The position numbers and the translations under genes are program-made. Source: Deltaproteobacteria bacterium (lineage in GTDB: Bacteria; Desulfobacterota; Binatia; Binatales; Binataceae). Taken from it: 64,000 nt of DNA. The DNA lies in the NCBI GenBank assembly GCA_021799495.1, contig JAJZAI010000004.1, positions 1 to 64,000 on the forward strand, in the 5' to 3' direction. Below are positions 1-64,000 of this stretch, one piece after another. Positions within the stretch are counted from its first letter, which is position 1. Every line of letters starts with the position of its first letter. The notes beneath the pieces were generated by a model. The model saw nothing but the letters and a program-made list of their open reading frames with translations. It was not told the origin of the DNA and did not search any database.

Positions 1-185
1 GACTCCTGCTATCCCTCTCCACGGCGTCATCCTTCGGCACCCGCCCAACAGCGGGCGCGAGTTGTGGCTCAACTCACCGGATCTTGACGCCTTTTCACTT
101 TTCCACCAACTCCGCGACACTACCTCATCGCTCTCAGAGCATTTCAAAAGTGGACAATCGGAAGATTGTAGATGAGACTACTACG

Positions 186-1208
186 ATGATGAAAACGCGC
201 ATTACGGAATTGCTCGGGATTGAGCGGCCGATCATCTCCGCGGGGATGGGGGTGGTCGCGATGGCGCGGCTGGCCGCCGCCGTCTCCGAGGCCGGCGGGA
301 TGGGCACGATCGGACTGGCCGCGATGGACCCCGCCGCGGCGCGCGCCGAAATCCGCACCGCCGGAGACCTGACCTCGCGCCCGTTCGGCGTAAACCTGCT
401 GATCCCGTTCCTCGAACCCGGATTGATCGAAGCGGTAATCGAAGAGCGGCCCGCCGCCGCGACCTTCTTCTGGGGCGAGCTGGACGACTTTCGCGACGCG
501 ATCCGGCGGCTCAAGGACGCCGGAACCAGGGTGCTATGGCAATGCGGCAGCGCCGCGGAGGCGCACGCCGCCGCCAAGGCCGGCGTGGACGCGATTATCG
601 CGCAGGGCCTTGACGCGGGCGGGCACGTGCGCGGAACCGTGACCACGCTGGCGCTGATTCCCGAAGTGCGCGACGCGATCGGGGACTTGCCGATGGCCGC
701 CGCGGGCGGAATCGCCGACGGGCGCGGATTGGCCGCCGTGCTCGCGCTGGGCGCGGACGGCGCCGCTATCGGCACGCGCTTTGTCGCCTCGGTCGAGTCG
801 GCGGCGCATCCGCTATACAAGGAGCGGATGGTGCGCGGACACGCGAGCGAGACGATTCATACCACGCTCTACGATATCGGCTGGCCCGACGCGGCCCATC
901 GCGTGCTGAGAACTCCCGTGGTCGAGGAATGGGAGCGGGCGGGACGGCCGGCCAGCGGCGCGCGTCCGGGCGAAGGCGTGCCGGCCGGCAAGATGCGGCG
1001 GCGCGACGGCAGCGCGGCGCCGCTGGTGCGCTACTCCGTCATTCCGCCGGCGGAATACACCGAAGGCGATGTCGAGGGGCTGGCGTTTTACGCGGGCGAG
1101 TCGGTGAGCCTGGTGCGGGAGATTTTGCCGGCGGGCGAGATCGTGCGGCGGATCGTCGCGGAGGCGGAAGAGGTGATCGCGCAGCGGCTGGCGCCGCTGG
1201 TGCGATAG
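186..1208 (+). CDS. Nitronate monooxygenase family protein (2-nitropropane dioxygenase-like)
   Basis: A 340-residue FMN-dependent TIM-barrel enzyme. This family oxidises alkyl nitronates; some members are enoyl-ACP reductases of the FabK type. The N terminus has the typical PIISAGMGVVAM flavin-loop pattern. A GGHVRG motif places the family's catalytic histidine near residue 147, and AAGGIADG followed by GADGAAIGTRF forms the FMN-phosphate site. I chose the ATG at 186 (or 189): the open frame reaches back to 84, but that stretch has none of the family's residues. The first 185 bases of the window hold no gene I can support. The substrate is not deducible and nothing nearby suggests a pathway. 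Confidence 0.85.
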   Translation: MMKTRITELLGIERPIISAGMGVVAMARLAAAVSEAGGMGTIGLAAMDPAAARAEIRTAGDLTSRPFGVNLLIPFLEPGLIEAVIEERPAAATFFWGELDDFRDAIRRLKDAGTRVLWQCGSAAEAHAAAKAGVDAIIAQGLDAGGHVRGTVTTLALIPEVRDAIGDLPMAAAGGIADGRGLAAVLALGADGAAIGTRFVASVESAAHPLYKERMVRGHASETIHTTLYDIGWPDAAHRVLRTPVVEEWERAGRPASGARPGEGVPAGKMRRRDGSAAPLVRYSVIPPAEYTEGDVEGLAFYAGESVSLVREILPAGEIVRRIVAEAEEVIAQRLAPLVR

Positions 1209-1249
1209 GGCGTCGAGCGGATCGAGAACGAATCGCAAGCGACGGATGG

Positions 1250-1272
1250 ACCCTCGGGTCAAGCCCGAGGGT
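1250..1272. repeat. Palindrome ACCCTCGGG-tcaag-CCCGAGGGT, dispersed-repeat family
   Basis: Perfect 9-bp inverted arms around a tcaag loop, lying 42 bases after the nitronate monooxygenase stop. The same GGGTCAAGCCC core occurs at 35415-35437 and 37454-37476. It is followed to about 1345 by degenerate A-rich units spaced near 24 bp that start TGACT, TGAAT and TCACT. It may act as a factor-dependent terminator but has no T tract. Confidence 0.6.
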
Positions 1273-1408
1273 GACTAAAAAGAGCGCCCGAGGCGTGAAT
1301 GACAAAAACGCGGGGAGAGTCACTGAAAAAGAGAGCGCGCGTTGATGCGCGGGGGCTGACCGGGCGGTCGGCTTTCGCCCGTCGGCCGCATCTGGAATAA
1401 TTCCCGCA

Positions 1409-2461
1409 GTGGCGAAAAAGCTCACGCAGGAAGAAGTGCTGGCCGCCCTCGGCCAAGTGAATTATCCCGGTTACACGACCGATATCGTATCGCTCGGAAT
1501 CGTCGAGGAAGTCGCGCCTGCGGCGGATGGCGGCTGGACGATCACGTTGCGTAATCCGAGCGATCGCGAGGAGCTCCTGCGCGATATTGGCGGCCGGATC
1601 CATCAGTCGCTCGCCCACGATCTGGGCGCGGGCAAGGTGGAATTCCGGGTTCGGCCGCTTGAGCCGGAGTTGGGCGAGAAGACCGGGCGCAAGCGGCTGG
1701 ACGGGATTCGGCATATCGTCGCGGTGGCGAGCGGCAAGGGCGGCGTCGGCAAATCCACAGTGGCGGCGAATCTGGCGGTGGCGCTGGCGCGGCTGGGCTA
1801 CAAGACCGGCCTGCTCGACGCGGATATCTACGGGCCGTCGGCGCCGATGATGTTCGGCACGGGCGAGGAGCGGCCGCGTTCGGCGGGCGGCAAGCATTTC
1901 TATCCGGTCGAGCGGCACAGAGTGAAGCTGATTTCGATCGGGTTTTTTATCGACGACAAAGCGCCGGTGATCTGGCGCGGGCCGATGGTGATGGGCGCGG
2001 TGCGGCAGTTCCTGCAGGACACGCTGTGGGGCACGCTGGATTTCCTGGTCGTCGATCTGCCGCCGGGAACGGGCGACGCGCAGTTGACGCTGGCGCAGGA
2101 AGTGTCGCTTGACGGCGCGGTGATCGTGACGACGCCGCAGGACGTGGCGGTCGCGGATGCGCTGCGGGCCGCGCGGATGTTCCGGCAAGTGCATTGTCCG
2201 TTGATCGGCGTGGTCGAGAACATGAGCGGCTACGTCTGTCCCGATTGCGGCGAGTTGGACGAAATTTTCGGAGCGGGCGGGGGCGGCAAGCTGGCGGCGG
2301 CGGAGGGAACCGAAGTGATCGCGCGGGCGCCCATTTTCGAGGAGTTGCGGGCGGCGGGCGACGAGGGCGCGCCGCTCACGACCGCCAAACCGGAGCATCC
2401 GGCGAGCGCGATTTTCCTCGCACTGGCGCGGCGGGTGGCGGCGGCGATGCCGGCGGACTGA
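1409..2461 (+). CDS. mrp: Mrp/ApbC (NBP35-type) iron-sulfur cluster carrier ATPase
   Basis: A 350-residue cytosolic P-loop ATPase that binds and transfers 4Fe-4S clusters to apoproteins. The first roughly 90 residues are an MIP18/DUF59-type domain (EEVLAALGQVNYPGY). The deviant Walker A SGKGGVGKST lies near residues 108-117, DLPPGTGDAQLTLAQ is the family switch motif, and the bridging cluster cysteines are CPDC at about 277 and 280. The start is a GTG; no ATG lies closer to the conserved N terminus. The ferredoxin gene follows after 21 bases, so both are probably co-transcribed. A second, shorter paralogue is at 45249. Confidence 0.93.
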   Translation: MAKKLTQEEVLAALGQVNYPGYTTDIVSLGIVEEVAPAADGGWTITLRNPSDREELLRDIGGRIHQSLAHDLGAGKVEFRVRPLEPELGEKTGRKRLDGIRHIVAVASGKGGVGKSTVAANLAVALARLGYKTGLLDADIYGPSAPMMFGTGEERPRSAGGKHFYPVERHRVKLISIGFFIDDKAPVIWRGPMVMGAVRQFLQDTLWGTLDFLVVDLPPGTGDAQLTLAQEVSLDGAVIVTTPQDVAVADALRAARMFRQVHCPLIGVVENMSGYVCPDCGELDEIFGAGGGGKLAAAEGTEVIARAPIFEELRAAGDEGAPLTTAKPEHPASAIFLALARRVAAAMPAD

Positions 2462-2482
2462 ACCGGGAAGCGCGGTTAATCG

Positions 2483-2818
2483 ATGGCGACGCTGATCACC
2501 GAGGAATGCATCAACTGCGGCGCGTGCGCGCGGCGCTGTCCCAATAATGCGATTTACGAGGGCGGAGCGCCGTGGGAACTGGACGGCGTGTCGAATCCGG
2601 CGCTGGCGCCCGATGTTTATTATATCGCTCCGGAGAAATGCACCGAGTGCGTCGGCTTCTTCGATCACGAAGAGTGCGCGGCGGCGTGTCCGGTCGATTG
2701 CTGTATCCCCGATCCGGATATTCCCGAAGAAGAGAGCGCGCTGATCGCGCGCGCCCGCCGGATGCATCCGGATACGGATTTTCCCGAAGATTATCCCTCG
2801 CGCTTCCGCAAGAGCTGA
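2483..2818 (+). CDS. YfhL-like 4Fe-4S dicluster ferredoxin
   Basis: A 111-residue ferredoxin. Cluster one is CxxCxxCxxxCP at residues 9, 12, 15 and 19. Cluster two has the spaced pattern CxxC-x8-CxxxCP (53, 56, 65, 69), with an insertion between the second and third cysteines, as in YfhL/Alvin-type ferredoxins. An acidic, proline-rich tail follows. It sits 21 bases behind the Mrp-type cluster carrier, which suggests it is a client or a redox partner of the same cluster-handling system; that link is inference. The gene ends 30 bases from the stop of the convergent barrel-protein gene, and I see no clear intrinsic terminator between them. Confidence 0.9.
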   Translation: MATLITEECINCGACARRCPNNAIYEGGAPWELDGVSNPALAPDVYYIAPEKCTECVGFFDHEECAAACPVDCCIPDPDIPEEESALIARARRMHPDTDFPEDYPSRFRKS

Positions 2819-2848
2819 TGGTTCAGGACGGCGCGGCGCAAGCCGGCG

Positions 2849-4330
2849 TCAGAACGGATAGTTGAGGCCGGCGAAGATCGCGCTGCCCTCGCCGCCGTAG
2901 CCGATATCGAGATAGCCGACGACGAAGGGTTCGGCTATCGCCCGGAAGCCCATCCCGCCCACGGAATGGAGGTCCTCGAACGGAACGGTGGACATCCCGT
3001 TCCATACGCGGCCGGTATCGAAGAAGGGGGCGAGTTCGAGGATGCCGTGATTGCCAAGGATGGTGGCTTCGAGGACGCGGGTGCGCAGCTCGAAATTAGC
3101 GTCGGCGATATTGTTGTCGGTGAAGCGGCCGACGCCGTAGCCGCGCAGGGTTTGCTGATCGTAGAGCAGGCTTTCCTCGCCGCCCAGCCGGGGCATCGCC
3201 CAGAACGGAGTCTCCTGTCCGGCGGGAGTGTATTGCAGATAGACATGGCTGGCGAAGGTGAAGCGCTTGCTGATCGGGATGTATTCGTGAAAGTCGCCGC
3301 CGAAGCGATCGTATGACGAGGAGCTGAGAAAGGCGCGATCGGCGACGCCGTTGAAAAGCAGTGCGAGTGTGCCACTGCGGGGAATATCGACGGAATCGCG
3401 CGTGTCATAGGTCACGCGCGCCTCGTTGTAGAATTCGCTGCCGCCGTTGAGGCCCTTGATTTTGGGGAAGAGCTCGAAGATCGACGGGAGCGTCGTGAAG
3501 GCGCCCTGCTTGATGCGAATGTAGCGCGGGCGGCTGAACCATCCGAGCTGCAGGTGGTGCGTCAGGTTCCATCCGAGGAGCACCTGCAAAAAGACCTGTT
3601 CGTCGGTGTAGTTGGTCTGATTGCGCTCCAGGCTCTGGTTGCCGAGGCCGAAGAAGCGGTTGGTCGGGTCCTGTTCGTACAGGAACCGGACATTGAGCGA
3701 CCACCATTTCTGGAGCGTGCGGCCGGTCTCGTAGTTCAAATCGACGTCGCTGGCGATGTGCTGCGAGGCTCCGGCCTGCACATACCATTGGGTGTCCTCG
3801 GAGGGATAGCCAAAGAGGCGGAAATTGCCGCCGGGACCGAGGACGGTGTTGTTGTTGATGTCGGGCGCGAGGATGTAGTCGATGTTGTCGTGCTGGTCTT
3901 TGAACAAAAACGCGAAGAGCATCCCGTAGGTCACGCCGGAGTTGGGGTCGGTCGCGACTTCGGGCACCGGAAACAGCGTGAACGGCCAATTGTGCGGATT
4001 GAGGACGTCGGGCCAGGTCTGCAAATCCAGAAGCTTGAACGACGCTGAATTCGCCGCCGAGGCATGGGCGCTGGATGCGGCGGCGGAGGTCGGCGGCGCC
4101 GGATTGGGCGAAGCGCTCGCGGGAGCGGGTGACGCCGCAGGAGCAGGCGATGCCGCGGGAGCGGTCGATGCCGCGGGAGCGGTCGACGCCGCCGGTTGGG
4201 CCGCGGGGGTATCCGCGGAGGCGATCGCGGCGCCAGCAAGCAGCATCAGTCCCAAAACGCTGGCCGCCAATCGGGCAAGCCATGGGCGGGAGTTGGCGGA
4301 GCGGCTCGAGAGCGTGGCGATTCGTGGCAT
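2849..4330 (-). CDS. Omp85/BamA-like outer-membrane beta-barrel protein (surface antigen family)
   Basis: About 493 residues from the ATG at 4330. That start precedes a signal peptide whose hydrophobic core ends LAGAAIASA; the frame stays open up to 4453 without family features. After the signal is an Ala/Pro/Ser low-complexity spacer of about 50 residues, then a C-terminal barrel with alternating hydrophobic strands. It has the typical GGEESLLYDQQTLRGYGVGRF region (a variant of the surface-antigen RGY motif) and ends in aromatic NYPF. There are no obvious POTRA domains, so it resembles a short BamA-fold porin or patatin-type barrel rather than BamA itself. Function unknown. Confidence 0.75.
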   Translation of the reverse strand: MPRIATLSSRSANSRPWLARLAASVLGLMLLAGAAIASADTPAAQPAASTAPAASTAPAASPAPAASPAPASASPNPAPPTSAAASSAHASAANSASFKLLDLQTWPDVLNPHNWPFTLFPVPEVATDPNSGVTYGMLFAFLFKDQHDNIDYILAPDINNNTVLGPGGNFRLFGYPSEDTQWYVQAGASQHIASDVDLNYETGRTLQKWWSLNVRFLYEQDPTNRFFGLGNQSLERNQTNYTDEQVFLQVLLGWNLTHHLQLGWFSRPRYIRIKQGAFTTLPSIFELFPKIKGLNGGSEFYNEARVTYDTRDSVDIPRSGTLALLFNGVADRAFLSSSSYDRFGGDFHEYIPISKRFTFASHVYLQYTPAGQETPFWAMPRLGGEESLLYDQQTLRGYGVGRFTDNNIADANFELRTRVLEATILGNHGILELAPFFDTGRVWNGMSTVPFEDLHSVGGMGFRAIAEPFVVGYLDIGYGGEGSAIFAGLNYPF

Positions 4331-4683
4331 CCTGTGCACGCGGCGTAATCCGCAGGAGCGCGCCTCGCGCATCCTTACGAAGCAGCAAGAGTTACAGGGA
4401 TTCGAGACCTGATCAACGCTTCGGAGAAAAAATCCGGATCGGCGAGTTGGCATTTTTTATCATTAAAGAGCCTACATGCGATTGATTTGGCGCGCGAGGT
4501 CCATGAGCGATCGCGACGGAGCGTCACGGCGCTTTTCGGCGATGGCGGAAATGTGCAAGGATTCAGCCGGAAGCGCACTGCGAAGCCCGCGGCGATCGGC
4601 AATGCCGGGGGCGGCGCGAGGGGCGGAATCGCCGCGGCCGAAGCCGGCGCGGGGTTTGTCTAAACGCCAAGGAGGAACTGCTG
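4331..4683. other. Divergent intergenic region with an AT-rich island
   Basis: The 353 bases lie between two divergently transcribed genes. An AT-rich island at about 4445-4475 stands out from the GC-rich surroundings and contains TTGGCA at 4447-4452, a possible -35 element for the downstream plus-strand gene, but no convincing -10. A good Shine-Dalgarno AAGGAGG lies just before the start at 4684. I see no gene or RNA here. Confidence 0.4.
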
Positions 4684-6375
4684 ATGGCAAAAGTGGGCGG
4701 CGGCGAATTGGTCGCGCGCATTATCCAGGAAAATCGCGCGCGTTATTGTTTCGCGATCAACGGCGGGCATCTGTTCCCGATTCTCGCGGAGCTGCGCAAT
4801 CACGACATCAAATTGATTCACATGCGCCATGAGCAGGCGACGGCATACGCGGCGGACGGTTTCGCGCGGATGACGGGCGAGGCGGGCGTGTGCATGGTGA
4901 CGGCGGGTTGCGGGCTGACCAACGCGATCACGGGATTGTGCCTCGCGGCCATGACCAACAGCGCGGTGGTGTGCATTTCGGGACAGCATCCGAATACGGA
5001 AGACCATCAGGGGTCGTTCCAGGAAGCGTACGGATCCGACGTCGTGCGGAGCTTCGCCAAGTACACCAAGCGGGTCACGGATTTCAGCACGATCGAGTTC
5101 GATATGCGGCTGGCGTTTCGCGAAGCGCTGACGCCGCCGCAGGGCGTGTCGCTGATCGAGATTCCGCAGAACATTCTGTATTTCAAGGACGAAGACAACC
5201 GGCAGCGGGCGGGCGGCCAGCGCTTTACGCCGGACGATATCCGGTCCGCCGGCGATCCGGCGAAGATCGATCGGGCGCTGGAATTGCTGCACGCGGCGGA
5301 GCGTCCGTTGATCGCGGGCGGCGACGGGCTGTTCTGGTCGCAGGCGGCGCCCGAGCTGAAAGAGTTCGCGGAGCTGACTTCGATTCCGGTCTATGCGCGG
5401 CGGGCCGGCCAGGGGTCGGTTTCGGAGGAACATCCGCTGGCGATTCGCGGCGCGTTCAAGAAGCCGTTCACCGGCCGCGCCGATGTCGTGTTGACGCTCG
5501 GCTTCCGCTTCTGGAGCGGCGAGCATTTCGGACGTCCGCCTACATGGAACGACAAGGCTAAGTATATTCAGTGCGATCCGACGCCGTCGCGTATCGGATG
5601 GCAGGTGCCGGCCGAGATTCCGCTGGTGGGCGATCCTAAGCTGGTGCTGCGCCAGTTGATCAATCGGATCAAGGAGCTCAAGCTCGACTTTTCGAAAAAC
5701 CGATCGTCGAGCTGGCTCAAGGAACTGGCCGAGGTGCGCGCGAATTTCGAGCGGCAGGTGGTCGAGAGCGAAAAGAAGGTCCACGGGAACAAACCGGTCC
5801 ATCCGGCGCGGTTGACGAAGGACCTGGTCTCCGTGCTCGACAAGAATTGCACCGTCGTGATCGACAGTTTCACGCTGTCGGGGTGGATGAGCCAGGGCTT
5901 CACGTCGCGATTCCCCGGCCAGATTATCGATGCCGGCCCGCTGGCGCCGGTCGGTCACGGATTCGGCATGGGGATTGGCGTGCAGCTCGCGCGGCCGGGC
6001 AAGCAAGTCGCGCTGGTCATGGGCGACGGCGGATTGGGCATCGGCGGTTTCGACATGGAAACCGCGGCCCGCTACAACCTGCCGATCGTGTGCGTGTTGT
6101 ACAACAACAGTTCATGGGGGCCGAGCTTCGAGTCGATGCCGATGCTGAAGGATCGCACCGAGCCGTTCAACATGCTGCAGGATATCCGGTATGACAAATC
6201 GTTCGCCGAGATGGGCTGCCACGGCGAGTTCGTGACCGAGCCGGATCAGATCGTTCCGGCGCTCGAACGAGCATTCAAGTCCGGAAAGCCTGCGATGGTC
6301 AACATTATCGGCGACAAGACCGTCGGCCATCCGACGCTTGGCGGCAACCTGCTCGGGTCGACGGGCTCAAACTGA
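4684..6375 (+). CDS. Thiamine-diphosphate-dependent enzyme (acetolactate synthase / 2-hydroxyacyl-CoA lyase-like)
   Basis: A 563-residue cytosolic enzyme with the three-domain TPP fold. The catalytic glutamate that activates the cofactor is in MRHEQATAYAADGFAR near residue 50. A central domain spans roughly 190-330. The TPP/Mg site is MGDGG...NN at about 445-475 in the C-terminal domain. The family includes acetolactate synthase, oxalyl-CoA decarboxylase, 2-hydroxyacyl-CoA lyase and benzoylformate decarboxylase, and I cannot choose among them. No acetolactate synthase small subunit or ilvC is nearby, which argues against the branched-chain pathway. The ribosome site AAGGAGG 8 bases upstream fixes the ATG. 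Confidence 0.85.
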   Translation: MAKVGGGELVARIIQENRARYCFAINGGHLFPILAELRNHDIKLIHMRHEQATAYAADGFARMTGEAGVCMVTAGCGLTNAITGLCLAAMTNSAVVCISGQHPNTEDHQGSFQEAYGSDVVRSFAKYTKRVTDFSTIEFDMRLAFREALTPPQGVSLIEIPQNILYFKDEDNRQRAGGQRFTPDDIRSAGDPAKIDRALELLHAAERPLIAGGDGLFWSQAAPELKEFAELTSIPVYARRAGQGSVSEEHPLAIRGAFKKPFTGRADVVLTLGFRFWSGEHFGRPPTWNDKAKYIQCDPTPSRIGWQVPAEIPLVGDPKLVLRQLINRIKELKLDFSKNRSSSWLKELAEVRANFERQVVESEKKVHGNKPVHPARLTKDLVSVLDKNCTVVIDSFTLSGWMSQGFTSRFPGQIIDAGPLAPVGHGFGMGIGVQLARPGKQVALVMGDGGLGIGGFDMETAARYNLPIVCVLYNNSSWGPSFESMPMLKDRTEPFNMLQDIRYDKSFAEMGCHGEFVTEPDQIVPALERAFKSGKPAMVNIIGDKTVGHPTLGGNLLGSTGSN

Positions 6376-6445
6376 GACTGATGAGCGGCGCGACGCGAAA
6401 CTGAGTATCGCGTCACGCGAGCATGGTTCAAAGCGGGCGGACGGC

Positions 6446-7033
6446 GTGAAAAAGGCCGTCCGCCCGTTGACTTCCGTGACTGGATTATCACGCTTTCGAC
6501 TCTCGTTATTCAGCCGCAACGCGCGCCCGATCCGATCCCAACCCGATGTGCGGCGACTGGCGCGGCGTTTGGCTTGCGCCGCCGCCATCGCCGCTTGCGC
6601 CGCTTGCGCGGGTTGTCGTCACACGTCCGGCGGATCGCCGCCGCCGTGTCCTCCGGGAGCGGTGATGATGGGCGCGCCGCCGCCGCGCGGCGAAGAACAA
6701 TGGTGTCAGAAGATCGTGAATGGAAAGCCGGTCAAAGACGGCGTGTTTGTCGCGTATGGCGAGGGCGGCGGCCGGATGATCGAAGGCGACTATCGCGACG
6801 GCGTTCAAGTTGGCAAATGGACATTGTGGTACGAGAACGGCCAGCGCGCGTCAACTGACCATTATGTGAACGGCGTGCGCGACGGATTGCATACGAGTTG
6901 GTACGCCAACGGCGTCAAGTCGATCGAAGGGAATTATCGCGACGGCCGCCGCGACGGGACCTGGACGCGATGGGATCCGCTTGGAATCGCCAGCAAGCAG
7001 GAGGTCTATCGCGACGGACGGCGGGTGCGCTGA
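6446..7033 (+). CDS. Lipoprotein with MORN/YwqK-type repeats
   Basis: The C-terminal 120 residues carry four to five short repeats of the YENGQ / YANGVK / YRDGRRDGTW type seen in MORN and YwqK (toxin_YwqK antitoxin-like) proteins. Upstream is an arginine n-region, an Ala/Cys-rich hydrophobic stretch and CAGC, a plausible lipobox. There is no in-frame ATG after the preceding gene ends; candidate starts are GTG at 6446 and GTG at 6548. The latter would place the signal peptide right at the N terminus and is the better biological start. Between the signal and the repeats is a short Pro/Gly segment. The role is unknown; such repeats usually bind membranes or partner proteins. Confidence 0.65.
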   Translation: MKKAVRPLTSVTGLSRFRLSLFSRNARPIRSQPDVRRLARRLACAAAIAACAACAGCRHTSGGSPPPCPPGAVMMGAPPPRGEEQWCQKIVNGKPVKDGVFVAYGEGGGRMIEGDYRDGVQVGKWTLWYENGQRASTDHYVNGVRDGLHTSWYANGVKSIEGNYRDGRRDGTWTRWDPLGIASKQEVYRDGRRVR

Positions 7034-7042
7034 CGCGAATAG

Positions 7043-8578
7043 TCAGTCGGATTCGGCGGATGCGATAGCCGACAGAGCAAGTTTATCGATCGCGACCGGC
7101 GGTACGATATAAGCTTCTGGCGATCCCCAAACCATCGCGGGCCGAGGGCGGCGCGCGATACCAATTGGGTTTGAAAATATCTCCGATATATTCGCGTTGA
7201 TGCGAAAATGATTGGGCGCGAGCGGCGCGGCCAGCCGTCCGCCGCGAATAACATATGAATCGCCGCTGATCGTGCAGGTAAAATCGCCCGCGCGCTGCCC
7301 GTTGATGGGATACGTGTACCAGACGCGGCCGACGTAGATTCCATCGCCAACGGCGCGTATGAGTTCCGCGTCGCTCACGCCGGCGCCGGCGGTCATCAAC
7401 AGATTGGTCGCGGCGGCTCCGGGATGGCCGTCGAAGCGGCGCGCCGAGCTTTCTCCCATCCGGTATGCGCTGTGCGGCGGAAACGCCGGTTCCGCGGGCG
7501 CGCCCGCGCCGAGTTTCTCCGCGCGGCGCTCGTCGGCGAGCAAACGATGCGCGTCGTAGGTATTCGCGAGCAAACCGCACAACCTGCCATGGCGGACCAG
7601 TTCCGTCCGTTCCGCAGGCAGCCCTTCGCAGGTGATTGTGCGGTGGATTGAGCCGGCGGGCGCGCCGGGATCGTCGGCGAGGCTGATGCGCTCGTCCATC
7701 ACGAGTTCCCCGAAACGGCCCTGATAAGCCGAGTTGGCCGCCTGGAAAGCGCTCGCGGTGAGCGACGGCACGACCATGTAATTGAGAATTTCGGCGATTG
7801 GCTGCGGTCCCATCACGACCCGGAAGGTTCCGTGACGGGGACGTTCTCCGTGGCGCAGCGCAAGCGCGCGAATCAGCGCTTCGCGTCCGAGGCGCGCGCC
7901 GGCGCGATTCAATTCTTCGAGCGTCACGCCCATCGCGGTCGCGGAGCCTTTGGCGTTGAGCGCTTCAACCAGCGCCGTGACCGACGAGGCGAATCGCGCG
8001 CTCTCGTCATTGCGGACATCGTCGAAATTTGAACCGCCGATCGCGATTCGATCGCGAATCAGGGAGAGGTCGCCGCCGATCACCAGTCCCGGCCGCGGCA
8101 TCGCGAGTTTCATCCGGGCGCGGAACGCGGCGAGCGCGCCGCCAACGATCCGCCATGCGGCCGCAGCCAGAATTTCGTCTTTTGCGCCCATCAAGCGCGA
8201 TTTTTCGGCGCTCGCCGGAATTGTCCGCAGCCGTTTTGGACCCCGCGGCAATCCCGGAAAATGCGGATCGACGATTACGGCGCGGCGCGCGCGTTCGAGC
8301 GCTTCCCGAACCGCGCCGATGGTCATATCGCCGGCGATGGCGGCGTTGCCCGTCGCATGGGGGTCGTGCGCCATCGCGATGCGGATCGCGAAGCCGTCGG
8401 CGTCGAGCGATTTGAACTCCTCGACGCCGCGCGCTGGAATATCCGAAGTATAATTTATGCGGGCGACGCGATGCTCGCTCGACGAAGCGTAAACATCGAA
8501 GCCGGCGAGGTCGCGCTGGCGCGCGAGCATCGCGCACGCTTCACGAACAAAGCCGCGCATATCGGCGGTCGTGCGCAT
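7043..8578 (-). CDS. tldE: TldE/PmbA-like metalloprotease partner subunit
   Basis: A 511-residue protein of the TldD/PmbA (peptidase U62) family. In the known TldD-TldE complex only TldD carries the zinc site and TldE is the inactive partner. This protein fits TldE: it has the family's C-terminal SIHRTITCEGLPAERTELVRHGRL and NLLMTAGAGVSDAEL segments but no HExxxH. It starts 7 bases after the tldD stop, so the two are translated together. The complex cleaves unfolded or modified peptides, including RiPP precursors, and in Escherichia coli is needed for CcdA degradation and microcin B17 maturation. Here it closes a TonB uptake operon. Confidence 0.85.
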   Translation of the reverse strand: MRTTADMRGFVREACAMLARQRDLAGFDVYASSSEHRVARINYTSDIPARGVEEFKSLDADGFAIRIAMAHDPHATGNAAIAGDMTIGAVREALERARRAVIVDPHFPGLPRGPKRLRTIPASAEKSRLMGAKDEILAAAAWRIVGGALAAFRARMKLAMPRPGLVIGGDLSLIRDRIAIGGSNFDDVRNDESARFASSVTALVEALNAKGSATAMGVTLEELNRAGARLGREALIRALALRHGERPRHGTFRVVMGPQPIAEILNYMVVPSLTASAFQAANSAYQGRFGELVMDERISLADDPGAPAGSIHRTITCEGLPAERTELVRHGRLCGLLANTYDAHRLLADERRAEKLGAGAPAEPAFPPHSAYRMGESSARRFDGHPGAAATNLLMTAGAGVSDAELIRAVGDGIYVGRVWYTYPINGQRAGDFTCTISGDSYVIRGGRLAAPLAPNHFRINANISEIFSNPIGIARRPRPAMVWGSPEAYIVPPVAIDKLALSAIASAESD

Positions 8579-8585
8579 CGTTCGA

Positions 8586-10193
8586 TCATCCGCCTCCGAG
8601 CCGTGCGCGCGAGCGCAGCGTCGGACCGCCGTTGGACATCCGCTTGACCTGCATCGGCTGGCCCTTGCCGCAGTTGGGTATCGCGACGAGGCGCAAATCG
8701 TTTCCGACCGCGTCGATCGCGCTGAAAAAGCGCTTCGAATCCGCGATCACCGAGCCAGAGCGGAAGAGCCTGCCGATCCGGCCGTGCTCGATTTCATAAA
8801 CGCGGCGCGCCGAGATGCGGAAATTTTCGCGCGACTCCGCGATCGATGGAACCAGATGGCCGCAGACGTAGTAGCCGCGATCGACTTCCGCGATGATTTT
8901 TTGCGGGTCGTTCTCCCCCGGCAGAAAGAAAGTGTTGGACATCCGGATCAGCGGCGCGTGCCAGGCTTCGCTCGCGCGCGCGGAGCCGTTCGGCTCGGCG
9001 CCGAGGATCGCGGCGGTGGCGCGCGAATTGAGAAATCCGCGAAATACCCCTCCTTCGATATGCGTCACCCGGCGGCCGGGCGTGCCTTCGTGGTCGTAAA
9101 GATAGTGTCCGTAGCCGTTGAGCGTAGGGTCGGAGCAGGCCCAGAGGAGGGGAGAACCGACCGGCCGGCCGATTTCATTTCGCTCCAGCGAGCCCAGGAA
9201 CCAGCTCCGGCCCGCATAGGCCGCCTCCATCTTCAGCGCACGGTCGGCTTCGCACGGATGGCCGATAATTTCGTGGGCGATCAGCGCGTTGAAGTGCGGA
9301 TCGGTGACGACCACGACTTCGCCGTCAGGCGGTTTCAGGGCCGGCGCCGCGGCGACCTCGCGCGTTTCGCGGCCGAGTTCCACGGCGAAGCGATGGAGGC
9401 CGGGATTGGGCGCCAGTTCGTCGCGCCAATCGTTGGCGAGACATTCGAAGCCGCGTTGCTGGCCAATCGTGTCGTAGCTTTCCTGATAGCCGCCGTCGGC
9501 CGCGGCCACGACGTAACAATCGCCCTGCGAGAACGCGAACGCCTGCGAAATATTCGCGCCGGCCGTGTTGAGAAAAACCTCATGGCGCAATTCGCTGAGC
9601 GCGGCGACCGCGTTGTAGGCGATTTCGCGGCCGAGCGCGGCAATTTCCGCCGACGCCTCCCGGCAGGCGCGGCCGAGTTCCGACGGATTGAGTGTGCGCG
9701 GATCGCGCCGGTGGATCGCCGGAATCTCGGCGCGTTCGCATGAGGGCGCGACTTCTCCGAACAGCGCGATCGATTTCATCGCCGCCGCCGGGACGGATCG
9801 CGCGAGCGCCGCCATTTCGCGCGCATTGCATCGCGCGCGCTCGAAAGCTCCGGCGAGCGCCGCATCGATCGACGCGGCAAGCTTCGTGCGGCTGAGCGCG
9901 ATCCTGCCGACCTCCACGCCCGTGAAGCCTTCGCCGACGGCGCCGCCGCCCGCGGCGCATCGCACGCGCACGCCCAACGCCGCGTTGCCGCTCTCGAACG
10001 CATCGCGCGCCTCGCCGTCAACCGCGGACGCGGTTCGGGTAAACGAAGCTTCGAACCGAAGCTCCGCATAGGCGGCGCCGCGATGCGTCCGGACGAAGCG
10101 GCGGAGCATCGGTTCGCCCGCCGCGCGCAGAAATTCGACCGCGCCAAAAACGCCATCGGAACCCCGGCTTCTTCGAGAGTTCGTCATGCTCAT
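8586..10193 (-). CDS. tldD: TldD metalloprotease
   Basis: A 535-residue zinc metalloprotease, catalytic half of the TldD-TldE complex. HEIIGH at residues 307-312 is the HExxxH zinc motif in the usual TldD position, followed by the family region GHYLYDHEGTPGRRVTHIEGG. The start ATG at 10193 overlaps the tonB stop by 4 bases (ATGA); a second ATG is at 10187. This coupling to tonB is unusual, since tldD normally sits apart from transport genes. N-terminal residues 1-30 are Ser/Arg rich. See the finding on the combined TonB and TldDE operon. Confidence 0.9.
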   Translation of the reverse strand: MSMTNSRRSRGSDGVFGAVEFLRAAGEPMLRRFVRTHRGAAYAELRFEASFTRTASAVDGEARDAFESGNAALGVRVRCAAGGGAVGEGFTGVEVGRIALSRTKLAASIDAALAGAFERARCNAREMAALARSVPAAAMKSIALFGEVAPSCERAEIPAIHRRDPRTLNPSELGRACREASAEIAALGREIAYNAVAALSELRHEVFLNTAGANISQAFAFSQGDCYVVAAADGGYQESYDTIGQQRGFECLANDWRDELAPNPGLHRFAVELGRETREVAAAPALKPPDGEVVVVTDPHFNALIAHEIIGHPCEADRALKMEAAYAGRSWFLGSLERNEIGRPVGSPLLWACSDPTLNGYGHYLYDHEGTPGRRVTHIEGGVFRGFLNSRATAAILGAEPNGSARASEAWHAPLIRMSNTFFLPGENDPQKIIAEVDRGYYVCGHLVPSIAESRENFRISARRVYEIEHGRIGRLFRSGSVIADSKRFFSAIDAVGNDLRLVAIPNCGKGQPMQVKRMSNGGPTLRSRARLGGG

Positions 10194-10912
10194 TGAACGG
10201 TTATAGGAATTCGTACATCAAATTCGGACACGATCGGAACGCCTTTTCTGATGGCGGGGAAAAATCTCCATTGTCTTAGTGTATTGATCAGAATCTGATT
10301 CAATTCCGGATTCATGGTCGGTTGGGACAGCACGACCTCGTCGCTGCCATCGGCCTTGACAATAAAATGAGCGATCGCGACGGTATTGATCTGTTGGTCG
10401 CGCAGATCGTCGGGAATGGTTGGCGTTGGCGCATAGACTGCGCGAGCGCCTGATGCACCGACGCCGAAGTTGAAGCCGCCCCCGGCTGGAGATGCGGGGC
10501 CATACGGCATTGACGCTCCACCGGAGGGCGCCGCACTCGAAGCCGGCGCGGCCTCATGGGGACGCTCGGTCGCTTTGGCCGTCCCGGAGGGCGACGGAGG
10601 ATGAACTATCTCATGATGCCGCGGCATCGGGTGATGACGAACGACGGGCGTTGGCTTCGCTATCGGACGCGGTGGCGCGGCTGCGGCCGGATGAGCTATT
10701 GCGCCGGTCGGGTTTAACTGCGGCGGCAGTTCGACGATTTGCGCCTGCACCGTCGTCGATTCAGGCGGCGGCGGGGCGGATTGTTCCAGCACGCGCGCGA
10801 AGCCTTCAAGGATTGCGAACCAGAGCGCGATCGATAACGGCACAATCCAGAGCAGCCGCCAGCGCTGATCGTCGAGCTCCGGTCCGCTGGAAGTATTGGG
10901 CCAACTCGTCAT
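10190..10912 (-). CDS. tonB: TonB energy-transducing protein
   Basis: A 240-residue inner-membrane protein. A single transmembrane segment lies near residues 19-41, followed by a periplasmic Pro/Ala/His-rich stalk (about 45-145) and a C-terminal TonB domain ending in ALTERNATING strand pattern with LRQWRFFPAIRKGVP, the typical Lxxw+F.PA.+.G signature. It carries proton-motive energy from ExbB-ExbD to the outer-membrane receptor. Start and stop both overlap neighbours by 4 bases (exbD upstream, tldD downstream). The stalk is rich in His-Pro pairs, which may matter if the cargo is a metal chelate, but that is speculation. Confidence 0.88.
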   Translation of the reverse strand: MTSWPNTSSGPELDDQRWRLLWIVPLSIALWFAILEGFARVLEQSAPPPPESTTVQAQIVELPPQLNPTGAIAHPAAAAPPRPIAKPTPVVRHHPMPRHHEIVHPPSPSGTAKATERPHEAAPASSAAPSGGASMPYGPASPAGGGFNFGVGASGARAVYAPTPTIPDDLRDQQINTVAIAHFIVKADGSDEVVLSQPTMNPELNQILINTLRQWRFFPAIRKGVPIVSEFDVRIPITVQ

Positions 10913-11310
10913 TCGCGTCTGACCGCGATGGTGAAGTGATCGACGCCCGCGGCGCGCGCCCGCAGCATCGCGCGCACCACCACTCCCTCCGGCGCGGCGC
11001 CGTCGGCATTGACGACGACGCCGTGGTCGCCCGCGGCGAGCCGCGGTTCGAGGACGGCGGCCAGCGTGTCGAGCGTGACGGGGGTTTTGTCGATCAGGAT
11101 TTCGCCCTCTCGCGTAACCGTGAGCGTTACCGGCTCCTTGTGGCTCATCGGAGCGGCGGCGCCTTCGGGCAGGTTAACTTTGAGCGAATTCAGCGTTTGC
11201 ATCGAGAGCGACGCGAGCATGAAAGTCGCGAGCAGGAAGAACATCACGTCGATCATGGGAATGATTTCGATTCGCCCGCGCCGCGATATGCGCGATCGTT
11301 TGAGCTTCAT
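10909..11310 (-). CDS. exbD: ExbD biopolymer transport protein
   Basis: A 133-residue inner-membrane protein with one N-terminal transmembrane helix at about residues 17-38. The helix contains PMIDVMFFLLATFML, where the aspartate is the conserved proton-path residue of ExbD/TolR/MotB. The rest is a periplasmic ExbD fold (LTVTREGEILIDKTPV, VVVNADGAAPEG). ATGA overlaps join it to exbB upstream and tonB downstream, giving strict co-translation of the motor complex. Confidence 0.92.
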   Translation of the reverse strand: MKLKRSRISRRGRIEIIPMIDVMFFLLATFMLASLSMQTLNSLKVNLPEGAAAPMSHKEPVTLTVTREGEILIDKTPVTLDTLAAVLEPRLAAGDHGVVVNADGAAPEGVVVRAMLRARAAGVDHFTIAVRRE

Positions 11311-11990
11311 CGGGCGGCCTCCCGCGCCCGCGCCAGCGGCGCAGCCGCGTTTTCGGACGCGCCATTTTCCTGATCAAGCCGGATATGATCGATGAGACGC
11401 GAACCCAAACGCTCCATTCGGTCGAGCGCTTGCGCCTGCGTGCGCGAAAAAAAATTGAAGCCGAACAGCGAAAGGATGGCGATAAGCAGGCCGAGAGCCG
11501 TCGCGATGAGCGCCTCGGCGACGCCCGAAGTCACCTGCGTCGGCGCCACGAGCGTGGACGTGCCGATAATTTTGAACGCCTGCATCATGCCGGTGATTGT
11601 GCCGAGCAAGCCGAGCAGCGGGGCGGCGGTGACGACGGTTTCGAGAATCCAGAGGCCGCGATTCAGCGTCTTTTCGATCGCGCCCGCTTCGTCGCCGGCG
11701 CGCGACTCGACCCACCATACGGGCTTGGCGCGATTGTCGGCGATCGTTTTGAAGAAACGCGCATAGGCGTTGTGCGGTCCGAGCGCGGCCAGCCGTTTTT
11801 CCAGCTCCTGCCAGTCAAAACCGTAGGTCTCGGCCAGCGCAAGCAGGTCGCCCGGCAGGCGCAGGCAGCGTCCGTACGCGACGGCGCGGTCGATAATGAT
11901 GGCGAGCGCGATCACGCCGAGCGCGAGCAGCGGATAAACCATCGGCCCGCCGTACGTGATCGCCTCCCATGCGCCTTTCAATTCATTCAT
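11307..11990 (-). CDS. exbB: ExbB/TolQ/MotA-type proton channel protein
   Basis: About 227 residues with three transmembrane helices: near the N terminus (YPLLALGVIALAIIIDRAV) and two in the second half around AAPLLGLLGTITGMMQAF, the family's conserved core, and IATALGLLIAILSLFGFNFF. The ATG at 11990 (MNELKGAWEAITYGG) fits the family; the frame remains open further upstream but that stretch is not membrane-like. The receptor gene stops 55 bases upstream. ExbB forms the pentameric stator that drives TonB. Confidence 0.92.
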   Translation of the reverse strand: MNELKGAWEAITYGGPMVYPLLALGVIALAIIIDRAVAYGRCLRLPGDLLALAETYGFDWQELEKRLAALGPHNAYARFFKTIADNRAKPVWWVESRAGDEAGAIEKTLNRGLWILETVVTAAPLLGLLGTITGMMQAFKIIGTSTLVAPTQVTSGVAEALIATALGLLIAILSLFGFNFFSRTQAQALDRMERLGSRLIDHIRLDQENGASENAAAPLARAREAAR

Positions 11991-12045
11991 TGTATTGAGC
12001 CTCGTGAAGTGAATATCGACAGTCTCATTCCTTGCGGGCGCGGCG

Positions 12046-14433
12046 TCAGAACGCGGGCAGCGGCACGGAGACCGAGCCGTACACCGCGCGGCGGGGCCCG
12101 TATGCGGGAACAAATATTCCGATCCCTGTGCCTTCGCGCAGGATGTTGGTGCGATCAAAGGCGTTGAGCAACGCCACTCGCGTGGTTACTTCGCCAACAT
12201 TGGATACATCGAAGCTGCGCCCGACGCCAAGGTTGATTTGCCAGTTGAATGGCACCTCGGCGGTATTGTCGAATCCCGCTCTCAAACCGCTGCCGTAATT
12301 CCCGCTGGCGCTGAACAACCAGGATTTCCAATTGTACGCAAGCCATCCCGAAGCCGTATAAAATTGCTGATGATCGAGGTATATATAGTGATTATCCGCA
12401 TAGGCGAGGCCCGCCTGCGTGAAATTGAATTGTCCGGTTACCACCTCGGTTCCCTGCGCCACGGAGTATGAAAAATTCGCTCCACACGAGAGCGATTTGC
12501 CGAGCTGATAGCTGGCCGTAGTCTCGACGCCGTAGATGCGTCCATTCATGTAGTTGAATGGCGCGAAGATCGGGACGAAGCCGAACTGGCCGAGATCAAG
12601 CAGATCGTGAGCCAGCTCGAAGTAGGCGTCCTCCCCGAGCGTAAGTCCCGGAATAAGTTTGCTTATCGTTCCGCCAACGTCGAAATACCAGTCGCTTTCG
12701 GGCTTTGGCTCCGAGTTGCCCGGGAGCACGGCCGCGGTGGTGTCTTTGAAAGCGCTGAAACTGCGCGGTGAAATCGTATAGAATGAGGGAGTTTGAAAAT
12801 AGCGCGAGAACCCCGCATGCAGGGTGAGATTCTCCCGTGGAACATAGACCAGATTGGCGCGCGGGCTCAGTTGGTTGGCGGAGCCGGCAAAGCCCGCCAT
12901 CTGATCCCATCTTGCGCCGTAATCGAGGCTGAGTTTTCGGGAAATTCGCCAATGGTCCTGTCCGTACACACCCGCCAGCCACGCGATGCCGTTGGTATTA
13001 TCGATGATATTGACCGGGATGTCGCTGGTTTGCTTTCCGGATGAGTCGGCCGGAAAGGCCGCCGAAGTATCGTCGAGCGTCTCGCCATACTCGCCGGCAT
13101 AGAAGCCTGCGGCGAAAGTATGGGACTTGTTGTAGTGGTAGGTGGCGTCGCCCTGCAGGGTGTTGGCGAATTCGCTGTGAAAGACGTTGGAAGCGACGCC
13201 CTGATATAACAAATCGCCAATCGGGTCTGGCGTGAAAAGTATCGTGTTGTATTTGGCCGTATACGCGATTTGATAGTTGAAACTGGCGCCCTCGGTTCCC
13301 TGTAACGTGAGAATCCCGAAATAGTATCTTTGATCCAGATTTTCGTTGAGATCGGTCGATGGATAAGCGGCCGGATTCACCCCGGCGAGCTTGTAAAGCG
13401 GAATTTGGCCCGGATAGTCGGGAAACTGGTTGTCGGCGACCGATACGCCGGAAGTGAACGAGAGACGTGTGGTGGGATTGAGAAAATATGAAAAATAGCC
13501 GAACCACTGCCCTTGATCGGTTATGTCGTGAATCGGAGTGGGTCCCGGGGTGGCGGAACTAAGGCCGATGTTGTCGTGCAGATAGAAGCCGGTGGTGTAA
13601 AAGCTGAAGTTACCCTTGCAGCCGCCATATTCGAAGCTGGGACGCGCGGTCTCGCGCTGGCCGCCGTAAAGCTGAAAGCGCCCTCCCGGATCTGTGCACC
13701 CGTCCTTGGTCTGGATATCCAGAATTCCCGCGTCGCGATAACCGTATTGCGCCGGCAGCGCGCCGTCCACCAGGCTGATGCTGCGGATCGAGTAGGAGGA
13801 AAGCACTTGGCCGAATCCACTGAAGCTGTCGAGCGGCAGCATGATTCCGTTGATTCGCCATTGCAGGTCCGCGTGGGCGCCGCGTATATGAACCTGGCCA
13901 TTTTCGTCCTGCGCGACTCCCGGCATCTGCAAAAGCACCTGGCTCACCGAGGTGTTGTTGCCGGCCGGGAGTTCCGAAATGCTTTTTTCGGTTATCGTAT
14001 AGGCGCTGTTGCCGGAAGCTGAAAGTTGATTTGGCGCCCGGTTGAGCCGTTGCGCCGAGACCGCGACGGTAAGCGGCCCGAGCGAGTTCATTGTCAGCGC
14101 GATCGGAGCGGCGGTCGCGCCGGGCGCGACCGAGACGACTTTGCTGGCGACCGCAAATCGCCGTTTTTTGGCGATAATCAGGAAAAGCCCAGCCGGCGCG
14201 GCGGACAACTCAAAATATCCTTTGGAATCCGTAAGCGCCTGGCCGACGACGCGTCCGTTTTGATCCTCCAGCAATAATTGAACGCCGGCCAAAGGTCGGT
14301 TAAGCGCATCCTTGACCGTGCCGCGCAGCGCCTGTTTGTTGGCAGGCGCCTGTGGGCTTGCGGCAATCGTGATTCCAGGCGTCATCACCGCTGCAAGTAC
14401 GACTAACAATGCCGCAGCCGCTAGATTCCGCAT
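12046..14433 (-). CDS. TonB-dependent outer-membrane receptor with carboxypeptidase-regulatory-like domain
   Basis: About 795 residues from the ATG at 14433, which gives a clear signal peptide (AALLVVLAAVMTPGITIAAS). Residues about 35-115 form a CarboxypepD_reg-like Ig fold (LRGTVKDALNRPLAGVQLLLEDQ), as in SusC/CirA-like receptors. The plug domain follows (NTSVSQVLLQMPGVAQDENGQVHIRG), then a 22-strand-type barrel ending in YGSVSVPLPAF with the terminal phenylalanine. An alternative start is 14463. The ligand cannot be read from sequence. The neighbours are a dedicated ExbB-ExbD-TonB set and TldDE, so the cargo may be a peptide or peptide chelate. Confidence 0.88.
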   Translation of the reverse strand: MRNLAAAALLVVLAAVMTPGITIAASPQAPANKQALRGTVKDALNRPLAGVQLLLEDQNGRVVGQALTDSKGYFELSAAPAGLFLIIAKKRRFAVASKVVSVAPGATAAPIALTMNSLGPLTVAVSAQRLNRAPNQLSASGNSAYTITEKSISELPAGNNTSVSQVLLQMPGVAQDENGQVHIRGAHADLQWRINGIMLPLDSFSGFGQVLSSYSIRSISLVDGALPAQYGYRDAGILDIQTKDGCTDPGGRFQLYGGQRETARPSFEYGGCKGNFSFYTTGFYLHDNIGLSSATPGPTPIHDITDQGQWFGYFSYFLNPTTRLSFTSGVSVADNQFPDYPGQIPLYKLAGVNPAAYPSTDLNENLDQRYYFGILTLQGTEGASFNYQIAYTAKYNTILFTPDPIGDLLYQGVASNVFHSEFANTLQGDATYHYNKSHTFAAGFYAGEYGETLDDTSAAFPADSSGKQTSDIPVNIIDNTNGIAWLAGVYGQDHWRISRKLSLDYGARWDQMAGFAGSANQLSPRANLVYVPRENLTLHAGFSRYFQTPSFYTISPRSFSAFKDTTAAVLPGNSEPKPESDWYFDVGGTISKLIPGLTLGEDAYFELAHDLLDLGQFGFVPIFAPFNYMNGRIYGVETTASYQLGKSLSCGANFSYSVAQGTEVVTGQFNFTQAGLAYADNHYIYLDHQQFYTASGWLAYNWKSWLFSASGNYGSGLRAGFDNTAEVPFNWQINLGVGRSFDVSNVGEVTTRVALLNAFDRTNILREGTGIGIFVPAYGPRRAVYGSVSVPLPAF

Positions 14434-14634
14434 TGCCAACCCTCGCGGCGTTTCACGGTGCATGACATGCGCAGGAGCCTTATCCGCGCGCGTTCGCCTG
14501 GGAGCGTCTGACGGCGCAAGTTCCAGAGCGGGAATCGCGGCGATTCCCACCTCAGATCGTGATGGCCGACCCATGATAAACCGGTCCTCTTTGACGTCCC
14601 GCGCTCGTCGGCGTTTGGACGACGGTCTTTGTCC

Positions 14635-14660
14635 CTACGCTCGGCGGGAGCCATGCGTAG
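14635..14660. promoter_or_regulatory. Small inverted repeat CTACGC...GCGTAG upstream of receptor gene
   Basis: A 6-bp inverted repeat with a 14-base loop in the 262-base gap between the CPLC-motif gene and the receptor. It could be an operator or a leader hairpin of the receptor. The rest of this gap shows no riboswitch core that I recognise. Confidence 0.25.
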
Positions 14661-14694
14661 CTGTGGAGCCGAACAAAATGTCAGTGAAAGACGA

Positions 14695-15039
14695 CTAGAG
14701 CGCGTAGGCGGGAGGGGCGCGCGTACGCCATGCCGAAAACGGCGCGCCGAATACGCGCCGAATGCCGGTGACCGGCGTCAGCCGGTTCGTCAGGACGGGA
14801 CGATCTATCGTCGGCGCGACGGCCGGTTTAACCGGCGCATGGCACGCAAATGCGCATAACGGACATGCCGCGGAGTCCAAAGCGATTTGCGCTGGAGAAA
14901 TGACGCGCCTGGTCGAATCGACGCGATGAAAATGCCCCGCCGCGACCATCTGCGCGAACGCCAGCACGAGCGCCATCAGCAGCACGGCCGCCCTGCGGCG
15001 CCGATTCCCGCTGCCTGTGGATGGTCTGGCGGTTGTCAC
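14695..15039 (-). CDS. Small membrane-anchored protein with CPLC motif (DUF2946-like)
   Basis: A 114-residue protein starting at a GTG. It has an arginine-rich n-region, one hydrophobic segment (AAVLLMALVLAFAQMVAAG) that could be a signal anchor, a GHFH sequence right after it, and then ACPLCAFACHAP. DUF2946-type proteins have this size and layout with a CPxC motif and are often found beside TonB-dependent receptors and metal-handling genes. The Cys and His residues could bind a metal ion in the periplasm. It lies directly upstream of the receptor on the same strand, so it may be the first gene of the operon. The family assignment is tentative. Confidence 0.55.
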   Translation of the reverse strand: MTTARPSTGSGNRRRRAAVLLMALVLAFAQMVAAGHFHRVDSTRRVISPAQIALDSAACPLCAFACHAPVKPAVAPTIDRPVLTNRLTPVTGIRRVFGAPFSAWRTRAPPAYAL

Positions 15040-15094
15040 CGGTTTTGCGAACAGCGCCGTCCGAACGTTTTACGCCGGACGGCCCCAATTCGCC

Positions 15095-16294
15095 TTACAG
15101 GATACCCTCCTCCTTGAGTGACGCCAAGTCGGCCGCCGAATAACCAAGGAGTTCGCCATATACCTCATTATTATGCTGGCCGAGCAGTGGCGCCGCCTTG
15201 ACCTCGACGGGCGAATCCTCCAGCCGCACGGGACATCCCGGCATCGTGAATTCGCCCCGCGCCGGATGGTCCACCGTCACCACCATCCCGCGCTCGCGCA
15301 TATGCGGATCGTTGAGCAATTCGACGCTGTCGAGCACCGCGCCGCACGGCACGCCCGCCTCGCCCATCAGCCGCATCACTTCGCGCTTGGGACGCCGCGA
15401 CGTCCAGTCTTCGATTATGCGCGACAGCTCTTCGATATATTTCACCCGTTCGCGTCGATCGCGGAAGCGCGGATCTTCGAACACTTCCGGACGGCCGATC
15501 GTCCTGCACATCGCCTCGAACATCTCGGGCGTCGTGCAGAGCATGTAAACGTAGTCGTTTGGCCCGCCGGGCGCGCATTTGTAGATGTCCCCGATCGCGC
15601 CCGAGGCGAGGCGATTGCCGGCGCGCGGCGTCGGCTCGTTCGTGATATACGTGCCCATCATCGGCACGCGCACGAAATTGAAAACCGCCTCCTGCATCGC
15701 GACTTCGACCTTCTGTCCCTTGCCGGTGCGCTCGCGCTGGATATAAGCCGCCAGCACTCCGCAGGCCGCGTGGATTCCGGTGCCGGTGTCGCCGATCGTC
15801 GGCCCCGGCTTGAGCGGCGGCGAGCCCGGAAATCCGGTCAGCGACATCGCGCCGCCGGTGGCCTGCGCGATCATGTCGAAGCTTTTGTATTTGCTGTACG
15901 GGCCGTGTGTGCCAAAGCCCTTGATCGTCAGGTAAATCAGCCGCGGATTTATCTCGCGCAGGCTCTCGTAGCCAAGTCCGAGGTTTTCAAGCACGCCGAG
16001 CGAGTAATTTTCCGCAAGGATATCGACCTTCTTCGCCAGCTCGCGGAAAATTTCCTTGCCGCGTTCCGATTTGAGATTGAGCGTCACGCTGCGCTTGTTC
16101 GCGTTTAGCAGCATGAAGTAGTGGGAATCGACGCCGGGCTTTTCGGTCAGCAGCCAGCGTCCCTGCTCGCCCATCTTCGGCGGCTCGACCTTGATTACGT
16201 TCGCTCCGAGCCACGCCAGCATCTCGGTGCATGACGTTCCGGCCTCGAACTGCGTCAGATCCAGCACCTTCACTCCGGCCAAAGCCTTTTCCAT
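15095..16294 (-). CDS. CaiB/BaiF (family III) CoA transferase
   Basis: A 399-residue enzyme that moves CoA between carboxylic acids; the family forms interlocked homodimers. The N terminus (GVKVLDLTQFEAGTSCTEMLAWLGANVIKVEPP) and the FDMIAQATGGAMSLTG and GDTGTGIHAACGVLAA regions are diagnostic; the last two surround the active-site aspartate. I chose the ATG at 16294 because GGAG lies 7 bases upstream; a TTG six bases earlier is weaker. The substrate is unknown. A TPP enzyme related to oxalyl-CoA decarboxylase is in the window but 9 kb away with unrelated genes between. Confidence 0.88.
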   Translation of the reverse strand: MEKALAGVKVLDLTQFEAGTSCTEMLAWLGANVIKVEPPKMGEQGRWLLTEKPGVDSHYFMLLNANKRSVTLNLKSERGKEIFRELAKKVDILAENYSLGVLENLGLGYESLREINPRLIYLTIKGFGTHGPYSKYKSFDMIAQATGGAMSLTGFPGSPPLKPGPTIGDTGTGIHAACGVLAAYIQRERTGKGQKVEVAMQEAVFNFVRVPMMGTYITNEPTPRAGNRLASGAIGDIYKCAPGGPNDYVYMLCTTPEMFEAMCRTIGRPEVFEDPRFRDRRERVKYIEELSRIIEDWTSRRPKREVMRLMGEAGVPCGAVLDSVELLNDPHMRERGMVVTVDHPARGEFTMPGCPVRLEDSPVEVKAAPLLGQHNNEVYGELLGYSAADLASLKEEGIL

Positions 16295-16511
16295 CGGCAA
16301 TCTCCAGACACGAGCGGCGCCCGGGCGCGTTCGTGCGGTGATGCGCCCGCCGGGGGCGGCGCGCGAATTTATATGGCGCTACTTGACAATCTTACTAGCG
16401 CCGAAGGCGCGATCCGGCAAGGCCGCGGCGCGCACGCCGGCGGCGGCTTACGCGGATCGGCGCGGTTTGATAAGTTTTCCGCGGACTCATCGCCGCGATG
16501 GAATCAAATTG

Positions 16512-17636
16512 ATGTCCGAAGCGCTGCGCAAACTCGCCTTGATCCGCGGCGAGCTTAATCAGCTTTTTCTCGAACGCGCCGAACTGGTCGACGGCGCGCT
16601 TTGCGCGCTTGCGTCGGCCAGCCACGTGCTCGTGATTGGACCGCCGGGCACGGCCAAATCGATGCTGGCCGACGAACTCTGCCGCCGTATCGAGGGCGCC
16701 GGATATTTTCAATGGCTGCTCACCCGTTTCACCACGCCCGAGGAAATTTTCGGCGCGGTCAGCCTGCGCGCGCTCGAAAACGACGATTATCGCCGCGTGA
16801 CCGGCAACAAGCTGCCGGAAGCGCACATCGCTTTTCTCGACGAAATCTTCAAGGCGAATTCCTCGATCCTCAATGCGCTGCTGACGCTGATCAACGAACG
16901 CCTGTTCCACAACGGGCGCGAACGGATGGCCGTGCCGCTGATCACGATGTTCGGCGCTTCCAACGAGCTGCCCGACGAAGAGGAGCTGACCGCCCTGTAT
17001 GACCGCTTCATGCTCCGCTTCATGGTCGATTACATCGGCGAGGAGTTCCGCTTTCTGAAGATGCTTGAGGGCAGCGCGGCCGCGGCGCGCACCACCTTGA
17101 CGCTCGCCGAACTCGGCGCGCTCCGCGCGGCCGCCGCGGCGATTCCCGTTCCCGGCGCGATCCTCCGCGCGATCGCCGAATTGCGCCGCGGGCTGGCCGG
17201 CGAACAGATCGTCGTCTCCGATCGGCGCTGGCGCAATTCGCTCGGCCTGCTGCGCGCGCATGCGATGCTCAACGGGCGCGGCCGCGTCGCCGAAGACGAC
17301 CTCGGCCTGCTCGAACACGTTCTCTGGAAGGACCCGGAGGAAATACCCAAAGTCCGCGACGCGATTCGCCGCCTCGTCAAAGGGTTCGAGGACGAGGCCC
17401 GCGAGCTGCTGATTCAGGGCCAGGAACTGCGCGAATACGCCGCCCGCCAATGGGAAAGCGACGAGTTGCGCAAGCGCGCGACGGTCGAGGCGCACGCCAA
17501 GCTCGCCAATATCCTCAATCGTTTCGATCATCTGATTCGCGACGCCGGGGAGAACGGCCGCCCGGTCGGCGCAATCGCCGCGATGCGCGCGCAGGTCCGG
17601 GAGATTCAACAAGCCCTGCTGCGCGAGGCGCTGTAG
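16512..17636 (+). CDS. MoxR-family AAA+ ATPase, RavA subfamily
   Basis: A 374-residue AAA+ ATPase. Walker A is GPPGTAKS at about residues 44-51 and Walker B is IAFLDEIFKANSSILNALL at about 108-126, followed by sensor 1 FGASNELPDEEEL and the RavA-type lid. RavA-like ATPases work with a VWA-domain protein as chaperones of metal- or redox-enzyme assembly; no VWA gene is next to this one. The frame is open from 16191, but that stretch overlaps the divergent CoA-transferase gene, so I start at the ATG where homology begins. recO follows after 7 bases. Confidence 0.85.
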   Translation: MSEALRKLALIRGELNQLFLERAELVDGALCALASASHVLVIGPPGTAKSMLADELCRRIEGAGYFQWLLTRFTTPEEIFGAVSLRALENDDYRRVTGNKLPEAHIAFLDEIFKANSSILNALLTLINERLFHNGRERMAVPLITMFGASNELPDEEELTALYDRFMLRFMVDYIGEEFRFLKMLEGSAAAARTTLTLAELGALRAAAAAIPVPGAILRAIAELRRGLAGEQIVVSDRRWRNSLGLLRAHAMLNGRGRVAEDDLGLLEHVLWKDPEEIPKVRDAIRRLVKGFEDEARELLIQGQELREYAARQWESDELRKRATVEAHAKLANILNRFDHLIRDAGENGRPVGAIAAMRAQVREIQQALLREAL

Positions 17637-17643
17637 GCGCGCG

Positions 17644-18399
17644 ATGCCGGCCGAGGAGTCCACGCCCGCGATCGTTCTGCGCGCGCGCGACTATTCCGAA
17701 TCCGATCGTATCGTCACGCTGCTCACGCGCGATTGCGGCAAGCTCGGCGGCATCGCCAAGGGCGCCAAATCCTCGCGTCGGCGCTTCGAACGCAAGCTCG
17801 AACCGCTCACCCATCTCACGCTGTTTTTTCGCCGCCGCCCCCACGGCGATCTGGTTTTCATCACCCGCGCCGAGCCGCCGCCCGCGCCGGCGCCGATTCT
17901 TGACGACGACCTCGGCAAGATCGCGCTCGCCAGCTATATCGCCGAACTGGCCGACGCGCTGACTGGCGAAGCCGCCGACTCCGCCGACGCCTATCTGATG
18001 GTGGCGCGCGCGTTCGACGCGCTCGGCCGATCGGGCGCGAGCGCCGCGATGCGCCAATCGTTCGAGCTCAATCTGTTGCGTGTCGCCGGGTTCGGTCTGG
18101 AATTCGCCCGCTGCCGGGTTTGCGGGAATTCGCCCTCCGAAGCGGGCGCCGCCGCCTATTTCGTGGTCGCGCGCGGCGGCGTGGTGTGCGCGCGATGCCG
18201 CGCGCATGCTCCCGAAGGCGCGGTGCGCCTGTCGCCCGCGAACGCCGCGGCGATGGCTGAACTCGCGGGCGCGCCGGTCGAGGACGCCGCCCGGATGACG
18301 GACGCTGGCGCCGAGGGCGCGCTGGCGCTCGCGCGTTTTCTTGGTTCGATTCTTGACCGCCGGTTGCGTTCGGCCGCTTTGCTCGATTCGCTGATGTGA
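17644..18399 (+). CDS. recO: DNA repair protein RecO
   Basis: A 251-residue recombination mediator that helps load RecA on SSB-coated gaps with RecR. The N-terminal OB fold (AIVLRARDYSESDRIVTLLTRDCGKL and GAKSSRRRFERKLEPLTHL) and the C-terminal zinc site (CRVCG near residue 156 and CARCR about 25 residues later) are both present and normal. It sits 7 bases behind the AAA ATPase gene, so the pair is probably one transcript. Confidence 0.92.
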   Translation: MPAEESTPAIVLRARDYSESDRIVTLLTRDCGKLGGIAKGAKSSRRRFERKLEPLTHLTLFFRRRPHGDLVFITRAEPPPAPAPILDDDLGKIALASYIAELADALTGEAADSADAYLMVARAFDALGRSGASAAMRQSFELNLLRVAGFGLEFARCRVCGNSPSEAGAAAYFVVARGGVVCARCRAHAPEGAVRLSPANAAAMAELAGAPVEDAARMTDAGAEGALALARFLGSILDRRLRSAALLDSLM

Positions 18400-18429
18400 C
18401 GGATTAGGGAAGGAACGGAATGGCCGGGA

Positions 18430-19047
18430 CTAACCGCCGGCTTCGGAAACCGATCCGTCCTCGCCGCCGATTATGCGCGGCGGCCCGAAACGCCCGTTTT
18501 CGTGCTCGATCAGCACGATCCCGCAGTTGGGCGGCAGATGCGCGCCGTGCCATTGGCCGGTCACGTGCGCCCACATCGAAAGCATCACTCCGCCGTGACT
18601 CACGATCACGATTTCGTCGTCGGGATGGCGGGCGCGAATCCCGTCGATCGCGCCAACCACGCGGCGCCGGACGTCGTCGTAGCTCTCGCCGCGCTCCGGA
18701 CGCCACATCCATCCCTGCGCCGCGTCATACGCCGGGTCGCGCTTAACCATTTCGCGCAGCACGTCGTACGATTCGCCCTTGAGCACGCCGAGGTCGCGCT
18801 CGTGAAGGTCGTGCACGACTTCGATTTCCAGTTCCAGCGCCGCGCCGATTATTTCGCTGGTCTGGCGCGCCCTGCGGAACGGACTGGAAATCAGCTTGAC
18901 CGGGCGGAAGCGCTCGGCGATTTGCAGCGCCGCGCCGCGCGCCTGTTCGCGCCCCAAATCCGTCAGCGGCACATCGGGAGAAATCGTGAAGCGGCGATCG
19001 CGGTTGCCCTCGCTTTCGCCATGACGGACCATGATCAATTTGCCCAT
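18430..19047 (-). CDS. Histidine phosphatase (phosphoglycerate mutase-like) family protein
   Basis: About 205 residues. The phosphohistidine motif is MVRHGES at the N terminus; the second catalytic histidine is in VIVSHGGVM. PFRRARQTSEI and ERDLGVLKGESYD match broad-specificity phosphatases (CobC/GpmB-like). I use the ATG at 19047; a GTG at 19080 would overlap the stop of the upstream gene and is also possible. The tail after residue 190 is Gly/Glu-rich. The substrate is unknown. Confidence 0.85.
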   Translation of the reverse strand: MGKLIMVRHGESEGNRDRRFTISPDVPLTDLGREQARGAALQIAERFRPVKLISSPFRRARQTSEIIGAALELEIEVVHDLHERDLGVLKGESYDVLREMVKRDPAYDAAQGWMWRPERGESYDDVRRRVVGAIDGIRARHPDDEIVIVSHGGVMLSMWAHVTGQWHGAHLPPNCGIVLIEHENGRFGPPRIIGGEDGSVSEAGG

Positions 19048-19072
19048 CGGTCGCCGTCTTTCCCGCCCGGTT

Positions 19073-19645
19073 TCAATCACACGCGCAGTTTGAGCAACGC
19101 TGGAGCTGCGCCTGGGTCGAAAAGTTGAATGCGCCAGGCATTGTCAGCAACTGCGGGTTCGCCATTCCGAACGGCTGCGCTCCCGGCAGGATCGGCGGCT
19201 CCGCCACGCCGAACGCATTTTGCATTGGTCCGAATACGTTGGGGTTCATGAATGGCGATTCCGGCGCCCTGGTTTCATTGTACGTCAGGCAAGCCTTGAG
19301 CGCCGATTGCCGCGCGTTGAAGTAGCTCGGCGCCGTCACCTGTCCCATCCAGTTTGTGTGTGACGCCGGGCCGTAGCAAGTGCAACTGAAGCTGCGGGCG
19401 GACGGCGTTGGCGAGGCCGCAACGGGGGTGGGCACAGGGGCCAGCGACGGCTGGATCGCCGTGGTGATTGGAGCGGGCAACTGCGCCGGCGCCGCCGGCG
19501 GCGGCACGGGCGCGACCAGCGGGTTCGGGGTCGGGAGCTGCGCCCAGACCAGCGCCCAGCGCTGTGGTCCAAGTCCGATCAAAAACGCCAGGGCAATCGC
19601 CGCCGTCGCGGCCAACTTCAGAATAAACCGCAATTTTTTCGCCAT
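19073..19645 (-). CDS. Secreted proline-rich protein with cysteine pairs, unknown function
   Basis: A 190-residue protein I do not recognise. It starts with a lysine-rich n-region and a hydrophobic core (LKLAATAAIALAFLIGLG) followed by a likely cleavage or anchor site. A Pro/Ala/Thr-rich linker of about 50 residues leads to SFSCTCYGPASHTNWMGQV, an ALKACLTYNE segment and a final CSNCACD. The five to six cysteines suggest disulfides or a metal site in the periplasm. It ends overlapping or touching the phosphatase gene. The TolC-type channel gene diverges from it 215 bases away. Confidence 0.55.
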   Translation of the reverse strand: MAKKLRFILKLAATAAIALAFLIGLGPQRWALVWAQLPTPNPLVAPVPPPAAPAQLPAPITTAIQPSLAPVPTPVAASPTPSARSFSCTCYGPASHTNWMGQVTAPSYFNARQSALKACLTYNETRAPESPFMNPNVFGPMQNAFGVAEPPILPGAQPFGMANPQLLTMPGAFNFSTQAQLQRCSNCACD

Positions 19646-19666
19646 GCCGGAACGGCCGGCCCGCCG

Positions 19667-19695
19667 TGGAGCCTGCCGGAGCCTTTGGCTATAAT
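19667..19695 (+). promoter_or_regulatory. Possible sigma-70 promoter for the TolC-family gene
   Basis: A perfect -10 TATAAT lies at 19690-19695, with a weak -35 (TGGAGC) 17 bases upstream. It reads toward the outer-membrane channel gene whose start is at 19861. Predicted from sequence only. Confidence 0.35.
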
Positions 19696-19860
19696 CTCGC
19701 CGCTACCGGGTTGCAAGCGTCCCTCGGACGGAAACTCAGCGACGGCCGCCACGGCTACGCGCCGGGCCGGTTCCTTCCATGAGCGCTTTGCGCTAATTGG
19801 TTCAGTCGAAAAGATTCCGCTTCCCGCCGGCGGCCCGGTTATGAAGGAGGCTCTCGCACG

Positions 19861-21762
19861 ATGTCACGAAGGATATATGCACTGCCCGCGCTGATCGCCG
19901 CATTGGTATGGCTGGCGAACGCCACGCCGGCGCGCGCTCAATATAAATCGTCGTCGATGTACGGCACGGCCGGCGTCCAGGCTCCGTCGGTCAGCGGCCA
20001 GACGATTCCCTCGACCATTCCGCAGGGCGAGATGGCGCTGCCGCAGGTGAATGTTCCGGCGAACGCGGCCAACCAATTCGAACGCAACGCGATTCTTTCG
20101 CTTCCGGACATGTTCGCGCGCCAGTGGAACCCGGCCGAGGAGGTTCCGCCCGAATCTCTGATCAGCGAACGCTATCTGCGTTCCGCCGATAATTCCGCCC
20201 GCCTGATTTCGCTCAAGGAAGCGGTTTATATCGCGATTCACAACAATCCGGCGCTGCGGGCCGTGGAGCTCGATCCGATCGCCGCGACCGAGGGCGTGCG
20301 CGCCGCGAACGCCGTCTTCGATCCGGACCTGACCTCGCAGCTCGACACGTCCAAGGACGTTTCGCCCGTAACGTCTCCATTTCAAGCCCCCGGCTTCCTT
20401 TACTACGCGCAGAAGTTTTACGACTGGAATTTCGCGGTTAACAAGGTTTCGGCTATTACCAACGGCACCCTTGGCATCACGTTCAACAACAACCGGACCT
20501 ATACGAATTCGGTGTTCTCCTCGGTCAACCCGCTCTACCAGCCGACGCTCGAAGCCTCGCTGGTGCAGCCGCTGATGCGCAATTTCGGCGTCGATTTCGC
20601 CACGATCAACGTGCGGCTCGCCGAATCGGCGCAGCGCAGCACGCAATGGAGCTACGGTTCGGCGCTCCAGGATTTCGTGCAGCGCATCGGCAATGACTAT
20701 TGGGCGGTGGTCGGCGCCAAGGAAAATCTGCAAGTCGCCGAGTCCGCGCTGAAATTCAATTCCGATCTGGTTCGCGTCAACCGGGTCAGCGTCCAGGTCG
20801 GCACGCTCGCGCCGATCGATCTGCAGGAGGCGCAATCCGCCGCCGCGACTGCCGAGGCCAACGTTTACGCCGCCGAGGCGGCGCTCAAGAGCTCGCGCTC
20901 CCAGTTGCGGCAGGACGTGATGCTCAATCCCGCCGGCACTTTCCTGCCGGAGAACGTGGAACCCTCCGACCAGCCGAATCCAAAGCGCGAGATCAACGAC
21001 GATGAAGAGGCCGCGCTCGAAAAAATGGTCGAATACAGCCCGCAGTTGGCCGGGATGCGCGAGGCGATTCGGACCGCGATGCTGCAGGTGAAGTATCAGG
21101 AAAACCAGATGCTGCCGCAACTGAATCTGGGCACGGAGTTCGGCGTCACCGCCGTGACCGGCTCAACTCCGTGCGTGAGCAATTTCGGCCAGCCGGGCGC
21201 CAACTGCGACGTTTCCGGAACTACGGTGGCGCCGGGAAAACTCAACGGCGTGAAGCTTCCGTTCGGCGGAACCTACGGCGACGCGCTCAACAAAATGCTG
21301 AGCGCTTCCTTTTACAATTACGCCGCCGTGATCACGTTCGAGATGCCGCTGGATAACGCCGCGGCCAAGGCCGCCCTTGCCCAGTCGCGCGTAGTCTACG
21401 AGCAGGCGCGCCTGCAGTATCGCGCGGCGCTCAATCAGGCGGTCACGGCGATCGAAGCGGCCCTCGCCAATCTGGAAGCCGATGTGAAACGCGCCGAAGC
21501 GACCCGCGAGGCGACCTATTTCGCCGAAAAGTCCCTGCGCGACGAGCAGGTGCGGTTCCGGGTCGGAATGGCGACGACGCACGACTTGCTGCAATACCAG
21601 AGCGAGCTGGTCACCGCGCAAGGCAATCAGGTCTCGGCCAATATCGATCTTGAGAACGCGCGGCTCGCGCTGCGGTACGCCGAAGGCACGCTGCTGCGGG
21701 CGTTCGATATCAATTTCGCGGTGCAGGATCCGCGCGAGCGGCCGTGGTACGCGCGCTTTTGA
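19861..21762 (+). CDS. TolC-family outer-membrane channel protein
   Basis: A 633-residue exporter channel. A signal peptide ends ANATPARAQ. Long coiled-coil segments rich in alanine and glutamine follow (ANVYAAEAALKSSRSQLRQD; AALNQAVTAIEAALANLEADVKRAEATREATYFAEKS), ending with the family's LLQYQSELVTAQGNQVSANIDLENARLALRYAEG. The Shine-Dalgarno AAGGAGG at 19843-19849 confirms the ATG. It is longer than typical TolC (about 470 residues) owing to an N-terminal extension of about 90 residues and a cysteine-containing insert near residue 440. No RND pump or ABC partner is adjacent, so the cargo is unknown. Confidence 0.85.
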   Translation: MSRRIYALPALIAALVWLANATPARAQYKSSSMYGTAGVQAPSVSGQTIPSTIPQGEMALPQVNVPANAANQFERNAILSLPDMFARQWNPAEEVPPESLISERYLRSADNSARLISLKEAVYIAIHNNPALRAVELDPIAATEGVRAANAVFDPDLTSQLDTSKDVSPVTSPFQAPGFLYYAQKFYDWNFAVNKVSAITNGTLGITFNNNRTYTNSVFSSVNPLYQPTLEASLVQPLMRNFGVDFATINVRLAESAQRSTQWSYGSALQDFVQRIGNDYWAVVGAKENLQVAESALKFNSDLVRVNRVSVQVGTLAPIDLQEAQSAAATAEANVYAAEAALKSSRSQLRQDVMLNPAGTFLPENVEPSDQPNPKREINDDEEAALEKMVEYSPQLAGMREAIRTAMLQVKYQENQMLPQLNLGTEFGVTAVTGSTPCVSNFGQPGANCDVSGTTVAPGKLNGVKLPFGGTYGDALNKMLSASFYNYAAVITFEMPLDNAAAKAALAQSRVVYEQARLQYRAALNQAVTAIEAALANLEADVKRAEATREATYFAEKSLRDEQVRFRVGMATTHDLLQYQSELVTAQGNQVSANIDLENARLALRYAEGTLLRAFDINFAVQDPRERPWYARF

Positions 21763-21780
21763 GGCTTGGGGCGCCGCGCT

Positions 21781-24700
21781 TCAGCGAAATACGATTTCGA
21801 CGCTGCCGAGATAATCGGCAAGGCGCGAGATCTCGCGTCTGGCGTCCTCGATCCCGCCGTTCAGCGCGGCGGCCTCGAGCGCGGCGCCGATCCGCGTCAG
21901 TTCGTCGAAGCCATAGCTGCCGCCTTCGCCTTTTATTTTGTGCGCGATCGCCGCGATCGCCGCGAAGTCCGCGCCTTCGATCGCGGAGCGCAGCCGCGCC
22001 GCGTCCGCGCGCTTGTGGTCGATGAAGGCCGGCGCGAGATCGCGCAAATCGGCGTCAATTTCCACGATCGTGCGTTTGCCTTGTTCCATGGCTGCTCCCA
22101 GGTGGCCGTCGCCGGCGGTTCCGGGACTGGCTTTTGCGCAAACCCCGGAGCCGGCGGCGGCGATGGCCGCGATCAACGTGGCGCGCTTGGCCGGTTTCGA
22201 TACGTGCCCGTCGCAGCCGGCGGCGCGGCTCCGGCGCACCGCTTCGTCCAGGGCCGACGCGGTCAACGCGATAATCGGCGTCCGTTGGCGTCCGGTCTCG
22301 CGCTCCCACGCCCGAATCGCCCGCGTGGCCTCGATACCGTCCACCACCGGCATCTGGAGATCCATCAGGAGCAAGTCGTAGTTAGCGCGTTTGACCGCCT
22401 CGATCGCCGCGGCGCCGTTTTCGGCGACGTCGATCTCGTATGGCAGCGCTTTCAGGAACGCCCGCACCAAAACCCGGTTGTCGGAGGAGTCGTCGGCGAG
22501 CAGGATTTTGAGCGGCCGCGGATTCGCCGTTCGTTCCGCGTCCATGTCCATTTGCGGGACCGCTGACGCGCCTTGAACGCCCCGGCCGGGCGGAGCGATG
22601 GCGCGTCCGGCCGCGCAGGCCAGCGCGATTTCAAATTCCCTGCGTTTCGCCGGTTTCACCACCCACGCACATCGCCGCTCCGGTCCGATTCCGATTCTTT
22701 CCAATTCCGCCAGATCGGCGCGCATCGAGTCGGTGGCGAGCGCCGCGACAATTCCCGGAGCGCCCGCGCCGAGCGCGCGAATCTCGCGGATGAATTCGGA
22801 CAGCGCGCGCGAGTCGCCGGCGCGGGGCGCGCGGCCGAACACCACGCCCGCGTAGGGCGCATTCGCGGCGGCGGCGCGGCTGACGGCCTCAAGCGCCGCG
22901 CCGGTCGCCGCGCTGTCGGCCGTTTCGGCTCCGCAATCCGCGATTAGCGCCGCGAGCGCGAGGCGTTCGCGCGGATGGTCGTCGGCGGCCAGCCACCGGC
23001 CGCCGCACAGCGGCCGCGGGCCGGCCGGCGTCCCGGAAATCGCGCTTTCGTCCAGCTCGAACGGGATGTCGCAAACGAATTCGCTGCCTTCGCCCGGCGT
23101 GCTTGTAACGCTGATCGCGCCGCCCATCAGTTCGACCAGGCGTTTTACGATCGCCAAGCCGAGGCCGCTGCCGCCGAAGCGCCGGGCCGTGGACGAATCG
23201 CCCTGCGTGAAAGCCGAAAAAATCGCGTCGAGTTGCGCGGGCGCGATGCCTATTCCCGTATCGCGCACGCGGAAGCGCCAGAGTCCCGGCGAGTTCTCCG
23301 CGGCCGGGCCGGCCGTGACTTCCACTTCGCCGCGCGCGGTGAATTTGATCGCGTTGCCGGCCAGATTCACCATCACCTGCCGCAGCCTGAGCGCGTCGCC
23401 GATCACGAGCGCGCGAACGTGCGGCGCGATCCGTCCGATCAGTTCAAGGCCTTTTTCGTGCGCGCGCAGCGCCAGCATCTCGAGCACCTTTTCCACCGTT
23501 TCGCCCGGATCGAACGGGGCGCGCTCCAGATTGACCCGGCCGCTTTCGATTTTCGCCAGATCCAGCACGTCATTGATCAGGTCGAGCAGCGCGTCGCCGT
23601 TGTTGCGCATGGTTTCAAGATAGCGGCGCTGTTCGTCGTTCAATGGGGTTTCCGAAAGCAGCTCCGCCATGCCCAATATCGCGTTCATCGGCGTGCGGAT
23701 TTCGTGCGACATGCTGGAGAGAAATTCCGACTTCGCGTTCGACGCGGCCAGCGCCGCCTCCCGCGCGGCGATCAGTTCGCGTTCGGCGAGTTTGCGTTCG
23801 CTGATATCGTGCGCGATCGTGATCACACGCAGCTCATCGTTGACGTCGGCGACCGCGGCGGACATCAGGTAGAGCGTGACGCGGCCGTCGCGATGGCGCA
23901 GCAGGCCCTCGAAGTCGCGCACTTCACCGTCGCGCAATAGCAATTGAACAAATTCGCGCCACTGATCGCGATCGGCCCAGACGTTAAGTTCGCTCGGAGT
24001 TCGTCCGAGCGCTTCGTCCGGTCCGTAACCGGTGATTTCGGTGAAGCTCCGATTCATCCGCATCAGCCGCCCGCTGCCGAAATCGGTCAGCGCGATCGCA
24101 TCCACGCTCGCGTCGAACACGTTGCGCAGCGTCATTTCGCTTTCCTGCAGCAGCGCCTGCGCCGCCTCGCGGTCGTTGATTTCCTGGCGCAGGCGGCTCT
24201 CCGTCTCGCGCAGCGCCGCGACCTGGCGCGACAGCTCTTCGCGCGCGCCGCGCAGCTCGCCTTCGGTCCGTTTGAGTTCGGTAATTTCGTGGCCGATCGT
24301 AATGATGCACGGCTCTTCGCCAATGCGGGCGACCACCGCGGTTGCCAGATGCGGAATCAGCCGACCATCCTTGTTCCGCAGCGTCATCTCCATGTCCGGC
24401 ACGCGCCCATCGGTGCGCAGCCGGCGCATGTATTCGCGCAGTTCGCCGCGATTCGCCCAAATTCCCAGCTCTTCCGCCGACCGTCCGATCGCTTCGCCGT
24501 GCGTGTATCCGCTGATCGCCAGGAAGCTGCGGTTGCATTCGATAAACCGGCCGTCGGAAAGCCGCGAAATCGCGATCGTGTCGAGGCTCGCTTCGAAAAC
24601 TTGGCGCAGCATGGATTCATTTTGGCTCAAGCGCGCGAGCGCTTGTTCGCGCTTGTCAACGACGTGTTCACGTTCCGCGATTTCGGCGGCGTGCGCCCGA

Positions 24701-25365
24701 TGGCTGCGCATAATGGCGTCGATTCGAGCGTCGCGCTCGGCGCGGTTGCGTTCGCCCAGCAGAGTCGCGCAAAAGGCGACGCCAAGTGCGGTAATCGGCA
24801 AAAGCCAATGATAGATGTGTTGGGGCGGACCCGCCGCGATCGCGATCGCGCCCGCCACAGTAAGCGCAATCTGCCAACGCGCGTCCCATGGAACCAGCGC
24901 CGCGGCGCCGAACACGCAAATTGTCACCGTCAGCACTATCGGCTCGGTTTGTCCCGTGCTTCGCGCCAGCATCGCGGTCAGCGCAAATATCAGGCACGCC
25001 GCCGCGAGCATCAATTGACGCCGAAAGCGCGCGAGCGCGGATGCTCCAAACAAGAAAATAAAGGCCGCTATATCAATAATCAGCAGCAGATGGAGCGCTA
25101 CGACCATCGGCGTTTTCTGGCCGAACCGGATCAGGTCGATTGCCAGATACGCCGCTTCCATCAGCAGCATCACGATGGCCGCGGCGCGTACGAACCGGAT
25201 GGTCCAGCGCTCGCAAGCTTCGGTCGTTGTCGCCGGCAAAACGGGCGAAGCCGCCGGGAAATGCGGTTGCTGCCGATCGGGGGCGCTTGTCGGCGCGATT
25301 CGAGCTTGATGAGGCGCGCCGGAGCGCGTCGCGAGGTCTTCGTGGGATGTGGCGTTCAGGTCCAT
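21781..25365 (-). CDS. Hybrid sensor histidine kinase with two PAS domains, pseudo-receiver, receiver and HPt
   Basis: A 1194-residue membrane kinase with a complete phosphorelay. Order: about six transmembrane helices (residues 50-190), a coiled coil, two PAS domains (about 260-370 and 400-520), HisKA with SHEIRTPMN (phospho-His near 553), a catalytic domain with N, G1 (DTGIGIA) and G2 (GGSGLGLAIVKRL) boxes, and a degenerate receiver that lacks the phospho-Asp. These are followed by a normal receiver (LLMDLQMP, Asp near 1000) and a C-terminal HPt domain (HKIKGEGGSYGF, His near 1141). The presence of HPt predicts transfer to a separate response regulator; none is adjacent. A TATATT box at 25441-25446 on the minus strand may be its -10. 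Confidence 0.9.
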   Translation of the reverse strand: MDLNATSHEDLATRSGAPHQARIAPTSAPDRQQPHFPAASPVLPATTTEACERWTIRFVRAAAIVMLLMEAAYLAIDLIRFGQKTPMVVALHLLLIIDIAAFIFLFGASALARFRRQLMLAAACLIFALTAMLARSTGQTEPIVLTVTICVFGAAALVPWDARWQIALTVAGAIAIAAGPPQHIYHWLLPITALGVAFCATLLGERNRAERDARIDAIMRSHRAHAAEIAEREHVVDKREQALARLSQNESMLRQVFEASLDTIAISRLSDGRFIECNRSFLAISGYTHGEAIGRSAEELGIWANRGELREYMRRLRTDGRVPDMEMTLRNKDGRLIPHLATAVVARIGEEPCIITIGHEITELKRTEGELRGAREELSRQVAALRETESRLRQEINDREAAQALLQESEMTLRNVFDASVDAIALTDFGSGRLMRMNRSFTEITGYGPDEALGRTPSELNVWADRDQWREFVQLLLRDGEVRDFEGLLRHRDGRVTLYLMSAAVADVNDELRVITIAHDISERKLAERELIAAREAALAASNAKSEFLSSMSHEIRTPMNAILGMAELLSETPLNDEQRRYLETMRNNGDALLDLINDVLDLAKIESGRVNLERAPFDPGETVEKVLEMLALRAHEKGLELIGRIAPHVRALVIGDALRLRQVMVNLAGNAIKFTARGEVEVTAGPAAENSPGLWRFRVRDTGIGIAPAQLDAIFSAFTQGDSSTARRFGGSGLGLAIVKRLVELMGGAISVTSTPGEGSEFVCDIPFELDESAISGTPAGPRPLCGGRWLAADDHPRERLALAALIADCGAETADSAATGAALEAVSRAAAANAPYAGVVFGRAPRAGDSRALSEFIREIRALGAGAPGIVAALATDSMRADLAELERIGIGPERRCAWVVKPAKRREFEIALACAAGRAIAPPGRGVQGASAVPQMDMDAERTANPRPLKILLADDSSDNRVLVRAFLKALPYEIDVAENGAAAIEAVKRANYDLLLMDLQMPVVDGIEATRAIRAWERETGRQRTPIIALTASALDEAVRRSRAAGCDGHVSKPAKRATLIAAIAAAGSGVCAKASPGTAGDGHLGAAMEQGKRTIVEIDADLRDLAPAFIDHKRADAARLRSAIEGADFAAIAAIAHKIKGEGGSYGFDELTRIGAALEAAALNGGIEDARREISRLADYLGSVEIVFR

Positions 25366-25566
25366 TTAAGCGCGCACGGCGAGACCTCTATCTTCGCAAC
25401 CTGCGGAAGCCAGGTCGATTCCCGACTTCATAGTCTTGGCAATATAGCAAGCCGGATGCCGTTGCGGATCGCGAAAATTCGGGTTCGGCCGCCTATCCGA
25501 CAGGATTTGAACAGAAATTTTCCCTATTAAGCGCAGGATACATGGTCGGGCATTGTAGTTCGCGGA

Positions 25567-25585
25567 TGCGACAACCGTTGTCGCA
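25567..25585. promoter_or_regulatory. Perfect 8-bp inverted repeat TGCGACAA-ccg-TTGTCGCA
   Basis: A 19-base perfect dyad in the 274-base gap between the PLP-lyase stop (25640) and the hybrid kinase start (25365), both on the minus strand. There is no T tract after it on either strand, so an operator for the kinase promoter is more likely than a terminator. Apart from the TATATT box noted in the kinase entry, I see nothing else in this gap. Confidence 0.4.
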
Positions 25586-25639
25586 ATTTGAGACCTGTAG
25601 CGAACTGCTCGCGGTTCGCGTCCGCGCGCGTTTTAGCGG

Positions 25640-26809
25640 TCAACAGGCCTCAAGCGCCGCGGCGAGATCCTCGAGCAGATCGTCAACCGCTTCCAGGCCG
25701 ATGGACAGGCGAATCAGGCCATCGCTTATGCCGGCGCGGTCGCGTTCCTCGCGGGGCATCCCGGAATGCGACGTCGTCGCCGGCCGCGTGATCAAGCTCT
25801 CGACGCCGCCGAGGCTGGGCGCGCTGATCGGCAGCGTCAGATTCGCGATGAACGCGTCGGCGGCGCCGACGCCGCCGCGCAATTCGAAACTCAGCATCCC
25901 GCCGCAGCCGTCGAACAGCTCGCGTGCGCGGGCGTGATCGGGATGGCTTTCCAGGCCCGGATAGTTGACCCGCGAAACCTTCGCGTGGCCCGCCAGAAAG
26001 CGCGCGACCGCGCCGGCGGTCTGGTTCTGATGGCGCACGCGGACGCCCAGGGTTTTCATTCCGCGATGCATCAGGAAGCAGGCGTGCGGATCGAGCGAAC
26101 CGCCAAGCCGCGCGGCGGTGCGGGAGATTCGCCCAATCAAATCGGCGCGGCCGATTATGGCGCCGGCGACGATATCGGAATGGCCCCCCAGATACTTCGT
26201 CGCGCTGTGAATCGACAGGTCGAAACCGGCCTCGGCGGGACGGAAATTGATCGGACTGGCGAAGGTGTTGTCGATGATCGCGATCAGGCCGTGCGCGTGT
26301 GCGAAACTCACCGCGGCGCGCAAATCCGCCACCCGCATCAGCGGGTTCGATATCGTCTCGACGTGGAACGCGCGGGTCTTCGGCGTGAGCGCGCGCGGCC
26401 ATGTTTCCGGCGCGCCGCCATCGACAAAATCCACGCCCAGGCCAAAGCGCTGGAATTCGTGGCGCATCAGGTCGTGCGTGCCGCCATACAGGCAATCCTG
26501 CGCGATCATCCGGTCGCCCGTGTCCATCAGGGTCATCAGCGTGGCCGTAATCGCCGCCATCCCGCTCGCCAGCACCAGCGCGGCCTCGGCGTTTTCGATC
26601 GCGGCGAGTTTGCGATGCAGCGCGTCGTGGTTCGGCGTATTGCTGAGCCGGATATAGCGCAGCGCGTGATAGTCGGTCTCGCCGCGATAGGCAAAAGTCG
26701 AGGACTGGAAGATCGGCATGCTGACGGCGCCTTCGATCAATGGATCGGGTTCGCCGGCATGAATCAATCGGGTGTCGATACCGCGCATCGGACGCTTCAT
26801 CGCCTTCAT
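25640..26809 (-). CDS. Cys/Met metabolism PLP-dependent lyase (cystathionine beta-lyase-like)
   Basis: About 389 residues of the trans-sulfuration family. RGIDTRLIHAGEPDP is the N-terminal signature, DNTFASPINFRPAEAGFDLSIHS the central one, and HSATKYLGGHSD contains the PLP-lysine. The motif LASGMAAITATLMTLM binds the cofactor phosphate. Family members include cystathionine gamma-synthase, beta- and gamma-lyases and methionine gamma-lyase; the LYGGTHDLMRHEFQRFGL stretch fits MetB/MetC-type enzymes but does not fix the reaction. Start candidates are ATG at 26809, 26800 and 26788; GGGGGA is best spaced for 26800. It is divergent from thiO. Confidence 0.85.
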   Translation of the reverse strand: MKAMKRPMRGIDTRLIHAGEPDPLIEGAVSMPIFQSSTFAYRGETDYHALRYIRLSNTPNHDALHRKLAAIENAEAALVLASGMAAITATLMTLMDTGDRMIAQDCLYGGTHDLMRHEFQRFGLGVDFVDGGAPETWPRALTPKTRAFHVETISNPLMRVADLRAAVSFAHAHGLIAIIDNTFASPINFRPAEAGFDLSIHSATKYLGGHSDIVAGAIIGRADLIGRISRTAARLGGSLDPHACFLMHRGMKTLGVRVRHQNQTAGAVARFLAGHAKVSRVNYPGLESHPDHARARELFDGCGGMLSFELRGGVGAADAFIANLTLPISAPSLGGVESLITRPATTSHSGMPREERDRAGISDGLIRLSIGLEAVDDLLEDLAAALEAC

Positions 26810-26916
26810 TCCCCCGCGCGCGCCTGAGCCGGAGCGCGTTTTGCCTGCTCGATGGAATACCCCGGCGCGCGCGGCTAAGCTAGCGAATGAACTGACGGCG
26901 GGCGGGATCATTTGAC

Positions 26917-28026
26917 GTGAAAGCGGCAATTGTCGGAGGCGGAATAAGCGGCGGCGCGATCGCGTGGCGGCTCGCGCGCGAGGGCGCCGCGGTGACCGTG
27001 CTGGAACGCGGCCGGCTGGGCCGCGAGGCGTCGTGGGCGGCGGCCGGGATGATCGCGCCGCAGGCCGAGGCGCAAAGCGCGGGCATATTCTTCGACCTCT
27101 GCATGACGGGCCGCCGTGTCTTCGACGCCACGGTCGATCGATTGACGGTGGAATCGGGCGTCGATCCCGAATACGACCCGCAGGGCATTCTTTATCTCGC
27201 GCTGGACGAAGCCGAACGCGCCGAATTGATCGCGCGCGCCCGATGGCATCGCGAGTGCGGCGCGATGGTGGAGGAATTGTCGCCTGCGGAGGCGCGCCGG
27301 CTCGAACCCGCGATTTCGCCCGCGACCGTCCATGCGCTGCACTTCCCAGATAACCGCCGTCTGGATAATCGCAAGCTGACGCAGGCGTATATCGCGGCGG
27401 CGATCGCGGCGGGCGCGGAATTTCGCGAAAATTCCCGCGTTGACGGAATCGCGACGGCCGGGGGCCGCGCCGCCGGCGTCATGCTCGACGACGGCGTGCG
27501 CATCGGCGCCGACGTCGTGATCGTCGCGGCCGGTTCATGGTCGCACGAAGTTCGCGGCCTCGAGCAGGATCGCGTGCGCCTGTTTCCGGTCCGCGGCCAG
27601 ATTCTCTGTTTCGAGGCGCGGCCGCGGACGCTTGGCCCGGCGCTTTTTTCGCCGCGCGGCTATCTCGTGCCGCGGCGCGACGGCCGCATCCTTGCCGGTT
27701 CGACGATGGAAGAGGCGGGCTACGACAAGAGCGTGACGCTCGCCGGAATCGAAAAGATCGCGCGTGGCGCGGTCGCGATGGTCCCCGCGATCGGCGAGTT
27801 GCGTTTCCGCGAGGCGTGGGCCGGTCTGCGTCCCGCCACCCGCGACCTGTTGCCGGTGCTTGGTCCGTCGCCGTCCGTGCCCAACGTAATCTGGGCGACA
27901 GGCCACTACCGCAGCGGAATTCTGCTTTCGGCGTTGACCGGCGAGACGATCGCCGACCTGGTCGCGGGACGCAAGCCGCCACTCGATCTCGCGCCGTTTT
28001 CGGCGGCGCGCTTCGCGCGGGCGTGA
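26917..28026 (+). CDS. thiO: Glycine oxidase ThiO (FAD-dependent DAO family)
   Basis: A 369-residue flavoenzyme that oxidises glycine to iminoglycine for thiazole synthesis in thiamine formation. The FAD Rossmann motif is AIVGGGISGGAIAWRLA at the N terminus. GREASWAAAGMIAPQAEA is the ThiO-type signature, and the C terminus has WAGLRPATRDLLPVLG and GHYRSGILLSALTGE. The start is a GTG. No other thi genes lie nearby, so pathway membership is inferred from family. A generic D-amino-acid oxidase is the alternative. Confidence 0.85.
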   Translation: MKAAIVGGGISGGAIAWRLAREGAAVTVLERGRLGREASWAAAGMIAPQAEAQSAGIFFDLCMTGRRVFDATVDRLTVESGVDPEYDPQGILYLALDEAERAELIARARWHRECGAMVEELSPAEARRLEPAISPATVHALHFPDNRRLDNRKLTQAYIAAAIAAGAEFRENSRVDGIATAGGRAAGVMLDDGVRIGADVVIVAAGSWSHEVRGLEQDRVRLFPVRGQILCFEARPRTLGPALFSPRGYLVPRRDGRILAGSTMEEAGYDKSVTLAGIEKIARGAVAMVPAIGELRFREAWAGLRPATRDLLPVLGPSPSVPNVIWATGHYRSGILLSALTGETIADLVAGRKPPLDLAPFSAARFARA

Positions 28027-28055
28027 ACCTGGTCGTGGCATGAGGCGTTGAGGCG

Positions 28056-28406
28056 ATGGCGGCGACGGTGCTGGCGCTGGTGCGCGATTTGATGCTGCGG
28101 TCGCGGATCGAGGGCGTCGCCGAGGCGCTCGGCGTCGCGTGCACGCCCGCCGCAACGCTCGAAATCGCCCGCGTCCGCGCCGCGGAAGCATCGCCGGCCG
28201 TTGTCTTCGTCGATCTCTCGGATCGCCATTTCCCGTCGGAGGAGACGCTCGCCGCGATGCGCGCGGCGGCGTCGGCCGCGCGCGTCGTCGCTTTCGCCTC
28301 GCACGTCGATCTCAAGGCGTTCAAGGCGGCGCGCGCCGCCGGCTTCGACCAGGTTCTCTCGCGCAGCGAATTTACCGCCCGCCTGCCTGAACTGCTCAAA
28401 ACCTGA
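28056..28406 (+). CDS. Receiver-like small protein of unknown function
   Basis: A 116-residue protein with an alternating alpha/beta pattern resembling a CheY-like fold: AATVLALVRDLMLRSRIEGVAEALG, AVVFVDLSD (an aspartate where a receiver would be phosphorylated), VVAFASHVDLKAFKAARAAGFDQVLSRSEF. It lacks the N-terminal acidic pair and the usual K-P/A motif near the end, so it may be a pseudo-receiver. It starts 29 bases after thiO and precedes the helicase gene by 75 bases, possibly in one transcript. Function unknown. Confidence 0.65.
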   Translation: MAATVLALVRDLMLRSRIEGVAEALGVACTPAATLEIARVRAAEASPAVVFVDLSDRHFPSEETLAAMRAAASAARVVAFASHVDLKAFKAARAAGFDQVLSRSEFTARLPELLKT

Positions 28407-28481
28407 AGATGCCCTATGCCCGGAGCGGGTATCGTCGCCGCGCGGGCGGCGCGCGCCGACCCGGCGTGCTAGAATCCGCGC

Positions 28482-31400
28482 GTGGCGCTCGCCGCTTTCA
28501 ATCCCGCCGTGCGCGAGTGGTTTCGGCGCCGTTTCGGCGCGCCCGCGCCGGCCCAGGAGCGCGGATGGCCGGTGATCGCGCGCGCCGCCGAAGCGCCCGG
28601 CCACGACGTTCTGCTCTGCGCACCCACTGGCAGCGGCAAAACGCTCGCCGCGTTCATGTGGGCGATCGACCGCCTGACCGGCGAGGCCGCCGCCGGCCGC
28701 CTGACCGACACGGTTTCGGTCCTCTATGTTTCGCCGCTCAAGGCGCTTGCCAACGATATCCGGCTGAATCTCGAAGAGCCGCTGGCGGGGGTGCGCGAAG
28801 CCGCAGCCGCGATGGGAATCGAGCTGGCCGCCGTACGGGCCGGCCTGCGCACCGGCGACACGCCCGCGCACGAGCGCGCAGCGATGCTGCGGCGGCCGCC
28901 GCATATTCTGGTCACCACGCCCGAGTCGCTGTTCATCCTGCTGACTTCGCCGCGCTTTCGCGAAAAGCTCCGCGCCGTGCGCCACGTGATCGTGGACGAG
29001 CTGCACGCGATCGCCGGCGACAAGCGCGGCGCCCATCTGGCGATTACGCTCGAACGGCTCGAACGTTTGGTGCGCAATAGCGGCGGGCCGCGGCCGGTGC
29101 GAATCGGCCTCTCCGCGACGCTTAATCCGATCGCGACGCTTGCGGCATTTCTGGCGGGCGGCGAAATCGAACCGGACGGAACGCGCCGGCTGCGGCCGGT
29201 CGAAATCGTGCGCGCCGACGACGCGCCGCGCGCGCTCGATCTGTCCGTAATCGCGCCCGGCCCGGAACTCGGCCCGCTCGCGACCCATCAGCATTGGGAG
29301 GCGATGTACGACACGGTCGCCGGCCTGATCCGGGAGCATCGCACGACCCTGGTGTTCACGCTGTCGCGCCGATGGGCCGAGCGGATCGCGCTCGCGCTGC
29401 AAAAACGCATCGGCGCCGACGCCGTGATGGCCCATCACGGCAGCCTCGCGCGCGCCGAGCGGCTCAAGGCCGAGCGCCGGCTCAAGTCGGGCGAGCTGAA
29501 AGCGATCGTCGCGACCGCGTCGCTCGAACTCGGAATCGACGTCGGCGCGGTCGATCTCGTCTGCCAGATCGATTCGCCGAAATCGATCTCGGCCGCCGTG
29601 CAGCGTATCGGCCGCTCGGGCCATCAGTTGGGCGCGACGCCCAAGGGGCGTTTCTTCGCGCTCACGACCGACGACCTGATCGAGTGCGCCGCCGCGGTTC
29701 GCGCGATTCGCGCCGGACGGCTCGACGAGGTCGAAGCCGCGCGCGCGCCGCTCGACGTCGCCGCGCAACAAATCGTGGCGATCGCGTCCGAGGAAGAAGA
29801 TCTCGCGCGCGCCGACCTGCTCGCGATCCTGCGCGGGGCGCATAACTTCGCGGAATTCGGCGAAGACGAACTCGAGCGCCTGCTCGAACAGATGGCGGCC
29901 GCCTTGCCCGAACGAATCGCGGGCGCGGCGCCGAAGATTTATTACGACCGGATCGCACGGCGCGTGCGCTCCCGGCGCGGCGGCCGGCTTGCCGCGATCA
30001 CCTCCGGCGGCACGATTCCGGAGAGCGGCAACCTCGACGCCGTGATCGCCTCGGAGGGGCGCAGAATCGGCGACGTTGAGGAAGACTTCGCGCAGGAGTC
30101 GTCGCGCGGCGATATTTTTTCGCTCGGCTCGATGCCGTGGCGAATTCTGGGCATCTCGAAAAACCGCCTGCTGGTCGAGCCAGCGCCCGGAATGGCGCCG
30201 TCGCTGCCGTTCTGGCAGACCGAGGCCGGCGGCCGTTCCGCCGCGCTTTCGGCGGAAGTCGCCGAACTGCGCTGCGAAATCGCGCGGTTCGTCGCGGCGG
30301 GCGAAGACGGCGAAGCGCATGCCGCCAGTTGGCTGCGCGAAAATTGCGCGCTCGACGAAAACGCCGCCGCGCAGGCCGTCGCGTGGATTCGCCGCGGCGT
30401 CGCCGCGCTGGGCGTCGTGCCCGATCAACGCACGATCGTGGTCGAGCGGTTTTTCGACGGAGTCGGCGGCACGCAAGTCGTCATCCACGCGCCGTTCGGA
30501 ATCCGCTTCAACCGCGGACTCGGACTCGCGCTGCGCAAGCGCCTTTGCCAGTCGTTCGATTTCGAAATCCAGGCTTCGGCGATCGATGACGCCGCGCTGC
30601 TCGCGCTCAATTCGCGCCACAGCTTCGAGCTTGGCGATCTGCTCGCGATGCTCGATTCGCGCCATGCGGCCGGCGTGCTGGGGCAGGCGATGCTCGACGC
30701 GCCGATGTTCGAGGTGCGCTTCCGCCACGTCGCGACGCGCGCGCTTGACGTGATGCGCTCGCTCGGCGGACGCAAGGTGCCGGCGTGGTTGCAGCGAATG
30801 CGCACACAGGAACTGATCGCCGCGATCTTCCCGCGCCGCAACGCCTGTTTCGAGAACCGCCCGCCCACGATCGAAATTCCGGATCATTTCGTCGTCACGG
30901 AGACGATGCGCGAGTGCCTGCAGGAATCGGCCGACGCCGACGGTCTCGTCGCGCTGCTCGCCGGAATCGAGCGCGGCGACGTGCGCGTGCGCCTGGTTGA
31001 CAGCGTCGCGCCGTCGGTCTTCGCGCAGCGCATCCTGCTCGCCTGGGACTATTCGTTCCTCGACGACGGCGAGCGCGCGGACCGCCGCAGCCGCTCCGTC
31101 ACGATGAATCGTGCGCTGGCCGAAGAGGTTTTCCGCGCGGACGATCTCTCCGGCCTGATCGCCGCCGAAGCGATCGCGCGCGTCGGCGCCGAGCTCGATC
31201 GAACCGCGACCGGTTATCGGCCGCGCAACGCCGACGAATTGCATGAGCTGATTCGCGAGCGCGGCTCGATTTCATCATCGGAAATCGGCGCGCTCGGCGA
31301 TGCCGTCGTCAAGCTCGCCGATCAACTCGAAAAATCCGGGCGCATCCTGCGGCTACGGCGCGCGCCGGACGGTCCCGCGATGCTGGTCGCGGCGGAGGAC

Positions 31401-33026
31401 GCGGCGCTTTACGCCGCCGCTTATCCGGGCGCGATCGACTTGCAGGGCCGCCTGTTTCCGCATCCGGATAACGGCGCCGATCGCGACGCGGCGCTCGCCG
31501 AAATCGTGCGGCGCACGATGGCCGCGGCGCTGCCGGCCACCGCGGCGGAGATCGCCGGGCGCGTTGGAATAACGAACGCCGAGGCGGAGCCGATCCTGAT
31601 CGGCCTCGAGGCGCGCGGCGCGATCTTTCGCGGCAATTTCACCGCTCCCGCGATCGAAGGAGCGCCGCAGCAATGGTGCGATCGCTACGTGCTACATCGG
31701 CTGCATCGCCATACCCTGAGCCGCCTGCGCGCCGAGGCCGAGCCTGCGGATGCGCGCGCGTTCGCCGCGTTTCGGCTGCGCTGGTCGCAAATCGGCGCCG
31801 GTTTGCCGGCTAGCGTCGATAGCGTTGCGGAGGTTTTGCGGCGGCTGGAGGGAATGGCGTTCGCGCCAGCCATCTGGGAGCGCGCGATTCTGCCCGCGCG
31901 AATCGGCGGATACCGGCCCGAATTGCTCGACTTCGCCTGCACCTCGGGGGCGTGGCGATGGATCGCGGCGACGGGCGATGCGCCTGACGCCGAGGTTGGG
32001 CAGATTCCCGCGAAAATCCGCTTCGTGCGCCGACGTAGCGGAATCCGCAATTCCGCCGCCGGCGCAATCGACGCCCGCGTCCTCGACGATCCGCGGCTGG
32101 CGGCGGCCGACGCCGCGCTGCGTTCGGGCGGCGCGCAATTTCTCGACGAACTGGCGGAACGCGCGAATCTTTCCGAACGCGACGCGCTTCAGGCGCTTTG
32201 GCGCCTGGCCGCCCTCGGCCGCGCCTCGAACGACAGCTTTGGGCCATTGCGGATGCTCGCCGGCGGCCACGCCGCGCGCGACGCCCTCGCCGATGGCGGA
32301 TCGCGCGACGGAATCAGGCGCGACGCCGCGATCCGCGCCCGTCTGAAATCGAGTATCGCCGGCCGCTGGTCGCCGATCGCGAGCGAACATCGGCCGGACT
32401 CGGGCGGCGACGGCGACAATTCCGACGCGACGCGCGAAGCCGCGCTCGCGCTGCTCGAACGCAACGGCGTGCTGACCCGCGAGATGGCCGCGGCGGATGA
32501 AACCGCGCCGCCGTGGCGCGAGCTGGTCTTCGCGTTGCGTCGAATGGAATACGCCGGCACGATTCGGCGCGGCTATTTCGTCCACGGCCTCGGCGGCGAA
32601 CAATACGCGATGCCCGAAGCGCTCGAGCTGTTGCGCGCGGCGCGCGTCGAGGATCTGTCGGCCGAGCCGGTCGCGTTCACCGCCGCCGACCCGGCGAATC
32701 CGTGCGGATGGCTCACGCCGGCATGCGGAATCGCGCGCGAGACGGGAAATTTTCTCGTGATGCGCTCGGGGCGGATGCTGCTCGGACTGGCGGGACGCGC
32801 CTTGCTCGGCGCCGCCGCGTTGAGCGAGCGCGACTTCGCGGCAGCGCTCGCGGCGCTGATCAAGCTGCGTCCCAGGCTCGCGATCGAAACGATCGACGGC
32901 GCGCCCGCGCTCGAATCCGATCGCGTGCCGGCGCTGGCCGCGACCGGATTTCATTCCGACGGCCGCGCGCTCGTGCGCGACGGCCTGCCCGGTCCCGCTC
33001 CCCGCCGCGCGCTCGCCAACAGCTGA
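28482..33026 (+). CDS. lhr: Lhr-type large DEAD/DEAH helicase
   Basis: A 1514-residue superfamily-2 helicase starting at a GTG. Motif I is APTGSGKT near residue 50, motif II is the DELH box (VIVDELHAI) near 172, motif III is GLSATL, and motif VI is QRIGRSGHQ. These are followed by the winged-helix and Lhr-core domains typical of Lhr. The remaining C-terminal 600 residues match the long Lhr C-terminal region, so this is full-length Lhr rather than Lhr-core alone. Lhr unwinds RNA:DNA hybrids and is linked to repair. It stands alone on the plus strand after the receiver-like gene. Confidence 0.9.
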   Translation: MALAAFNPAVREWFRRRFGAPAPAQERGWPVIARAAEAPGHDVLLCAPTGSGKTLAAFMWAIDRLTGEAAAGRLTDTVSVLYVSPLKALANDIRLNLEEPLAGVREAAAAMGIELAAVRAGLRTGDTPAHERAAMLRRPPHILVTTPESLFILLTSPRFREKLRAVRHVIVDELHAIAGDKRGAHLAITLERLERLVRNSGGPRPVRIGLSATLNPIATLAAFLAGGEIEPDGTRRLRPVEIVRADDAPRALDLSVIAPGPELGPLATHQHWEAMYDTVAGLIREHRTTLVFTLSRRWAERIALALQKRIGADAVMAHHGSLARAERLKAERRLKSGELKAIVATASLELGIDVGAVDLVCQIDSPKSISAAVQRIGRSGHQLGATPKGRFFALTTDDLIECAAAVRAIRAGRLDEVEAARAPLDVAAQQIVAIASEEEDLARADLLAILRGAHNFAEFGEDELERLLEQMAAALPERIAGAAPKIYYDRIARRVRSRRGGRLAAITSGGTIPESGNLDAVIASEGRRIGDVEEDFAQESSRGDIFSLGSMPWRILGISKNRLLVEPAPGMAPSLPFWQTEAGGRSAALSAEVAELRCEIARFVAAGEDGEAHAASWLRENCALDENAAAQAVAWIRRGVAALGVVPDQRTIVVERFFDGVGGTQVVIHAPFGIRFNRGLGLALRKRLCQSFDFEIQASAIDDAALLALNSRHSFELGDLLAMLDSRHAAGVLGQAMLDAPMFEVRFRHVATRALDVMRSLGGRKVPAWLQRMRTQELIAAIFPRRNACFENRPPTIEIPDHFVVTETMRECLQESADADGLVALLAGIERGDVRVRLVDSVAPSVFAQRILLAWDYSFLDDGERADRRSRSVTMNRALAEEVFRADDLSGLIAAEAIARVGAELDRTATGYRPRNADELHELIRERGSISSSEIGALGDAVVKLADQLEKSGRILRLRRAPDGPAMLVAAEDAALYAAAYPGAIDLQGRLFPHPDNGADRDAALAEIVRRTMAAALPATAAEIAGRVGITNAEAEPILIGLEARGAIFRGNFTAPAIEGAPQQWCDRYVLHRLHRHTLSRLRAEAEPADARAFAAFRLRWSQIGAGLPASVDSVAEVLRRLEGMAFAPAIWERAILPARIGGYRPELLDFACTSGAWRWIAATGDAPDAEVGQIPAKIRFVRRRSGIRNSAAGAIDARVLDDPRLAAADAALRSGGAQFLDELAERANLSERDALQALWRLAALGRASNDSFGPLRMLAGGHAARDALADGGSRDGIRRDAAIRARLKSSIAGRWSPIASEHRPDSGGDGDNSDATREAALALLERNGVLTREMAAADETAPPWRELVFALRRMEYAGTIRRGYFVHGLGGEQYAMPEALELLRAARVEDLSAEPVAFTAADPANPCGWLTPACGIARETGNFLVMRSGRMLLGLAGRALLGAAALSERDFAAALAALIKLRPRLAIETIDGAPALESDRVPALAATGFHSDGRALVRDGLPGPAPRRALANS

Positions 33027-33041
33027 CGCGCGATCCGCGCG

Positions 33042-33815
33042 CTATTCCATCACGTGCTCGTAGCGCTTCCAGTCGTCGGGATCATGGCTGATCCAGAGCG
33101 CCGCCTCGCCGCTGTCCTGCATGTCGCGCAGGCGGCGGATCGACGCGCTCGCCTCGCCGATATCGTAATCGCTGTCCATCGCGGCGAGCGTCTCCAGTTG
33201 CGGCCGGATATGGATCGTGTCGCCGGTCAGGATCACGTTGCCGCGCTTGAGCCGCACCTTCAGCGAACATTCGCCGGGAGTATGTCCGGCGGTCTTGATG
33301 ATGTTGACGCTGCCGTCGCCGAAGAGGTCCGCGTCTTCGGTCAGCTCGCGCCAGTCGAAGCCGCGCGTCGGCAACAGGTCGGCGAGGATAAAGCCGTTGC
33401 GCGCCTTGCGATCCGGCCAGTAGGCGTAAGGCAGTTCGCCCTTGAAGGTGATTAGCTGCGCCTGCGGAAAGAGCTTCATCCCGCCGGAATGGTCGAGATG
33501 GAGATGCGAGACGACGACGAACTTCACGTCCTCGGGCCGGTAGCCGTGCAGCTTGATCTGGCGATCGACCACCTGGTCGGGCGTGTAGCGGATATTGCGC
33601 AGAAACTTGGTCGCCGGGCCCCAATAGCCCTCCGGATCGGTCGCGACCTCGGGAGCGCATCCGGTGTCGAACAGCACCAGCCCCTTGGGATGCTCGATCA
33701 GAAAACTCGGAATCGGAATATCGATGACGCGGTCGCTCCCGCCCATCATCAGATGCCTTTCCTTCATGCTGATGGTCGCGCCGTCGAGCGCGATCAGCTT
33801 CGTCGCCTGGCTCAT
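33042..33815 (-). CDS. Metallo-beta-lactamase-fold hydrolase, N-acyl-homoserine lactonase-like
   Basis: A 257-residue two-zinc hydrolase. The HLHLDHSGG motif near residue 106 supplies metal ligands, with further ligands in TAGHTPGECS and GDTIHI, and a final SHDPDDW. Sequence layout (SFLIEHPKGLVLFDTGCAPE) is that of AttM/AiiA-like lactonases, which open homoserine-lactone rings and quench quorum signals. Many relatives have other lactone or ester substrates. GGAGG lies 7 bases upstream of the ATG at 33815, which fixes the start. It converges with the helicase gene, whose stop is 16 bases away. Confidence 0.85.
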   Translation of the reverse strand: MSQATKLIALDGATISMKERHLMMGGSDRVIDIPIPSFLIEHPKGLVLFDTGCAPEVATDPEGYWGPATKFLRNIRYTPDQVVDRQIKLHGYRPEDVKFVVVSHLHLDHSGGMKLFPQAQLITFKGELPYAYWPDRKARNGFILADLLPTRGFDWRELTEDADLFGDGSVNIIKTAGHTPGECSLKVRLKRGNVILTGDTIHIRPQLETLAAMDSDYDIGEASASIRRLRDMQDSGEAALWISHDPDDWKRYEHVME

Positions 33816-33942
33816 CGGGACCTCCGGCCGCGCCGCCCATTCAGGCTGGCGCCGCCTCGCTTGCCGAACGTTTCGTTTACGGCGCAATAGTGGAACGGCC
33901 CCGCCGCGCCCGTCAAGCACGCGCGCGCGAGGACTGTCCGCG

Positions 33943-34293
33943 ATGCATATCGAACGGGAATTCGAGGCGGAATTGATGCGCGGGGCGGAGTTGTTCAACG
34001 CCGGGCGCTATTTCGAGGCGCACGAGGCGTGGGAGCGGATTTGGCTTGGCGCATCGGAACCCGACCGCACGATCGTGCAGGGCCTGATTCAGGCCGCCGC
34101 CGCGCTGCTCCATCGCGAACGGAATAATCCGCGCGGCGCGATGCGCTTGTGGAACAAGGCGCGAGACAAACTTGGATGCGCGCCGGCCGCCTATCGCGGC
34201 CTTGCGATCGGCGATTTGCGCGCCGCGCTGGAGCGCCGCTTCGCGGCGCGGACGAAGTCAACGGCGCGGCCGCAATTGCGGCGGATCGATTAG
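33943..34293 (+). CDS. DUF309 family protein
   Basis: A 116-residue protein with the DUF309 signature: AELFNAGRYFEAHEAWERIWLG then EPDRTIVQGLIQAAAALLHRERNNPRGA. These alpha-helical proteins are common in bacteria and have no established function. I start at the ATG at 33943, preceded by GAGGA; the frame is open upstream but without homology and overlapping the divergent hydrolase. Confidence 0.85.
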   Translation: MHIEREFEAELMRGAELFNAGRYFEAHEAWERIWLGASEPDRTIVQGLIQAAAALLHRERNNPRGAMRLWNKARDKLGCAPAAYRGLAIGDLRAALERRFAARTKSTARPQLRRID

Positions 34294-34384
34294 CCTCACA
34301 TCGGTCTAATCGGCGCGGGCTTGCGGGCTCGCCCGGAATCGGCGATATGGAGCGGGGATTTATCTCGCACGAGGAGAAAAAGTC

Positions 34385-35146
34385 ATGGCGGGTCGAGTCG
34401 AAGGCAAAGTCTCATTGATCACCGGCGGCGGCTCGGGAATCGGGCGCGCGACCGCGCTGTTGTTCGGGCGCGAGGGCGCGAGCGTGGTGATTTCCGATTA
34501 CAACGCGGAAGGCGGCGAGCGCACCGCCAAAGAAATTCGCAACGCGGGCGGCGCGGCCGAGTTCCACGCCGCCGACATGTCGAATCCCGCGCAGGTCGAG
34601 GCGCTGATCGGAAAAATCGCCGCGGCTCACGGCCGGCTCGATTGCGCCTTCAACAACGCCGGAATCGAGGGCCAGATGGCGAGCACGCCGGAATGCTCGC
34701 TGGAGAACTGGGATCGCGTAATCGCGATCAATCTGAGCGGCGTCTTCTACTGCATGAAGTATGAAATCGCGCAGATGCTGAAGCAGGGCGGCGGCGCGAT
34801 CGTCAACACCTCGTCCGCGGCCGGACTGATCGGACTTGCGGGCGCGCCCGCCTACGTCGCCGCCAAGCACGGCGTCGCCGGACTGACCAAGACCGCGGCG
34901 CTCGAATTCGCGCAGCGCGGAATTCGCGTCAACGCCGTCTGCCCCGGCTTTATCCGCACGCCGATGGTCGAGCGGGTGCTCGATCGCGGCTCGTTCAATG
35001 AAGAGCAAATCTTCGCCGCCGAACCGATGCATCGCATGGGCAAGCCCGAAGAGATTGCCGAAGCGGTTTTGTGGCTGTGTTCGGACGCGTCGTCGTTCGT
35101 GACCGGACTGCCGATGCCCGTTGACGGCGGTTACCTGGCGCAGTAA
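34385..35146 (+). CDS. Short-chain dehydrogenase/reductase (SDR)
   Basis: A 253-residue NAD(P)-dependent classical SDR. The cofactor motif is TGGGSGIG at about residues 13-20, NNAG is present near 91, the active-site Ser is in NTSSAAGLIG, YxxxK is YVAAK near 157, and the C-terminal VDGGYLAQ is typical. A strong GAGGAG lies 8 bases upstream of the ATG. The substrate is not predictable: such SDRs act on hydroxy or keto groups of sterols, sugars and fatty-acid derivatives. It is transcribed alone. Confidence 0.9.
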   Translation: MAGRVEGKVSLITGGGSGIGRATALLFGREGASVVISDYNAEGGERTAKEIRNAGGAAEFHAADMSNPAQVEALIGKIAAAHGRLDCAFNNAGIEGQMASTPECSLENWDRVIAINLSGVFYCMKYEIAQMLKQGGGAIVNTSSAAGLIGLAGAPAYVAAKHGVAGLTKTAALEFAQRGIRVNAVCPGFIRTPMVERVLDRGSFNEEQIFAAEPMHRMGKPEEIAEAVLWLCSDASSFVTGLPMPVDGGYLAQ

Positions 35147-35601
35147 TTCGCGCGTCGCCGCCGGCCACGGAGCAAACGCTCCCGCCGGCGGCGCGCCTAT
35201 CGGAGCGGTGTCGAAAGCGCGCGCAGGCGTGACGTTCGCGTGCGCTTTCCGTGACGGTTGGTCCCATTCCGGCTCCGCGCGCGAGCCTGCTCAGTCGGCG
35301 GCGCGCGGCTGGTCAAGTTGCGCGATCGCGGGCGCGACTACCACGGCGGCATTTGCCGGCTCGGCCCTCCCACAGCGTCATTCGCGGGCTTGATCCGCGA
35401 ATCCATAGCGCTGGATGCCCGGGTCAGGCCTGGGCATGACTATTAAGGGTGGAGCAGTTTTACTTCGGCGTTCCCACCGAAGAGTGGGTCAGAACCAGAC
35501 CGGCGTTGACAGAGGAAAGCGGATCGACCCACAAGTGATAGCGCTTCGAAGCGTCGCCATCGCCAAAGTTTCTATAGTCGGACGCATCACGGCGAGAGCC
35601 C
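35147..35601. other. Intergenic region holding repeat copy A
   Basis: The 455-base gap between the SDR gene and the convergent membrane-protein gene contains repeat copy A (35255-35440) and its palindromic end. The rest (35441-35601) shows no gene, tRNA or recognisable RNA. Confidence 0.5.
35255..35440. repeat. Long dispersed repeat, copy A
   Basis: Nearly identical to 37323-37479 over most of its length, including a 60-base perfect core (35285-35344). Copy A has a 29-base insertion after that core, bounded by the short direct repeat CCAC. It ends in the palindrome ATGCCCGGG-tcagg-CCTGGGCAT (35415-35437). Confidence 0.8.
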
Positions 35602-37209
35602 TCAGGACTGTCTTCGCCAAACTGAAGCGGTGGAGTCGAAAGAGTCGCGAAACGTTCCGATCTGGCGATAGCATCTGTGGAGATACTCTCTAATCGGCTG
35701 AATGTGATCGGTGTTTGGTCCACATTTCAAGTCCACGCCAGCGCTCCACAAAATCAGCGGAACTTGGTGTTGTTTCAAACCTTGCAAAACTCCGGGTACT
35801 TGTTCAGGCCTGGTAAAATTGCAGGAGGTTAACCACCACAGCCCGGTGGGATTCCGCAGCCCGAAGAGAAAGTATAACCCCGGGTGCCCTGTCGCATCGA
35901 AGACATAGTCGCCCGGATGGGTATTGCTGGCTAACCACTGATAATACGCACGGCTATTGCCGGCAATGGGATTCAGCGCGATCCGGCCCGCGGGCGTGTC
36001 AACATAAACTGGTGCGCGAGCCCGAACGAACCAGATGTCGCGGAGCATCACAATCGCCACCGCCATCCATGCCAGAGCGATCGCGCCGCGGGTCCACTTC
36101 CTTCTTTGGATTAACCAGACTGCGATGATGAAGGCGGGCATCGCGATCGAGCTCATCCTTGCAATATCGGCGGAATTGACGATCGACGCGAACAGGGATA
36201 ATCCGACAGCGCAGAGCAGCATGATCTGCCGCCATTGCCCGTTTGAGGCGCGGGAGTCGCGCCGTCTGTAACTGATTATTGCCAGGATGTAGACGGCTGG
36301 AATCAGTAATCCGACAATGAGCGGTCGCGGTATGTGATACGGGTGATAGAAAAACTCTTGCGCCACCACCGCCAAGGCATAATCTGAAAAGGAATTGGGG
36401 TCGTAGGTGGCATTCCAGAACTTGCAGGGAAAGATAATCGTCAAGTTGATAAAGCGGCCAATCCCGGCTTCGGCGGCAAAGTATAATATGCAGGCGCCCA
36501 GGATCACGAAGAACGGAGCCAGGTAGCAGCCTTCGGCTCGCAAGATATCGCGTTTTTCCTTGCGATCCGCGGTGGCGTCCCACCAAACGAAAACCGCCAA
36601 AGCCAAAGCCGCGAAGACGCCATGGGCTTGCGAGAAAATCGCCGCGAGGCCGCATAAAGCGCCGGCGCCGGCCAGGCGCGCGGGCGAACGCCGTGCGGCG
36701 ATCACGGCTATGGCGGCCGTAATCAGCAGATTGCTGTACAGGTGATGTGTGGGATCCAGGTATTTGTGAAACGCGAAGACGAGGAACAGGAATCCTGGCA
36801 GCAGGGCGCTCAACCCCGGGAGCAGGCGGCGCGAAATGACGAAGCTTGCCCATAAAAAGCCGATTCCGAGAGAAACCAGGCATGCGTTGGGGAGCCAGGC
36901 GCGGGCGCCGAAGAGTTTTAGGAGGAGGGCGTCGAGATATGGCACGCCGGGCAACAGAATGTCAAAGAAATCGCGATAGATGACCTGGCCTTTCAGGATG
37001 CGTTGCGCTTCAGTGAACCCGAGTCCGTTGTCTCCGTAGCTCAGGTCGAACGGGACTCGCAACGTCGCGAAGAGCGTCAAGTGGAGATAGACGAATGCGC
37101 AGAGGAACAGGAAAATCGCGAGCAAGCGCCGCGTGCGATCTTCCAAGTAGCTAATGGGATTTTCCTTTTGACTTTCCAATTCCGGCTCGTTTGATAGCTG
37201 GAACGGCAT
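35602..37209 (-). CDS. Polytopic membrane protein, GT-C glycosyltransferase-like
   Basis: A 535-residue protein with about ten to twelve predicted transmembrane helices and a periplasmic C-terminal part of about 130 residues. Near the N terminus, SYGDNGLGFTEAQRILKGQVIYRDFFD resembles the first loop of ArnT/PMT-type (GT-C) glycosyltransferases, where an acidic residue acts as catalytic base. The downstream HKYLDPTHHLYSNLLI also fits such membrane transferases. The assignment is by architecture only. The gene has visibly lower GC content and different codon choice from its neighbours and is bracketed by copies of a dispersed repeat, consistent with acquisition. A GAGGA sits directly before the ATG with poor spacing. 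Confidence 0.6.
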   Translation of the reverse strand: MPFQLSNEPELESQKENPISYLEDRTRRLLAIFLFLCAFVYLHLTLFATLRVPFDLSYGDNGLGFTEAQRILKGQVIYRDFFDILLPGVPYLDALLLKLFGARAWLPNACLVSLGIGFLWASFVISRRLLPGLSALLPGFLFLVFAFHKYLDPTHHLYSNLLITAAIAVIAARRSPARLAGAGALCGLAAIFSQAHGVFAALALAVFVWWDATADRKEKRDILRAEGCYLAPFFVILGACILYFAAEAGIGRFINLTIIFPCKFWNATYDPNSFSDYALAVVAQEFFYHPYHIPRPLIVGLLIPAVYILAIISYRRRDSRASNGQWRQIMLLCAVGLSLFASIVNSADIARMSSIAMPAFIIAVWLIQRRKWTRGAIALAWMAVAIVMLRDIWFVRARAPVYVDTPAGRIALNPIAGNSRAYYQWLASNTHPGDYVFDATGHPGLYFLFGLRNPTGLWWLTSCNFTRPEQVPGVLQGLKQHQVPLILWSAGVDLKCGPNTDHIQPIREYLHRCYRQIGTFRDSFDSTASVWRRQS

Positions 37210-37322
37210 TCCTCTTCAAGGTTTGGGCCGGAATCTCCATTTTGAATCCTCGCCGCCGCCAGACTCCTACCGCAAGTGAGCGCTGTAACGCAAGTTGAGG
37301 GGACGCGCGCGCACGTCCATGC

Positions 37323-37479
37323 CGGTTGGTTCCACCCCGGCTCCGTGCGCGCGCCTGCTCAGTCGGCGGCGCGCGGCTGGTCAAGTTGCGCGATCGCGGG
37401 CGCGACTACCACAGCGTCATTCGCGGGATTGACCCGCGAATCCATAGCGCTGGATGCCCGGGTCAAGCCCGGGCATGAC
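37323..37479. repeat. Long dispersed repeat, copy B
   Basis: Second copy of the 35255-35440 repeat in the same orientation, without the 29-base insertion. Ends in the perfect palindrome ATGCCCGGG-tcaag-CCCGGGCAT at 37454-37476. It lies in the 497-base gap between the membrane-protein start (37209) and the ssb stop (37707), which otherwise holds only the 43-bp tandem repeat. Confidence 0.8.
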
Positions 37480-37590
37480 TCACCAGAGGAACTCGCAAAA
37501 TAAACGGATACTTGGACGTGACTATCAGGAGGAACTCGCCAAATCGATGGATACTCCGGCGTGACTAACCAACGGAACTCGCCAATGCGC
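37476..37590. repeat. 43-bp tandem repeat, about 2.7 units
   Basis: Units begin TGACT at 37476, 37519 and 37562 and share a GAACTCGCcAAAT segment and GGATACT at fixed spacing. The third unit is cut short near 37590. The first unit begins inside the palindromic end of repeat copy B. Confidence 0.7.
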
Positions 37591-37706
37591 ACGCCCCGGG
37601 GGATGCGCGGCGCCCGGTTCTGATCCCGGATTCACCACCTGATTCGGATATACAAGAATCTCGTTCCAGACCGGATCGGTCCGCAGGTTATTTGCGGGAC
37701 ACGAGA

Positions 37707-38135
37707 CTAAAAGGGGATGTCCTCGTCGTCCATCGGCGCGCCGCCGCCTTCGCCCGCGCCAAGCTCGATCGGTTCGTCCATCCCGCCGCCCGCTCCGGCG
37801 CCCGCGCGTCCGCCGAGGAACTGCACGCGTTGCGCGATTATCTCGGTACGGTAGCGCTTGCCGCTGCCGTCCTTGGCCTCGTACTGTTGATTCGAGATGC
37901 GTCCCTCGACGTAAACTTGGCGGCCTTTTTTAAGATATTGGCCACAAAGTTCCGCCTGTTTGCCCCATACCACGATATTGTGCCATTCGGTGCGCTCCTG
38001 ACGCGCGCCGCTGCGATCGTTGTATGAGTCGCTGGTCGCAAGCGTGAACTTAGCGACGGTTTGGCCCGAAGGCAGGTAGCGCACCTCGGGATCGCGCCCG
38101 AGATTGCCGACCAGAATTACTTTGTTTACCGACAT
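37707..38135 (-). CDS. ssb: Single-stranded DNA-binding protein
   Basis: A 142-residue SSB. The OB fold covers residues 1-110 ([55 protein letters not shown]), a Gly-rich linker follows, and the acidic tip MDDEDIPF is the canonical partner-binding tail. I place the start at the ATG at 38135, where family homology begins. Confidence 0.97.
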
Positions 38136-38352
38136 CGGATGCGGCCTCGATACGCCCAAGCTAAGCCCGCTCCGAATCCAGCGCAAGCGTGCGGGCGCGC
38201 CGGTTGTTCACAAGCGCCGCTGACCGTCCACAAGAGCGCCGCCGGCGGCCATGCCGGACCCGCGCCGCTTCCGCCCGCGGAAGGCGCTGGATATAATTCC
38301 AACGGGGTTGAAGCGTCGGCGCGCTGGCGGGGGCAGGGGTTGCGAAGGGCTG

Positions 38353-40014
38353 ATGGCTGCGGCGAAATCCACGCCAATCAAAATTACGCCGTTGGGCGGA
38401 CTCGGCGAAATCGGGCTCAACCTGATGGTCGTCGAACATGGCGACGAGGCGATTCTAATCGACGCCGGGGTGATGTTTGCGCCGGAAAGCGCGCTCGGCG
38501 GCGGGCTGATGTTGCCGGATTTGCGCTATCTGGCGCAGGCGCGGCCCCATCTTGCCGGAATAATTCTGACCCACGCGCATGAAGATCATATCGGCGCGTT
38601 GCCGTTCGTGCTGCGGCAGTTCCCGGCGCCCGTTTACGGATCTAAAGTAACACTTGCATTTGTGCGGCGCAGCCTCGCCGAAGACGGGCTCGGCGGGGCC
38701 GATCTGCGCGAATTCGCCGCTGGCCGGGAAATCAGTCTCGGGCCGTTCCGGGTCGAGCCGATCGCGGTCACCCATTCGACGCCCGACTCGATCGCGCTCG
38801 CGATTCGGACGCCCGGCGCGCTGCTTGTGCACTCCGGCGACTTCAAGATCGATCCCGCACCGGTTGATGGTGCGCCCTTCGATACCGAACGCTTCGCGCG
38901 TCTTGGAGAAGAGGGCGTGGACCTGCTGCTGTCGGACTCGACCAATGTCGAACGGCCGGGACGAACCGGCTCCGAGAGTTCGATCCGGCCGGTGCTGCGC
39001 GAGCTGATGGCGCGCACGCGGGGCCGCTTCTTCCTGTCGTCATTCTCCTCGCATTTGCATCGGATTCGCCAGGTGGCCGAAGTCGCGCACGAGTTCGGGC
39101 GCCGGGTGGCGCCGCTGGGACGCCGCATGGCCGAAAGCGTCCGGATCGGACAGGAAACCGGCCAGCTCAGCTTGCCGCCGGGAACTTTTATCGAGCGCGC
39201 GGAGGCCGATTTCCTCGAACGGCGGCGGTTGGTCTTCCTGACAAGCGGCAGTCAGGGCGAGCCGTCGTCAGCGATGGCTCGTCTGGCCGCCGACAACTAT
39301 CCGCAAGCGCATATAGACGATGGCGACGCGGTGGTGCTCTCGTCCCGTTTTATCCCCGGCAACGAACGCGTAATCAACGCGATGGTCAATTCGCTGTGCA
39401 AGCGCGGCGCGGACGTCTTTTACGACGCGGTAGCGCCGGTGCACGTCTCGGGACACGCCAGCCGCGACGAATTGGTCGAACTGGTTCGGTTGGTCCGGCC
39501 GCGTCATTTTGCGCCAATCCACGGCGAGTACCGCCATCTGGTGCGTCATCGCGCGCTCGCGATCGAGGCCGGTGTGCCGGCGGCGAATTGCTATCTGCTC
39601 GAAGACGGCGATTCGCTGATCCTTGAAAACGGCGTCGCGCGCCGGGGCCGGCCCGTTCCGGTCGGCCGGATCTTTGCCGATGGCGAGGAACTGGGCGATC
39701 CCGTTCTGGTCCGGGAGCGCCGTGCGCTTGCGCATGACGGCGCGGTTATCGCGATGCTGGCGATTTCGGCGCGCAACGGGCGAGTCGTCGCCGGCCCGGA
39801 ACTGATTTCCCGCGGCGTCGTGCCCGGCGACGGCGCATCGCCCCATCTGGCGCGCGCCCGTGCCGAACTGGCCGCCCGAATTCGCGGGATGGGCGGCCGC
39901 CCCGACGATGATATTACGCGCCTCAAAGACGAAATGGTGCGGGTGCTGCGCCGTTATTTCGCTGACGCGATCAATCGCCGGCCGTTGATCGTGCCGCACG
40001 TGATGGAGGTTTGA
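38353..40014 (+). CDS. rnj: Ribonuclease J
   Basis: A 553-residue metallo-beta-lactamase/beta-CASP ribonuclease with 5'-to-3' exonuclease and endonuclease activity in mRNA turnover. HAHEDH near residues 74-79 is the metal site; LGGLGEIGLN is the N-terminal signature, VHSGDFKID, SSFSSHLHRI and IHGEYRHLVRH are later beta-CASP and lactamase motifs. The ATG at 38353 has AAGGG upstream; a longer open frame from 38251 has no homology. Its stop overlaps the TTG start of ftsK. Confidence 0.93.
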   Translation: MAAAKSTPIKITPLGGLGEIGLNLMVVEHGDEAILIDAGVMFAPESALGGGLMLPDLRYLAQARPHLAGIILTHAHEDHIGALPFVLRQFPAPVYGSKVTLAFVRRSLAEDGLGGADLREFAAGREISLGPFRVEPIAVTHSTPDSIALAIRTPGALLVHSGDFKIDPAPVDGAPFDTERFARLGEEGVDLLLSDSTNVERPGRTGSESSIRPVLRELMARTRGRFFLSSFSSHLHRIRQVAEVAHEFGRRVAPLGRRMAESVRIGQETGQLSLPPGTFIERAEADFLERRRLVFLTSGSQGEPSSAMARLAADNYPQAHIDDGDAVVLSSRFIPGNERVINAMVNSLCKRGADVFYDAVAPVHVSGHASRDELVELVRLVRPRHFAPIHGEYRHLVRHRALAIEAGVPAANCYLLEDGDSLILENGVARRGRPVPVGRIFADGEELGDPVLVRERRALAHDGAVIAMLAISARNGRVVAGPELISRGVVPGDGASPHLARARAELAARIRGMGGRPDDDITRLKDEMVRVLRRYFADAINRRPLIVPHVMEV

Positions 40015-42278
40015 GCGCCATTCCGCGCCATGCCAAAGCGCCGCCGATCGATTTGGTCGCCGTCGCGCCCGCGCCGTCCCGCGGCGGCCGAATCGTGCGC
40101 GAACTGGCCGCGCTGGCGCTCGCCGCGGCGGCGGCATGGGCGACGCTCAGCCTCGGTTCGCGCGAGTTAGGCGGCGTGAATCTGGGCGGATCGCTGGGCG
40201 GCGCGCTGGCGGCGGCGCTGGCGGCCGCGTTCGGGATCGAAGCCTATATCGTAATCGCGGCCGCGGCGGCGCTTGGATGGCGCGCATGGACGGCGGAAAA
40301 TTGGCGGACGTTTGTTTACCAGGCCCTGGGCGCCATCTTGCTGCTGATTGCGATCAGCGCGATCGGCGGGTCGATCGATCGTGCCGGCGCGCCGATCGCA
40401 GGCGCGGCCGGCGCTTGTATTGCCACGGAATTAAAGAATTACTTGAATTTCGGCGGCGGCGCGATCGCCGTGATGATCGCGATCGCGGTCGGCTTGGCGC
40501 TGACGCTCCGTCGCGCGCCAACGGACTTTTTGGCCACCTTCGCCTCGCGCCGCCGCGCCGGCTCGAACGATCCACCGGCGGATGCCGCCATGGCGCCGGC
40601 GGTTGCGACGAACGCCGCCGGTGGGCAATTGATACGCGCCGCGGCCAGCGCGCTCGCGCCGTCTGAAAATTTCGCCGCGGAGCCGCCCAAATTGAAATTC
40701 CTCGCGCGGCTTGCGCCGCAGCGCGTTGCGTCAAAGACGGCAGGCCTGTCGGGCGTCACGGCCTCGGTCGCGCCGCCGCGCGGCGCCGGAGGGTTTCAGC
40801 TTCCGCCGCTCGATCTGCTCGATACGCCCGCGGGCGAGCATGCGGCGATCGACGAGGCCGCGCTTGCGGAAAGCGCGCGCGCGGTCGAGCAGAAGCTGGG
40901 CGATTTCGGAGTCGCCGGCCGGGTGGCCGAGGTGCAGCCCGGACCGGTCGTGACGATGTACAAGTTCGAGCCCGGCTCCGGCGTGAAAGTCAGCCAAATC
41001 GTCAATCTTGCCGACGATTTGTCGCTGGCGCTGCGCGCGCCGACGGTGCGGATCCAGGCCCCGGTGCCAGGCGAAGCGGTGGTCGGAATCGAGGTGCCCA
41101 ATCGCCGGCGCGAAAAGGTCTATCTCCGCGAAATTCTCGAGACCGAGGAGTTTCGTGCGGCGCAAAGCCAGCTCACGATCGCGCTGGGCAAGGATATCGC
41201 GGGCCATCCCGCCGCCGCCGACCTTGCCGCGATGCCGCATCTGTTGATAGCCGGCGCCACCGGCACCGGCAAGTCGGTGTCGATCCATACGATGATCGCG
41301 TCGATCCTGTTCAACGCGACGGCCGACGATGTGCGCTTTATCCTGATCGATCCCAAGATGCTGGAATTGTCCGTTTACGACGCGATTCCGCATCTGCTGG
41401 TCCCCGTCGTGGTTGATCCGGAAAAGGCCGCGGCGGCGCTGTTGTGGGCGACGCAGGAGATGGAGTCGCGCTACCGGCTGATGCGCGATCTGGGAGTGCG
41501 CAATATCGACGGCTACAACCGCGCGATCGGGCAGGGCGGCGAGCTGGTTGAATTGCGCCGCGGCGGCCGCGAGCAAAATTCCGGCGCGGACGAGGAATGG
41601 CGCGATGAGTCGGTGAAATACCGCCGTCTGCCCAAAATTGTGATCATTATCGACGAACTTGCCGATTTGTTGCTTTCCGAGGGCAAGACCGTCGAGCGCG
41701 ATATCACGCGCCTGGCGCAAAAGGCGCGCGCTGCCGGAATCCATCTGATACTCGCGACCCAGCGGCCTTCAGTCGACGTGCTGACCGGCCTGATCAAGGC
41801 GAACCTGCCCGCGCGCATTTCCCTGCAGGTGACCTCGCGCGTCGATTCGCGCACGATTCTCGATTCGATCGGCGCGGAACGGCTGCTCGGCGCCGGCGAT
41901 ATGTTGTTTATGCCGCCGGGAACCGCCCGGCTGCGCCGCTTGCACGGTCCCTTCGTTTCCGAGACCGAAATCCGCAAGGTCTGCGACTTTCTGCGCGCGC
42001 AGGGCGCCCCGGACTACCGGATGGAAATCCTCGAGACGGCGGTCGCGGGCGACGGCGACGGTCCCGACGGCGCCGACGATTATCGCGACGACCTTTATGA
42101 CGAAGCGGTGCGAATCGTGCTCGACACCAACCAGGCGTCGATTTCGATGATCCAGCGCCGTCTCAGAATCGGCTACAATCGCGCGGCGCGGATGGTCGAA
42201 CGGATGGAGCGCGAAGGGCTGGTGATGCCGGCTGACGGCGCCCGTCCGCGCGAAGTCCGGATGCGCTCGCCGGAATGA
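40011..42278 (+). CDS. ftsK: FtsK/SpoIIIE DNA translocase
   Basis: A 755-residue septal DNA pump. About four N-terminal transmembrane helices (residues 30-170), a short linker, then the motor: the beta and alpha domains with FKFEPGSGVKVSQI, Walker A GATGTGKS near 414, DPKMLELSVYDAIPHLL, and Walker B IVIIIDELADLL. The C-terminal gamma winged helix (ASISMIQRRLRIGYNRAARMVERME) reads KOPS. The start is a TTG within the overlapping TTGA of the rnj stop, preceded closely by GGAGG, indicating translational coupling. Confidence 0.93.
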   Translation: MSAIPRHAKAPPIDLVAVAPAPSRGGRIVRELAALALAAAAAWATLSLGSRELGGVNLGGSLGGALAAALAAAFGIEAYIVIAAAAALGWRAWTAENWRTFVYQALGAILLLIAISAIGGSIDRAGAPIAGAAGACIATELKNYLNFGGGAIAVMIAIAVGLALTLRRAPTDFLATFASRRRAGSNDPPADAAMAPAVATNAAGGQLIRAAASALAPSENFAAEPPKLKFLARLAPQRVASKTAGLSGVTASVAPPRGAGGFQLPPLDLLDTPAGEHAAIDEAALAESARAVEQKLGDFGVAGRVAEVQPGPVVTMYKFEPGSGVKVSQIVNLADDLSLALRAPTVRIQAPVPGEAVVGIEVPNRRREKVYLREILETEEFRAAQSQLTIALGKDIAGHPAAADLAAMPHLLIAGATGTGKSVSIHTMIASILFNATADDVRFILIDPKMLELSVYDAIPHLLVPVVVDPEKAAAALLWATQEMESRYRLMRDLGVRNIDGYNRAIGQGGELVELRRGGREQNSGADEEWRDESVKYRRLPKIVIIIDELADLLLSEGKTVERDITRLAQKARAAGIHLILATQRPSVDVLTGLIKANLPARISLQVTSRVDSRTILDSIGAERLLGAGDMLFMPPGTARLRRLHGPFVSETEIRKVCDFLRAQGAPDYRMEILETAVAGDGDGPDGADDYRDDLYDEAVRIVLDTNQASISMIQRRLRIGYNRAARMVERMEREGLVMPADGARPREVRMRSPE

Positions 42279-42332
42279 GCGAAGCGTCCGCCGGCGAATC
42301 GAAACGCCGCGCATTTCGTCCTGATCAATATC

Positions 42333-43046
42333 GTGATCAAACCTGATACCGACCGGAACTCATGGTTCGCGCGGATTTTGCGCACGACCGCCTGCTTTGC
42401 CGTGCTTGCGATCGCGGCTGCGGCGCCGCGCGCGCGCGCCGCGATCACCGCCGCTGGCGAGCCGCCGGAAGTGCGCGAGTTGCTCGTGCGCCTGCAGCGC
42501 CATTATCAGGAAACGCTATCTTTTTCGGCAAAATTTAATGAAACGATCATCCGTCCCGGCGCGTCCCCGCTTAATCGCGGCGGCACGCTGTTATGGCTTC
42601 GTCCCGGACGAATACGCTTCGATTACGGCGCGCCGCAGCCCGAAACCGTCATTAGCGACGGCCGCACGCTCTACGACTACGATCCCGGCCTGAACCAGGT
42701 TATCGAAACGCCGCTGAAGAACGCGATCCGGGCGCAGGCGGCTGCGGCGCTGCTGCTCGGCGCCGGCAATCTGGAGCGCGATTTCACTGCGGCACAGCCG
42801 CAGGTTACGGCTCAAGATAAGCTATCGCATGTTATATTAACTCCGAAAGCTGGCGGACCGCAGATTGAAATCGGCGTCGATCCGTCAACCTCGAATATAG
42901 TTACGCTGACGATCGCGGACGCGCTCGGAAACCGCACGGAATTCCATTTTTCGGATATACGGCAGAACGTTGTGCTGGCGCCGGCTGGATTCGTTTTCAA
43001 GGTTCCCGACGGCGCGGACGTCGTGACTTCCGGCGGCGGTACTTAA
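42333..43046 (+). CDS. lolA: LolA-like outer-membrane lipoprotein carrier
   Basis: A 237-residue periplasmic chaperone that takes lipoproteins from LolCDE to the outer membrane. A signal peptide ends ARAA; the mature part shows the LolA half-barrel pattern (LLVRLQRHYQETLSFSAKFNETI, GGTLLWLRPGRIRFDY, DGRTLYDYDPGLNQV). The start is a GTG 55 bases after ftsK. The ftsK-lolA order is conserved in many proteobacteria and supports the call. Confidence 0.88.
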   Translation: MIKPDTDRNSWFARILRTTACFAVLAIAAAAPRARAAITAAGEPPEVRELLVRLQRHYQETLSFSAKFNETIIRPGASPLNRGGTLLWLRPGRIRFDYGAPQPETVISDGRTLYDYDPGLNQVIETPLKNAIRAQAAAALLLGAGNLERDFTAAQPQVTAQDKLSHVILTPKAGGPQIEIGVDPSTSNIVTLTIADALGNRTEFHFSDIRQNVVLAPAGFVFKVPDGADVVTSGGGT

Positions 43047-43142
43047 TCGGCTCGGCCGCGACCGCGCCCGCAAGCATTTTTGATGCCCGATTGCGCTACG
43101 AACCGCGCGCGGGTAGGAATATACGACCCTAGGTTGTAAATC

Positions 43143-44498
43143 GTGCCCGCAATCGAGAAAGTTCATTTCGTCACGCTAGGCTGTCCGAAGAATCTCGCGG
43201 ACAGCGAGTTGATGATGGGGGCCTTGGCCGGCGCCGGCTACGAGCTGACCTTTGACCCCGCCGCCGCCCAGGTGCTGGTGGTGAACACCTGCGCCTTTAT
43301 CGAATCGGCCAAGAAAGAGTCGCTCGACGCGATTCTGGACGCCGCCGAAATCAAGCGGCGCGCCGTCGGCCGCCGGCTGGTCGTCGCCGGATGCCTTGCG
43401 CAGCGTTACGGCGCGGAGCTGCGTGAACGCCTTCCCGAGGTGGATATTTTCGTCGGCACCGGCAATTTTCTCGATCTGCCCGATTTGCTGAGCCGCAGCC
43501 GCCCGCCCGAAGCGCTCGGCGCGCCCTATGCCGGCGCGGCCCATCTGCTGCCCACGGCCGACGCGCCGCGCGTCTTGACCGGCAACTTTTTCTCGACCTA
43601 TCTGAAAATTTCGGAAGGCTGCAATCATCAGTGCGCCTTCTGCATAATCCCGAAGATTCGCGGCCGCCACGAGAGCCGCACGCCCGACGATATCGTCGCC
43701 GAGGCGCGCGCGATGGGCGCGGCGGGCGTGCGCGAAATCAATTTGATTGCGCAGGACCTGACCGCGTACGGGCGCGACCTCAGCCCGGCGTCGTCGCTCG
43801 CGGCGCTGCTGCGCCGGCTTGCCGGGATCGACGGGATACGCTGGATCCGCCTGCTTTATTGCTATCCGAATTTCGTCACCGGCGAACTGCTGGAGACGGT
43901 CGCGGAATTGCCGGCGGTGGTTAAGTATATTGATATGCCGCTGCAGCACGCCGACGACGGAGTGCTGCGGGCGATGCGGCGCGAACGGTCGGGCGCGGCG
44001 CTGCGGGCGCTGCTCGATCGGATCCGGCGGAAAATTCCCGGCGTGGCGATCCGCACGTCGTTTATCGTCGGCTTTCCGGGCGAAGACGACGCGGCCTTTG
44101 GCCGTCTGCTCGAGTTCGTGCGCGAACAGCGATTCGAACGGGTCGGAGCGTTCGCCTATTCGCGCGAGGAGAACACGCCGGCCTATGCGATGGCGGCCCA
44201 GGTTCCGGAACGGATCAAGCGCGAACGGCGCGCCACGCTGATGGAGGCTCAGGCGGAAATTTCCTTGCGCCGGAACCGTGAATTGGTCGGCGGCGAATGC
44301 GAAGTGCTGGTGGAGGGGCCAATGCCGGGGCGCGCCACGCGATTGCGCGGGCGAACGCCGCAGCAAGCCCCTGAAATAGACGGAATGGTGATTTTGAAGG
44401 GCGATGCCGAACCGGGCGAGTTCGTGCGCGCGCGAATCGAGCGTGCGCGCAGCTACGACCTGGAGGCGACCGTGGCGAACGCCGCGATGCTTAACTAA
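43143..44498 (+). CDS. rimO: Ribosomal protein S12 methylthiotransferase RimO
   Basis: A 451-residue radical-SAM enzyme that adds a methylthio group to Asp of ribosomal protein S12. The N-terminal UPF0004 domain begins VHFVTLGCPKNLADSE with further cysteines at NTCAFIESA and AGCLAQRYG. The radical-SAM cluster motif is CNHQCAFC near residues 160-167, and a C-terminal TRAM domain follows (ELVGGECEVLVEGPMPGRATRLRGR). LGCPKN distinguishes RimO from MiaB. The start is a GTG; length is normal. Confidence 0.96.
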   Translation: MPAIEKVHFVTLGCPKNLADSELMMGALAGAGYELTFDPAAAQVLVVNTCAFIESAKKESLDAILDAAEIKRRAVGRRLVVAGCLAQRYGAELRERLPEVDIFVGTGNFLDLPDLLSRSRPPEALGAPYAGAAHLLPTADAPRVLTGNFFSTYLKISEGCNHQCAFCIIPKIRGRHESRTPDDIVAEARAMGAAGVREINLIAQDLTAYGRDLSPASSLAALLRRLAGIDGIRWIRLLYCYPNFVTGELLETVAELPAVVKYIDMPLQHADDGVLRAMRRERSGAALRALLDRIRRKIPGVAIRTSFIVGFPGEDDAAFGRLLEFVREQRFERVGAFAYSREENTPAYAMAAQVPERIKRERRATLMEAQAEISLRRNRELVGGECEVLVEGPMPGRATRLRGRTPQQAPEIDGMVILKGDAEPGEFVRARIERARSYDLEATVANAAMLN

Positions 44499-44512
44499 GA
44501 AGGTGGCGGGCG

Positions 44513-44965
44513 ATGGCTAAACAGAAGACGGCGGCTAACCGAAAGAAGTTCCTGGCCGACCTCCGCGAACATCTGCTCGAAATGAAGTCGAAGCTGCATG
44601 AAGAGATCGACTCCGAGCTCAAGGCCGAACGCGAAGGCGCCAAGGACGAGGGCATGGACACTTACGATCTCGCTTCCGAGGAGCGCGATCGCGAGATCAA
44701 TTTCATCCTCTCCGACCGCGAGCGGATGAAGGTCAAACAAATCGACGAAGCGCTTTCGCGGATCGAAGAGGGTGCCTACGGCGTGTGCGAATCCTGCGGC
44801 CTGGAAATCGCCGAGGAGCGGCTGAAGGCGATGCCGTTCACGCGGCTGTGCCGCGATTGCCAGCAGGATCAGGAGCGCGAGGCCCGCTCGCAGCGGCGCT
44901 TCGACGACGAGCGCAACACGTACCGCAAACTCGGTTCGACCGACGCGGACGAAGACAACCTCTAA
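44513..44965 (+). CDS. DksA/TraR-family zinc-finger transcription factor
   Basis: A 150-residue protein with a coiled-coil N-terminal half, an acidic tip region (GMDTYDLASEERDREINF) and a C4 zinc finger CESCG...CRDCQ. It resembles DksA/TraR proteins that bind the RNA polymerase secondary channel and modulate initiation with ppGpp. It is slightly shorter than the standard DksA, and the tip shows a D-x-x-x-D-style pattern. It sits 14 bases after rimO. Confidence 0.9.
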   Translation: MAKQKTAANRKKFLADLREHLLEMKSKLHEEIDSELKAEREGAKDEGMDTYDLASEERDREINFILSDRERMKVKQIDEALSRIEEGAYGVCESCGLEIAEERLKAMPFTRLCRDCQQDQEREARSQRRFDDERNTYRKLGSTDADEDNL

Positions 44966-44990
44966 GGAGGCTCCGCAAAAGGTCCATTCC

Positions 44991-45101
44991 GTCATTCTGT
45001 ACTGGTCCTGAGCGCAGCGAAGGGCGCGGCGAAGAATCCCGAAATTCCCTTCGTGGAACTCAGGGCAGGCTTCCACTCCGCTACGCTCCGTTCAGAATGA
45101 C
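44991..45101. mobile_element. MITE-like element with 9-bp terminal inverted repeats
   Basis: Perfect terminal inverted repeats GTCATTCTG (44991-44999) and CAGAATGAC (45093-45101) enclose 93 bases with no coding capacity. It lies in the 283-base gap between the DksA-like gene and the Mrp-like gene; the remaining 45102-45248 shows nothing I recognise. Confidence 0.6.
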
Positions 45102-45248
45102 AAGCTGGCTTGTGCGGAGCTTCCCCAAGCGGCGTGCGCCGGCTCGACGAGGTAGCTTTACGCGGCTTCGCCAAGCGTGCATGTTTAATTGGATGGTGTT
45201 GGCGCGGATGCGGAGGCGGAGCCAGCGCCGGTCGAGATTTAAAACGCA

Positions 45249-46190
45249 ATGAGGATTTTCAGGGAACGCCGGGCTGACGCGGAATGCGATTCCCGCGCCG
45301 CGCGCGGAGCGGCCGCGCCGGGCGCCGGACTGACCGGCGTGCGGGCGGTGGTCGCGATCGCGAGCGCCAAGGGCGGCGTCGGCAAAAGCGCTATCGCGGT
45401 CAATCTGGCGGCGGCGCTGGCGCTGGCCGGCCACAAGGTGGGAATCCTCGACGCCGACCTGAATTCGCCGAACGTGCTGGCGATGCTGGGCTTGCAGGCG
45501 CCGCGGCGTGTCTTCGGCGGCGACGCGATCGAACCGATCGCGGGCCCGCTTGGACTGCGGATCGCGGCCAGCGGATTGCTGCCCGGCGGCGAGCCGCCCC
45601 CGGTCAGCTTTCTCGATGACGAAGCGGCGCACGCAGCGGCGAGCCGCAACGGTTCCGCGCTCGCCGAACTCGATTACGATGACGCGCTGCGCCGCTTGAT
45701 CGGCTTGACCAGTTTCGGCGCGCTGGACGTGCTCTTGATCGATCTCGCTCCCGGGCTCGAACAGCTTTTCCGCCTCGCGCGGATCGCGCCGCTCGCGGGC
45801 GCGATCATCGTGACCCAGCCGTCGGATTTCTCGGTGCGCGCAGCGCGCGGCGCGATCGAAATCGCGCGGCTGTGCGCCGTTCCCGTGCTCGGACTGGTCG
45901 AAAACATGGTCGGCTTCAGTTGCGAGGGATGCCATTCCGTGCGGCCGTTGCTGCCGCATGGCGATCTCGCCGCCGCGGCGGCCGCGGAGGAAGTTGCGAC
46001 GCTGGCGCGCCTGCCGTTCGATGCGCGGCTTGCGGAAAGCTGCGACCGCGGCGTGATTTTTATCCGCGCGTATGCGGAATCGCCGCTGGCGAAGAACTTT
46101 CACGAACTCGCGCGGCTGGTCGCGTTGAAGCTCAGCGCCGCCCTCGCGGCCGAATCGCATCAGCTTTCGGCGGCGGAAGAAGCCGGCTGA
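45249..46190 (+). CDS. Mrp/MinD-like P-loop ATPase lacking the DUF59 domain
   Basis: A 313-residue relative of Mrp. Deviant Walker A SAKGGVGKSA lies near residues 39-48. The switch region reads DLAPGLEQLFR where Mrp has DLPPGTGD. CEGC near residue 222 replaces the Mrp CxxC. There is no N-terminal MIP18-like domain; instead an Arg/Ala-rich leader of 30 residues. It may be a second iron-sulfur carrier or a regulatory paralogue. No Shine-Dalgarno is obvious before the ATG, so a later start is possible. Confidence 0.82.
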   Translation: MRIFRERRADAECDSRAARGAAAPGAGLTGVRAVVAIASAKGGVGKSAIAVNLAAALALAGHKVGILDADLNSPNVLAMLGLQAPRRVFGGDAIEPIAGPLGLRIAASGLLPGGEPPPVSFLDDEAAHAAASRNGSALAELDYDDALRRLIGLTSFGALDVLLIDLAPGLEQLFRLARIAPLAGAIIVTQPSDFSVRAARGAIEIARLCAVPVLGLVENMVGFSCEGCHSVRPLLPHGDLAAAAAAEEVATLARLPFDARLAESCDRGVIFIRAYAESPLAKNFHELARLVALKLSAALAAESHQLSAAEEAG

Positions 46191-46197
46191 AATCGCT

Positions 46198-47937
46198 TTA
46201 TCGAATCTGGCCAAAGGCGGCGTCAGGCTGGCCGACGACCCGCGAATATTCGAACATCCCGGCTCCGCTTTCTCCGCCAAGCCTGAACTCGGCGAAGCCG
46301 AGCGTCGTATGGATGCGTACGCCGTCCGCGCCGGGGCGCGAGAGCGACATGAAACTTCTGACCGCTCCGCTCAACTGCGATTCCGCGCCGCGCGGCGCGA
46401 CGATCGAAGCCGCGATGCGGTCGGGCGGCGCGGCGGGGTCGTGCGTCGTCAGTTCGATCGGGCCGACTTCCGCCGCTCGCCATCCGGTTTCGGTCAGGAT
46501 TCGCGCGTCGCGGCGATATGATCGATCCCCATTGGCGGTTTCGCACGCTTCGAGCACGGCGATCCGACGCCCCGAAGCAAAGCGCGCCCACAGCGTTCGC
46601 CGGGTTTCGAAGCGCCCCGCGCCCAAGCCGGTCACAGACACGCCGATGCGCGCGACGGCGCTGATTTTTCGCGGTTGTCCCGCGATTACAAGTTCGCCTT
46701 CCAGCCGTGCGAACCGCGGATCCGTCGCGGCGAGGTCCGGCGCCCGCGCGGCTTCTTCGAGCGCGAGCGCGGCGCGGAAGCGCATCGCGGGGTCGAGCGC
46801 GCCGCCGGCCAGCGCGCTTTCGACGCTCAGATAGGCCGCGCCGTCGTTCACGACTATCGCGGGACCGGCGAAGGCGAGACTGCCGGCGCCGCCGTCGCAG
46901 ACGAAGCGCAGCGGTCCAAGCGAGAGCGTTGCGCCGTCATGGTGCGGGCGTCCCTCGGCGGTGAAGAGCGCGGCGCGGCATCGATCGAACAGAATCATGA
47001 TCCGTCCGCCTGCCCCGCTCGCGCCGAGATCGAAGCTTGCGATTCCGCCAACGTTCGCGGCGGCGTCGAAGAATTCCACGCCGTACCGCGTCGGCGCGGC
47101 GGCGGATGGCGCGGCGGCCTGCGCGGGCCGCGGCGGGGATTCGCGGATTACGATGCGCGCGCCGGAAGTCCCGTTCGAGGTTTTCGATTCAGTGGCGGGA
47201 ACCGCGCCGTCGCCGGCCCGCGCGAAGCGAAATGATTCGGCGATCGCCGCGATTCCCCGCGCGCGCAACGGCCCGGGCATCCGCACCGCGACCGACATTT
47301 CCAGTTGAACCGCATCGACCGCGCCGTCCGCCGCGAGCGCGGCGAGCCGCCGCACAGCCGGAATGTCGCTGGCGTGATGGCGCGGGGTGAACGCTTGCAG
47401 CAGGTTCTGGCGCGCGCCGCCGGGATAGCGCATCCCGAAGGTCGCCGCGATGCCGGCGCGGTCAAGCCGCTCCGCCATCGCGGCTACGGGACCGCTGATG
47501 AAATCGTCGCTGGCGCTGACGTGGGCGCCGGCGGGCGGACGCAGATGCGCGCCGTGATCGCGCAGCCCGAGGCCGATATCAACCCGCGGCTCGATCACGT
47601 TCCAGCCGTGAATCAGCATCACGATCACGCGCCCGCGCCGGCGCGCGATATGTTCGACCCGGCCGGCGATCAATTCGATCATCCAGGGCGCGCGCGCCGC
47701 CAGTTGCCCGAGCCGGTTGCAATCCAGTTCATTGCGGTCCATCGCCGAATTGATCAGCGCGCAGGCGCCGAGCCTGCCGGCCAGCTCGCGCGCGATCGCG
47801 GCGGTCTCGAGGTCGTTTACTTTCGGATGGAGCGCGGCGCGCGCGGCCGCGCCGGCGCGTCCGCCGTGCGGCGCGATCAGCAGGATCGGCGCGGGTCCTT
47901 CGACGATTTCAAGCCATGCGGCGATCGTGGCGGACAT
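46198..47937 (-). CDS. N-formylglutamate amidohydrolase-like domain fused to a lipocalin-like (CrtC/AttH-type) domain
   Basis: A 579-residue fusion. Residues 1-240 resemble N-formylglutamate amidohydrolases: APHGGR at 22-27 and a NSAMDRNELDCNRLG region near 63-80 correspond to their metal-site motifs, followed by MLIHGWN and RHHASDI. A Pro/Ala linker (about 245-285) leads to a C-terminal beta-rich domain of about 290 residues ending GAGMFEYSRVV, typical of CrtC/AttH and DUF7064-like lipocalin folds. I do not know this combination from described enzymes. It is the last of eight minus-strand genes, 6 bases after pcs. Both assignments are from motifs only. Confidence 0.6.
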   Translation of the reverse strand: MSATIAAWLEIVEGPAPILLIAPHGGRAGAAARAALHPKVNDLETAAIARELAGRLGACALINSAMDRNELDCNRLGQLAARAPWMIELIAGRVEHIARRRGRVIVMLIHGWNVIEPRVDIGLGLRDHGAHLRPPAGAHVSASDDFISGPVAAMAERLDRAGIAATFGMRYPGGARQNLLQAFTPRHHASDIPAVRRLAALAADGAVDAVQLEMSVAVRMPGPLRARGIAAIAESFRFARAGDGAVPATESKTSNGTSGARIVIRESPPRPAQAAAPSAAAPTRYGVEFFDAAANVGGIASFDLGASGAGGRIMILFDRCRAALFTAEGRPHHDGATLSLGPLRFVCDGGAGSLAFAGPAIVVNDGAAYLSVESALAGGALDPAMRFRAALALEEAARAPDLAATDPRFARLEGELVIAGQPRKISAVARIGVSVTGLGAGRFETRRTLWARFASGRRIAVLEACETANGDRSYRRDARILTETGWRAAEVGPIELTTHDPAAPPDRIAASIVAPRGAESQLSGAVRSFMSLSRPGADGVRIHTTLGFAEFRLGGESGAGMFEYSRVVGQPDAAFGQIR

Positions 47938-47943
47938 CGCGGC

Positions 47944-48669
47944 CTAGCGCTGGCGGCGGGCGGCGACGCGCGCCGGATGAGCGTGAAGGGCGAATGACAT
48001 CGCGAAATAGTAAACGACGAAGGCCAGCGACGTGTAAAGCAGGAGATCGTTGTGCCCCGGCAGCATCGGCAGCATCGCGACGGTGGCGACGCCCCAGACC
48101 GCGGCGAGCGCGAGGGTCAGCGGACGCATCAGCTCGGTGCGGTTCGGATAAATGTACTTGATTGGAACGAACACCATCAGCGCCAGCGCGCCGACGATGG
48201 CGCCGTTGGCCGCGCGCGAAAATCCGAGGCAGAAAATATAGAGCGCGACCAGGTTCCAGTAAGACGGGAAGCCGCGGAAGTAGTTGTCCTCGGTCTTCGC
48301 GTCGGTCCGGCTGAAGCCGTACGCGCTCGCGATCATCACGAATGCGGCGAGCGTGGTTCCGGCGTTCCCCGCCGGCAGCAGATTCGCCCGCAGCATCAGG
48401 AAGGCGGGAACCGCGACGTAATTGAGATAGTCCACGATATTGTCGAGCGTCGCGCCGTCGAAGACGGGAATGCGTTCGCGCACGCGAAGCGCGCGCGCCA
48501 GTGGCCCGTCGAAGGAATCAATGGCGACCGCGATCGCCATCGCGATAAACGCGCCGCGCCAGTCCGCGCGCGTGGTGCGGTCGATCGCGATCAATCCCGC
48601 CGCCGCGCCCGACGCGGTCAGCAGATGAACGCCCCATGCGCATCCGCGGAGAATCCTTTGACTCGCCAT
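47944..48669 (-). CDS. pcs: Phosphatidylcholine synthase (CDP-alcohol phosphatidyltransferase)
   Basis: A 241-residue integral membrane protein with about eight helices. The CDP-alcohol motif DSFDGPLAR near residues 51-59, then FDGATLDNIVDYLNY, matches the Pcs form D-x2-DG-x2-AR...G-x3-D-x3-D with the extended spacing of choline-type enzymes. Pcs condenses CDP-diacylglycerol with choline to give phosphatidylcholine. A related phosphatidylserine or other headgroup synthase cannot be excluded. It lies 18 bases after the dual-specificity phosphatase and 6 before the fusion gene. Confidence 0.82.
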   Translation of the reverse strand: MASQRILRGCAWGVHLLTASGAAAGLIAIDRTTRADWRGAFIAMAIAVAIDSFDGPLARALRVRERIPVFDGATLDNIVDYLNYVAVPAFLMLRANLLPAGNAGTTLAAFVMIASAYGFSRTDAKTEDNYFRGFPSYWNLVALYIFCLGFSRAANGAIVGALALMVFVPIKYIYPNRTELMRPLTLALAAVWGVATVAMLPMLPGHNDLLLYTSLAFVVYYFAMSFALHAHPARVAARRQR

Positions 48670-48687
48670 CGGAGGCGCCGCGGCCGG

Positions 48688-49221
48688 CTATGCGGACGGC
48701 TTGAGATGGCGCGGGCCGAAATGATTTTCGAGCACGGTCATGAACGGCCCGCACGCGCGCCGCGCCTTGACCAGCGCCATCGCCTCTTCGAGCGACATCC
48801 CGCGATGGGCGCGCAAGTATGCGATCGCGAGCGTCGGCGCGCGGTTCAGTCCCGCATTGCAGTGGAGATATACGCGCCGCTCGCCCGCGACCAGGGTGTG
48901 CAAATCAGCCAGCGCGGCCACCAGCCTGCGCGCGACGTCGTCGGAACTGCCGTCGTGGATGGGAGTGCGCGCGTACGCGATTCCGTGTGAATCGGCGGCC
49001 GCTTCCAGTTCGCCGATATCGAGCGCGTTGATGCGCAAATCCTCGTCGTCCTGAAGATTGTGGATCGCGGTCACGCGATGCTCGCGCCTGAGCCATTCGA
49101 TATCGGCCACGCGCGGATATTCGCCGACCAGCAGATAGTCGGTGATTTCGCTCACCGACGGACGGATATCGCCGCGGGTCGGCCGGGGCCGGTCGTCGAA
49201 TCTTTGGGTCCACCAGTCCAT
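48688..49221 (-). CDS. Dual-specificity protein phosphatase family
   Basis: A 177-residue phosphatase with signature HCNAGLNRAP (Cys near residue 120) and an upstream HDGSSDD acid-loop. Proteins of this type dephosphorylate Tyr/Ser/Thr or phospholipids; the PTPMT1-type branch acts on phosphatidylglycerol phosphate. The context next to pcs and lipid genes makes a lipid phosphate a fair guess. The gene is 108 bases behind the phospholipase-like gene; TAGAAT at 49293-49298 (minus strand) could serve as an internal promoter. Confidence 0.8.
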   Translation of the reverse strand: MDWWTQRFDDRPRPTRGDIRPSVSEITDYLLVGEYPRVADIEWLRREHRVTAIHNLQDDEDLRINALDIGELEAAADSHGIAYARTPIHDGSSDDVARRLVAALADLHTLVAGERRVYLHCNAGLNRAPTLAIAYLRAHRGMSLEEAMALVKARRACGPFMTVLENHFGPRHLKPSA

Positions 49222-49329
49222 CAGCGTTCAAATTTCCAATCCGAGGCGGCGGCGCGATTCATGTTCACAACCGCTCCATCTCTCCAGTTGATATTCTAAC
49301 CATCGCCCGGCCGGTCCAGAAGCGCACGA

Positions 49330-50184
49330 TTATTGCGCACATGCGGGAGGTTGGCCGGCCTGCGTCCATTCGTATTGCCAGATCGATCCCAGCGTCGAAG
49401 CGGCGATCGCTATCTGCCGCGCGACCATCGGCGCCTCTTCGGCCATCAACACGCGATCGAAATAGGCGCCGCGCCGAAGTCCGGTTTCCGCGCGCGCCGC
49501 GCGGTCGGCGTTGATTACCGTCTGCACCAGCGGATGGCTCTCGTGCAGCTCCGCGATGGCCGCGTCCCACGGCGACGCGATCGGCGCGAGCCGGACTTCC
49601 GGGCGAGCCATCTGCTCGATGCGCCAGACGTTGTAATCGACCGCGCCTTCGAGGCGCGCATGGACGCCGCGATCCTGCGCGTAGCCGTCGAAGTGGGCGG
49701 TCGAATGGAGCGGCTGGGTCGCGTCGCCCACGTAATGCGCCAGGTAGCCCGCGGCCTGAATCGCATTCGCGCAATCGCCGCCGCGCCACGCGCTCGCGAG
49801 GTCGGCCGACTCTTCTTCGATCGCCCACGGCAAAACGCCCGATCGTTCCAGCGTGCGCCATCCGTACTCGCGTTCCATCACGCGAATATCGGGATTGAGC
49901 GCCGCGAAGGGATCGGCGCCGTAGTATTCGAGATCCAGATAGTGCTTGATCGCTTCGGACTTGCCGTAGAGAGGACGCAGGACTTCGTCGGGCGCGACGG
50001 AGGCCTCCTGCAGTTGCGCTGCGTTGGCCGCAAGCGTCGCGCGCGGGGATCCCGCGGGCAGCGCCTCGACCGCCAGCCGCGCGATCAAGCGATGCGTTCG
50101 CGAATCCCACGCGCGCACCGGCCGCGCGATCAAAACCGCCAGCGCCGTTACAGCGACAACCGTGATCGCGCGGGACATGATCAT
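49330..50184 (-). CDS. Zinc-dependent phospholipase C / S1-P1 nuclease-like secreted enzyme
   Basis: A 284-residue exported protein. A signal peptide ends RPVRA just before WDSRTHRLIA: the mature N-terminal Trp and the His are zinc ligands in this fold. GYLAHYVGDATQPLHST plus a later DGYAQDRGVHAR supply the remaining Asp/His ligands. Both phospholipase C and S1/P1 nucleases share this three-zinc all-helical fold and sequence alone does not separate them. It starts 18 bases behind the large fusion gene. The lipid setting favours phospholipase; ATGs at 50184 and 50178 are both possible starts. Confidence 0.8.
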   Translation of the reverse strand: MIMSRAITVVAVTALAVLIARPVRAWDSRTHRLIARLAVEALPAGSPRATLAANAAQLQEASVAPDEVLRPLYGKSEAIKHYLDLEYYGADPFAALNPDIRVMEREYGWRTLERSGVLPWAIEEESADLASAWRGGDCANAIQAAGYLAHYVGDATQPLHSTAHFDGYAQDRGVHARLEGAVDYNVWRIEQMARPEVRLAPIASPWDAAIAELHESHPLVQTVINADRAARAETGLRRGAYFDRVLMAEEAPMVARQIAIAASTLGSIWQYEWTQAGQPPACAQ

Positions 50185-50201
50185 GATGCGCCGCGCGCCG
50201 C

Positions 50202-53200
50202 TCAGCCTTTCGCGTGTCGCGCCGGACGGCGTCCGCGAGCGCGGACGCGCCCGCCGGGTTCGGCGGCTATTTCCGCCGCGGCGTCCGGCGCTGCAAGTAC
50301 GGGCGCTGCCGCCGGTTTGACACGTTTCATCGTGCGGACGCCGAGGCCGACGACCGCGTCGCGCATCCGCTCAGCAAGTTTGCGATAAGCTCCCGCGCCT
50401 TCGCCGTCGCGGGCGAGGCCGCGCAGTTCCTCCGCTCCGATCGGCCGGCCGATGCGCACTTCCACCGGATGACGCCGCGGCAGCAGCTGGCCCTTGCCGA
50501 GCACCTCGTGCGTGCCGTCGATTCTGATCGGCAGCACGTCGCATCCGCTATGCAGCGCAAGGTAGCCCGCGCCGCTCTTGAACTCGTGGATCAGGCCGTC
50601 GGGCGAGCGCGTGCCCTCGGGAAACATCAGCACGCTGCGGCCCGCCGCCAATTCCGCCAGCGCCTCGTCGAGCGATTCGAGCTGCGCGCGTTCGCGATCG
50701 AACGGAATCAGCCGCGAGAAATTCGCCGCGAGCATCCGCCGCGCCGGCGTGTTGAAGAAATAATCCTTGGCCGCGAGCACCACCAGATTGCGGCCCATCG
50801 CGCCCAGCGCGTGGCCGACCAGCGCGAAATCGAGATGGCTCGAATGGTTCGCCACGACCAGCGCGTTGCGGTTCGCCGGGATATTCCCGGCGCCCATCAC
50901 GAGCGGCTTCAGCCAGCGGTCGAACGCCGCGTCGAACGATCGCCGTAGCGCCGCCTCGCCCAGCCGCCGCAGCGGCTCCGGCAGTTCGATCGTGTACGGT
51001 TTCGCGAAGCGCGCGTAGGACGGCAGCTTCGGGCGATTGCCGGCCTCGCCCGCGATTCGCTGCAACTCCTCGACGGTCGCGACGTTCGACAGCTCCTCGG
51101 CGCTGAGCTCGCGGCCCGATTTTACGGCGATATGCTCCGCCAGTTCGGCCAGCGCCAGCGAATCCAGTCCGAGGTCTTCGATCAGCCGCGTCGCCGGCGT
51201 GATTTCCGCGCCGCCGCTGGCGACCTGCGCCAGCGCCTGCGCCAGCCACGGCTCGACCTCCGCGCTGACGGCGCCGCGCTCGCGCTCGTCGCTGTCCACC
51301 ATCCGGCGCAGCATCGCCGCGACCTCGGCGCGCCGCACCTTGCGCGTGCGCGTGCGCGGCAGCTCGGCGTCGGTGAAGCGCAGGATCCGGATGCGCTTGT
51401 GCGGACTCAGCGCCGCGCCGACCTTTTCGATATGCGCGCGCAGCTTGTCCTCGACGGCGCGCCGGCTTTCGCCGCGCGCGTACGCCGGCACGACCAGCGC
51501 CGCGACCTGCTCGCCCTGGCCGGCGCGCAATCCCACCACGGCCATCTCTTTCAGAAACGACGAGTGGCCGTAAGCCTCTTCGAGTTCGTCGATGTAGATA
51601 TTGTTGCCGCCAGAATCGACGATTACGTCCTTCGCCCGGCCGACGATATAGAGCCGCCCGTCTTCGTCGAAACGGCCGAGGTCGCCCGTATGCAGCCAGC
51701 CGTCGCGCAGCACTTCGGCGGTCGCTGCGGGATTGCGGTAATAGCCAGTCATCACGTTCGGCCCGCGCGCGATAATTTCGCCGACGCTGCCCGCGGCCTT
51801 GGCCAGTTTGACTTCGACGTTGTGCAGCGGCTTGCCGACCGATCCGGGAACCAGCGCTTCGTCAGGCCGCGCGACGCTCAGCACCGGCGCCGATTCGGTC
51901 AGGCCGTAGCCTTCGAGCAGGCGGATGCCGATTTCGTTGAAAAAACGCGCGACCCGCTGCGGCAGCGCCGCGCCGCCGCTCACCGCGAGCTTAAGCCGTC
52001 CTCCCAATGCGGTATGCGCCGGGCGGAACAGCAGCGTGCCGAGATTGAGGTTGTAATCTTCGTCGAGCCGGCGGTTCAGATCGCGCATCCGCTCGAACGC
52101 GGCGTGCGCGAACGGTCCGCGCGCCTCGACTTCGTCCATGATGCGCCGGTGCACGGCCTCCCAGAGCGCCGGCACTCCCACCAGCGCGGTCGGCCGCACG
52201 TCGGCCAGCGTGCGCGACAGGCTCGCCGCGTCCACGCCCTGCGGGTAAACGATCCGCGCGCCGCTCGCCAGCGGCAGCAGCATCCCGCAAGTGAACTCGA
52301 ACGTATGATGCAGCGGCAGCAGCGACAGCGCGACGTCGTCGGCGCCGAGCGCGAACACCCGCGCCAGCATCGCGATTTCGGCGGTGAAGTTGCCGTGCGT
52401 CAGCGTCACGCCCTTGGGCGCGCCGGTGGTGCCGGAGGTGAAGACGATCGACGCCGTCGATTTGCGCTCGAGCGCGGGCGGAGTCTTCGCCTTCGCGCTG
52501 AGGATGAACGGCCGGTTCAGCTCGTCCAGCTCGAGCTCGGCGATCCCGGGCGCCGCCGCGCCGATCGCCTCGCCCAGCCGCTTCGCGCATCCGGCGGAAA
52601 CCAGCGCGACGCTCGGCTCGGCGATTCGCGCGATCGGCGCCAGTTCCTCGGGCGCGATCAGATGGTCCAGCGGCACGGCGATCGCGCCGGCGTAGATAAT
52701 CGCGAAGTACGCGATCACCCATTCCGGCGAATTCTCCGCGATCAGCAGGACGCGATCGCCCGGTTCGACCCCGCGCGACGCCAGCATCAGGCCCGCCCGA
52801 TACGCGCGATCGCGCAGTTCGCGATAGCTCATGCCCGTGCGCTGGCCCGACGCCTGGCGCGCCTCGATCGCCGGCCGCGCGCCGTAGCGCTCGGCCGCCC
52901 GGTCGAGCATCTCGGCCAGCGTGCGGAAGCGGAAACCGCCCCGCGGCCGCGCCCGCGTATGCAGTTCGAGCTGCGGAAAAATATGCCGGCGCAGGCCCGG
53001 CAGATGAACGTTGATCCAGTAGTCGGCCCAATCGATGCGCTCGGGATGGAACGGATGGGCGCGCGCGTCGACCGGCTTAAGCTCCCGGTACAACTCGCGG
53101 ATATTGCGGCCGTGGAAGGTATAAACCAGGTCCTGGATATACGGCAGATATACTTCGACCAGCGACCGCGCCAGTTCCGTGTCGGCGACCAGCCGATCCG

Positions 53201-54620
53201 CGCGCTCGGCGATTTTGCGCGCCGCCGGCCGGCCGCCCATCACGGATTCCGCCGCCGCCGCCGCGCTCTTCAGCAGCGTCGGCAGCCGCTGGCTGACCAG
53301 TTCGTAGGTCTGATGCGAAACGATGACGGCTTCCAGATGGCGCGCGAGCTTGCCCATCGGGCCGCCCTGCCGGCGATGCTCCCGCCGATTGCCGAGGGCG
53401 GTCAATTCCACCAGCCGGCGCATCGGCAGCGGATTCACGTCCGACGTGCAGAGCTGGTAAATCGGCTGGTGCCGGCCGCGCAGCAGCGCGCCGAGAATCG
53501 GAACCATCGCGTGCGCGGCGAGATCGACCGGAATCACGTCGAGCACCAGGTCGCCCCGCGCCGGATAAAAGCGATAGCCGCGTCCCGACAGATAGGTCAG
53601 CGGCGCGCTGGTGTTGACGCCCTGGTTCCATCCGGGAATCGGATCGGCGAGCGCGCTTTCGATCACCGACGGCCGCGCCACCGCCACCGCGATCCGGTCG
53701 CGCGCCGCGAGCGCAATCTGCTCGCCAAGGCTCTTGGTGTAGCTGTAGGTGTTCGGCCAGCCCCACATCCGCGCGCGCCGCCGGCCAACTTCCTTGAGCC
53801 GTTCTTCGATCCATTGCTTGCGCCGCGCCTCGATCGCGCGCTCGCGGCTTTCGCCGTGGCCGCGCTCGTCGTCATCGTCGGCGGATTCCGCCTCCACCGC
53901 CATCCGGAACTGCGCCATCCGCGCCTGGTCCGCGGCTTCGGCTTCGACCCGCGCGATTTCGGCGCGCGCGTCGCGCAGCTCGCGCGCCAGCTCGAAGCCT
54001 CGCCGCCCGTTCGGGCGCCAGTCGATCGGGATGTCGTCCTCGTAGCGATGGCCGTCGGCGGCGCCTGCCGCGTAACAGGTCGAAACGTGCAGCAGGGCGG
54101 CGCCGCGCGCGCGGCAGAACGCGACCACGTTTTCGACGCCGGTGGCGTTGACTTCGAGCGCCTTGGCCAGCGACGCGTCGAAATTCACCAGGCCGGCGCA
54201 ATGGATGACGGCGTCGATATGCGCGCGTTCGAACGCCGGCGCTTCGTCGCTGAGCAGGCCCGGCTCCGCGATGTCGCCCGGCACGATCGCGATGCGCTCC
54301 TCGATATGGCGGTCGAAGCGGGCGCCCAGATGTTCGCGCAGGGGGCCGAGCGCGGGCGATTCGAAAATTTCCCGCCGGAAGCGGTTCTGGCTCGATTTGC
54401 GGTCGCCGCGAATCAGCAGATGCAGCCGCGCCAGCTCCGGATGATGCCGCAGGAGAATCGCGATCAGCACCTTGCCGAGAAAACCGGTCGCGCCCGTGAT
54501 CAGCAATTCCCGCCCGGCGAAAATTTCCGCGAGCGGCGCCATCGCGCCGTTCGGCGCGCGCGCGGATGCGCCGGCGCGGCGCGGGCTTGCGCCGGACGAA
54601 GCCCCGTTCTTATTCGACAT
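50202..54620 (-). CDS. Four-domain fusion: fatty acyl-CoA reductase / acyl-CoA ligase / acyl carrier / PlsC acyltransferase
   Basis: 1472 residues. Domain 1 (about 30-470) is a fatty-acyl-CoA-reductase-type NAD(P) domain: TGATGFLG near 40, STCYAAG and YSYTK (active-site Tyr and Lys) near 290; it has an Arg/Glu-rich insert around 210-270. Domain 2 (about 560-1060) is an adenylate-forming ligase with TSGTTGAPKG near 726 and GYGLTESAP, HTGDLGRF and KDVIVDSGGNNIY later. Domain 3 (about 1110-1185) is an acyl-carrier domain with phosphopantetheine Ser in GLDSLALAEL near 1150. Domain 4 (about 1220-1440) is PlsC: NHSSHLDF near 1256 and FPEGTRS near 1335. The tail is Arg/Ala rich. It probably activates, reduces and esterifies fatty acyl chains. 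Overlaps the LarA-like gene by 11 bases. Confidence 0.88.
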   Translation of the reverse strand: MSNKNGASSGASPRRAGASARAPNGAMAPLAEIFAGRELLITGATGFLGKVLIAILLRHHPELARLHLLIRGDRKSSQNRFRREIFESPALGPLREHLGARFDRHIEERIAIVPGDIAEPGLLSDEAPAFERAHIDAVIHCAGLVNFDASLAKALEVNATGVENVVAFCRARGAALLHVSTCYAAGAADGHRYEDDIPIDWRPNGRRGFELARELRDARAEIARVEAEAADQARMAQFRMAVEAESADDDDERGHGESRERAIEARRKQWIEERLKEVGRRRARMWGWPNTYSYTKSLGEQIALAARDRIAVAVARPSVIESALADPIPGWNQGVNTSAPLTYLSGRGYRFYPARGDLVLDVIPVDLAAHAMVPILGALLRGRHQPIYQLCTSDVNPLPMRRLVELTALGNRREHRRQGGPMGKLARHLEAVIVSHQTYELVSQRLPTLLKSAAAAAESVMGGRPAARKIAERADRLVADTELARSLVEVYLPYIQDLVYTFHGRNIRELYRELKPVDARAHPFHPERIDWADYWINVHLPGLRRHIFPQLELHTRARPRGGFRFRTLAEMLDRAAERYGARPAIEARQASGQRTGMSYRELRDRAYRAGLMLASRGVEPGDRVLLIAENSPEWVIAYFAIIYAGAIAVPLDHLIAPEELAPIARIAEPSVALVSAGCAKRLGEAIGAAAPGIAELELDELNRPFILSAKAKTPPALERKSTASIVFTSGTTGAPKGVTLTHGNFTAEIAMLARVFALGADDVALSLLPLHHTFEFTCGMLLPLASGARIVYPQGVDAASLSRTLADVRPTALVGVPALWEAVHRRIMDEVEARGPFAHAAFERMRDLNRRLDEDYNLNLGTLLFRPAHTALGGRLKLAVSGGAALPQRVARFFNEIGIRLLEGYGLTESAPVLSVARPDEALVPGSVGKPLHNVEVKLAKAAGSVGEIIARGPNVMTGYYRNPAATAEVLRDGWLHTGDLGRFDEDGRLYIVGRAKDVIVDSGGNNIYIDELEEAYGHSSFLKEMAVVGLRAGQGEQVAALVVPAYARGESRRAVEDKLRAHIEKVGAALSPHKRIRILRFTDAELPRTRTRKVRRAEVAAMLRRMVDSDERERGAVSAEVEPWLAQALAQVASGGAEITPATRLIEDLGLDSLALAELAEHIAVKSGRELSAEELSNVATVEELQRIAGEAGNRPKLPSYARFAKPYTIELPEPLRRLGEAALRRSFDAAFDRWLKPLVMGAGNIPANRNALVVANHSSHLDFALVGHALGAMGRNLVVLAAKDYFFNTPARRMLAANFSRLIPFDRERAQLESLDEALAELAAGRSVLMFPEGTRSPDGLIHEFKSGAGYLALHSGCDVLPIRIDGTHEVLGKGQLLPRRHPVEVRIGRPIGAEELRGLARDGEGAGAYRKLAERMRDAVVGLGVRTMKRVKPAAAPVLAAPDAAAEIAAEPGGRVRARGRRPARHAKG

Positions 54621-56250
54621 CGGCGATCACCAGCGGCGGCAAGTGCAGATAGGTAATTGTCGCCGACCGTCCATGCTCCGACGTGGCCATCGCGATCGCC
54701 TCGTCGAGCGTGTCCGCGGACTCCCATCCCAGCCGTGCGGCGACCTCCGGCTCCTGGCATCCGGCCGCGATCACCCGCCCCACGTGCTGGCGCGCGGGCT
54801 CGCCCCAATACCACATGTAGAACGGATGCACGCCGTGATAGGCGTGCCCGTAGCGGTACATGTGAATATAGGTCGGGTTGCGCGCGAACTCGGCTTCGAA
54901 CCGCTTTTCCAGTTCGACCGAGTCGGTCGTCTCGGCCAGGCATCGATGGAAAAATTCGATGTAGCTCGGATGATGCTCCGGATGAAATTCGTCGCGCAGC
55001 GGATGGCAGATAATCATCGTGCCGCCGGGTTTCACCAGCGGCTTGTTGCGGTACATGTTGAACAGGTAGCCCATCCCGGTGCACTGCACGAGAACGGGAT
55101 TCATGATCGAATTGACATTGTAGGGACAGACATAAGGCACGCCGACGATCAGCACGTCGGATTGTCCCTTCACCGGCACCGCGTATTGCTGGAACACCCG
55201 CGCCAGCGCCTGCCGATGCACGGTTTCGGTCTCGCCCGCCCATACCCCCGTCATTCCGTATGGCGCCGCGTACTGATTCATCACCTGGCGGCGCAATTCG
55301 TTCGACATTCCGCCGAGCGTCCAGCGGAAGCCCTTCAGCCGCATCCGATCCCAATCGCTGAAGCGATCTTCGTTCTTTTGCAGGAAGTCGAGCATCCCGC
55401 CGTACATCTGGGTATTCACGGCGGTCTCGATCGAAAATACATTCACTTCGCGATTGACTATCCGGCCCATCCGGTTGGCCGAACTGTGCAGCGCCGAGCG
55501 GGTCGGGTCCATGTATGAATGGCTGTCGCGAAGCGTGGCGGGATTATGATGGTGGCGCAGGCTTTGATAGGGCGCGAGTCCGACGGCGACCGATTTATGT
55601 CCGCCGTCCATCGGCACCAGGTTGATATTCAGGTAAATCAGCAGGTCCGATTCAGCCGCGCGCCGCGACAGCCACACTTCCTCGCCATGCTCGGTCTTGC
55701 CGAGCATCGCGAGTTCCGACCGATCCTCGCCGTCGAAGTTGTAGAGCCGTTCCGGCCAGAACTGCCGGAACGCGCGCTCGCCCACCATCCGGCGGATCTC
55801 CGCTTCGGTCATCCGGCGATGGAGCGCGGTGGCGACGATCAGATGAACGTCATCGACGCCGTAATCCGCCAGCGTCTGCAGCACCTGGTTGAGCAGCCGC
55901 TCGCGGATATCCGGCCGGCGCATCGGCGGCAGCGGCAGGCTGATGTCGTCGATCGCGATCGTCACGCGCATGTTCGGATTGAGCTGCGCGAACAGCGGAT
56001 CGGCGTTGAGCGGATGGAGCAGGGCGTAGCGGATCGCGGTGTCCGGATCGGGCAGCGCGTCGAGCGGCGGCGGCGGATAGACGACGCGCGTTCCCGCCGG
56101 CAGCTTTTCGTACAGAAACTCGTCGCCGTAGGCGATTAGCCGCGGCTCGGAGCGGCGGCTGAGCGTCACCACGAGATCGCGCCGCGACCCCACCTCGCGC
56201 TTCAGGTCCGCCGGCTTGAGTTCCTTGAGTTTCGCTTCAGGCCGCGCCAT
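54610..56250 (-). CDS. LarA-like (lactate racemase family, DUF2088) protein
   Basis: A 546-residue protein of the LarA family, longer than typical LarA (about 425). ATALHRRMTEAEIRRMVGE matches the catalytic-His segment and GGHKSVAVG has a lysine at 219 where LarA attaches its nickel-pincer nucleotide. These suggest an NPN-dependent racemase or epimerase, here with lipid genes on both sides. No larB, larC or larE is in the window to make the cofactor. It overlaps the HAD gene by 14 bases and the fusion gene by 11. The substrate is unknown; an acyl or glycerol hydroxy-acid is a guess. Confidence 0.75.
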   Translation of the reverse strand: MARPEAKLKELKPADLKREVGSRRDLVVTLSRRSEPRLIAYGDEFLYEKLPAGTRVVYPPPPLDALPDPDTAIRYALLHPLNADPLFAQLNPNMRVTIAIDDISLPLPPMRRPDIRERLLNQVLQTLADYGVDDVHLIVATALHRRMTEAEIRRMVGERAFRQFWPERLYNFDGEDRSELAMLGKTEHGEEVWLSRRAAESDLLIYLNINLVPMDGGHKSVAVGLAPYQSLRHHHNPATLRDSHSYMDPTRSALHSSANRMGRIVNREVNVFSIETAVNTQMYGGMLDFLQKNEDRFSDWDRMRLKGFRWTLGGMSNELRRQVMNQYAAPYGMTGVWAGETETVHRQALARVFQQYAVPVKGQSDVLIVGVPYVCPYNVNSIMNPVLVQCTGMGYLFNMYRNKPLVKPGGTMIICHPLRDEFHPEHHPSYIEFFHRCLAETTDSVELEKRFEAEFARNPTYIHMYRYGHAYHGVHPFYMWYWGEPARQHVGRVIAAGCQEPEVAARLGWESADTLDEAIAMATSEHGRSATITYLHLPPLVIADVE

Positions 56251-57061
56251 TAAGTTTTCTCTCCAGCCATTCGCCGACCGCGGCGCGGTCGATTCCGCCG
56301 AGTGTGCGCCGCTCTTCGCCCTTGTCGAAGCGAAGCAACGGCCACTGGCGCGCCGCCGCGGTCGCGGCCAGGCGCCGGTCGGGATTGACGGCGACCGGAT
56401 GCCCCATCACGGCCAGAAATGGCAAGTCGTAATGAGAATCCGCGTAGCCCCAGCAATCGGCAAGGCCGATACCGAGGCGCGCGCAATACTCCGCGCACCA
56501 TTCCGCTTTGGCGTCGCCAGCCATCACCGGCGCGTGTAGGCGTCCCGTGGCCCGTCCGCGGCTGAAAACCAGCCGGTTCGCGACCCACGACTTGATACCG
56601 AGCCGCTCGGCGAACGGCGCGATGATAAAGTCCGGCGAGCCCGTCACCAGCACCGGTTCGAGCCCGGCGCCGCGGTTGGCTTCAATGAGTTCGGCGGCGC
56701 GCGGATAGAGATGGCCGATCATCACGCGGTCGCAATATTCCTCGCCCAGCGAAAACAGGCGATCGCGGGAGACGCCCTTGAAGGCCTCGAACAGCGCGAT
56801 ATTGAGCAGATAGCGATCGCGGCGCTCCGCCAGATAAAGCGACGGCAGCCGCGCGGCGAAACTTGCCAGATAGCCGATTCGGCCGCTCCATTCGCCGATA
56901 TTGCCGAAAACGAAAATCGCCGAATGGAGCAGATTCAAATCGATTAGGGTGCCGTCAACGTCGTAGAACGCGAGCGCGCGACGCGGATGCGTTTTGCCAT
57001 TGGCGGTTACGGCGGCGCGCCGCCGGCTCTGCGTTCGGCCGTCGCCTTTGAAAACTGACAT
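56237..57061 (-). CDS. HAD superfamily IB hydrolase (SerB/PSPase-like phosphatase)
   Basis: A 274-residue phosphatase. The nucleophile motif is FYDVDGT with Asp at 34 and 36; VTGSPDFIIAPFAERLG is the second motif; GDAKAEWC then YADSHYDLPFL completes the HAD core. A basic, 30-residue N-terminal leader precedes it. HAD-IB proteins of this kind often neighbour fatty acyl reductase or PlsC acyltransferase genes. It starts one base after the TetR stop and ends inside the LarA-like gene start (overlap 14 bases). Its role in lipid chemistry, for example removing a phosphate from a lysolipid, is inference. Confidence 0.85.
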   Translation of the reverse strand: MSVFKGDGRTQSRRRAAVTANGKTHPRRALAFYDVDGTLIDLNLLHSAIFVFGNIGEWSGRIGYLASFAARLPSLYLAERRDRYLLNIALFEAFKGVSRDRLFSLGEEYCDRVMIGHLYPRAAELIEANRGAGLEPVLVTGSPDFIIAPFAERLGIKSWVANRLVFSRGRATGRLHAPVMAGDAKAEWCAEYCARLGIGLADCWGYADSHYDLPFLAVMGHPVAVNPDRRLAATAAARQWPLLRFDKGEERRTLGGIDRAAVGEWLERKLNGAA

Positions 57062-57062
57062 G

Positions 57063-57755
57063 TCAGTCTAATTTCGGACGAAAAAAATGTCCCGCCTCCG
57101 CCGCCGTCTCCGCGCCGGCCGCGGTCGGTTGACAACCCCCCGCCGCCGGTTCCTTGACGACCGTTTGAAGCAGTTCCGGACGGGCGACGCCGCGCAGCCC
57201 GAAATCAAGGATCTCTTCCGCCAGGGCGGCGACGTCGTCGCGCTGGCTTCGCGATAGTTGGCCGACGATTTCCTTGATGCCGCCCAGGATGCAATAGGCG
57301 ACCGCGCGCGTGTCGCATTCCCGCACCAGGCTCATCTCGATGCCGAGATCGAGCGACCGCTGGATCTGATCCGTAACGCGTTCGTAAAAATCCACAATTT
57401 GCTCGTCAAGTCCCCGATCGAAACCGGTCGAATGGTTGAGCAGAATGTCCGTCAATTCGCGTTCGTCGAGCACGAAGGCGAGCACTCGCCGCAGATTGGC
57501 GCGCAATTGCTCGGCGGGATTCGGCTGGCCGGGGCCAACCCGCAGGCGCTGAATCCGTTCGCGCAGCTCGCGCAGCGTTTGCGCCAGCAGCTCTTCGAAA
57601 ATGTCGCGCTTGTTCTGAAAATAGAGATAAAAGGTTCCGCGCGCGATCCGCGCCCGCGAAATGATGTCGGCGATGTTTGTGCGATGGTATCCCTTGCGCG
57701 CGAAGATGTGCTTCGCGTGATGCAATACCTGCTCGCGCCTGGCTTGCCGTTCCAT
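57063..57755 (-). CDS. TetR/AcrR-family transcriptional regulator
   Basis: About 230 residues. The N-terminal helix-turn-helix is HHAKHIFARKGYHRTNIADIISRARIARGTFYLYFQNKRDIFEELL, the classic TetR DNA-binding domain. A long all-helical ligand domain follows and a Pro/Glu-rich C-terminal tail. It leads the eight-gene operon and probably regulates it in response to a lipid or acyl ligand. I chose ATG at 57755; a GTG at 57776 would add seven residues. A palindrome at 57803-57811 just upstream could be its operator. Confidence 0.88.
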   Translation of the reverse strand: MERQARREQVLHHAKHIFARKGYHRTNIADIISRARIARGTFYLYFQNKRDIFEELLAQTLRELRERIQRLRVGPGQPNPAEQLRANLRRVLAFVLDERELTDILLNHSTGFDRGLDEQIVDFYERVTDQIQRSLDLGIEMSLVRECDTRAVAYCILGGIKEIVGQLSRSQRDDVAALAEEILDFGLRGVARPELLQTVVKEPAAGGCQPTAAGAETAAEAGHFFRPKLD

Positions 57756-57802
57756 CGTTGCCGCAGTGGCCGACACTATCGGCGGCGGTACGTGGAGTCA
57801 AA

Positions 57803-57811
57803 CCGTAACGG
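57803..57811. promoter_or_regulatory. Possible TetR operator CCGTAACGG
   Basis: A 9-base palindrome about 27-48 bases upstream of the two candidate TetR starts. Short palindromes of this kind arise by chance in GC-rich DNA, so confidence is low. Confidence 0.2.
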
Positions 57812-57933
57812 CATCGCGCTGCCAACGATTTTCAACAATAAATCCGGGTGTTGCGCCGTTTTTTTGCCTTGCCGGATTGCTGGCGCGGCAAACCTGGCCA
57901 AAGCGGCGATTCTGGCGCTTACGCTCTTCAATT

Positions 57934-58587
57934 CTACGGCGTGGAGCGGGCGTCTTGCGGAGCGGAATCGAGCGCCTTCGGTGTGGGCGTCGGAATTTGC
58001 GGACAGGTGAACGCACAGTTCGATACGTCCTGGTTAACTCCAACCAGCACGCTTTGGCTGGGAATGCCGGCGTCGGAAGCGTTAAAGCAGGCGCATCCTG
58101 CGGAACCAACCGGCCGCAACGCGACGAACACGCCATTCGTCACGTAGCTTAGCAGCGCCGTGATATCTCCGCTCTCGGGGAACGGATTCCATGCCGAGCT
58201 GTTCGTAACGTCGTGATATCTGTACGGCACTTTGGGATTACGGGTGGTGAATGCGCCTTGCGCGTTGAACTGGAGCGAGGTGGGCGGCGTCGGAGCGGTT
58301 TGGCAGAACGCGTTGTTCGTGTTCGGTATGCAGAGCGACGCGGACGTTACCGGCGAGCATTGCGGCGTCGGCGTGGGCGTGGGCGTTTTGGTGGCGCCCT
58401 TGGTCGGCGTTGGCGTGGGTGTGGGCGTGGGCGGCGCTCCCGAGCAGACGAAGACCGCAAAGAGCGAAGTTGGAATGATCGTGGGCGTTATGCCGCTGCT
58501 TCCGCCGCTGCCGCAACTGAGAAGTAACGCCGGGGCCAGTCCTACCAGCACCGGTACAATAATCAAGCATCGCCGCCACGATTTCAT
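57934..58587 (-). CDS. Lipoprotein with Thr-Pro repeat, unknown function
   Basis: A 217-residue lipoprotein: arginine n-region, hydrophobic core, lipobox LLLSC with Cys at 25. Residues about 52-78 are an (TP)n tract and the tail ends in another Pro/Thr stretch. Between lie six to eight cysteines (QCSPVTSASLCIPNT, GCACFNASD, NCAFTCPQ). The layout, a linker with a Cys-rich compact domain, suggests an outer-membrane-anchored surface or periplasmic protein. It is on the same strand as, and 179 bases upstream of, the TetR-led operon; whether they share a transcript is unclear. Confidence 0.7.
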   Translation of the reverse strand: MKSWRRCLIIVPVLVGLAPALLLSCGSGGSSGITPTIIPTSLFAVFVCSGAPPTPTPTPTPTKGATKTPTPTPTPQCSPVTSASLCIPNTNNAFCQTAPTPPTSLQFNAQGAFTTRNPKVPYRYHDVTNSSAWNPFPESGDITALLSYVTNGVFVALRPVGSAGCACFNASDAGIPSQSVLVGVNQDVSNCAFTCPQIPTPTPKALDSAPQDARSTP

Positions 58588-58716
58588 CGCGCGTCCAGCT
58601 ATGACGGCGGCTCATCGGCATGTCAAGGGCGGACCCGGCGCGGCCGTCAACGGGACGGCGCGGTGCGTCAAATGGCGTCGGTTGGCGAACGCTCGAAGAT
58701 CGCTTGGGGCGGCTAA

Positions 58717-58920
58717 TTGACTTTCATAATGCTGAAAACATTCGTATAAGCGAACAGAACATAAAATAAAAAGGCGGGTCGTTGAAGGAGGGGGGAGTCT
58801 CCTTAACGCCCGCCTTTCACCGTCCGTCTTGCGGCGGACGGCCCCGACTGCAGGGAGGAGGTTGCAACCGGGGAGCGGCCTTGGCTACCGCTTCCAATAC
58901 TATTCGACGAGGCCTCGGCG
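58717..58920. ncRNA. Structured non-coding stretch, candidate RNA or leader
   Basis: After AT-rich DNA with TTCATA (58723) and TATAAG (58745) 16 bases apart, a possible plus-strand promoter, come three stacked inverted repeats: 58770-58817, CCGTCCG/CGGACGG at 58820-58842, and a CCCCG/CGGGG stem at 58842-58873 enclosing the perfect palindrome GGTTGCAACC. The order and density of pairing exceed what nearby gaps show. It could be a leader of the downstream plus-strand genes or an independent RNA. Confidence 0.4.
58770..58817 (-). terminator. Strong terminator-like hairpin, minus-strand T-run
   Basis: Arms AAAGGCGGG/CCCGCCTTT, with inner CGTT-AAGGAG / CTCCTT-AACG pairs, around an 8-base loop: about 19 paired bases. 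Read on the minus strand the stem is followed by TTTTTATTTTAT, a classic intrinsic-terminator tail, 183 bases upstream of the lipoprotein start. It would act as an attenuator for a leader transcript of the lipoprotein gene; no minus-strand gene upstream needs ending. Plus-strand T tail is weak. Confidence 0.55.
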
Positions 58921-58962
58921 GAATTATTCATCGCCGCGCCGAAAAAAAATTCAAGCGCAGAA

Positions 58963-59211
58963 ATGGCCGTAAATCCTCGGCAAATCCCTTTCCAAACGGA
59001 CCTTTACGGCCGGGGCCATCGGCAATGCGCGGACCGAATCGAATTTGCGCCAGCGTGGAACACGCCGCATCCGCGCGGGTGGATTGCGTTCAATCCCCTA
59101 TGGTATGCCGACAATGCGCGTCGGCCCTTCTATGCGATTGTCGCGCAGCCGGACCGGAAAGGAGGACGCTCTCTGGCGGAGCGTCGTGAAAAAATCCAGT
59201 GGCATTACTAG
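58963..59211 (+). CDS. Possible small protein, 82 residues
   Basis: An open frame from ATG with codon choice like real genes here (GCG, CGC, CGG, GAC frequent) and a protein-like composition rich in Trp, Tyr and Phe (WIAFNPLWYADNARRPFYAIVAQ). It has no match I know. Its stop overlaps the GTG start of the DUF748 gene by 13 bases, which would couple their translation. The start lacks a good Shine-Dalgarno. The other frames of this stretch are not convincing. Confidence 0.4.
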   Translation: MAVNPRQIPFQTDLYGRGHRQCADRIEFAPAWNTPHPRGWIAFNPLWYADNARRPFYAIVAQPDRKGGRSLAERREKIQWHY

Positions 59212-62200
59212 AAACCTTCCGGCGCGCGCTCGAAAAAGCGAAACGATTGCCCAAATCGCGGCGCGTTCGCCGCTGGACGATCGGCATCGCCGCCGCGCTG
59301 GCGATTTATACCGGCTTCGGTTTTTTCGGCGTTCCCGCAATCTTGCCGCATGTGCTGGCCGGATCGGTCGCGAAAAGCCTCAAACGGCAAGTCAGCGTAG
59401 GCGAAATCGCGTTCAATCCGTACAGTCTTCGCCTGGAAATCGGCCAGCTTGAAGTCGCCAGGCGCAGTGGCGGCGGCGCTTTCGTCGAAATCGGCCACTT
59501 GGGCGTTGAAGCCTCCTGGAATTCGCTCTGGCGCCTCGCCCCGGTGGTCGAGGAGGTCGTGATAACGAATCCGACGATCAATATCGTCCGAACCGCGCCG
59601 AATACCTTCAATTTTTCGGATTTGATCCCGCCGCCCAAGCCGGCGCCGGCGGCTCCGCAGCCGGGCAAGCCGTTCCGTTTTTCGGTTTCGAATATTCAAA
59701 TCAGCGGCGGCGCCGTCAATTTCGACGATCAGGTGCTTGGCCAGCGCCATACGATTCAGGATCTCCGGCTGGACGTGCCGTTTATCGCGAATCTTCCCGC
59801 GTACGTGAAGGTTTACGTCAAACCCTACGTGGCGATGAGCGTGGACGGAAGCAAGCTGTCGATGGCGGGCACGGCGCGACCGTTCGGCGCCGAGCCGGAG
59901 TCCGAACTGGTCTTAAACCTGCGTTCGCTCGAAATCTCGAAGTACCTTGACTACGTTCCGCGCAAATTGCCGATCACGATGCCGCATGGCGCGCTATCGA
60001 CCTATTTGCTGATTCATTTCGCTCAATCGGTTCAAGGCCCGCAGATTCGCATCGGCGGCAGGGTGCGGCTCGATCAGCTCGACGTGCGCGATCAATCCGG
60101 CCAGCCGCTGGTCGGATTCAATCAACTGTTGGTCACGCTGAACAACGTTGAGCCGCTGCACAACTACGTCCATCTGGCTGCGATTAAATTGGACGGCTTA
60201 AAGGCCAATCTGACGCTTAATGCAGATGGAACGACGAATTTTTCGCGGCTGGCGTCTTCGGGCGGAGCGCCGCCGCCGGCGGCCAACGTCCAGTCAGCGC
60301 CTGCGCCCGCGGCGCCATATGGCGCCACATCCAGTACCGCGCCGTCCGCCGCGGCCGCGGCGCCGACCCCGGCCGCGGCGTCCACTCCCAGTCCTGCGGC
60401 GCCTAATCCATCCTTGGTCCAGGCCGCGCCCGCAGCGCCATCTGGCGCCCCCGCGCCGCCCGCGCAGGCCGCAGCGCCAGCCGCCCCCGGCAAACCGGCG
60501 CTGGATTTGCAGGTCGCCGCGATCGACGTGACCAACGGCGCCGTGAACCTGCAGGACAATCAGATGCCGGCGCCGGTCAATACCGCGATGCAAGCGATCG
60601 CGGCGCACGTCAGCGATTTTCATCTCGGGGCGGGCGCGCCGATTCCGTATAGCTTCGGCGCGACGCTGAGCGGCGGCGGCACGATCGCGGCGAAGGGCTC
60701 GCTTGATTTGGCGGGCTCCGCGGCGACGACCCAGCTAACGCTGTCGCAGATCGACGTTCCCGCTTTGCAGGGATTTGCGCAGTCGATCCTCGCGGGCAAA
60801 ATCGTGGCCGGCAAAGTCAACGCCAGCGCCAATGTCAAAGCGAACTACGCGCCGGGCAAATTCAATCTTCACGTCGAGCCCGCGCAGGCGTCGCTCGATG
60901 GCTTTGAAATCCAGCTTCCGGAGCGCGGCCAGCAGCCGATCCGATGGACGAGCATCGGCGCGCAGCTTGCGATGGCCGACCTGCAGGCGCATCAGGCGGC
61001 GGTCGATCGCCTGAGCACGGACGGCATCAGCGTCGAGGTGGTCCGCGACCGGCGCGGCCGGCTGAACCTCGGGTCGCTGCTCAAATCATCGCAAACCAAA
61101 CCGCGCGAAGCGCGCCGCGGCCACCCGCATCCGCGCCGCGCACGCGCGCGGCGGCGTCCGGAGCGGCGGCGCGCGACGAAGAAGCCCGCCGCGCCAACGG
61201 CGAAAGCGCCGCAATGGCAATTCCAGATAAAGACGATCGCGTTCGACAAAACCGCGATCGCCCTGCGCGACGAAACCGAGCGGCCGGAGCTGCGGGCGGC
61301 GATCGCGCCGCTCGATATCGATCTGAAAAACGTCACCAGCGATTTCGCCAAGCCGTTCGGCGTCGCGATCGGTGCGACGGTCAACCGGCGCGGCACGCTC
61401 AAGATCACGGGCGACGCCGCGATCAAGCCGCTCAAGGCGAATTTGCATATCGTGACGCGGCGCCTCGATCTGACTCCGGCCAACGCCGTGCTGGGTTCAC
61501 GGATGAATGCGGTTATCGCGCGCGCGATGCTCAGCAGCAGCGGCGCGGTGCGCGTCGCGCAGGAGCGGCGCGCGATGCGGATCGGCTATCGCGGCGACGT
61601 GACGCTCGGCGACGTGCGGATGCTCGACAAGCTGACGCGCGACCTGTTCGCGCGCTGGCGGGCGCTCAGGTTCGAGCGGATCGATTTCGCGATGGGCGAG
61701 GGGAAGCCGCGCGTTCATCTGGGCGCGATCGCGTTCGACGATTTTTACGCGCGCATCATTCTGAATCGCGACGGCAAGCTCAACCTGAGCGATATCATGG
61801 CGAATCCGCAGGCGGCGCCGACTTCGCTGACGCGCGCCCACGGAACCGTGGCCGCGCCGGCTCCGTCGCCCACCCCCACGCCCACGCCGCAAGCGGCGGG
61901 CGCCGGACAGCAGGCGCCGCCGGCGCCGCCGAAGCCTCTGCCGGCCGATATCAGGATTGGCCAGATCACGCTCGCCGGCGGAGAGGCGAACTACACCGAC
62001 AACTTCATCCGGCCCAACTATTCAGCGGACTTGACCGATTTGGCCGGCAAAATCGGCGAGTTCAGCACGGAATCGACCACACCCGCAGACGTGTCATTGA
62101 ACGGGATGGTCAACCGCAACGCCCCGGTCAGCATCAGCGGCGCGGTGAGTCCGCTGGCGCCGATGGCGTATCTGGACATCACGGCCAAGGCCAACGGCAT

Positions 62201-63137
62201 CGAGCTGCCCGATCTTTCCGCCTATTCGGCCAAATACACGGGCTATCCGATTACCCAGGGCACGCTGACCGTCGATGTGCATTACCTGCTCGACCAGCGC
62301 AAGCTGACCGCGCAGAACCATATCCGGATCGATCAGCTCACTTTCGGCGACAAGGTTCCGCAGCCGAGCGTTTACAACCTGCCGGTGCGGCTGGCGGTCG
62401 CGATTCTGAAGGATCCGCAGGGCCGGATCGATCTGAACATTCCTGTTTCCGGGTCGCTCAACGATCCGGAATTCAGCCTTGGCAGCGTCATCTGGTACGC
62501 CTTCAAGAATTTGATCATGAAGGCGATTACTTCGCCCTTCAAACTCCTGGCGGCGGCGCTGCCGGGCGGTGGCGGCGGCGGCGAGGGATTGTCGTACGTC
62601 GGGTTCAAGCCGGGCTTTGCGCGGCTGAACGCGGACGATCGCAAGAAACTCAATCAGGTCGCGGCGGCGCTCAAACAGCGGTCCGCCCTGAAGCTCGACA
62701 TCACCGGCGTGGTCGATCCGTCGCTGGACAAACCGGGCCTGCGGGAGGCCAAGGTCGATTACCTGGTGCGCAAGCGCAAGGCCGCGGATAGCGGGCAGGA
62801 GAATGCGAATCTCGACGATCTCCAGATTACGGCCGGCGAATACGACAAGTACCTCAAGCAGGTGTACAAGGCTGCGGATATTCCCGACAAGCCGCGCGAC
62901 TTTCTCGGGATGGCGAAATCGCTGCCGCCGGCCGAGATGGAAAAGCTGTTGGTCGACAATACCAAAGTATCCGACGCCGATTTGCCCAAGCTGGGGCGGG
63001 CGCGCGCCGAAGCGGTGCGCACCTTTTTGATGACGCGGATCGATCCGGGGCGGCTGATCGTTTCGCCGGCGAAGATCGTTGCGGGCACGCCCGGCGGCGG
63101 CGAACCGCCGGCCCGCGCGGATCTTTCGCTTGAGTAA
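59199..63137 (+). CDS. AsmA-like DUF748 domain protein, very large
   Basis: A 1312-residue inner-membrane-anchored, periplasm-spanning protein. One N-terminal transmembrane segment (residues about 27-47), then repeated AsmA/DUF748-type beta segments (VAKSLKRQVSVGEIAFNPYSLRLEIGQLEVA). Two low-complexity inserts interrupt it: Ala/Pro-rich at about 353-435 and Arg/His-rich at about 635-670. The C-terminal part (FARLNADDRKKLNQVAAALKQ...) resembles OmpA-like ends of DUF748 proteins. AsmA-like proteins are thought to carry phospholipids between the membranes, which fits the adjacent lipid operon. The start is a GTG. Confidence 0.85.
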   Translation: MALLETFRRALEKAKRLPKSRRVRRWTIGIAAALAIYTGFGFFGVPAILPHVLAGSVAKSLKRQVSVGEIAFNPYSLRLEIGQLEVARRSGGGAFVEIGHLGVEASWNSLWRLAPVVEEVVITNPTINIVRTAPNTFNFSDLIPPPKPAPAAPQPGKPFRFSVSNIQISGGAVNFDDQVLGQRHTIQDLRLDVPFIANLPAYVKVYVKPYVAMSVDGSKLSMAGTARPFGAEPESELVLNLRSLEISKYLDYVPRKLPITMPHGALSTYLLIHFAQSVQGPQIRIGGRVRLDQLDVRDQSGQPLVGFNQLLVTLNNVEPLHNYVHLAAIKLDGLKANLTLNADGTTNFSRLASSGGAPPPAANVQSAPAPAAPYGATSSTAPSAAAAAPTPAAASTPSPAAPNPSLVQAAPAAPSGAPAPPAQAAAPAAPGKPALDLQVAAIDVTNGAVNLQDNQMPAPVNTAMQAIAAHVSDFHLGAGAPIPYSFGATLSGGGTIAAKGSLDLAGSAATTQLTLSQIDVPALQGFAQSILAGKIVAGKVNASANVKANYAPGKFNLHVEPAQASLDGFEIQLPERGQQPIRWTSIGAQLAMADLQAHQAAVDRLSTDGISVEVVRDRRGRLNLGSLLKSSQTKPREARRGHPHPRRARARRRPERRRATKKPAAPTAKAPQWQFQIKTIAFDKTAIALRDETERPELRAAIAPLDIDLKNVTSDFAKPFGVAIGATVNRRGTLKITGDAAIKPLKANLHIVTRRLDLTPANAVLGSRMNAVIARAMLSSSGAVRVAQERRAMRIGYRGDVTLGDVRMLDKLTRDLFARWRALRFERIDFAMGEGKPRVHLGAIAFDDFYARIILNRDGKLNLSDIMANPQAAPTSLTRAHGTVAAPAPSPTPTPTPQAAGAGQQAPPAPPKPLPADIRIGQITLAGGEANYTDNFIRPNYSADLTDLAGKIGEFSTESTTPADVSLNGMVNRNAPVSISGAVSPLAPMAYLDITAKANGIELPDLSAYSAKYTGYPITQGTLTVDVHYLLDQRKLTAQNHIRIDQLTFGDKVPQPSVYNLPVRLAVAILKDPQGRIDLNIPVSGSLNDPEFSLGSVIWYAFKNLIMKAITSPFKLLAAALPGGGGGGEGLSYVGFKPGFARLNADDRKKLNQVAAALKQRSALKLDITGVVDPSLDKPGLREAKVDYLVRKRKAADSGQENANLDDLQITAGEYDKYLKQVYKAADIPDKPRDFLGMAKSLPPAEMEKLLVDNTKVSDADLPKLGRARAEAVRTFLMTRIDPGRLIVSPAKIVAGTPGGGEPPARADLSLE

Positions 63138-63196
63138 GGCGCGCGGATTTTCGATCGGCCGCGATTCTGCTGAAATGGCATGAGGCAGGGCGGGGC

Positions 63197-64000
63197 GTGA
63201 AGCTATCGGTTATCGACCAGTCGCCGGTGCCGGCGGGACTAACGCCGGCCGACGCGTTTCGCAACACGATCGATCTGGCGCGGCTGGCCGACGAACTCGG
63301 CTACGAGCGCTACTGGATCGCGGAGCATCACGCGATCGCGGCGCTGGCCAGCCCCGCGCCGGAAGTGTTGATCGCGCGCGTCGCCGCCGAGACGAAAACC
63401 ATACGGATCGGTTCGGGCGGCGTGATGCTGCCGCATTACAGTCCGTTCAAGACGGCCGAGGCCTTTCGCGTGCTGCACGCGCTGTACCCCGGCCGGATCG
63501 ATCTCGGCGTGGGCCGCGCGCCCGGCGGCACGCCGCTCGACACGCTGGCGCTCAGGCGCGAGCGCACGCGCGCGCCGATGCCTGACGATTTCGGCCAGCA
63601 ACTGGTGGAGCTGGCGGCGTGGCTCGGCGACGGCTTTCCGCCCGAGCATCCGTTCAGTCGTATCGCGATTTCTCCGGCGACTCCCGGCGCGCCGGAACTT
63701 TGGCTGCTAGGTTCGAGTCCGTGGAGCGGATCGGCGGCGGCGCAGTTGGGATTGCCGTACGCGTTCGCCCATTTTATCGATCAGCGCTCGACGCGCACGG
63801 CGATCGAGCATTATCAGCATCATTTCGCGCCGTCGGCGCGGCTCGCTCATCCCTATACGGTTCTGGCGTTGGGCGCGGTATGCGCCGATAGCGACGCGGA
63901 AGCCGAGCGGCTGCTGATGAGCGCGCGGCTGTTCCGCCGCCGTATCCGGCAGGGCGACGTGCGGCCCATCCCGACGCCCGAAGAAGCGATCGCCGAACTG
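63197..64000 (+). CDS. LLM-class flavin-dependent oxidoreductase, truncated by window end
   Basis: The first 268 codons of a luciferase-like monooxygenase; no stop before the window ends. LSVIDQSPVPAGLTPADAFRNTIDLARLADELGYERYWIAEHHA is the family N terminus. RIGSGGVMLPHYSPFKTAEAFRVLHALYPGRIDLGVGRAPGG is the flavin/substrate region, and a later GSSPWSGSAAAQLGLPYAFAHF fits. Such enzymes use FMNH2 and oxygen or F420. The GTG at 63197 is the start with the best match. Confidence 0.85.
   Translation, partial: MKLSVIDQSPVPAGLTPADAFRNTIDLARLADELGYERYWIAEHHAIAALASPAPEVLIARVAAETKTIRIGSGGVMLPHYSPFKTAEAFRVLHALYPGRIDLGVGRAPGGTPLDTLALRRERTRAPMPDDFGQQLVELAAWLGDGFPPEHPFSRIAISPATPGAPELWLLGSSPWSGSAAAQLGLPYAFAHFIDQRSTRTAIEHYQHHFAPSARLAHPYTVLALGAVCADSDAEAERLLMSARLFRRRIRQGDVRPIPTPEEAIAEL

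Follow-up and report, generated by a model that had tools for sequence, protein, structure and literature searches.

The window analyzed here (64,000 nucleotides; contig C12 of the 3.4 Mb genome of a Binatota soil bacterium) carries on its minus strand a gene block that is probably a metal-uptake operon, with zinc the most likely metal, placed under a CruR-like leader and ending in a divergent TldDE pair. We favor this reading because the leader is of the CruR type, because ZnuABC occupies the equivalent slot in relatives, and because a Fur-family regulator of a ZnuABC-linked type adjoins the leader in one of them (G014).

Organization of the locus

Downstream of a family III (CaiB/BaiF) CoA-transferase (15095..16300; Pfam CoA_transf_3, 1.1e-118), the block opens with a 114-aa leader ORF with a GTG start (14695..15039), followed by a TonB-dependent receptor whose N-terminal domain is of the carboxypeptidase-regulatory type (12046..14574; TonB_dep_Rec 2.1e-17, Plug, CarboxypepD_reg 1.5e-10), ExbB (11307..11990; MotA_ExbB 1.7e-26, 92.9 bits) and ExbD (10909..11310; ExbD 5e-24, 85.2 bits), both over the cut-off, and then a TonB-like protein (10190..10912), TldD2 (8586..10193) and TldE2 (7043..8578), all on the minus strand. 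The TonB-like protein scores below both the Pfam TonB_C cut-off (20.2 vs. 24.6 bits) and that of TIGR01352 (23.7 vs. 27.1 bits); its gene position and layout fit TonB. An earlier note on this DNA had described the same order, with 4-base overlaps at exbB/exbD, exbD/tonB and tonB/tldD and a 7-base gap between tldD and tldE, all of which we recovered. Its placement of a receptor with a carboxypeptidase-regulatory domain ahead of the motor genes also holds, but the note missed that the operon begins further upstream, with the 114-aa ORF and the CoA-transferase 5' of that gene, and that this TldDE pair is not the ordinary one of the cell. Only in the genus of the window (G000, G001, G003 and G006) do tonB and tldD overlap; in other genera gaps of ~18–130 bases separate the two genes.

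The true start of the receptor is likely 14433, opening with a signal-like MRNLAAAALL, because relatives begin at the corresponding M. From the sequence read, this start leaves a leader-to-receptor intergenic region of 261 bases (14434..14694, minus strand), vs. 120 bases with the start at 14574. Against solved structures the receptor returned weak matches to the colicin I receptor and nothing else. Its conserved His and Asp residues were considered as a metal signature and rejected, as they also occur in leaderless receptors.

A CruR-like leader ORF

The window leader combines a hydrophobic N-terminal stretch, an HxH, a CxxC (CPLC), 44 residues, RAPP, and four further residues before the stop. 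Motif scans and alignment place R[A/S/G]PP near the stop across the leaders, and the CxxC is present in all except the CSC-type variants of family f2. The spacing between CxxC and RAPP was exactly 44 in 22 of 23 copies of the first motif scan, and after wider scans 44 in 50 of 57 leaders, with 43–45 in the remainder. Identity to the window copy ranges from 22 to 61%, and the alignment is poorly conserved at positions outside the motifs. A leader profile search was positive in 33 of 35 genomes of the family, nearly always with a single copy, and in almost all readable cases (the exception being G017) the leader adjoins receptor, ExbB or Znu genes. One genome (G008) has the receptor and the ExbBD-TonB genes at separate places, each preceded by its own leader. 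Receptor paralogs being too many, we used the leader rather than the receptor as operon marker. Such leaders stand ahead of zinc-type uptake operons in some ten families of a single class.

CruR, a DUF2946 protein, is an arrest-peptide leader through which copper switches a TonB receptor: its CXXC senses copper and its RAPP stalls the ribosome so that the operon stays on, both motifs being required and their spacing of 45 being conserved within 1–2 residues (PMC9426467). CutF is a related copper-responsive leader (PMC9973294). The CruR-bfrG operon of Bordetella pertussis (PMC9426467) shares with the window a short leader carrying CxxC and a terminal RAPP (45 residues apart vs. 44 here), a long intergenic region and a TonB receptor as the next gene. 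It differs in sensing copper and in ending with a PepSY_TM gene, whereas ExbB-ExbD-TonB and TldDE follow in the window; relatives of the window leader, moreover, head ZnuABC and score below the DUF2946 cut-off. The Pfam DUF2946 model (PF11162) gave no match for the window leader, so we liken it to CruR by its sequence motifs without assigning it to DUF2946. Most leaders score under the Pfam cut-off (e.g., 16.2 bits vs. 23.7 for that of G002), and 10 of 18 leader members match at E-values up to 1 (best 4.4e-4).

Base counts revealed a C-rich, G-poor stretch at the leader end (a raw C/G ratio of 1.67 over 14736-14659), a feature expected of a Rho site. An RNA hairpin 3' of the leader was also considered and dropped, its fold being no better than those of shuffled sequences (z −0.39).

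A shared slot upstream of tldD2

Broadly speaking, the interval between the CoA-transferase and tldD2 behaves as a slot that different uptake modules occupy. An uptake module fills it in 15 genomes of seven genera: receptor-ExbB-ExbD-TonB, as far as contigs reach, in ten (G000, G001, G003, G005, G006, G011, G012, G014, G015 and G027), the receptor alone in G016, and in G002, G004 and G018 a leader, a porin-like protein, ZnuA, ZnuC and ZnuB. In G360 the content of the slot is decayed: a leader stands ahead of a porin-ZnuC remnant and of ZnuB, TldD2-TldE2 follow, and the TonB module lies elsewhere in that genome. Relatives thus fill the equal slot, behind a like leader, with ZnuABC and an outer-membrane porin, in contrast to the window, which has the TonB version and whose genome encodes no ZnuA-type inner-membrane zinc ABC transporter. 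The sequence itself shows the CxxC-44-RAPP leader with the receptor-ExbB-ExbD-TonB module behind it, the swap of this module for porin-ZnuABC behind a leader of that kind, and TldDE2 directly downstream. In G018 the tldD2 ATG comes just after the znuB stop; a ZnuB-TldD2 fusion there, suggested by a single open frame of 810 aa, was rejected because the 5' portion of this frame is not in register with znuB.

The co-occurrence of tonB and tldD, to which the earlier note had looked for support, does recur, with tonB directly 5' of tldD2 in 10 genomes from five genera. This adjacency is recurrent and not obligatory: in 16 of 31 genomes TldDE2 stands without the module, and many relatives have a complete module without TldDE. 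Standalone modules sit at different sites in different genera, and no site but the slot is common to many genera. Mapped on the TldD2 tree, slot occupancy changed at least seven times, with at least four changes forced by strong branches for the label “none”. The receptors found in the slot do not form one clade, and have therefore been exchanged.

Zinc as the probable cargo

In the window's family most leaders head receptor-ExbB-ExbD-TonB, and in other families of the class they head porin-ZnuA-ZnuC-ZnuB (G036, G042, G054, G047, G363, G376, G361, G379, G349, G355, G348, G046 and G354, among more). Among the 35 family genomes sampled first, ZnuA occurs only in G002, G004 and G018, the first two of which are without a receptor of the slot type, and a wider genome draw turned up a single standalone leader-Znu operon within the family, that of G356. 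G045 and G051, from ZnuA-less genera of another family, have a TonB receptor behind the leader. A Fur-family gene lies divergent from the leader in G014, and its product is 38–49% identical to ZnuABC-linked Fur proteins vs. at most 30% to other Fur paralogs; these ZnuABC-linked relatives come from four other genomes, each with ZnuB and ZnuC. Fur proteins of the same type are encoded between two leaders in G391 and G045. None was found beside the window operon, nor was one apparent among the four Fur matches of the window's genome, and inspection by eye found no Zur box in the G014 intergenic region or 5' of the ZnuABC-linked Fur genes.

The ZnuA/TroA family is known for zinc, manganese and iron, not copper. 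Taken together, the leader neighbors, the exchange in the slot, the distribution of ZnuA and the Fur gene of G014 point to zinc as the predicted metal, with manganese or copper less likely. As the window's genome has no ZnuA-type transporter, entry into the cytoplasm would need another route, e.g., a ZIP protein encoded on contig C1.

Several observations were counted against the zinc reading, namely the copper response of both studied leaders, the sub-cut-off DUF2946 scores, the lack of a visible Zur box, the missing ZnuA of the window's genome, a heavy-metal P-type ATPase of copper-like type near the standalone module of G013, and a ZnuA-like protein that, by reading of its sequence, has Asp at the usual position of the first His ligand. 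A TonB receptor tied to zinc-uptake genes is also known from the ZnuK/ZnuL/ZnuM system of Caulobacter, which differs in being Zur-repressed and in having no such leader reported, and in which the DUF2946 genes fall on the other side of the regulon, the one that is downregulated and serves efflux (PMC4176598).

The TldD2/TldE2 pair

TldD2 and TldE2 form a second, divergent pair, the canonical TldDE pair being encoded on contig C49. Both matched the C-terminal domain PmbA_TldD_3rd (PF19289; 2.5e-38 and 131.9 bits for TldD2, 5.5e-31 and 107.9 bits for TldE2, cut-off 22) and solved structures (TldD2 to PDB 5nj5, 7.9e-27; TldE2 to PDB 1vpb, 4.7e-9). The Pfam N-terminal domain PF01523 (PmbA_TldD) was detected in the C49 pair and in neither TldD2 nor TldE2, and TldD2 scores 97.4 bits against the TldD equivalog NF008006, for which the cut-off is 513. 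Residues H307, E308, H312 and C508 of TldD2 (HEIIGH in the window copy) are invariant in eight sequences including an outgroup, and correspond to the HExxxH and distal Cys of the TldD metal-ligand motif (PMC5810440). The pair thus resembles E. coli TldD/TldE (PMC5810440; PDB 5nj5) in its C-terminal domain, in the ligand motif of TldD and in a TldE partner without that motif, but differs in length (~535 and 511 aa), in having an N-terminal domain that Pfam does not recognize, and in sitting beside a canonical pair while falling far below equivalog cut-offs.

TldD2 is present in 31 of the 35 genomes of the family and, outside it, only in G090 within a 297-genome phylum sample, where TldE2 follows as well; where examined, the distribution of TldE2 mirrors that of TldD2. 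Without an insertion, the customary gene directly 5' of tldD2 is the CoA-transferase, often at a gap of some 15–125 bases. No PQQ or RiPP maturation genes were recognized near TldDE2, and no paper in the literature library searched took TldD and zinc uptake together as its topic.

Proposed mechanism and alternative explanations

By analogy with CruR, from which the steps from stalling onward are drawn, we infer that the leader senses zinc and arrests the ribosome. When zinc is scarce, the ribosome would stall at the leader RAPP and keep Rho off the message, allowing synthesis of the receptor, its motor and TldDE2. Available zinc would be bound by the CxxC of the nascent leader, together with nearby His, which would relieve stalling and let transcription end in the long intergenic stretch. 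With TonB-ExbBD as its power source, the receptor would carry zinc or a zinc chelate over the outer membrane, and TldDE2, as a zinc- or iron-dependent peptidase, would be read from the same message. The link between TldDE2 and zinc may then be a regulatory one, by position, and the substrate of the protease is probably not the imported cargo.

The same operon could instead serve copper, the CruR-type leader switching a receptor for copper or a copper chelate. Both studied relatives, CruR and CutF, sense copper, CruR does so ahead of a TonB receptor operon (PMC9426467; PMC9973294), and the ATPase near the G013 module would fit. We nonetheless consider copper unlikely, in that ZnuABC, of a family with other metals as its known substrates, repeatedly follows the leader, a Fur-family regulator of the type linked to ZnuABC lies next to it, and no copper gene was recognized behind leaders in the selected ORFs of the loci read. 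Still more improbable is the import of a peptide or peptide metallophore that TldDE would then digest, which is essentially what the earlier note had proposed as peptide import followed by cytoplasmic cleavage. TldDE does cleave modified peptides (PMC5810440), TonB receptors import chelates, and the TonB-TldD adjacency spans five genera. That proposal is unsupported, however, because module and protease part in about half of the genomes and a metal ABC transporter, the free-metal carrier ZnuABC, fills the equal slot; the leader is of a metal-sensing type, the usual neighbor of TldDE2 is the CoA-transferase, and neither a peptide permease nor a RiPP gene was recognized among the neighboring genes scanned. 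Metal, probably zinc, is the more plausible cargo, and a peptide metallophore a less likely one.

A different question concerns the protease half and is compatible with zinc uptake by the other half: the module may have come to lie between the CoA-transferase and tldDE2 by history, leaving the protease without a part in metal homeostasis. We give this an even chance. It would account for TldDE2 being present with or without the module, for standalone modules at differing sites across genera and for the repeated changes in slot occupancy, but less readily for two different zinc-type modules sharing one slot in seven genera, for that slot being the one widely common site, or for the closeness of modules to tldD2, down to the 4-base overlap in the window's genus and the abutting ATG in G018. 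TldDE2 may be a co-regulated helper or a passenger.

Significance

No metal-sensing arrest-peptide switch on zinc uptake seems to have been described so far, and in the library searched no paper was found that joins DUF2946 leaders to ZnuABC operons as its topic. It is tempting to speculate further, if tentatively, that a CruR-like zinc-sensing leader governs zinc uptake class-wide, with ABC and TonB systems swapped behind it and TldDE2 working in the zinc-starvation response, for example in the turnover of the arrested leader or of zinc-free proteins. Copper is the metal shown so far for arrest-peptide leaders; with that signature now seen ahead of zinc-type operons in some ten families, a version that senses zinc can be tested directly. 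The loci also show ABC and TonB systems, which are unrelated uptake machines, replacing each other behind one kind of leader, with a protease pair that would come under its control by position. The reading of the locus shifts from peptide feeding to metal supply.

Leader variants and their neighborhoods

Within family f2, the leaders of three genomes (G413, G418 and G421; loci L271, L272 and L273) carry CSC in place of CxxC and keep the R[AG]PP ending; all are followed by porin genes, with ZnuA and ZnuB genes also present after the leader in G418 and G421. Two other genomes, G045 (L275:4062-5309) and G391 (L274:3314-4561), carry a Fur gene, of the type linked to ZnuABC, between two CxxC-44-RxPP leaders, one divergent from the Fur gene and the other downstream of it, the latter being followed in G045 by a TonB receptor gene. 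In the window, an inverted repeat (CCGTCCG...CGGACGG, 15045-15085) lies between the CoA-transferase gene and the leader, and possibly forms a hairpin.

Module composition and receptor exchange

The tldD2 slot of genome G360 (L277:1-2202) holds a decayed Znu operon, in which a porin fragment is fused to a ZnuC fragment and ZnuA is absent, and a complete TonB module is found on a different contig; the broken operon could alternatively be an assembly fault. Among standalone modules, those of genus g17 have an additional ~405-aa gene separating the receptor from ExbB (L152:2328-3542 in G034, L153:5659-6879 in G025), and close to the leader-receptor pair of G013 lies a heavy-metal P-type ATPase (L147:3651-6461) whose GMHCASC motif is copper-like.

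The window receptor (12046-14574) is 74% identical to the receptor of a standalone module from another genus (G022) and only 49% identical to that of G001, which shares both its slot and its genus (comparison with L044 and L143). This closer similarity to the other-genus standalone copy points to receptor exchange.

What the first reader, a model, noticed from the sequence alone, without database searches (positions are those of the whole stretch)
46198..57776. Eight-gene minus-strand operon that looks like an uncharacterised membrane-lipid pathway
Seen: eight consecutive minus-strand genes with gaps of -14 to 108 bases, several overlapping, from a TetR regulator to a lipocalin-tailed hydrolase. 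Known families: HAD-IB phosphatase, acyl-CoA reductase, acyl-CoA ligase, acyl carrier, PlsC acyltransferase, phospholipase C fold, PTP-type phosphatase and CDP-alcohol phosphatidyltransferase all act in lipid chemistry. Inference: the locus makes and remodels an unusual phospholipid, for example an alkyl (fatty-alcohol-derived) ether or ester lipid with a choline head. The multifunctional ElbD of myxobacterial ether-lipid formation is a possible precedent, but I do not recall its domain order well enough to assert homology.
Basis: partly seen in the sequence, partly recalled or inferred. Interest (0 to 1): 0.85.

Follow-up and report, generated by a model that had tools for sequence, protein, structure and literature searches.

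The report
Ether-lipid operon with nickel-type enzyme
This gene row in an uncultured soil bacterium (Binataceae) is a variant of the myxobacterial ether-lipid gene cluster, extended with a gene for putting choline on the lipid, and its one 'unknown' core protein turns out to belong to the nickel-cofactor lactate-racemase family, which suggests a testable answer to how these bacteria make ether lipids.

Summary
The eight-gene minus-strand operon is real. Its first half is an elb-type ether-lipid cluster. The second half (Zn-phospholipase-C fold, dual-specificity phosphatase, phosphatidylcholine synthase, N-formylglutamate-amidohydrolase/tandem-lipocalin fusion) was found only in Binataceae. The Pcs gene has the Pcs-type motif and is the genome's only Pcs homologue. 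The new point concerns ElbC, called 'of unknown function' in 2022: it is a nickel-pincer (LarA-superfamily) protein. All 78 homologues keep the cofactor-tethering Lys, the Ni-ligand His, the ribose Asp and one catalytic His. All 78 lack the second catalytic His, and have an aliphatic residue where racemases have the Arg/Lys that binds cofactor phosphate and substrate carboxylate. I infer a hydride-transfer step other than ordinary hydroxy-acid racemisation. The ether product, the choline headgroup and the ElbC reaction are inferred, not shown. Verdict: new variant of a known kind, with a testable lead on an open biochemical step.

The parts
57773..57801 (-). conserved promoter: -35 TTGACT (57801-57796), 17-nt spacer, -10 TAGTGT (57778-57773), about 20 nt before the TetR ATG
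   Evidence: TTGAC[A/T] conserved upstream of tetR in all 11 aligned Binataceae loci, with TA[G/C]NNT about 17 nt later where the region is complete; missed by the simple consensus scan
57063..57755 (-). TetR-family regulator (FadR-like, TetR_C_24); first gene of the operon; start corrected from GTG 57776 to ATG 57755
   Evidence: Pfam TetR_N 1.7e-14, TetR_C_24 2.5e-07; present in every Binataceae locus that reaches far enough upstream
56237..57061 (-). elbB homologue: HAD-IB phosphatase, DVDGT motif
   Evidence: TIGR01490 106.9 bits, over its 98.3 cut-off; 38.5% identity over 218 aa to the M. vastator elbB; adjacent upstream of elbC in 48 of 59 non-Binataceae loci
54610..56250 (-). elbC homologue: LarA-superfamily (nickel-pincer nucleotide type) protein lacking the second catalytic His; D102, H144, K219, H235 kept
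   Evidence: NF052592 843.8 bits; 53% identity to Myxococcus elbC; AF2 pTM 0.87, best fold matches 9q3k/9q3j; residues in 78 homologues
50202..54620 (-). elbD homologue, 1472 aa: fatty acyl reductase - acyl-CoA/ACP ligase - ACP - PlsC acyltransferase
   Evidence: Pfam order; 39% identity over 1470 alignment positions to the M. vastator ElbD, co-linear, E=0
53505..54500 (-). ElbD FAR domain (NAD_binding_4), GATGFLG and YSYTK motifs intact
51339..52907 (-). ElbD acyl-adenylating (ACS) domain, TSGTTGAPKG intact
51063..51248 (-). ElbD acyl carrier domain, GLDSL serine intact
50520..50900 (-). ElbD PlsC-type acyltransferase domain, NHSSHLD and FPEGTRS intact
49330..50184 (-). probably exported Zn-dependent phospholipase C / S1-P1 nuclease fold protein (signal-peptide-like start; mature N-terminal Trp predicted)
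   Evidence: PF00882 1.2e-9, PF02265 1.3e-7; HYVGDATQPLH zinc-site motif; Binataceae only, absent in L008, L011, L012
48688..49221 (-). dual-specificity (PTP-fold) phosphatase, HCNAGLNR
   Evidence: PF00782 4.3e-15; closest solved relatives are phosphoglucan phosphatases LSF2/SEX4, substrate undecided
47944..48669 (-). phosphatidylcholine synthase (Pcs)-type CDP-alcohol phosphatidyltransferase
   Evidence: NF045886 203 bits, below the 440 cut-off; motif DX2DGX2ARX12GX3DX3D in 8 of 8 copies; only Pcs homologue in the genome
46198..47937 (-). fusion: N-formylglutamate-amidohydrolase-like domain (47218-47937) + tandem-lipocalin domain (46240-47094)
   Evidence: AF2 model pLDDT 71; Foldseek: 25-phosphosteroid lyase 9g4c 5.4e-8, kievitone hydratase 7a0t 7.3e-7, N-formylglutamate amidohydrolase 2q7s 5.4e-4

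Best explanation
This is an elb-type operon that builds a glycerophospholipid with a reduced, most likely alkyl-ether, chain. In Binataceae it is extended for a choline headgroup. ElbD activates a fatty acid and loads it on its own carrier domain (shown for the M. xanthus enzyme). Its reductase domain then reduces the chain (inferred) and its PlsC domain acylates the second glycerol position (inferred). ElbC, with the HAD phosphatase ElbB, supplies a step between the reduced chain and the glycerol backbone: ElbC carries the nickel-pincer nucleotide and performs a hydride transfer that is not a standard alpha-hydroxy-acid racemisation (inferred from the conserved cofactor residues, the missing second histidine and the missing carboxylate-binding Arg/Lys). 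After activation to the CDP-lipid by a general enzyme elsewhere, Pcs joins it to choline (inferred). The exported PLC-fold protein, the PTP-fold phosphatase and the amidohydrolase-lipocalin fusion trim or recycle the lipid or its headgroup (weakest part). TetR controls one promoter for the whole set (inferred).
For: Order and homology elbB-C-D against the published elbA-E operon, in which elbD mutants lose ether lipids and purified ElbD shows ACS and ACP activity (PMC9131029). The elbB insertion was only partly rescued by elbD (PMC9131029), which leaves room for a role of ElbB and/or ElbC. All ElbD catalytic motifs are intact. ElbC: NF052592 above its cut-off both here and in 56 of 97 Myxococcota genomes; fold and closest solved relatives are nickel-pincer enzymes with a single catalytic His; D72, H108, K184 and H200 equivalents 78/78, second His 0/78, Arg75/Lys76 position L/V/M 78/78. 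LarB, LarC and LarE are all in the genome, and in Myxococcota all 57 ElbC genomes have LarB against 19 of 40 others. Pcs motif and uniqueness. Shared promoter. No CarF/PEDS1 in this genome, so an alkyl rather than a vinyl ether if any.
Against: No biochemistry or lipid data exist for this organism. elbE, which matters in M. xanthus, is not in the window, and its presence elsewhere in the genome was not tested. ElbD homologues occur in bacteria without detected ether lipids (PMC11868695). LarB is near-universal in this class even in genomes without any LarA homologue, so LarB/C/E presence does not single out ElbC there. In 14 of 46 non-Binataceae loci with enough downstream sequence, the reductase domain of ElbD is not next to elbC. 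The Pcs score is below NCBI's equivalog cut-offs.
Confidence: 0.6

Rival explanations
1. The elb-type core makes a reduced-chain product that is not an ether: a fatty alcohol ester (wax-like) or an aldehyde-derived lipid. The Pcs and hydrolase genes remodel ordinary phospholipids in the same operon.
For: FAR and PlsC domains would suffice for a fatty alcohol plus esterification; ElbD homologues occur in bacteria without detected ether lipids (PMC11868695); in M. xanthus the FAR and acyltransferase activities were never shown (PMC9131029).
Against: In M. xanthus elbD loss strongly reduces alkyl and vinyl ether lipids and is complemented (PMC9131029), and elbB-C-D here is a full-length, same-order homologue. 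An NPN-type enzyme has no evident role in wax ester synthesis.
Confidence: 0.2
2. ElbC is an ordinary hydroxy-acid isomerase that, with the HAD phosphatase, supplies a stereochemically correct small precursor (for example a glycerate-type backbone), and has no part in ether bond chemistry.
For: NCBI names the family 'NPN-dependent hydroxyacid isomerase'. HAD-ElbC is the most conserved pair (48 of 59 loci) and sometimes stands without an adjacent ElbD, as a precursor-supplying pair would.
Against: The second catalytic His and the carboxylate/phosphate-binding Arg/Lys of known racemases are absent in 78/78 homologues. A member of group 14 (Frankia) showed none of seven hydroxy-acid isomerase activities (PMC7583248).
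Confidence: 0.25
3. ElbC has lost the cofactor and works without nickel, as a binding or structural protein of the ElbD complex.
For: Loss of two LarA active-site residues; LarB/C/E presence is not diagnostic in this class.
Against: The covalent-tether Lys, the Ni-ligand His, the ribose Asp and the catalytic His are invariant in 78 sequences from several phyla. The closest solved relatives include a cofactor-loaded enzyme with the same missing His (PMC12611868). LarB accompanies ElbC in 57/57 Myxococcota genomes.
Confidence: 0.15
4. Two unrelated functions share one transcript: an elb module and a separate Binataceae phosphatidylcholine-turnover module.
For: The modules have different phyletic ranges, and the downstream trio is missing in L013 and L014 while the elb core stays.
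Against: Tight spacing, one conserved promoter, and a conserved site in the window and six relatives.
Confidence: 0.3

Closest known systems
elbA-elbE operon of Myxococcus xanthus (ether lipid biosynthesis; MIBiG BGC0000871 per PMC9426513)
   Same: elbB (HAD), elbC (LarA family) and elbD (FAR-ACS-ACP-AT) in the same order, full-length homologues
   Different: No elbA or elbE in the window; a TetR gene leads the operon; PLC, DSP, Pcs and the amidohydrolase-lipocalin gene follow elbD; no CarF in the genome
[quoted passage not shown] PDB 9q2u, 9q3j, 9q3k; PMC12611868)
   Same: Best sequence and fold matches; Lys tether, Ni-ligand His, ribose Asp and one catalytic His kept; second catalytic His absent; Tyr307 and His401 equivalents kept
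   Different: About 20% identity; Lys76 is an aliphatic residue and His306 a Pro in all 78 ElbC homologues; lipid gene context instead of sugar metabolism
NCBIfam NF052592 LarAH14/15/16
   Same: The window protein and 56 of 97 Myxococcota genomes score over the cut-off
   Different: The family name asserts hydroxy-acid isomerisation; the tested member (LarAH14, Frankia) showed none of seven activities (PMC7583248)
Bacterial phosphatidylcholine synthase (Pcs)
   Same: CDP-OH-PT motif with the Pcs-type 12-residue spacing; five Pcs models are the best hits
   Different: Scores are about half of the equivalog cut-offs or less; located in an elb operon
Sponge-symbiont 'ether-lipid-associated' NRPS-like clusters (PMC9426513)
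   Same: elbD-type core gene with FAR, ACS, T and AT domains, flanked by hydrolases and oxidoreductases
   Different: Other phyla (Acidobacteriota, Poribacteria); no Pcs module described in the passages read

Membership tests
elb ether-lipid cluster | multidomain ElbD with order FAR-ACS-ACP-acyltransferase | tested here: met
   domain order; 39% identity to M. vastator ElbD over full length, motifs intact
elb ether-lipid cluster | elbB (HAD) and elbC directly upstream, same strand | tested here: met
elb ether-lipid cluster | elbE (NAD-dependent epimerase-like) downstream of elbD | tested here: not met
   no elbA/elbE homologue in the 64-kb window at E<=1e-3; rest of the genome not searched. 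In myxobacteria themselves elbD/elbE can be unlinked from elbB/elbC (PMC9131029)
elb ether-lipid cluster | product is an alkyl/vinyl ether lipid | not testable with these tools
   needs lipid mass spectrometry
LarA superfamily (NPN-dependent) | LarA fold and family score | tested here: met
   NF052592 843.8 bits; Foldseek 9q3k E 9.9e-31, TM 0.83 by target
LarA superfamily (NPN-dependent) | cofactor residues: Lys184 tether, His200 Ni ligand, Asp72 | tested here: met
   K219, H235, D102 in 78/78
LarA superfamily (NPN-dependent) | cofactor synthesis genes larB, larC, larE in the genome | tested here: met
   not discriminating in this class
LarA hydroxy-acid racemase/epimerase (function) | two catalytic histidines and the Arg/Lys that binds NPN phosphate and substrate carboxylate | tested here: not met
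   second His absent in 78/78, Arg/Lys position L/V/M in 78/78
Phosphatidylcholine synthase | CDP-OH-PT motif with Pcs-type spacing DX2DGX2ARX12G... | tested here: met
   8/8 copies; motif from PMC3972451, which prints GX3GX3D at the end where these proteins have GX3DX3D
Phosphatidylcholine synthase | NCBI equivalog score | tested here: not met
   203 bits against 440; the five best hits are all Pcs models
Aerobic plasmalogen pathway | CarF/PEDS1 desaturase (PF10520) | tested here: not met
   no match in the genome
AGPS-type ether-lipid pathway | alkylglycerone-phosphate synthase in the genome | not tested
N-formylglutamate amidohydrolase (gene 8 N-terminal domain) | fold match | tested here: inconclusive
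   2q7s E 5.4e-4, prob 1.00, on a model of pLDDT 71; no Pfam hit

The most novel reading that the evidence does not exclude
ElbC is a nickel-pincer nucleotide enzyme that carries out the missing chemical step of the ElbD ether-lipid pathway: a hydride transfer that turns a fatty aldehyde/hemiacetal (or an ester) into the ether-linked chain, for example a redox-neutral shift giving an alkyl-glycerone that ElbE-type reductases then reduce. To my knowledge this would be the first NPN reaction that is not a hydroxy-acid isomerisation, and a nickel-dependent, AGPS-independent route to ether lipids. The specific aldehyde/hemiacetal chemistry is my speculation; the residue pattern and gene context only show that it is not excluded.
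Probability: 0.22. Interest if true: 0.88.

Novelty: new variant of a known kind. Interest (0 to 1): 0.62.

Why it matters
How bacteria of the ElbD type form the ether bond is an acknowledged open question: the steps from fatty acid to alkyl ether lipid are called unknown in PMC9131029. Identifying elbC as a nickel-pincer-family gene links that question to a second one, what single-histidine LarA homologues do (PMC12611868), and makes both testable with gene deletions in a laboratory myxobacterium. Ether lipids of soil bacteria also matter as climate-proxy biomarkers, and Binataceae would be a further candidate producer, with a choline headgroup.

Tried and rejected
Cofactor synthesis as proof: larB, larC and larE are all present, but a class-wide control showed LarB over its cut-off in 72 of 78 Binatia genomes while only 42 of 78 have any LarA homologue, so I use it only as permissive evidence. 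Myxococcota co-occurrence (57/57 ElbC genomes with LarB against 19/40; p about 1e-10) falls to p about 0.004 when genomes under about 4 Mb are left out, and is confounded by shared ancestry. The DSP's best solved relatives are plant phosphoglucan phosphatases; I reject this as a substrate assignment because the fold is widespread. The PLC-fold protein's solved relatives are only marginal (E about 0.009), so phospholipase against nuclease activity is undecided. A simple sigma-70 scan found no promoter; comparison of relatives did. Vinyl-ether (plasmalogen) product rejected for this genome because PF10520 is absent. The position of the missing second His could not be aligned to a single residue (N210 or V212, depending on the template), so I state only that no His occurs in residues 204-217.
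Full report
Observation. The eight ORFs, their strand and their spacing are as described; recomputed gaps run from -14 to +108. The operon is bounded upstream by a promoter conserved among relatives (TTGAC[A/T]-N17-TA[G/C]NNT at 57801-57773) and downstream by a convergent ParA-like gene (45249-46190). The TetR start moves from GTG 57776 to ATG 57755, because the conserved coding start is ATGGAACG and the longer reading would overlap the -10 box. In six relatives (L002, L004, L006, L008, L011, L012) the locus ends at the same ParA-like flank, five of them also with the DksA gene.

Where it comes from. The nearest loci are MAGs labelled Deltaproteobacteria, Proteobacteria or Candidatus Binataceae. 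ElbC-like LarA proteins were found in 11 of 12 sampled genomes of the window's family. The matches in other families of the class are mostly distant LarA types, judged by score pattern only, except one unresolved case, G192.

Identity of the core. Gene 4 has the domain order FAR-ACS-ACP-PlsC with all catalytic motifs intact. A genome-wide search with gene 3 brought in Myxococcus, Corallococcus, Archangium, Polyangiaceae, Acidobacteria, Planctomycetota and one cyanobacterial MAG. In Myxococcus vastator the order is epimerase (elbA) - HAD (elbB) - LarA family (elbC) - ElbD - epimerase (elbE), which is the published elbA-E operon in which elbC was listed as of unknown function (PMC9131029). Window against M. 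vastator: HAD 38.5% over 218 aa, ElbC 53%, ElbD 39% over 1470 positions. Among non-Binataceae loci the HAD gene lies directly upstream of elbC in 48 of 59, and the ElbD reductase domain within 1.5 kb downstream in 32 of 46. Genes 2-4 are therefore elbB-C-D.

ElbC is a nickel-pincer-family protein. NF052592 matches at 843.8 bits (cut-off 740), and 56 of 97 Myxococcota genomes also pass. Its closest solved relatives by sequence and by AlphaFold/Foldseek are the LarA-like NPN enzymes with one catalytic histidine (9q2u, 9q3j, 9q3k). Using the residue roles given in PMC12611868 and PMC7583248, an alignment of 78 homologues gives: ribose Asp D102 78/78, catalytic His H144 78/78, covalent-tether Lys K219 78/78, Ni-ligand His H235 78/78; no His between residues 204 and 217 in any sequence; and at the position of Arg75/Lys76, which binds the NPN phosphate and the substrate carboxylate, an aliphatic residue in all 78. 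So cofactor binding looks kept while the racemase machinery is not. The 2020 LarA study suggested that homologues lacking H174 may catalyse another hydride-mediated reaction (PMC7583248), and its group-14 member showed none of seven hydroxy-acid activities. I found no paper that links elbC to LarA, but the library holds only open-licence papers, so absence there is weak evidence.

Cofactor supply. LarC, LarE and LarB are in the genome above their cut-offs, and gene 3 is its only LarA homologue. The control weakens this: LarB is near-universal in the class, with or without a LarA homologue.

The Binataceae extension. Genes 5-8 were detected only in Binataceae. Gene 7 carries DX2DGX2ARX12GX3DX3D in 8 of 8 copies, the Pcs-type spacing described in PMC3972451; its five best specific models are all Pcs, and it is the only Pcs homologue in the genome. 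Gene 5 has the zinc-site motif of the PLC/S1-P1 fold. Gene 6 is an intact PTP-fold phosphatase. PLC is missing in L008, L011 and L012, and the DSP-Pcs-gene 8 trio is missing in L013 and L014, so this half is an accessory module.

Mechanism. Shown elsewhere: ACS and ACP activity of M. xanthus ElbD, and strong reduction of ether lipids without it (PMC9131029). Shown here: homology, gene order, motif integrity, conserved cofactor residues, a single conserved promoter. Inferred: chain reduction, the ElbC/ElbB step, acylation at the second position, choline transfer by Pcs, and lipid trimming by genes 5, 6 and 8. CarF is absent, so any ether would be alkyl. The ElbC step is the weakest link and the most interesting one. 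The published observation that elbB disruption was only partly rescued by elbD (PMC9131029) is compatible with a need for ElbB and/or ElbC, though it was read there as polarity.

Evolution. In an ElbC tree the Binataceae sequences form one well-supported group (100/100) separate from the main myxobacterial and acidobacterial clades. One long branch joins nearby, so the deeper placement is unsure.

Verdict. A real operon: an elb-type cluster in a lineage where I know of no report of it, extended by a Pcs module. It is a new variant of a known kind. The general value lies in recognising elbC as an NPN-family gene with a non-racemase active site.

Noticed in passing
G151, G152, G162, G172, G177 (other Binatia families): PF10520 (CarF/PEDS1 plasmalogen desaturase family) matches at E 1e-42 to 1e-53 in five Binatia genomes outside Binataceae, while PMC9131029 reports true CarF homologues beyond myxobacteria only in Leptospira. 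Orthology to CarF was not checked.
   Followed up: no
L020, L029, L039, L054, L081, L016 and others: elbC (usually with elbB) occurs without an adjacent ElbD reductase domain in 14 of 46 loci with enough downstream sequence, so HAD and ElbC may act as a unit of their own.
   Followed up: partly
class-wide LarB against LarA: LarB is near-universal in Binatia (72 of 78 over cut-off) although only 42 of 78 have any recognised LarA homologue: either an unrecognised NPN enzyme exists or LarB has another role.
   Followed up: partly
L002:18331-20044 and L011:16833-18685: Gene 8 is split into two frames in two relatives, by an assembly error or by real decay.
   Followed up: no
L042 (record titled Comamonas sp. 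KCTC 72670): The elb locus in a record labelled Comamonas is nearly identical to Myxococcus; the record is probably mislabelled.
   Followed up: no
window 45249-46190 and 44513-44965: A ParA/MinD-like ATPase next to a DksA-type gene forms the conserved convergent neighbour of the operon.
   Followed up: partly
window 59199-63137: A 1312-aa plus-strand ORF upstream of the operon, looking like an AsmA/DUF748-type envelope protein by eye; its homologue sits upstream of tetR in L002 and L017.
   Followed up: no
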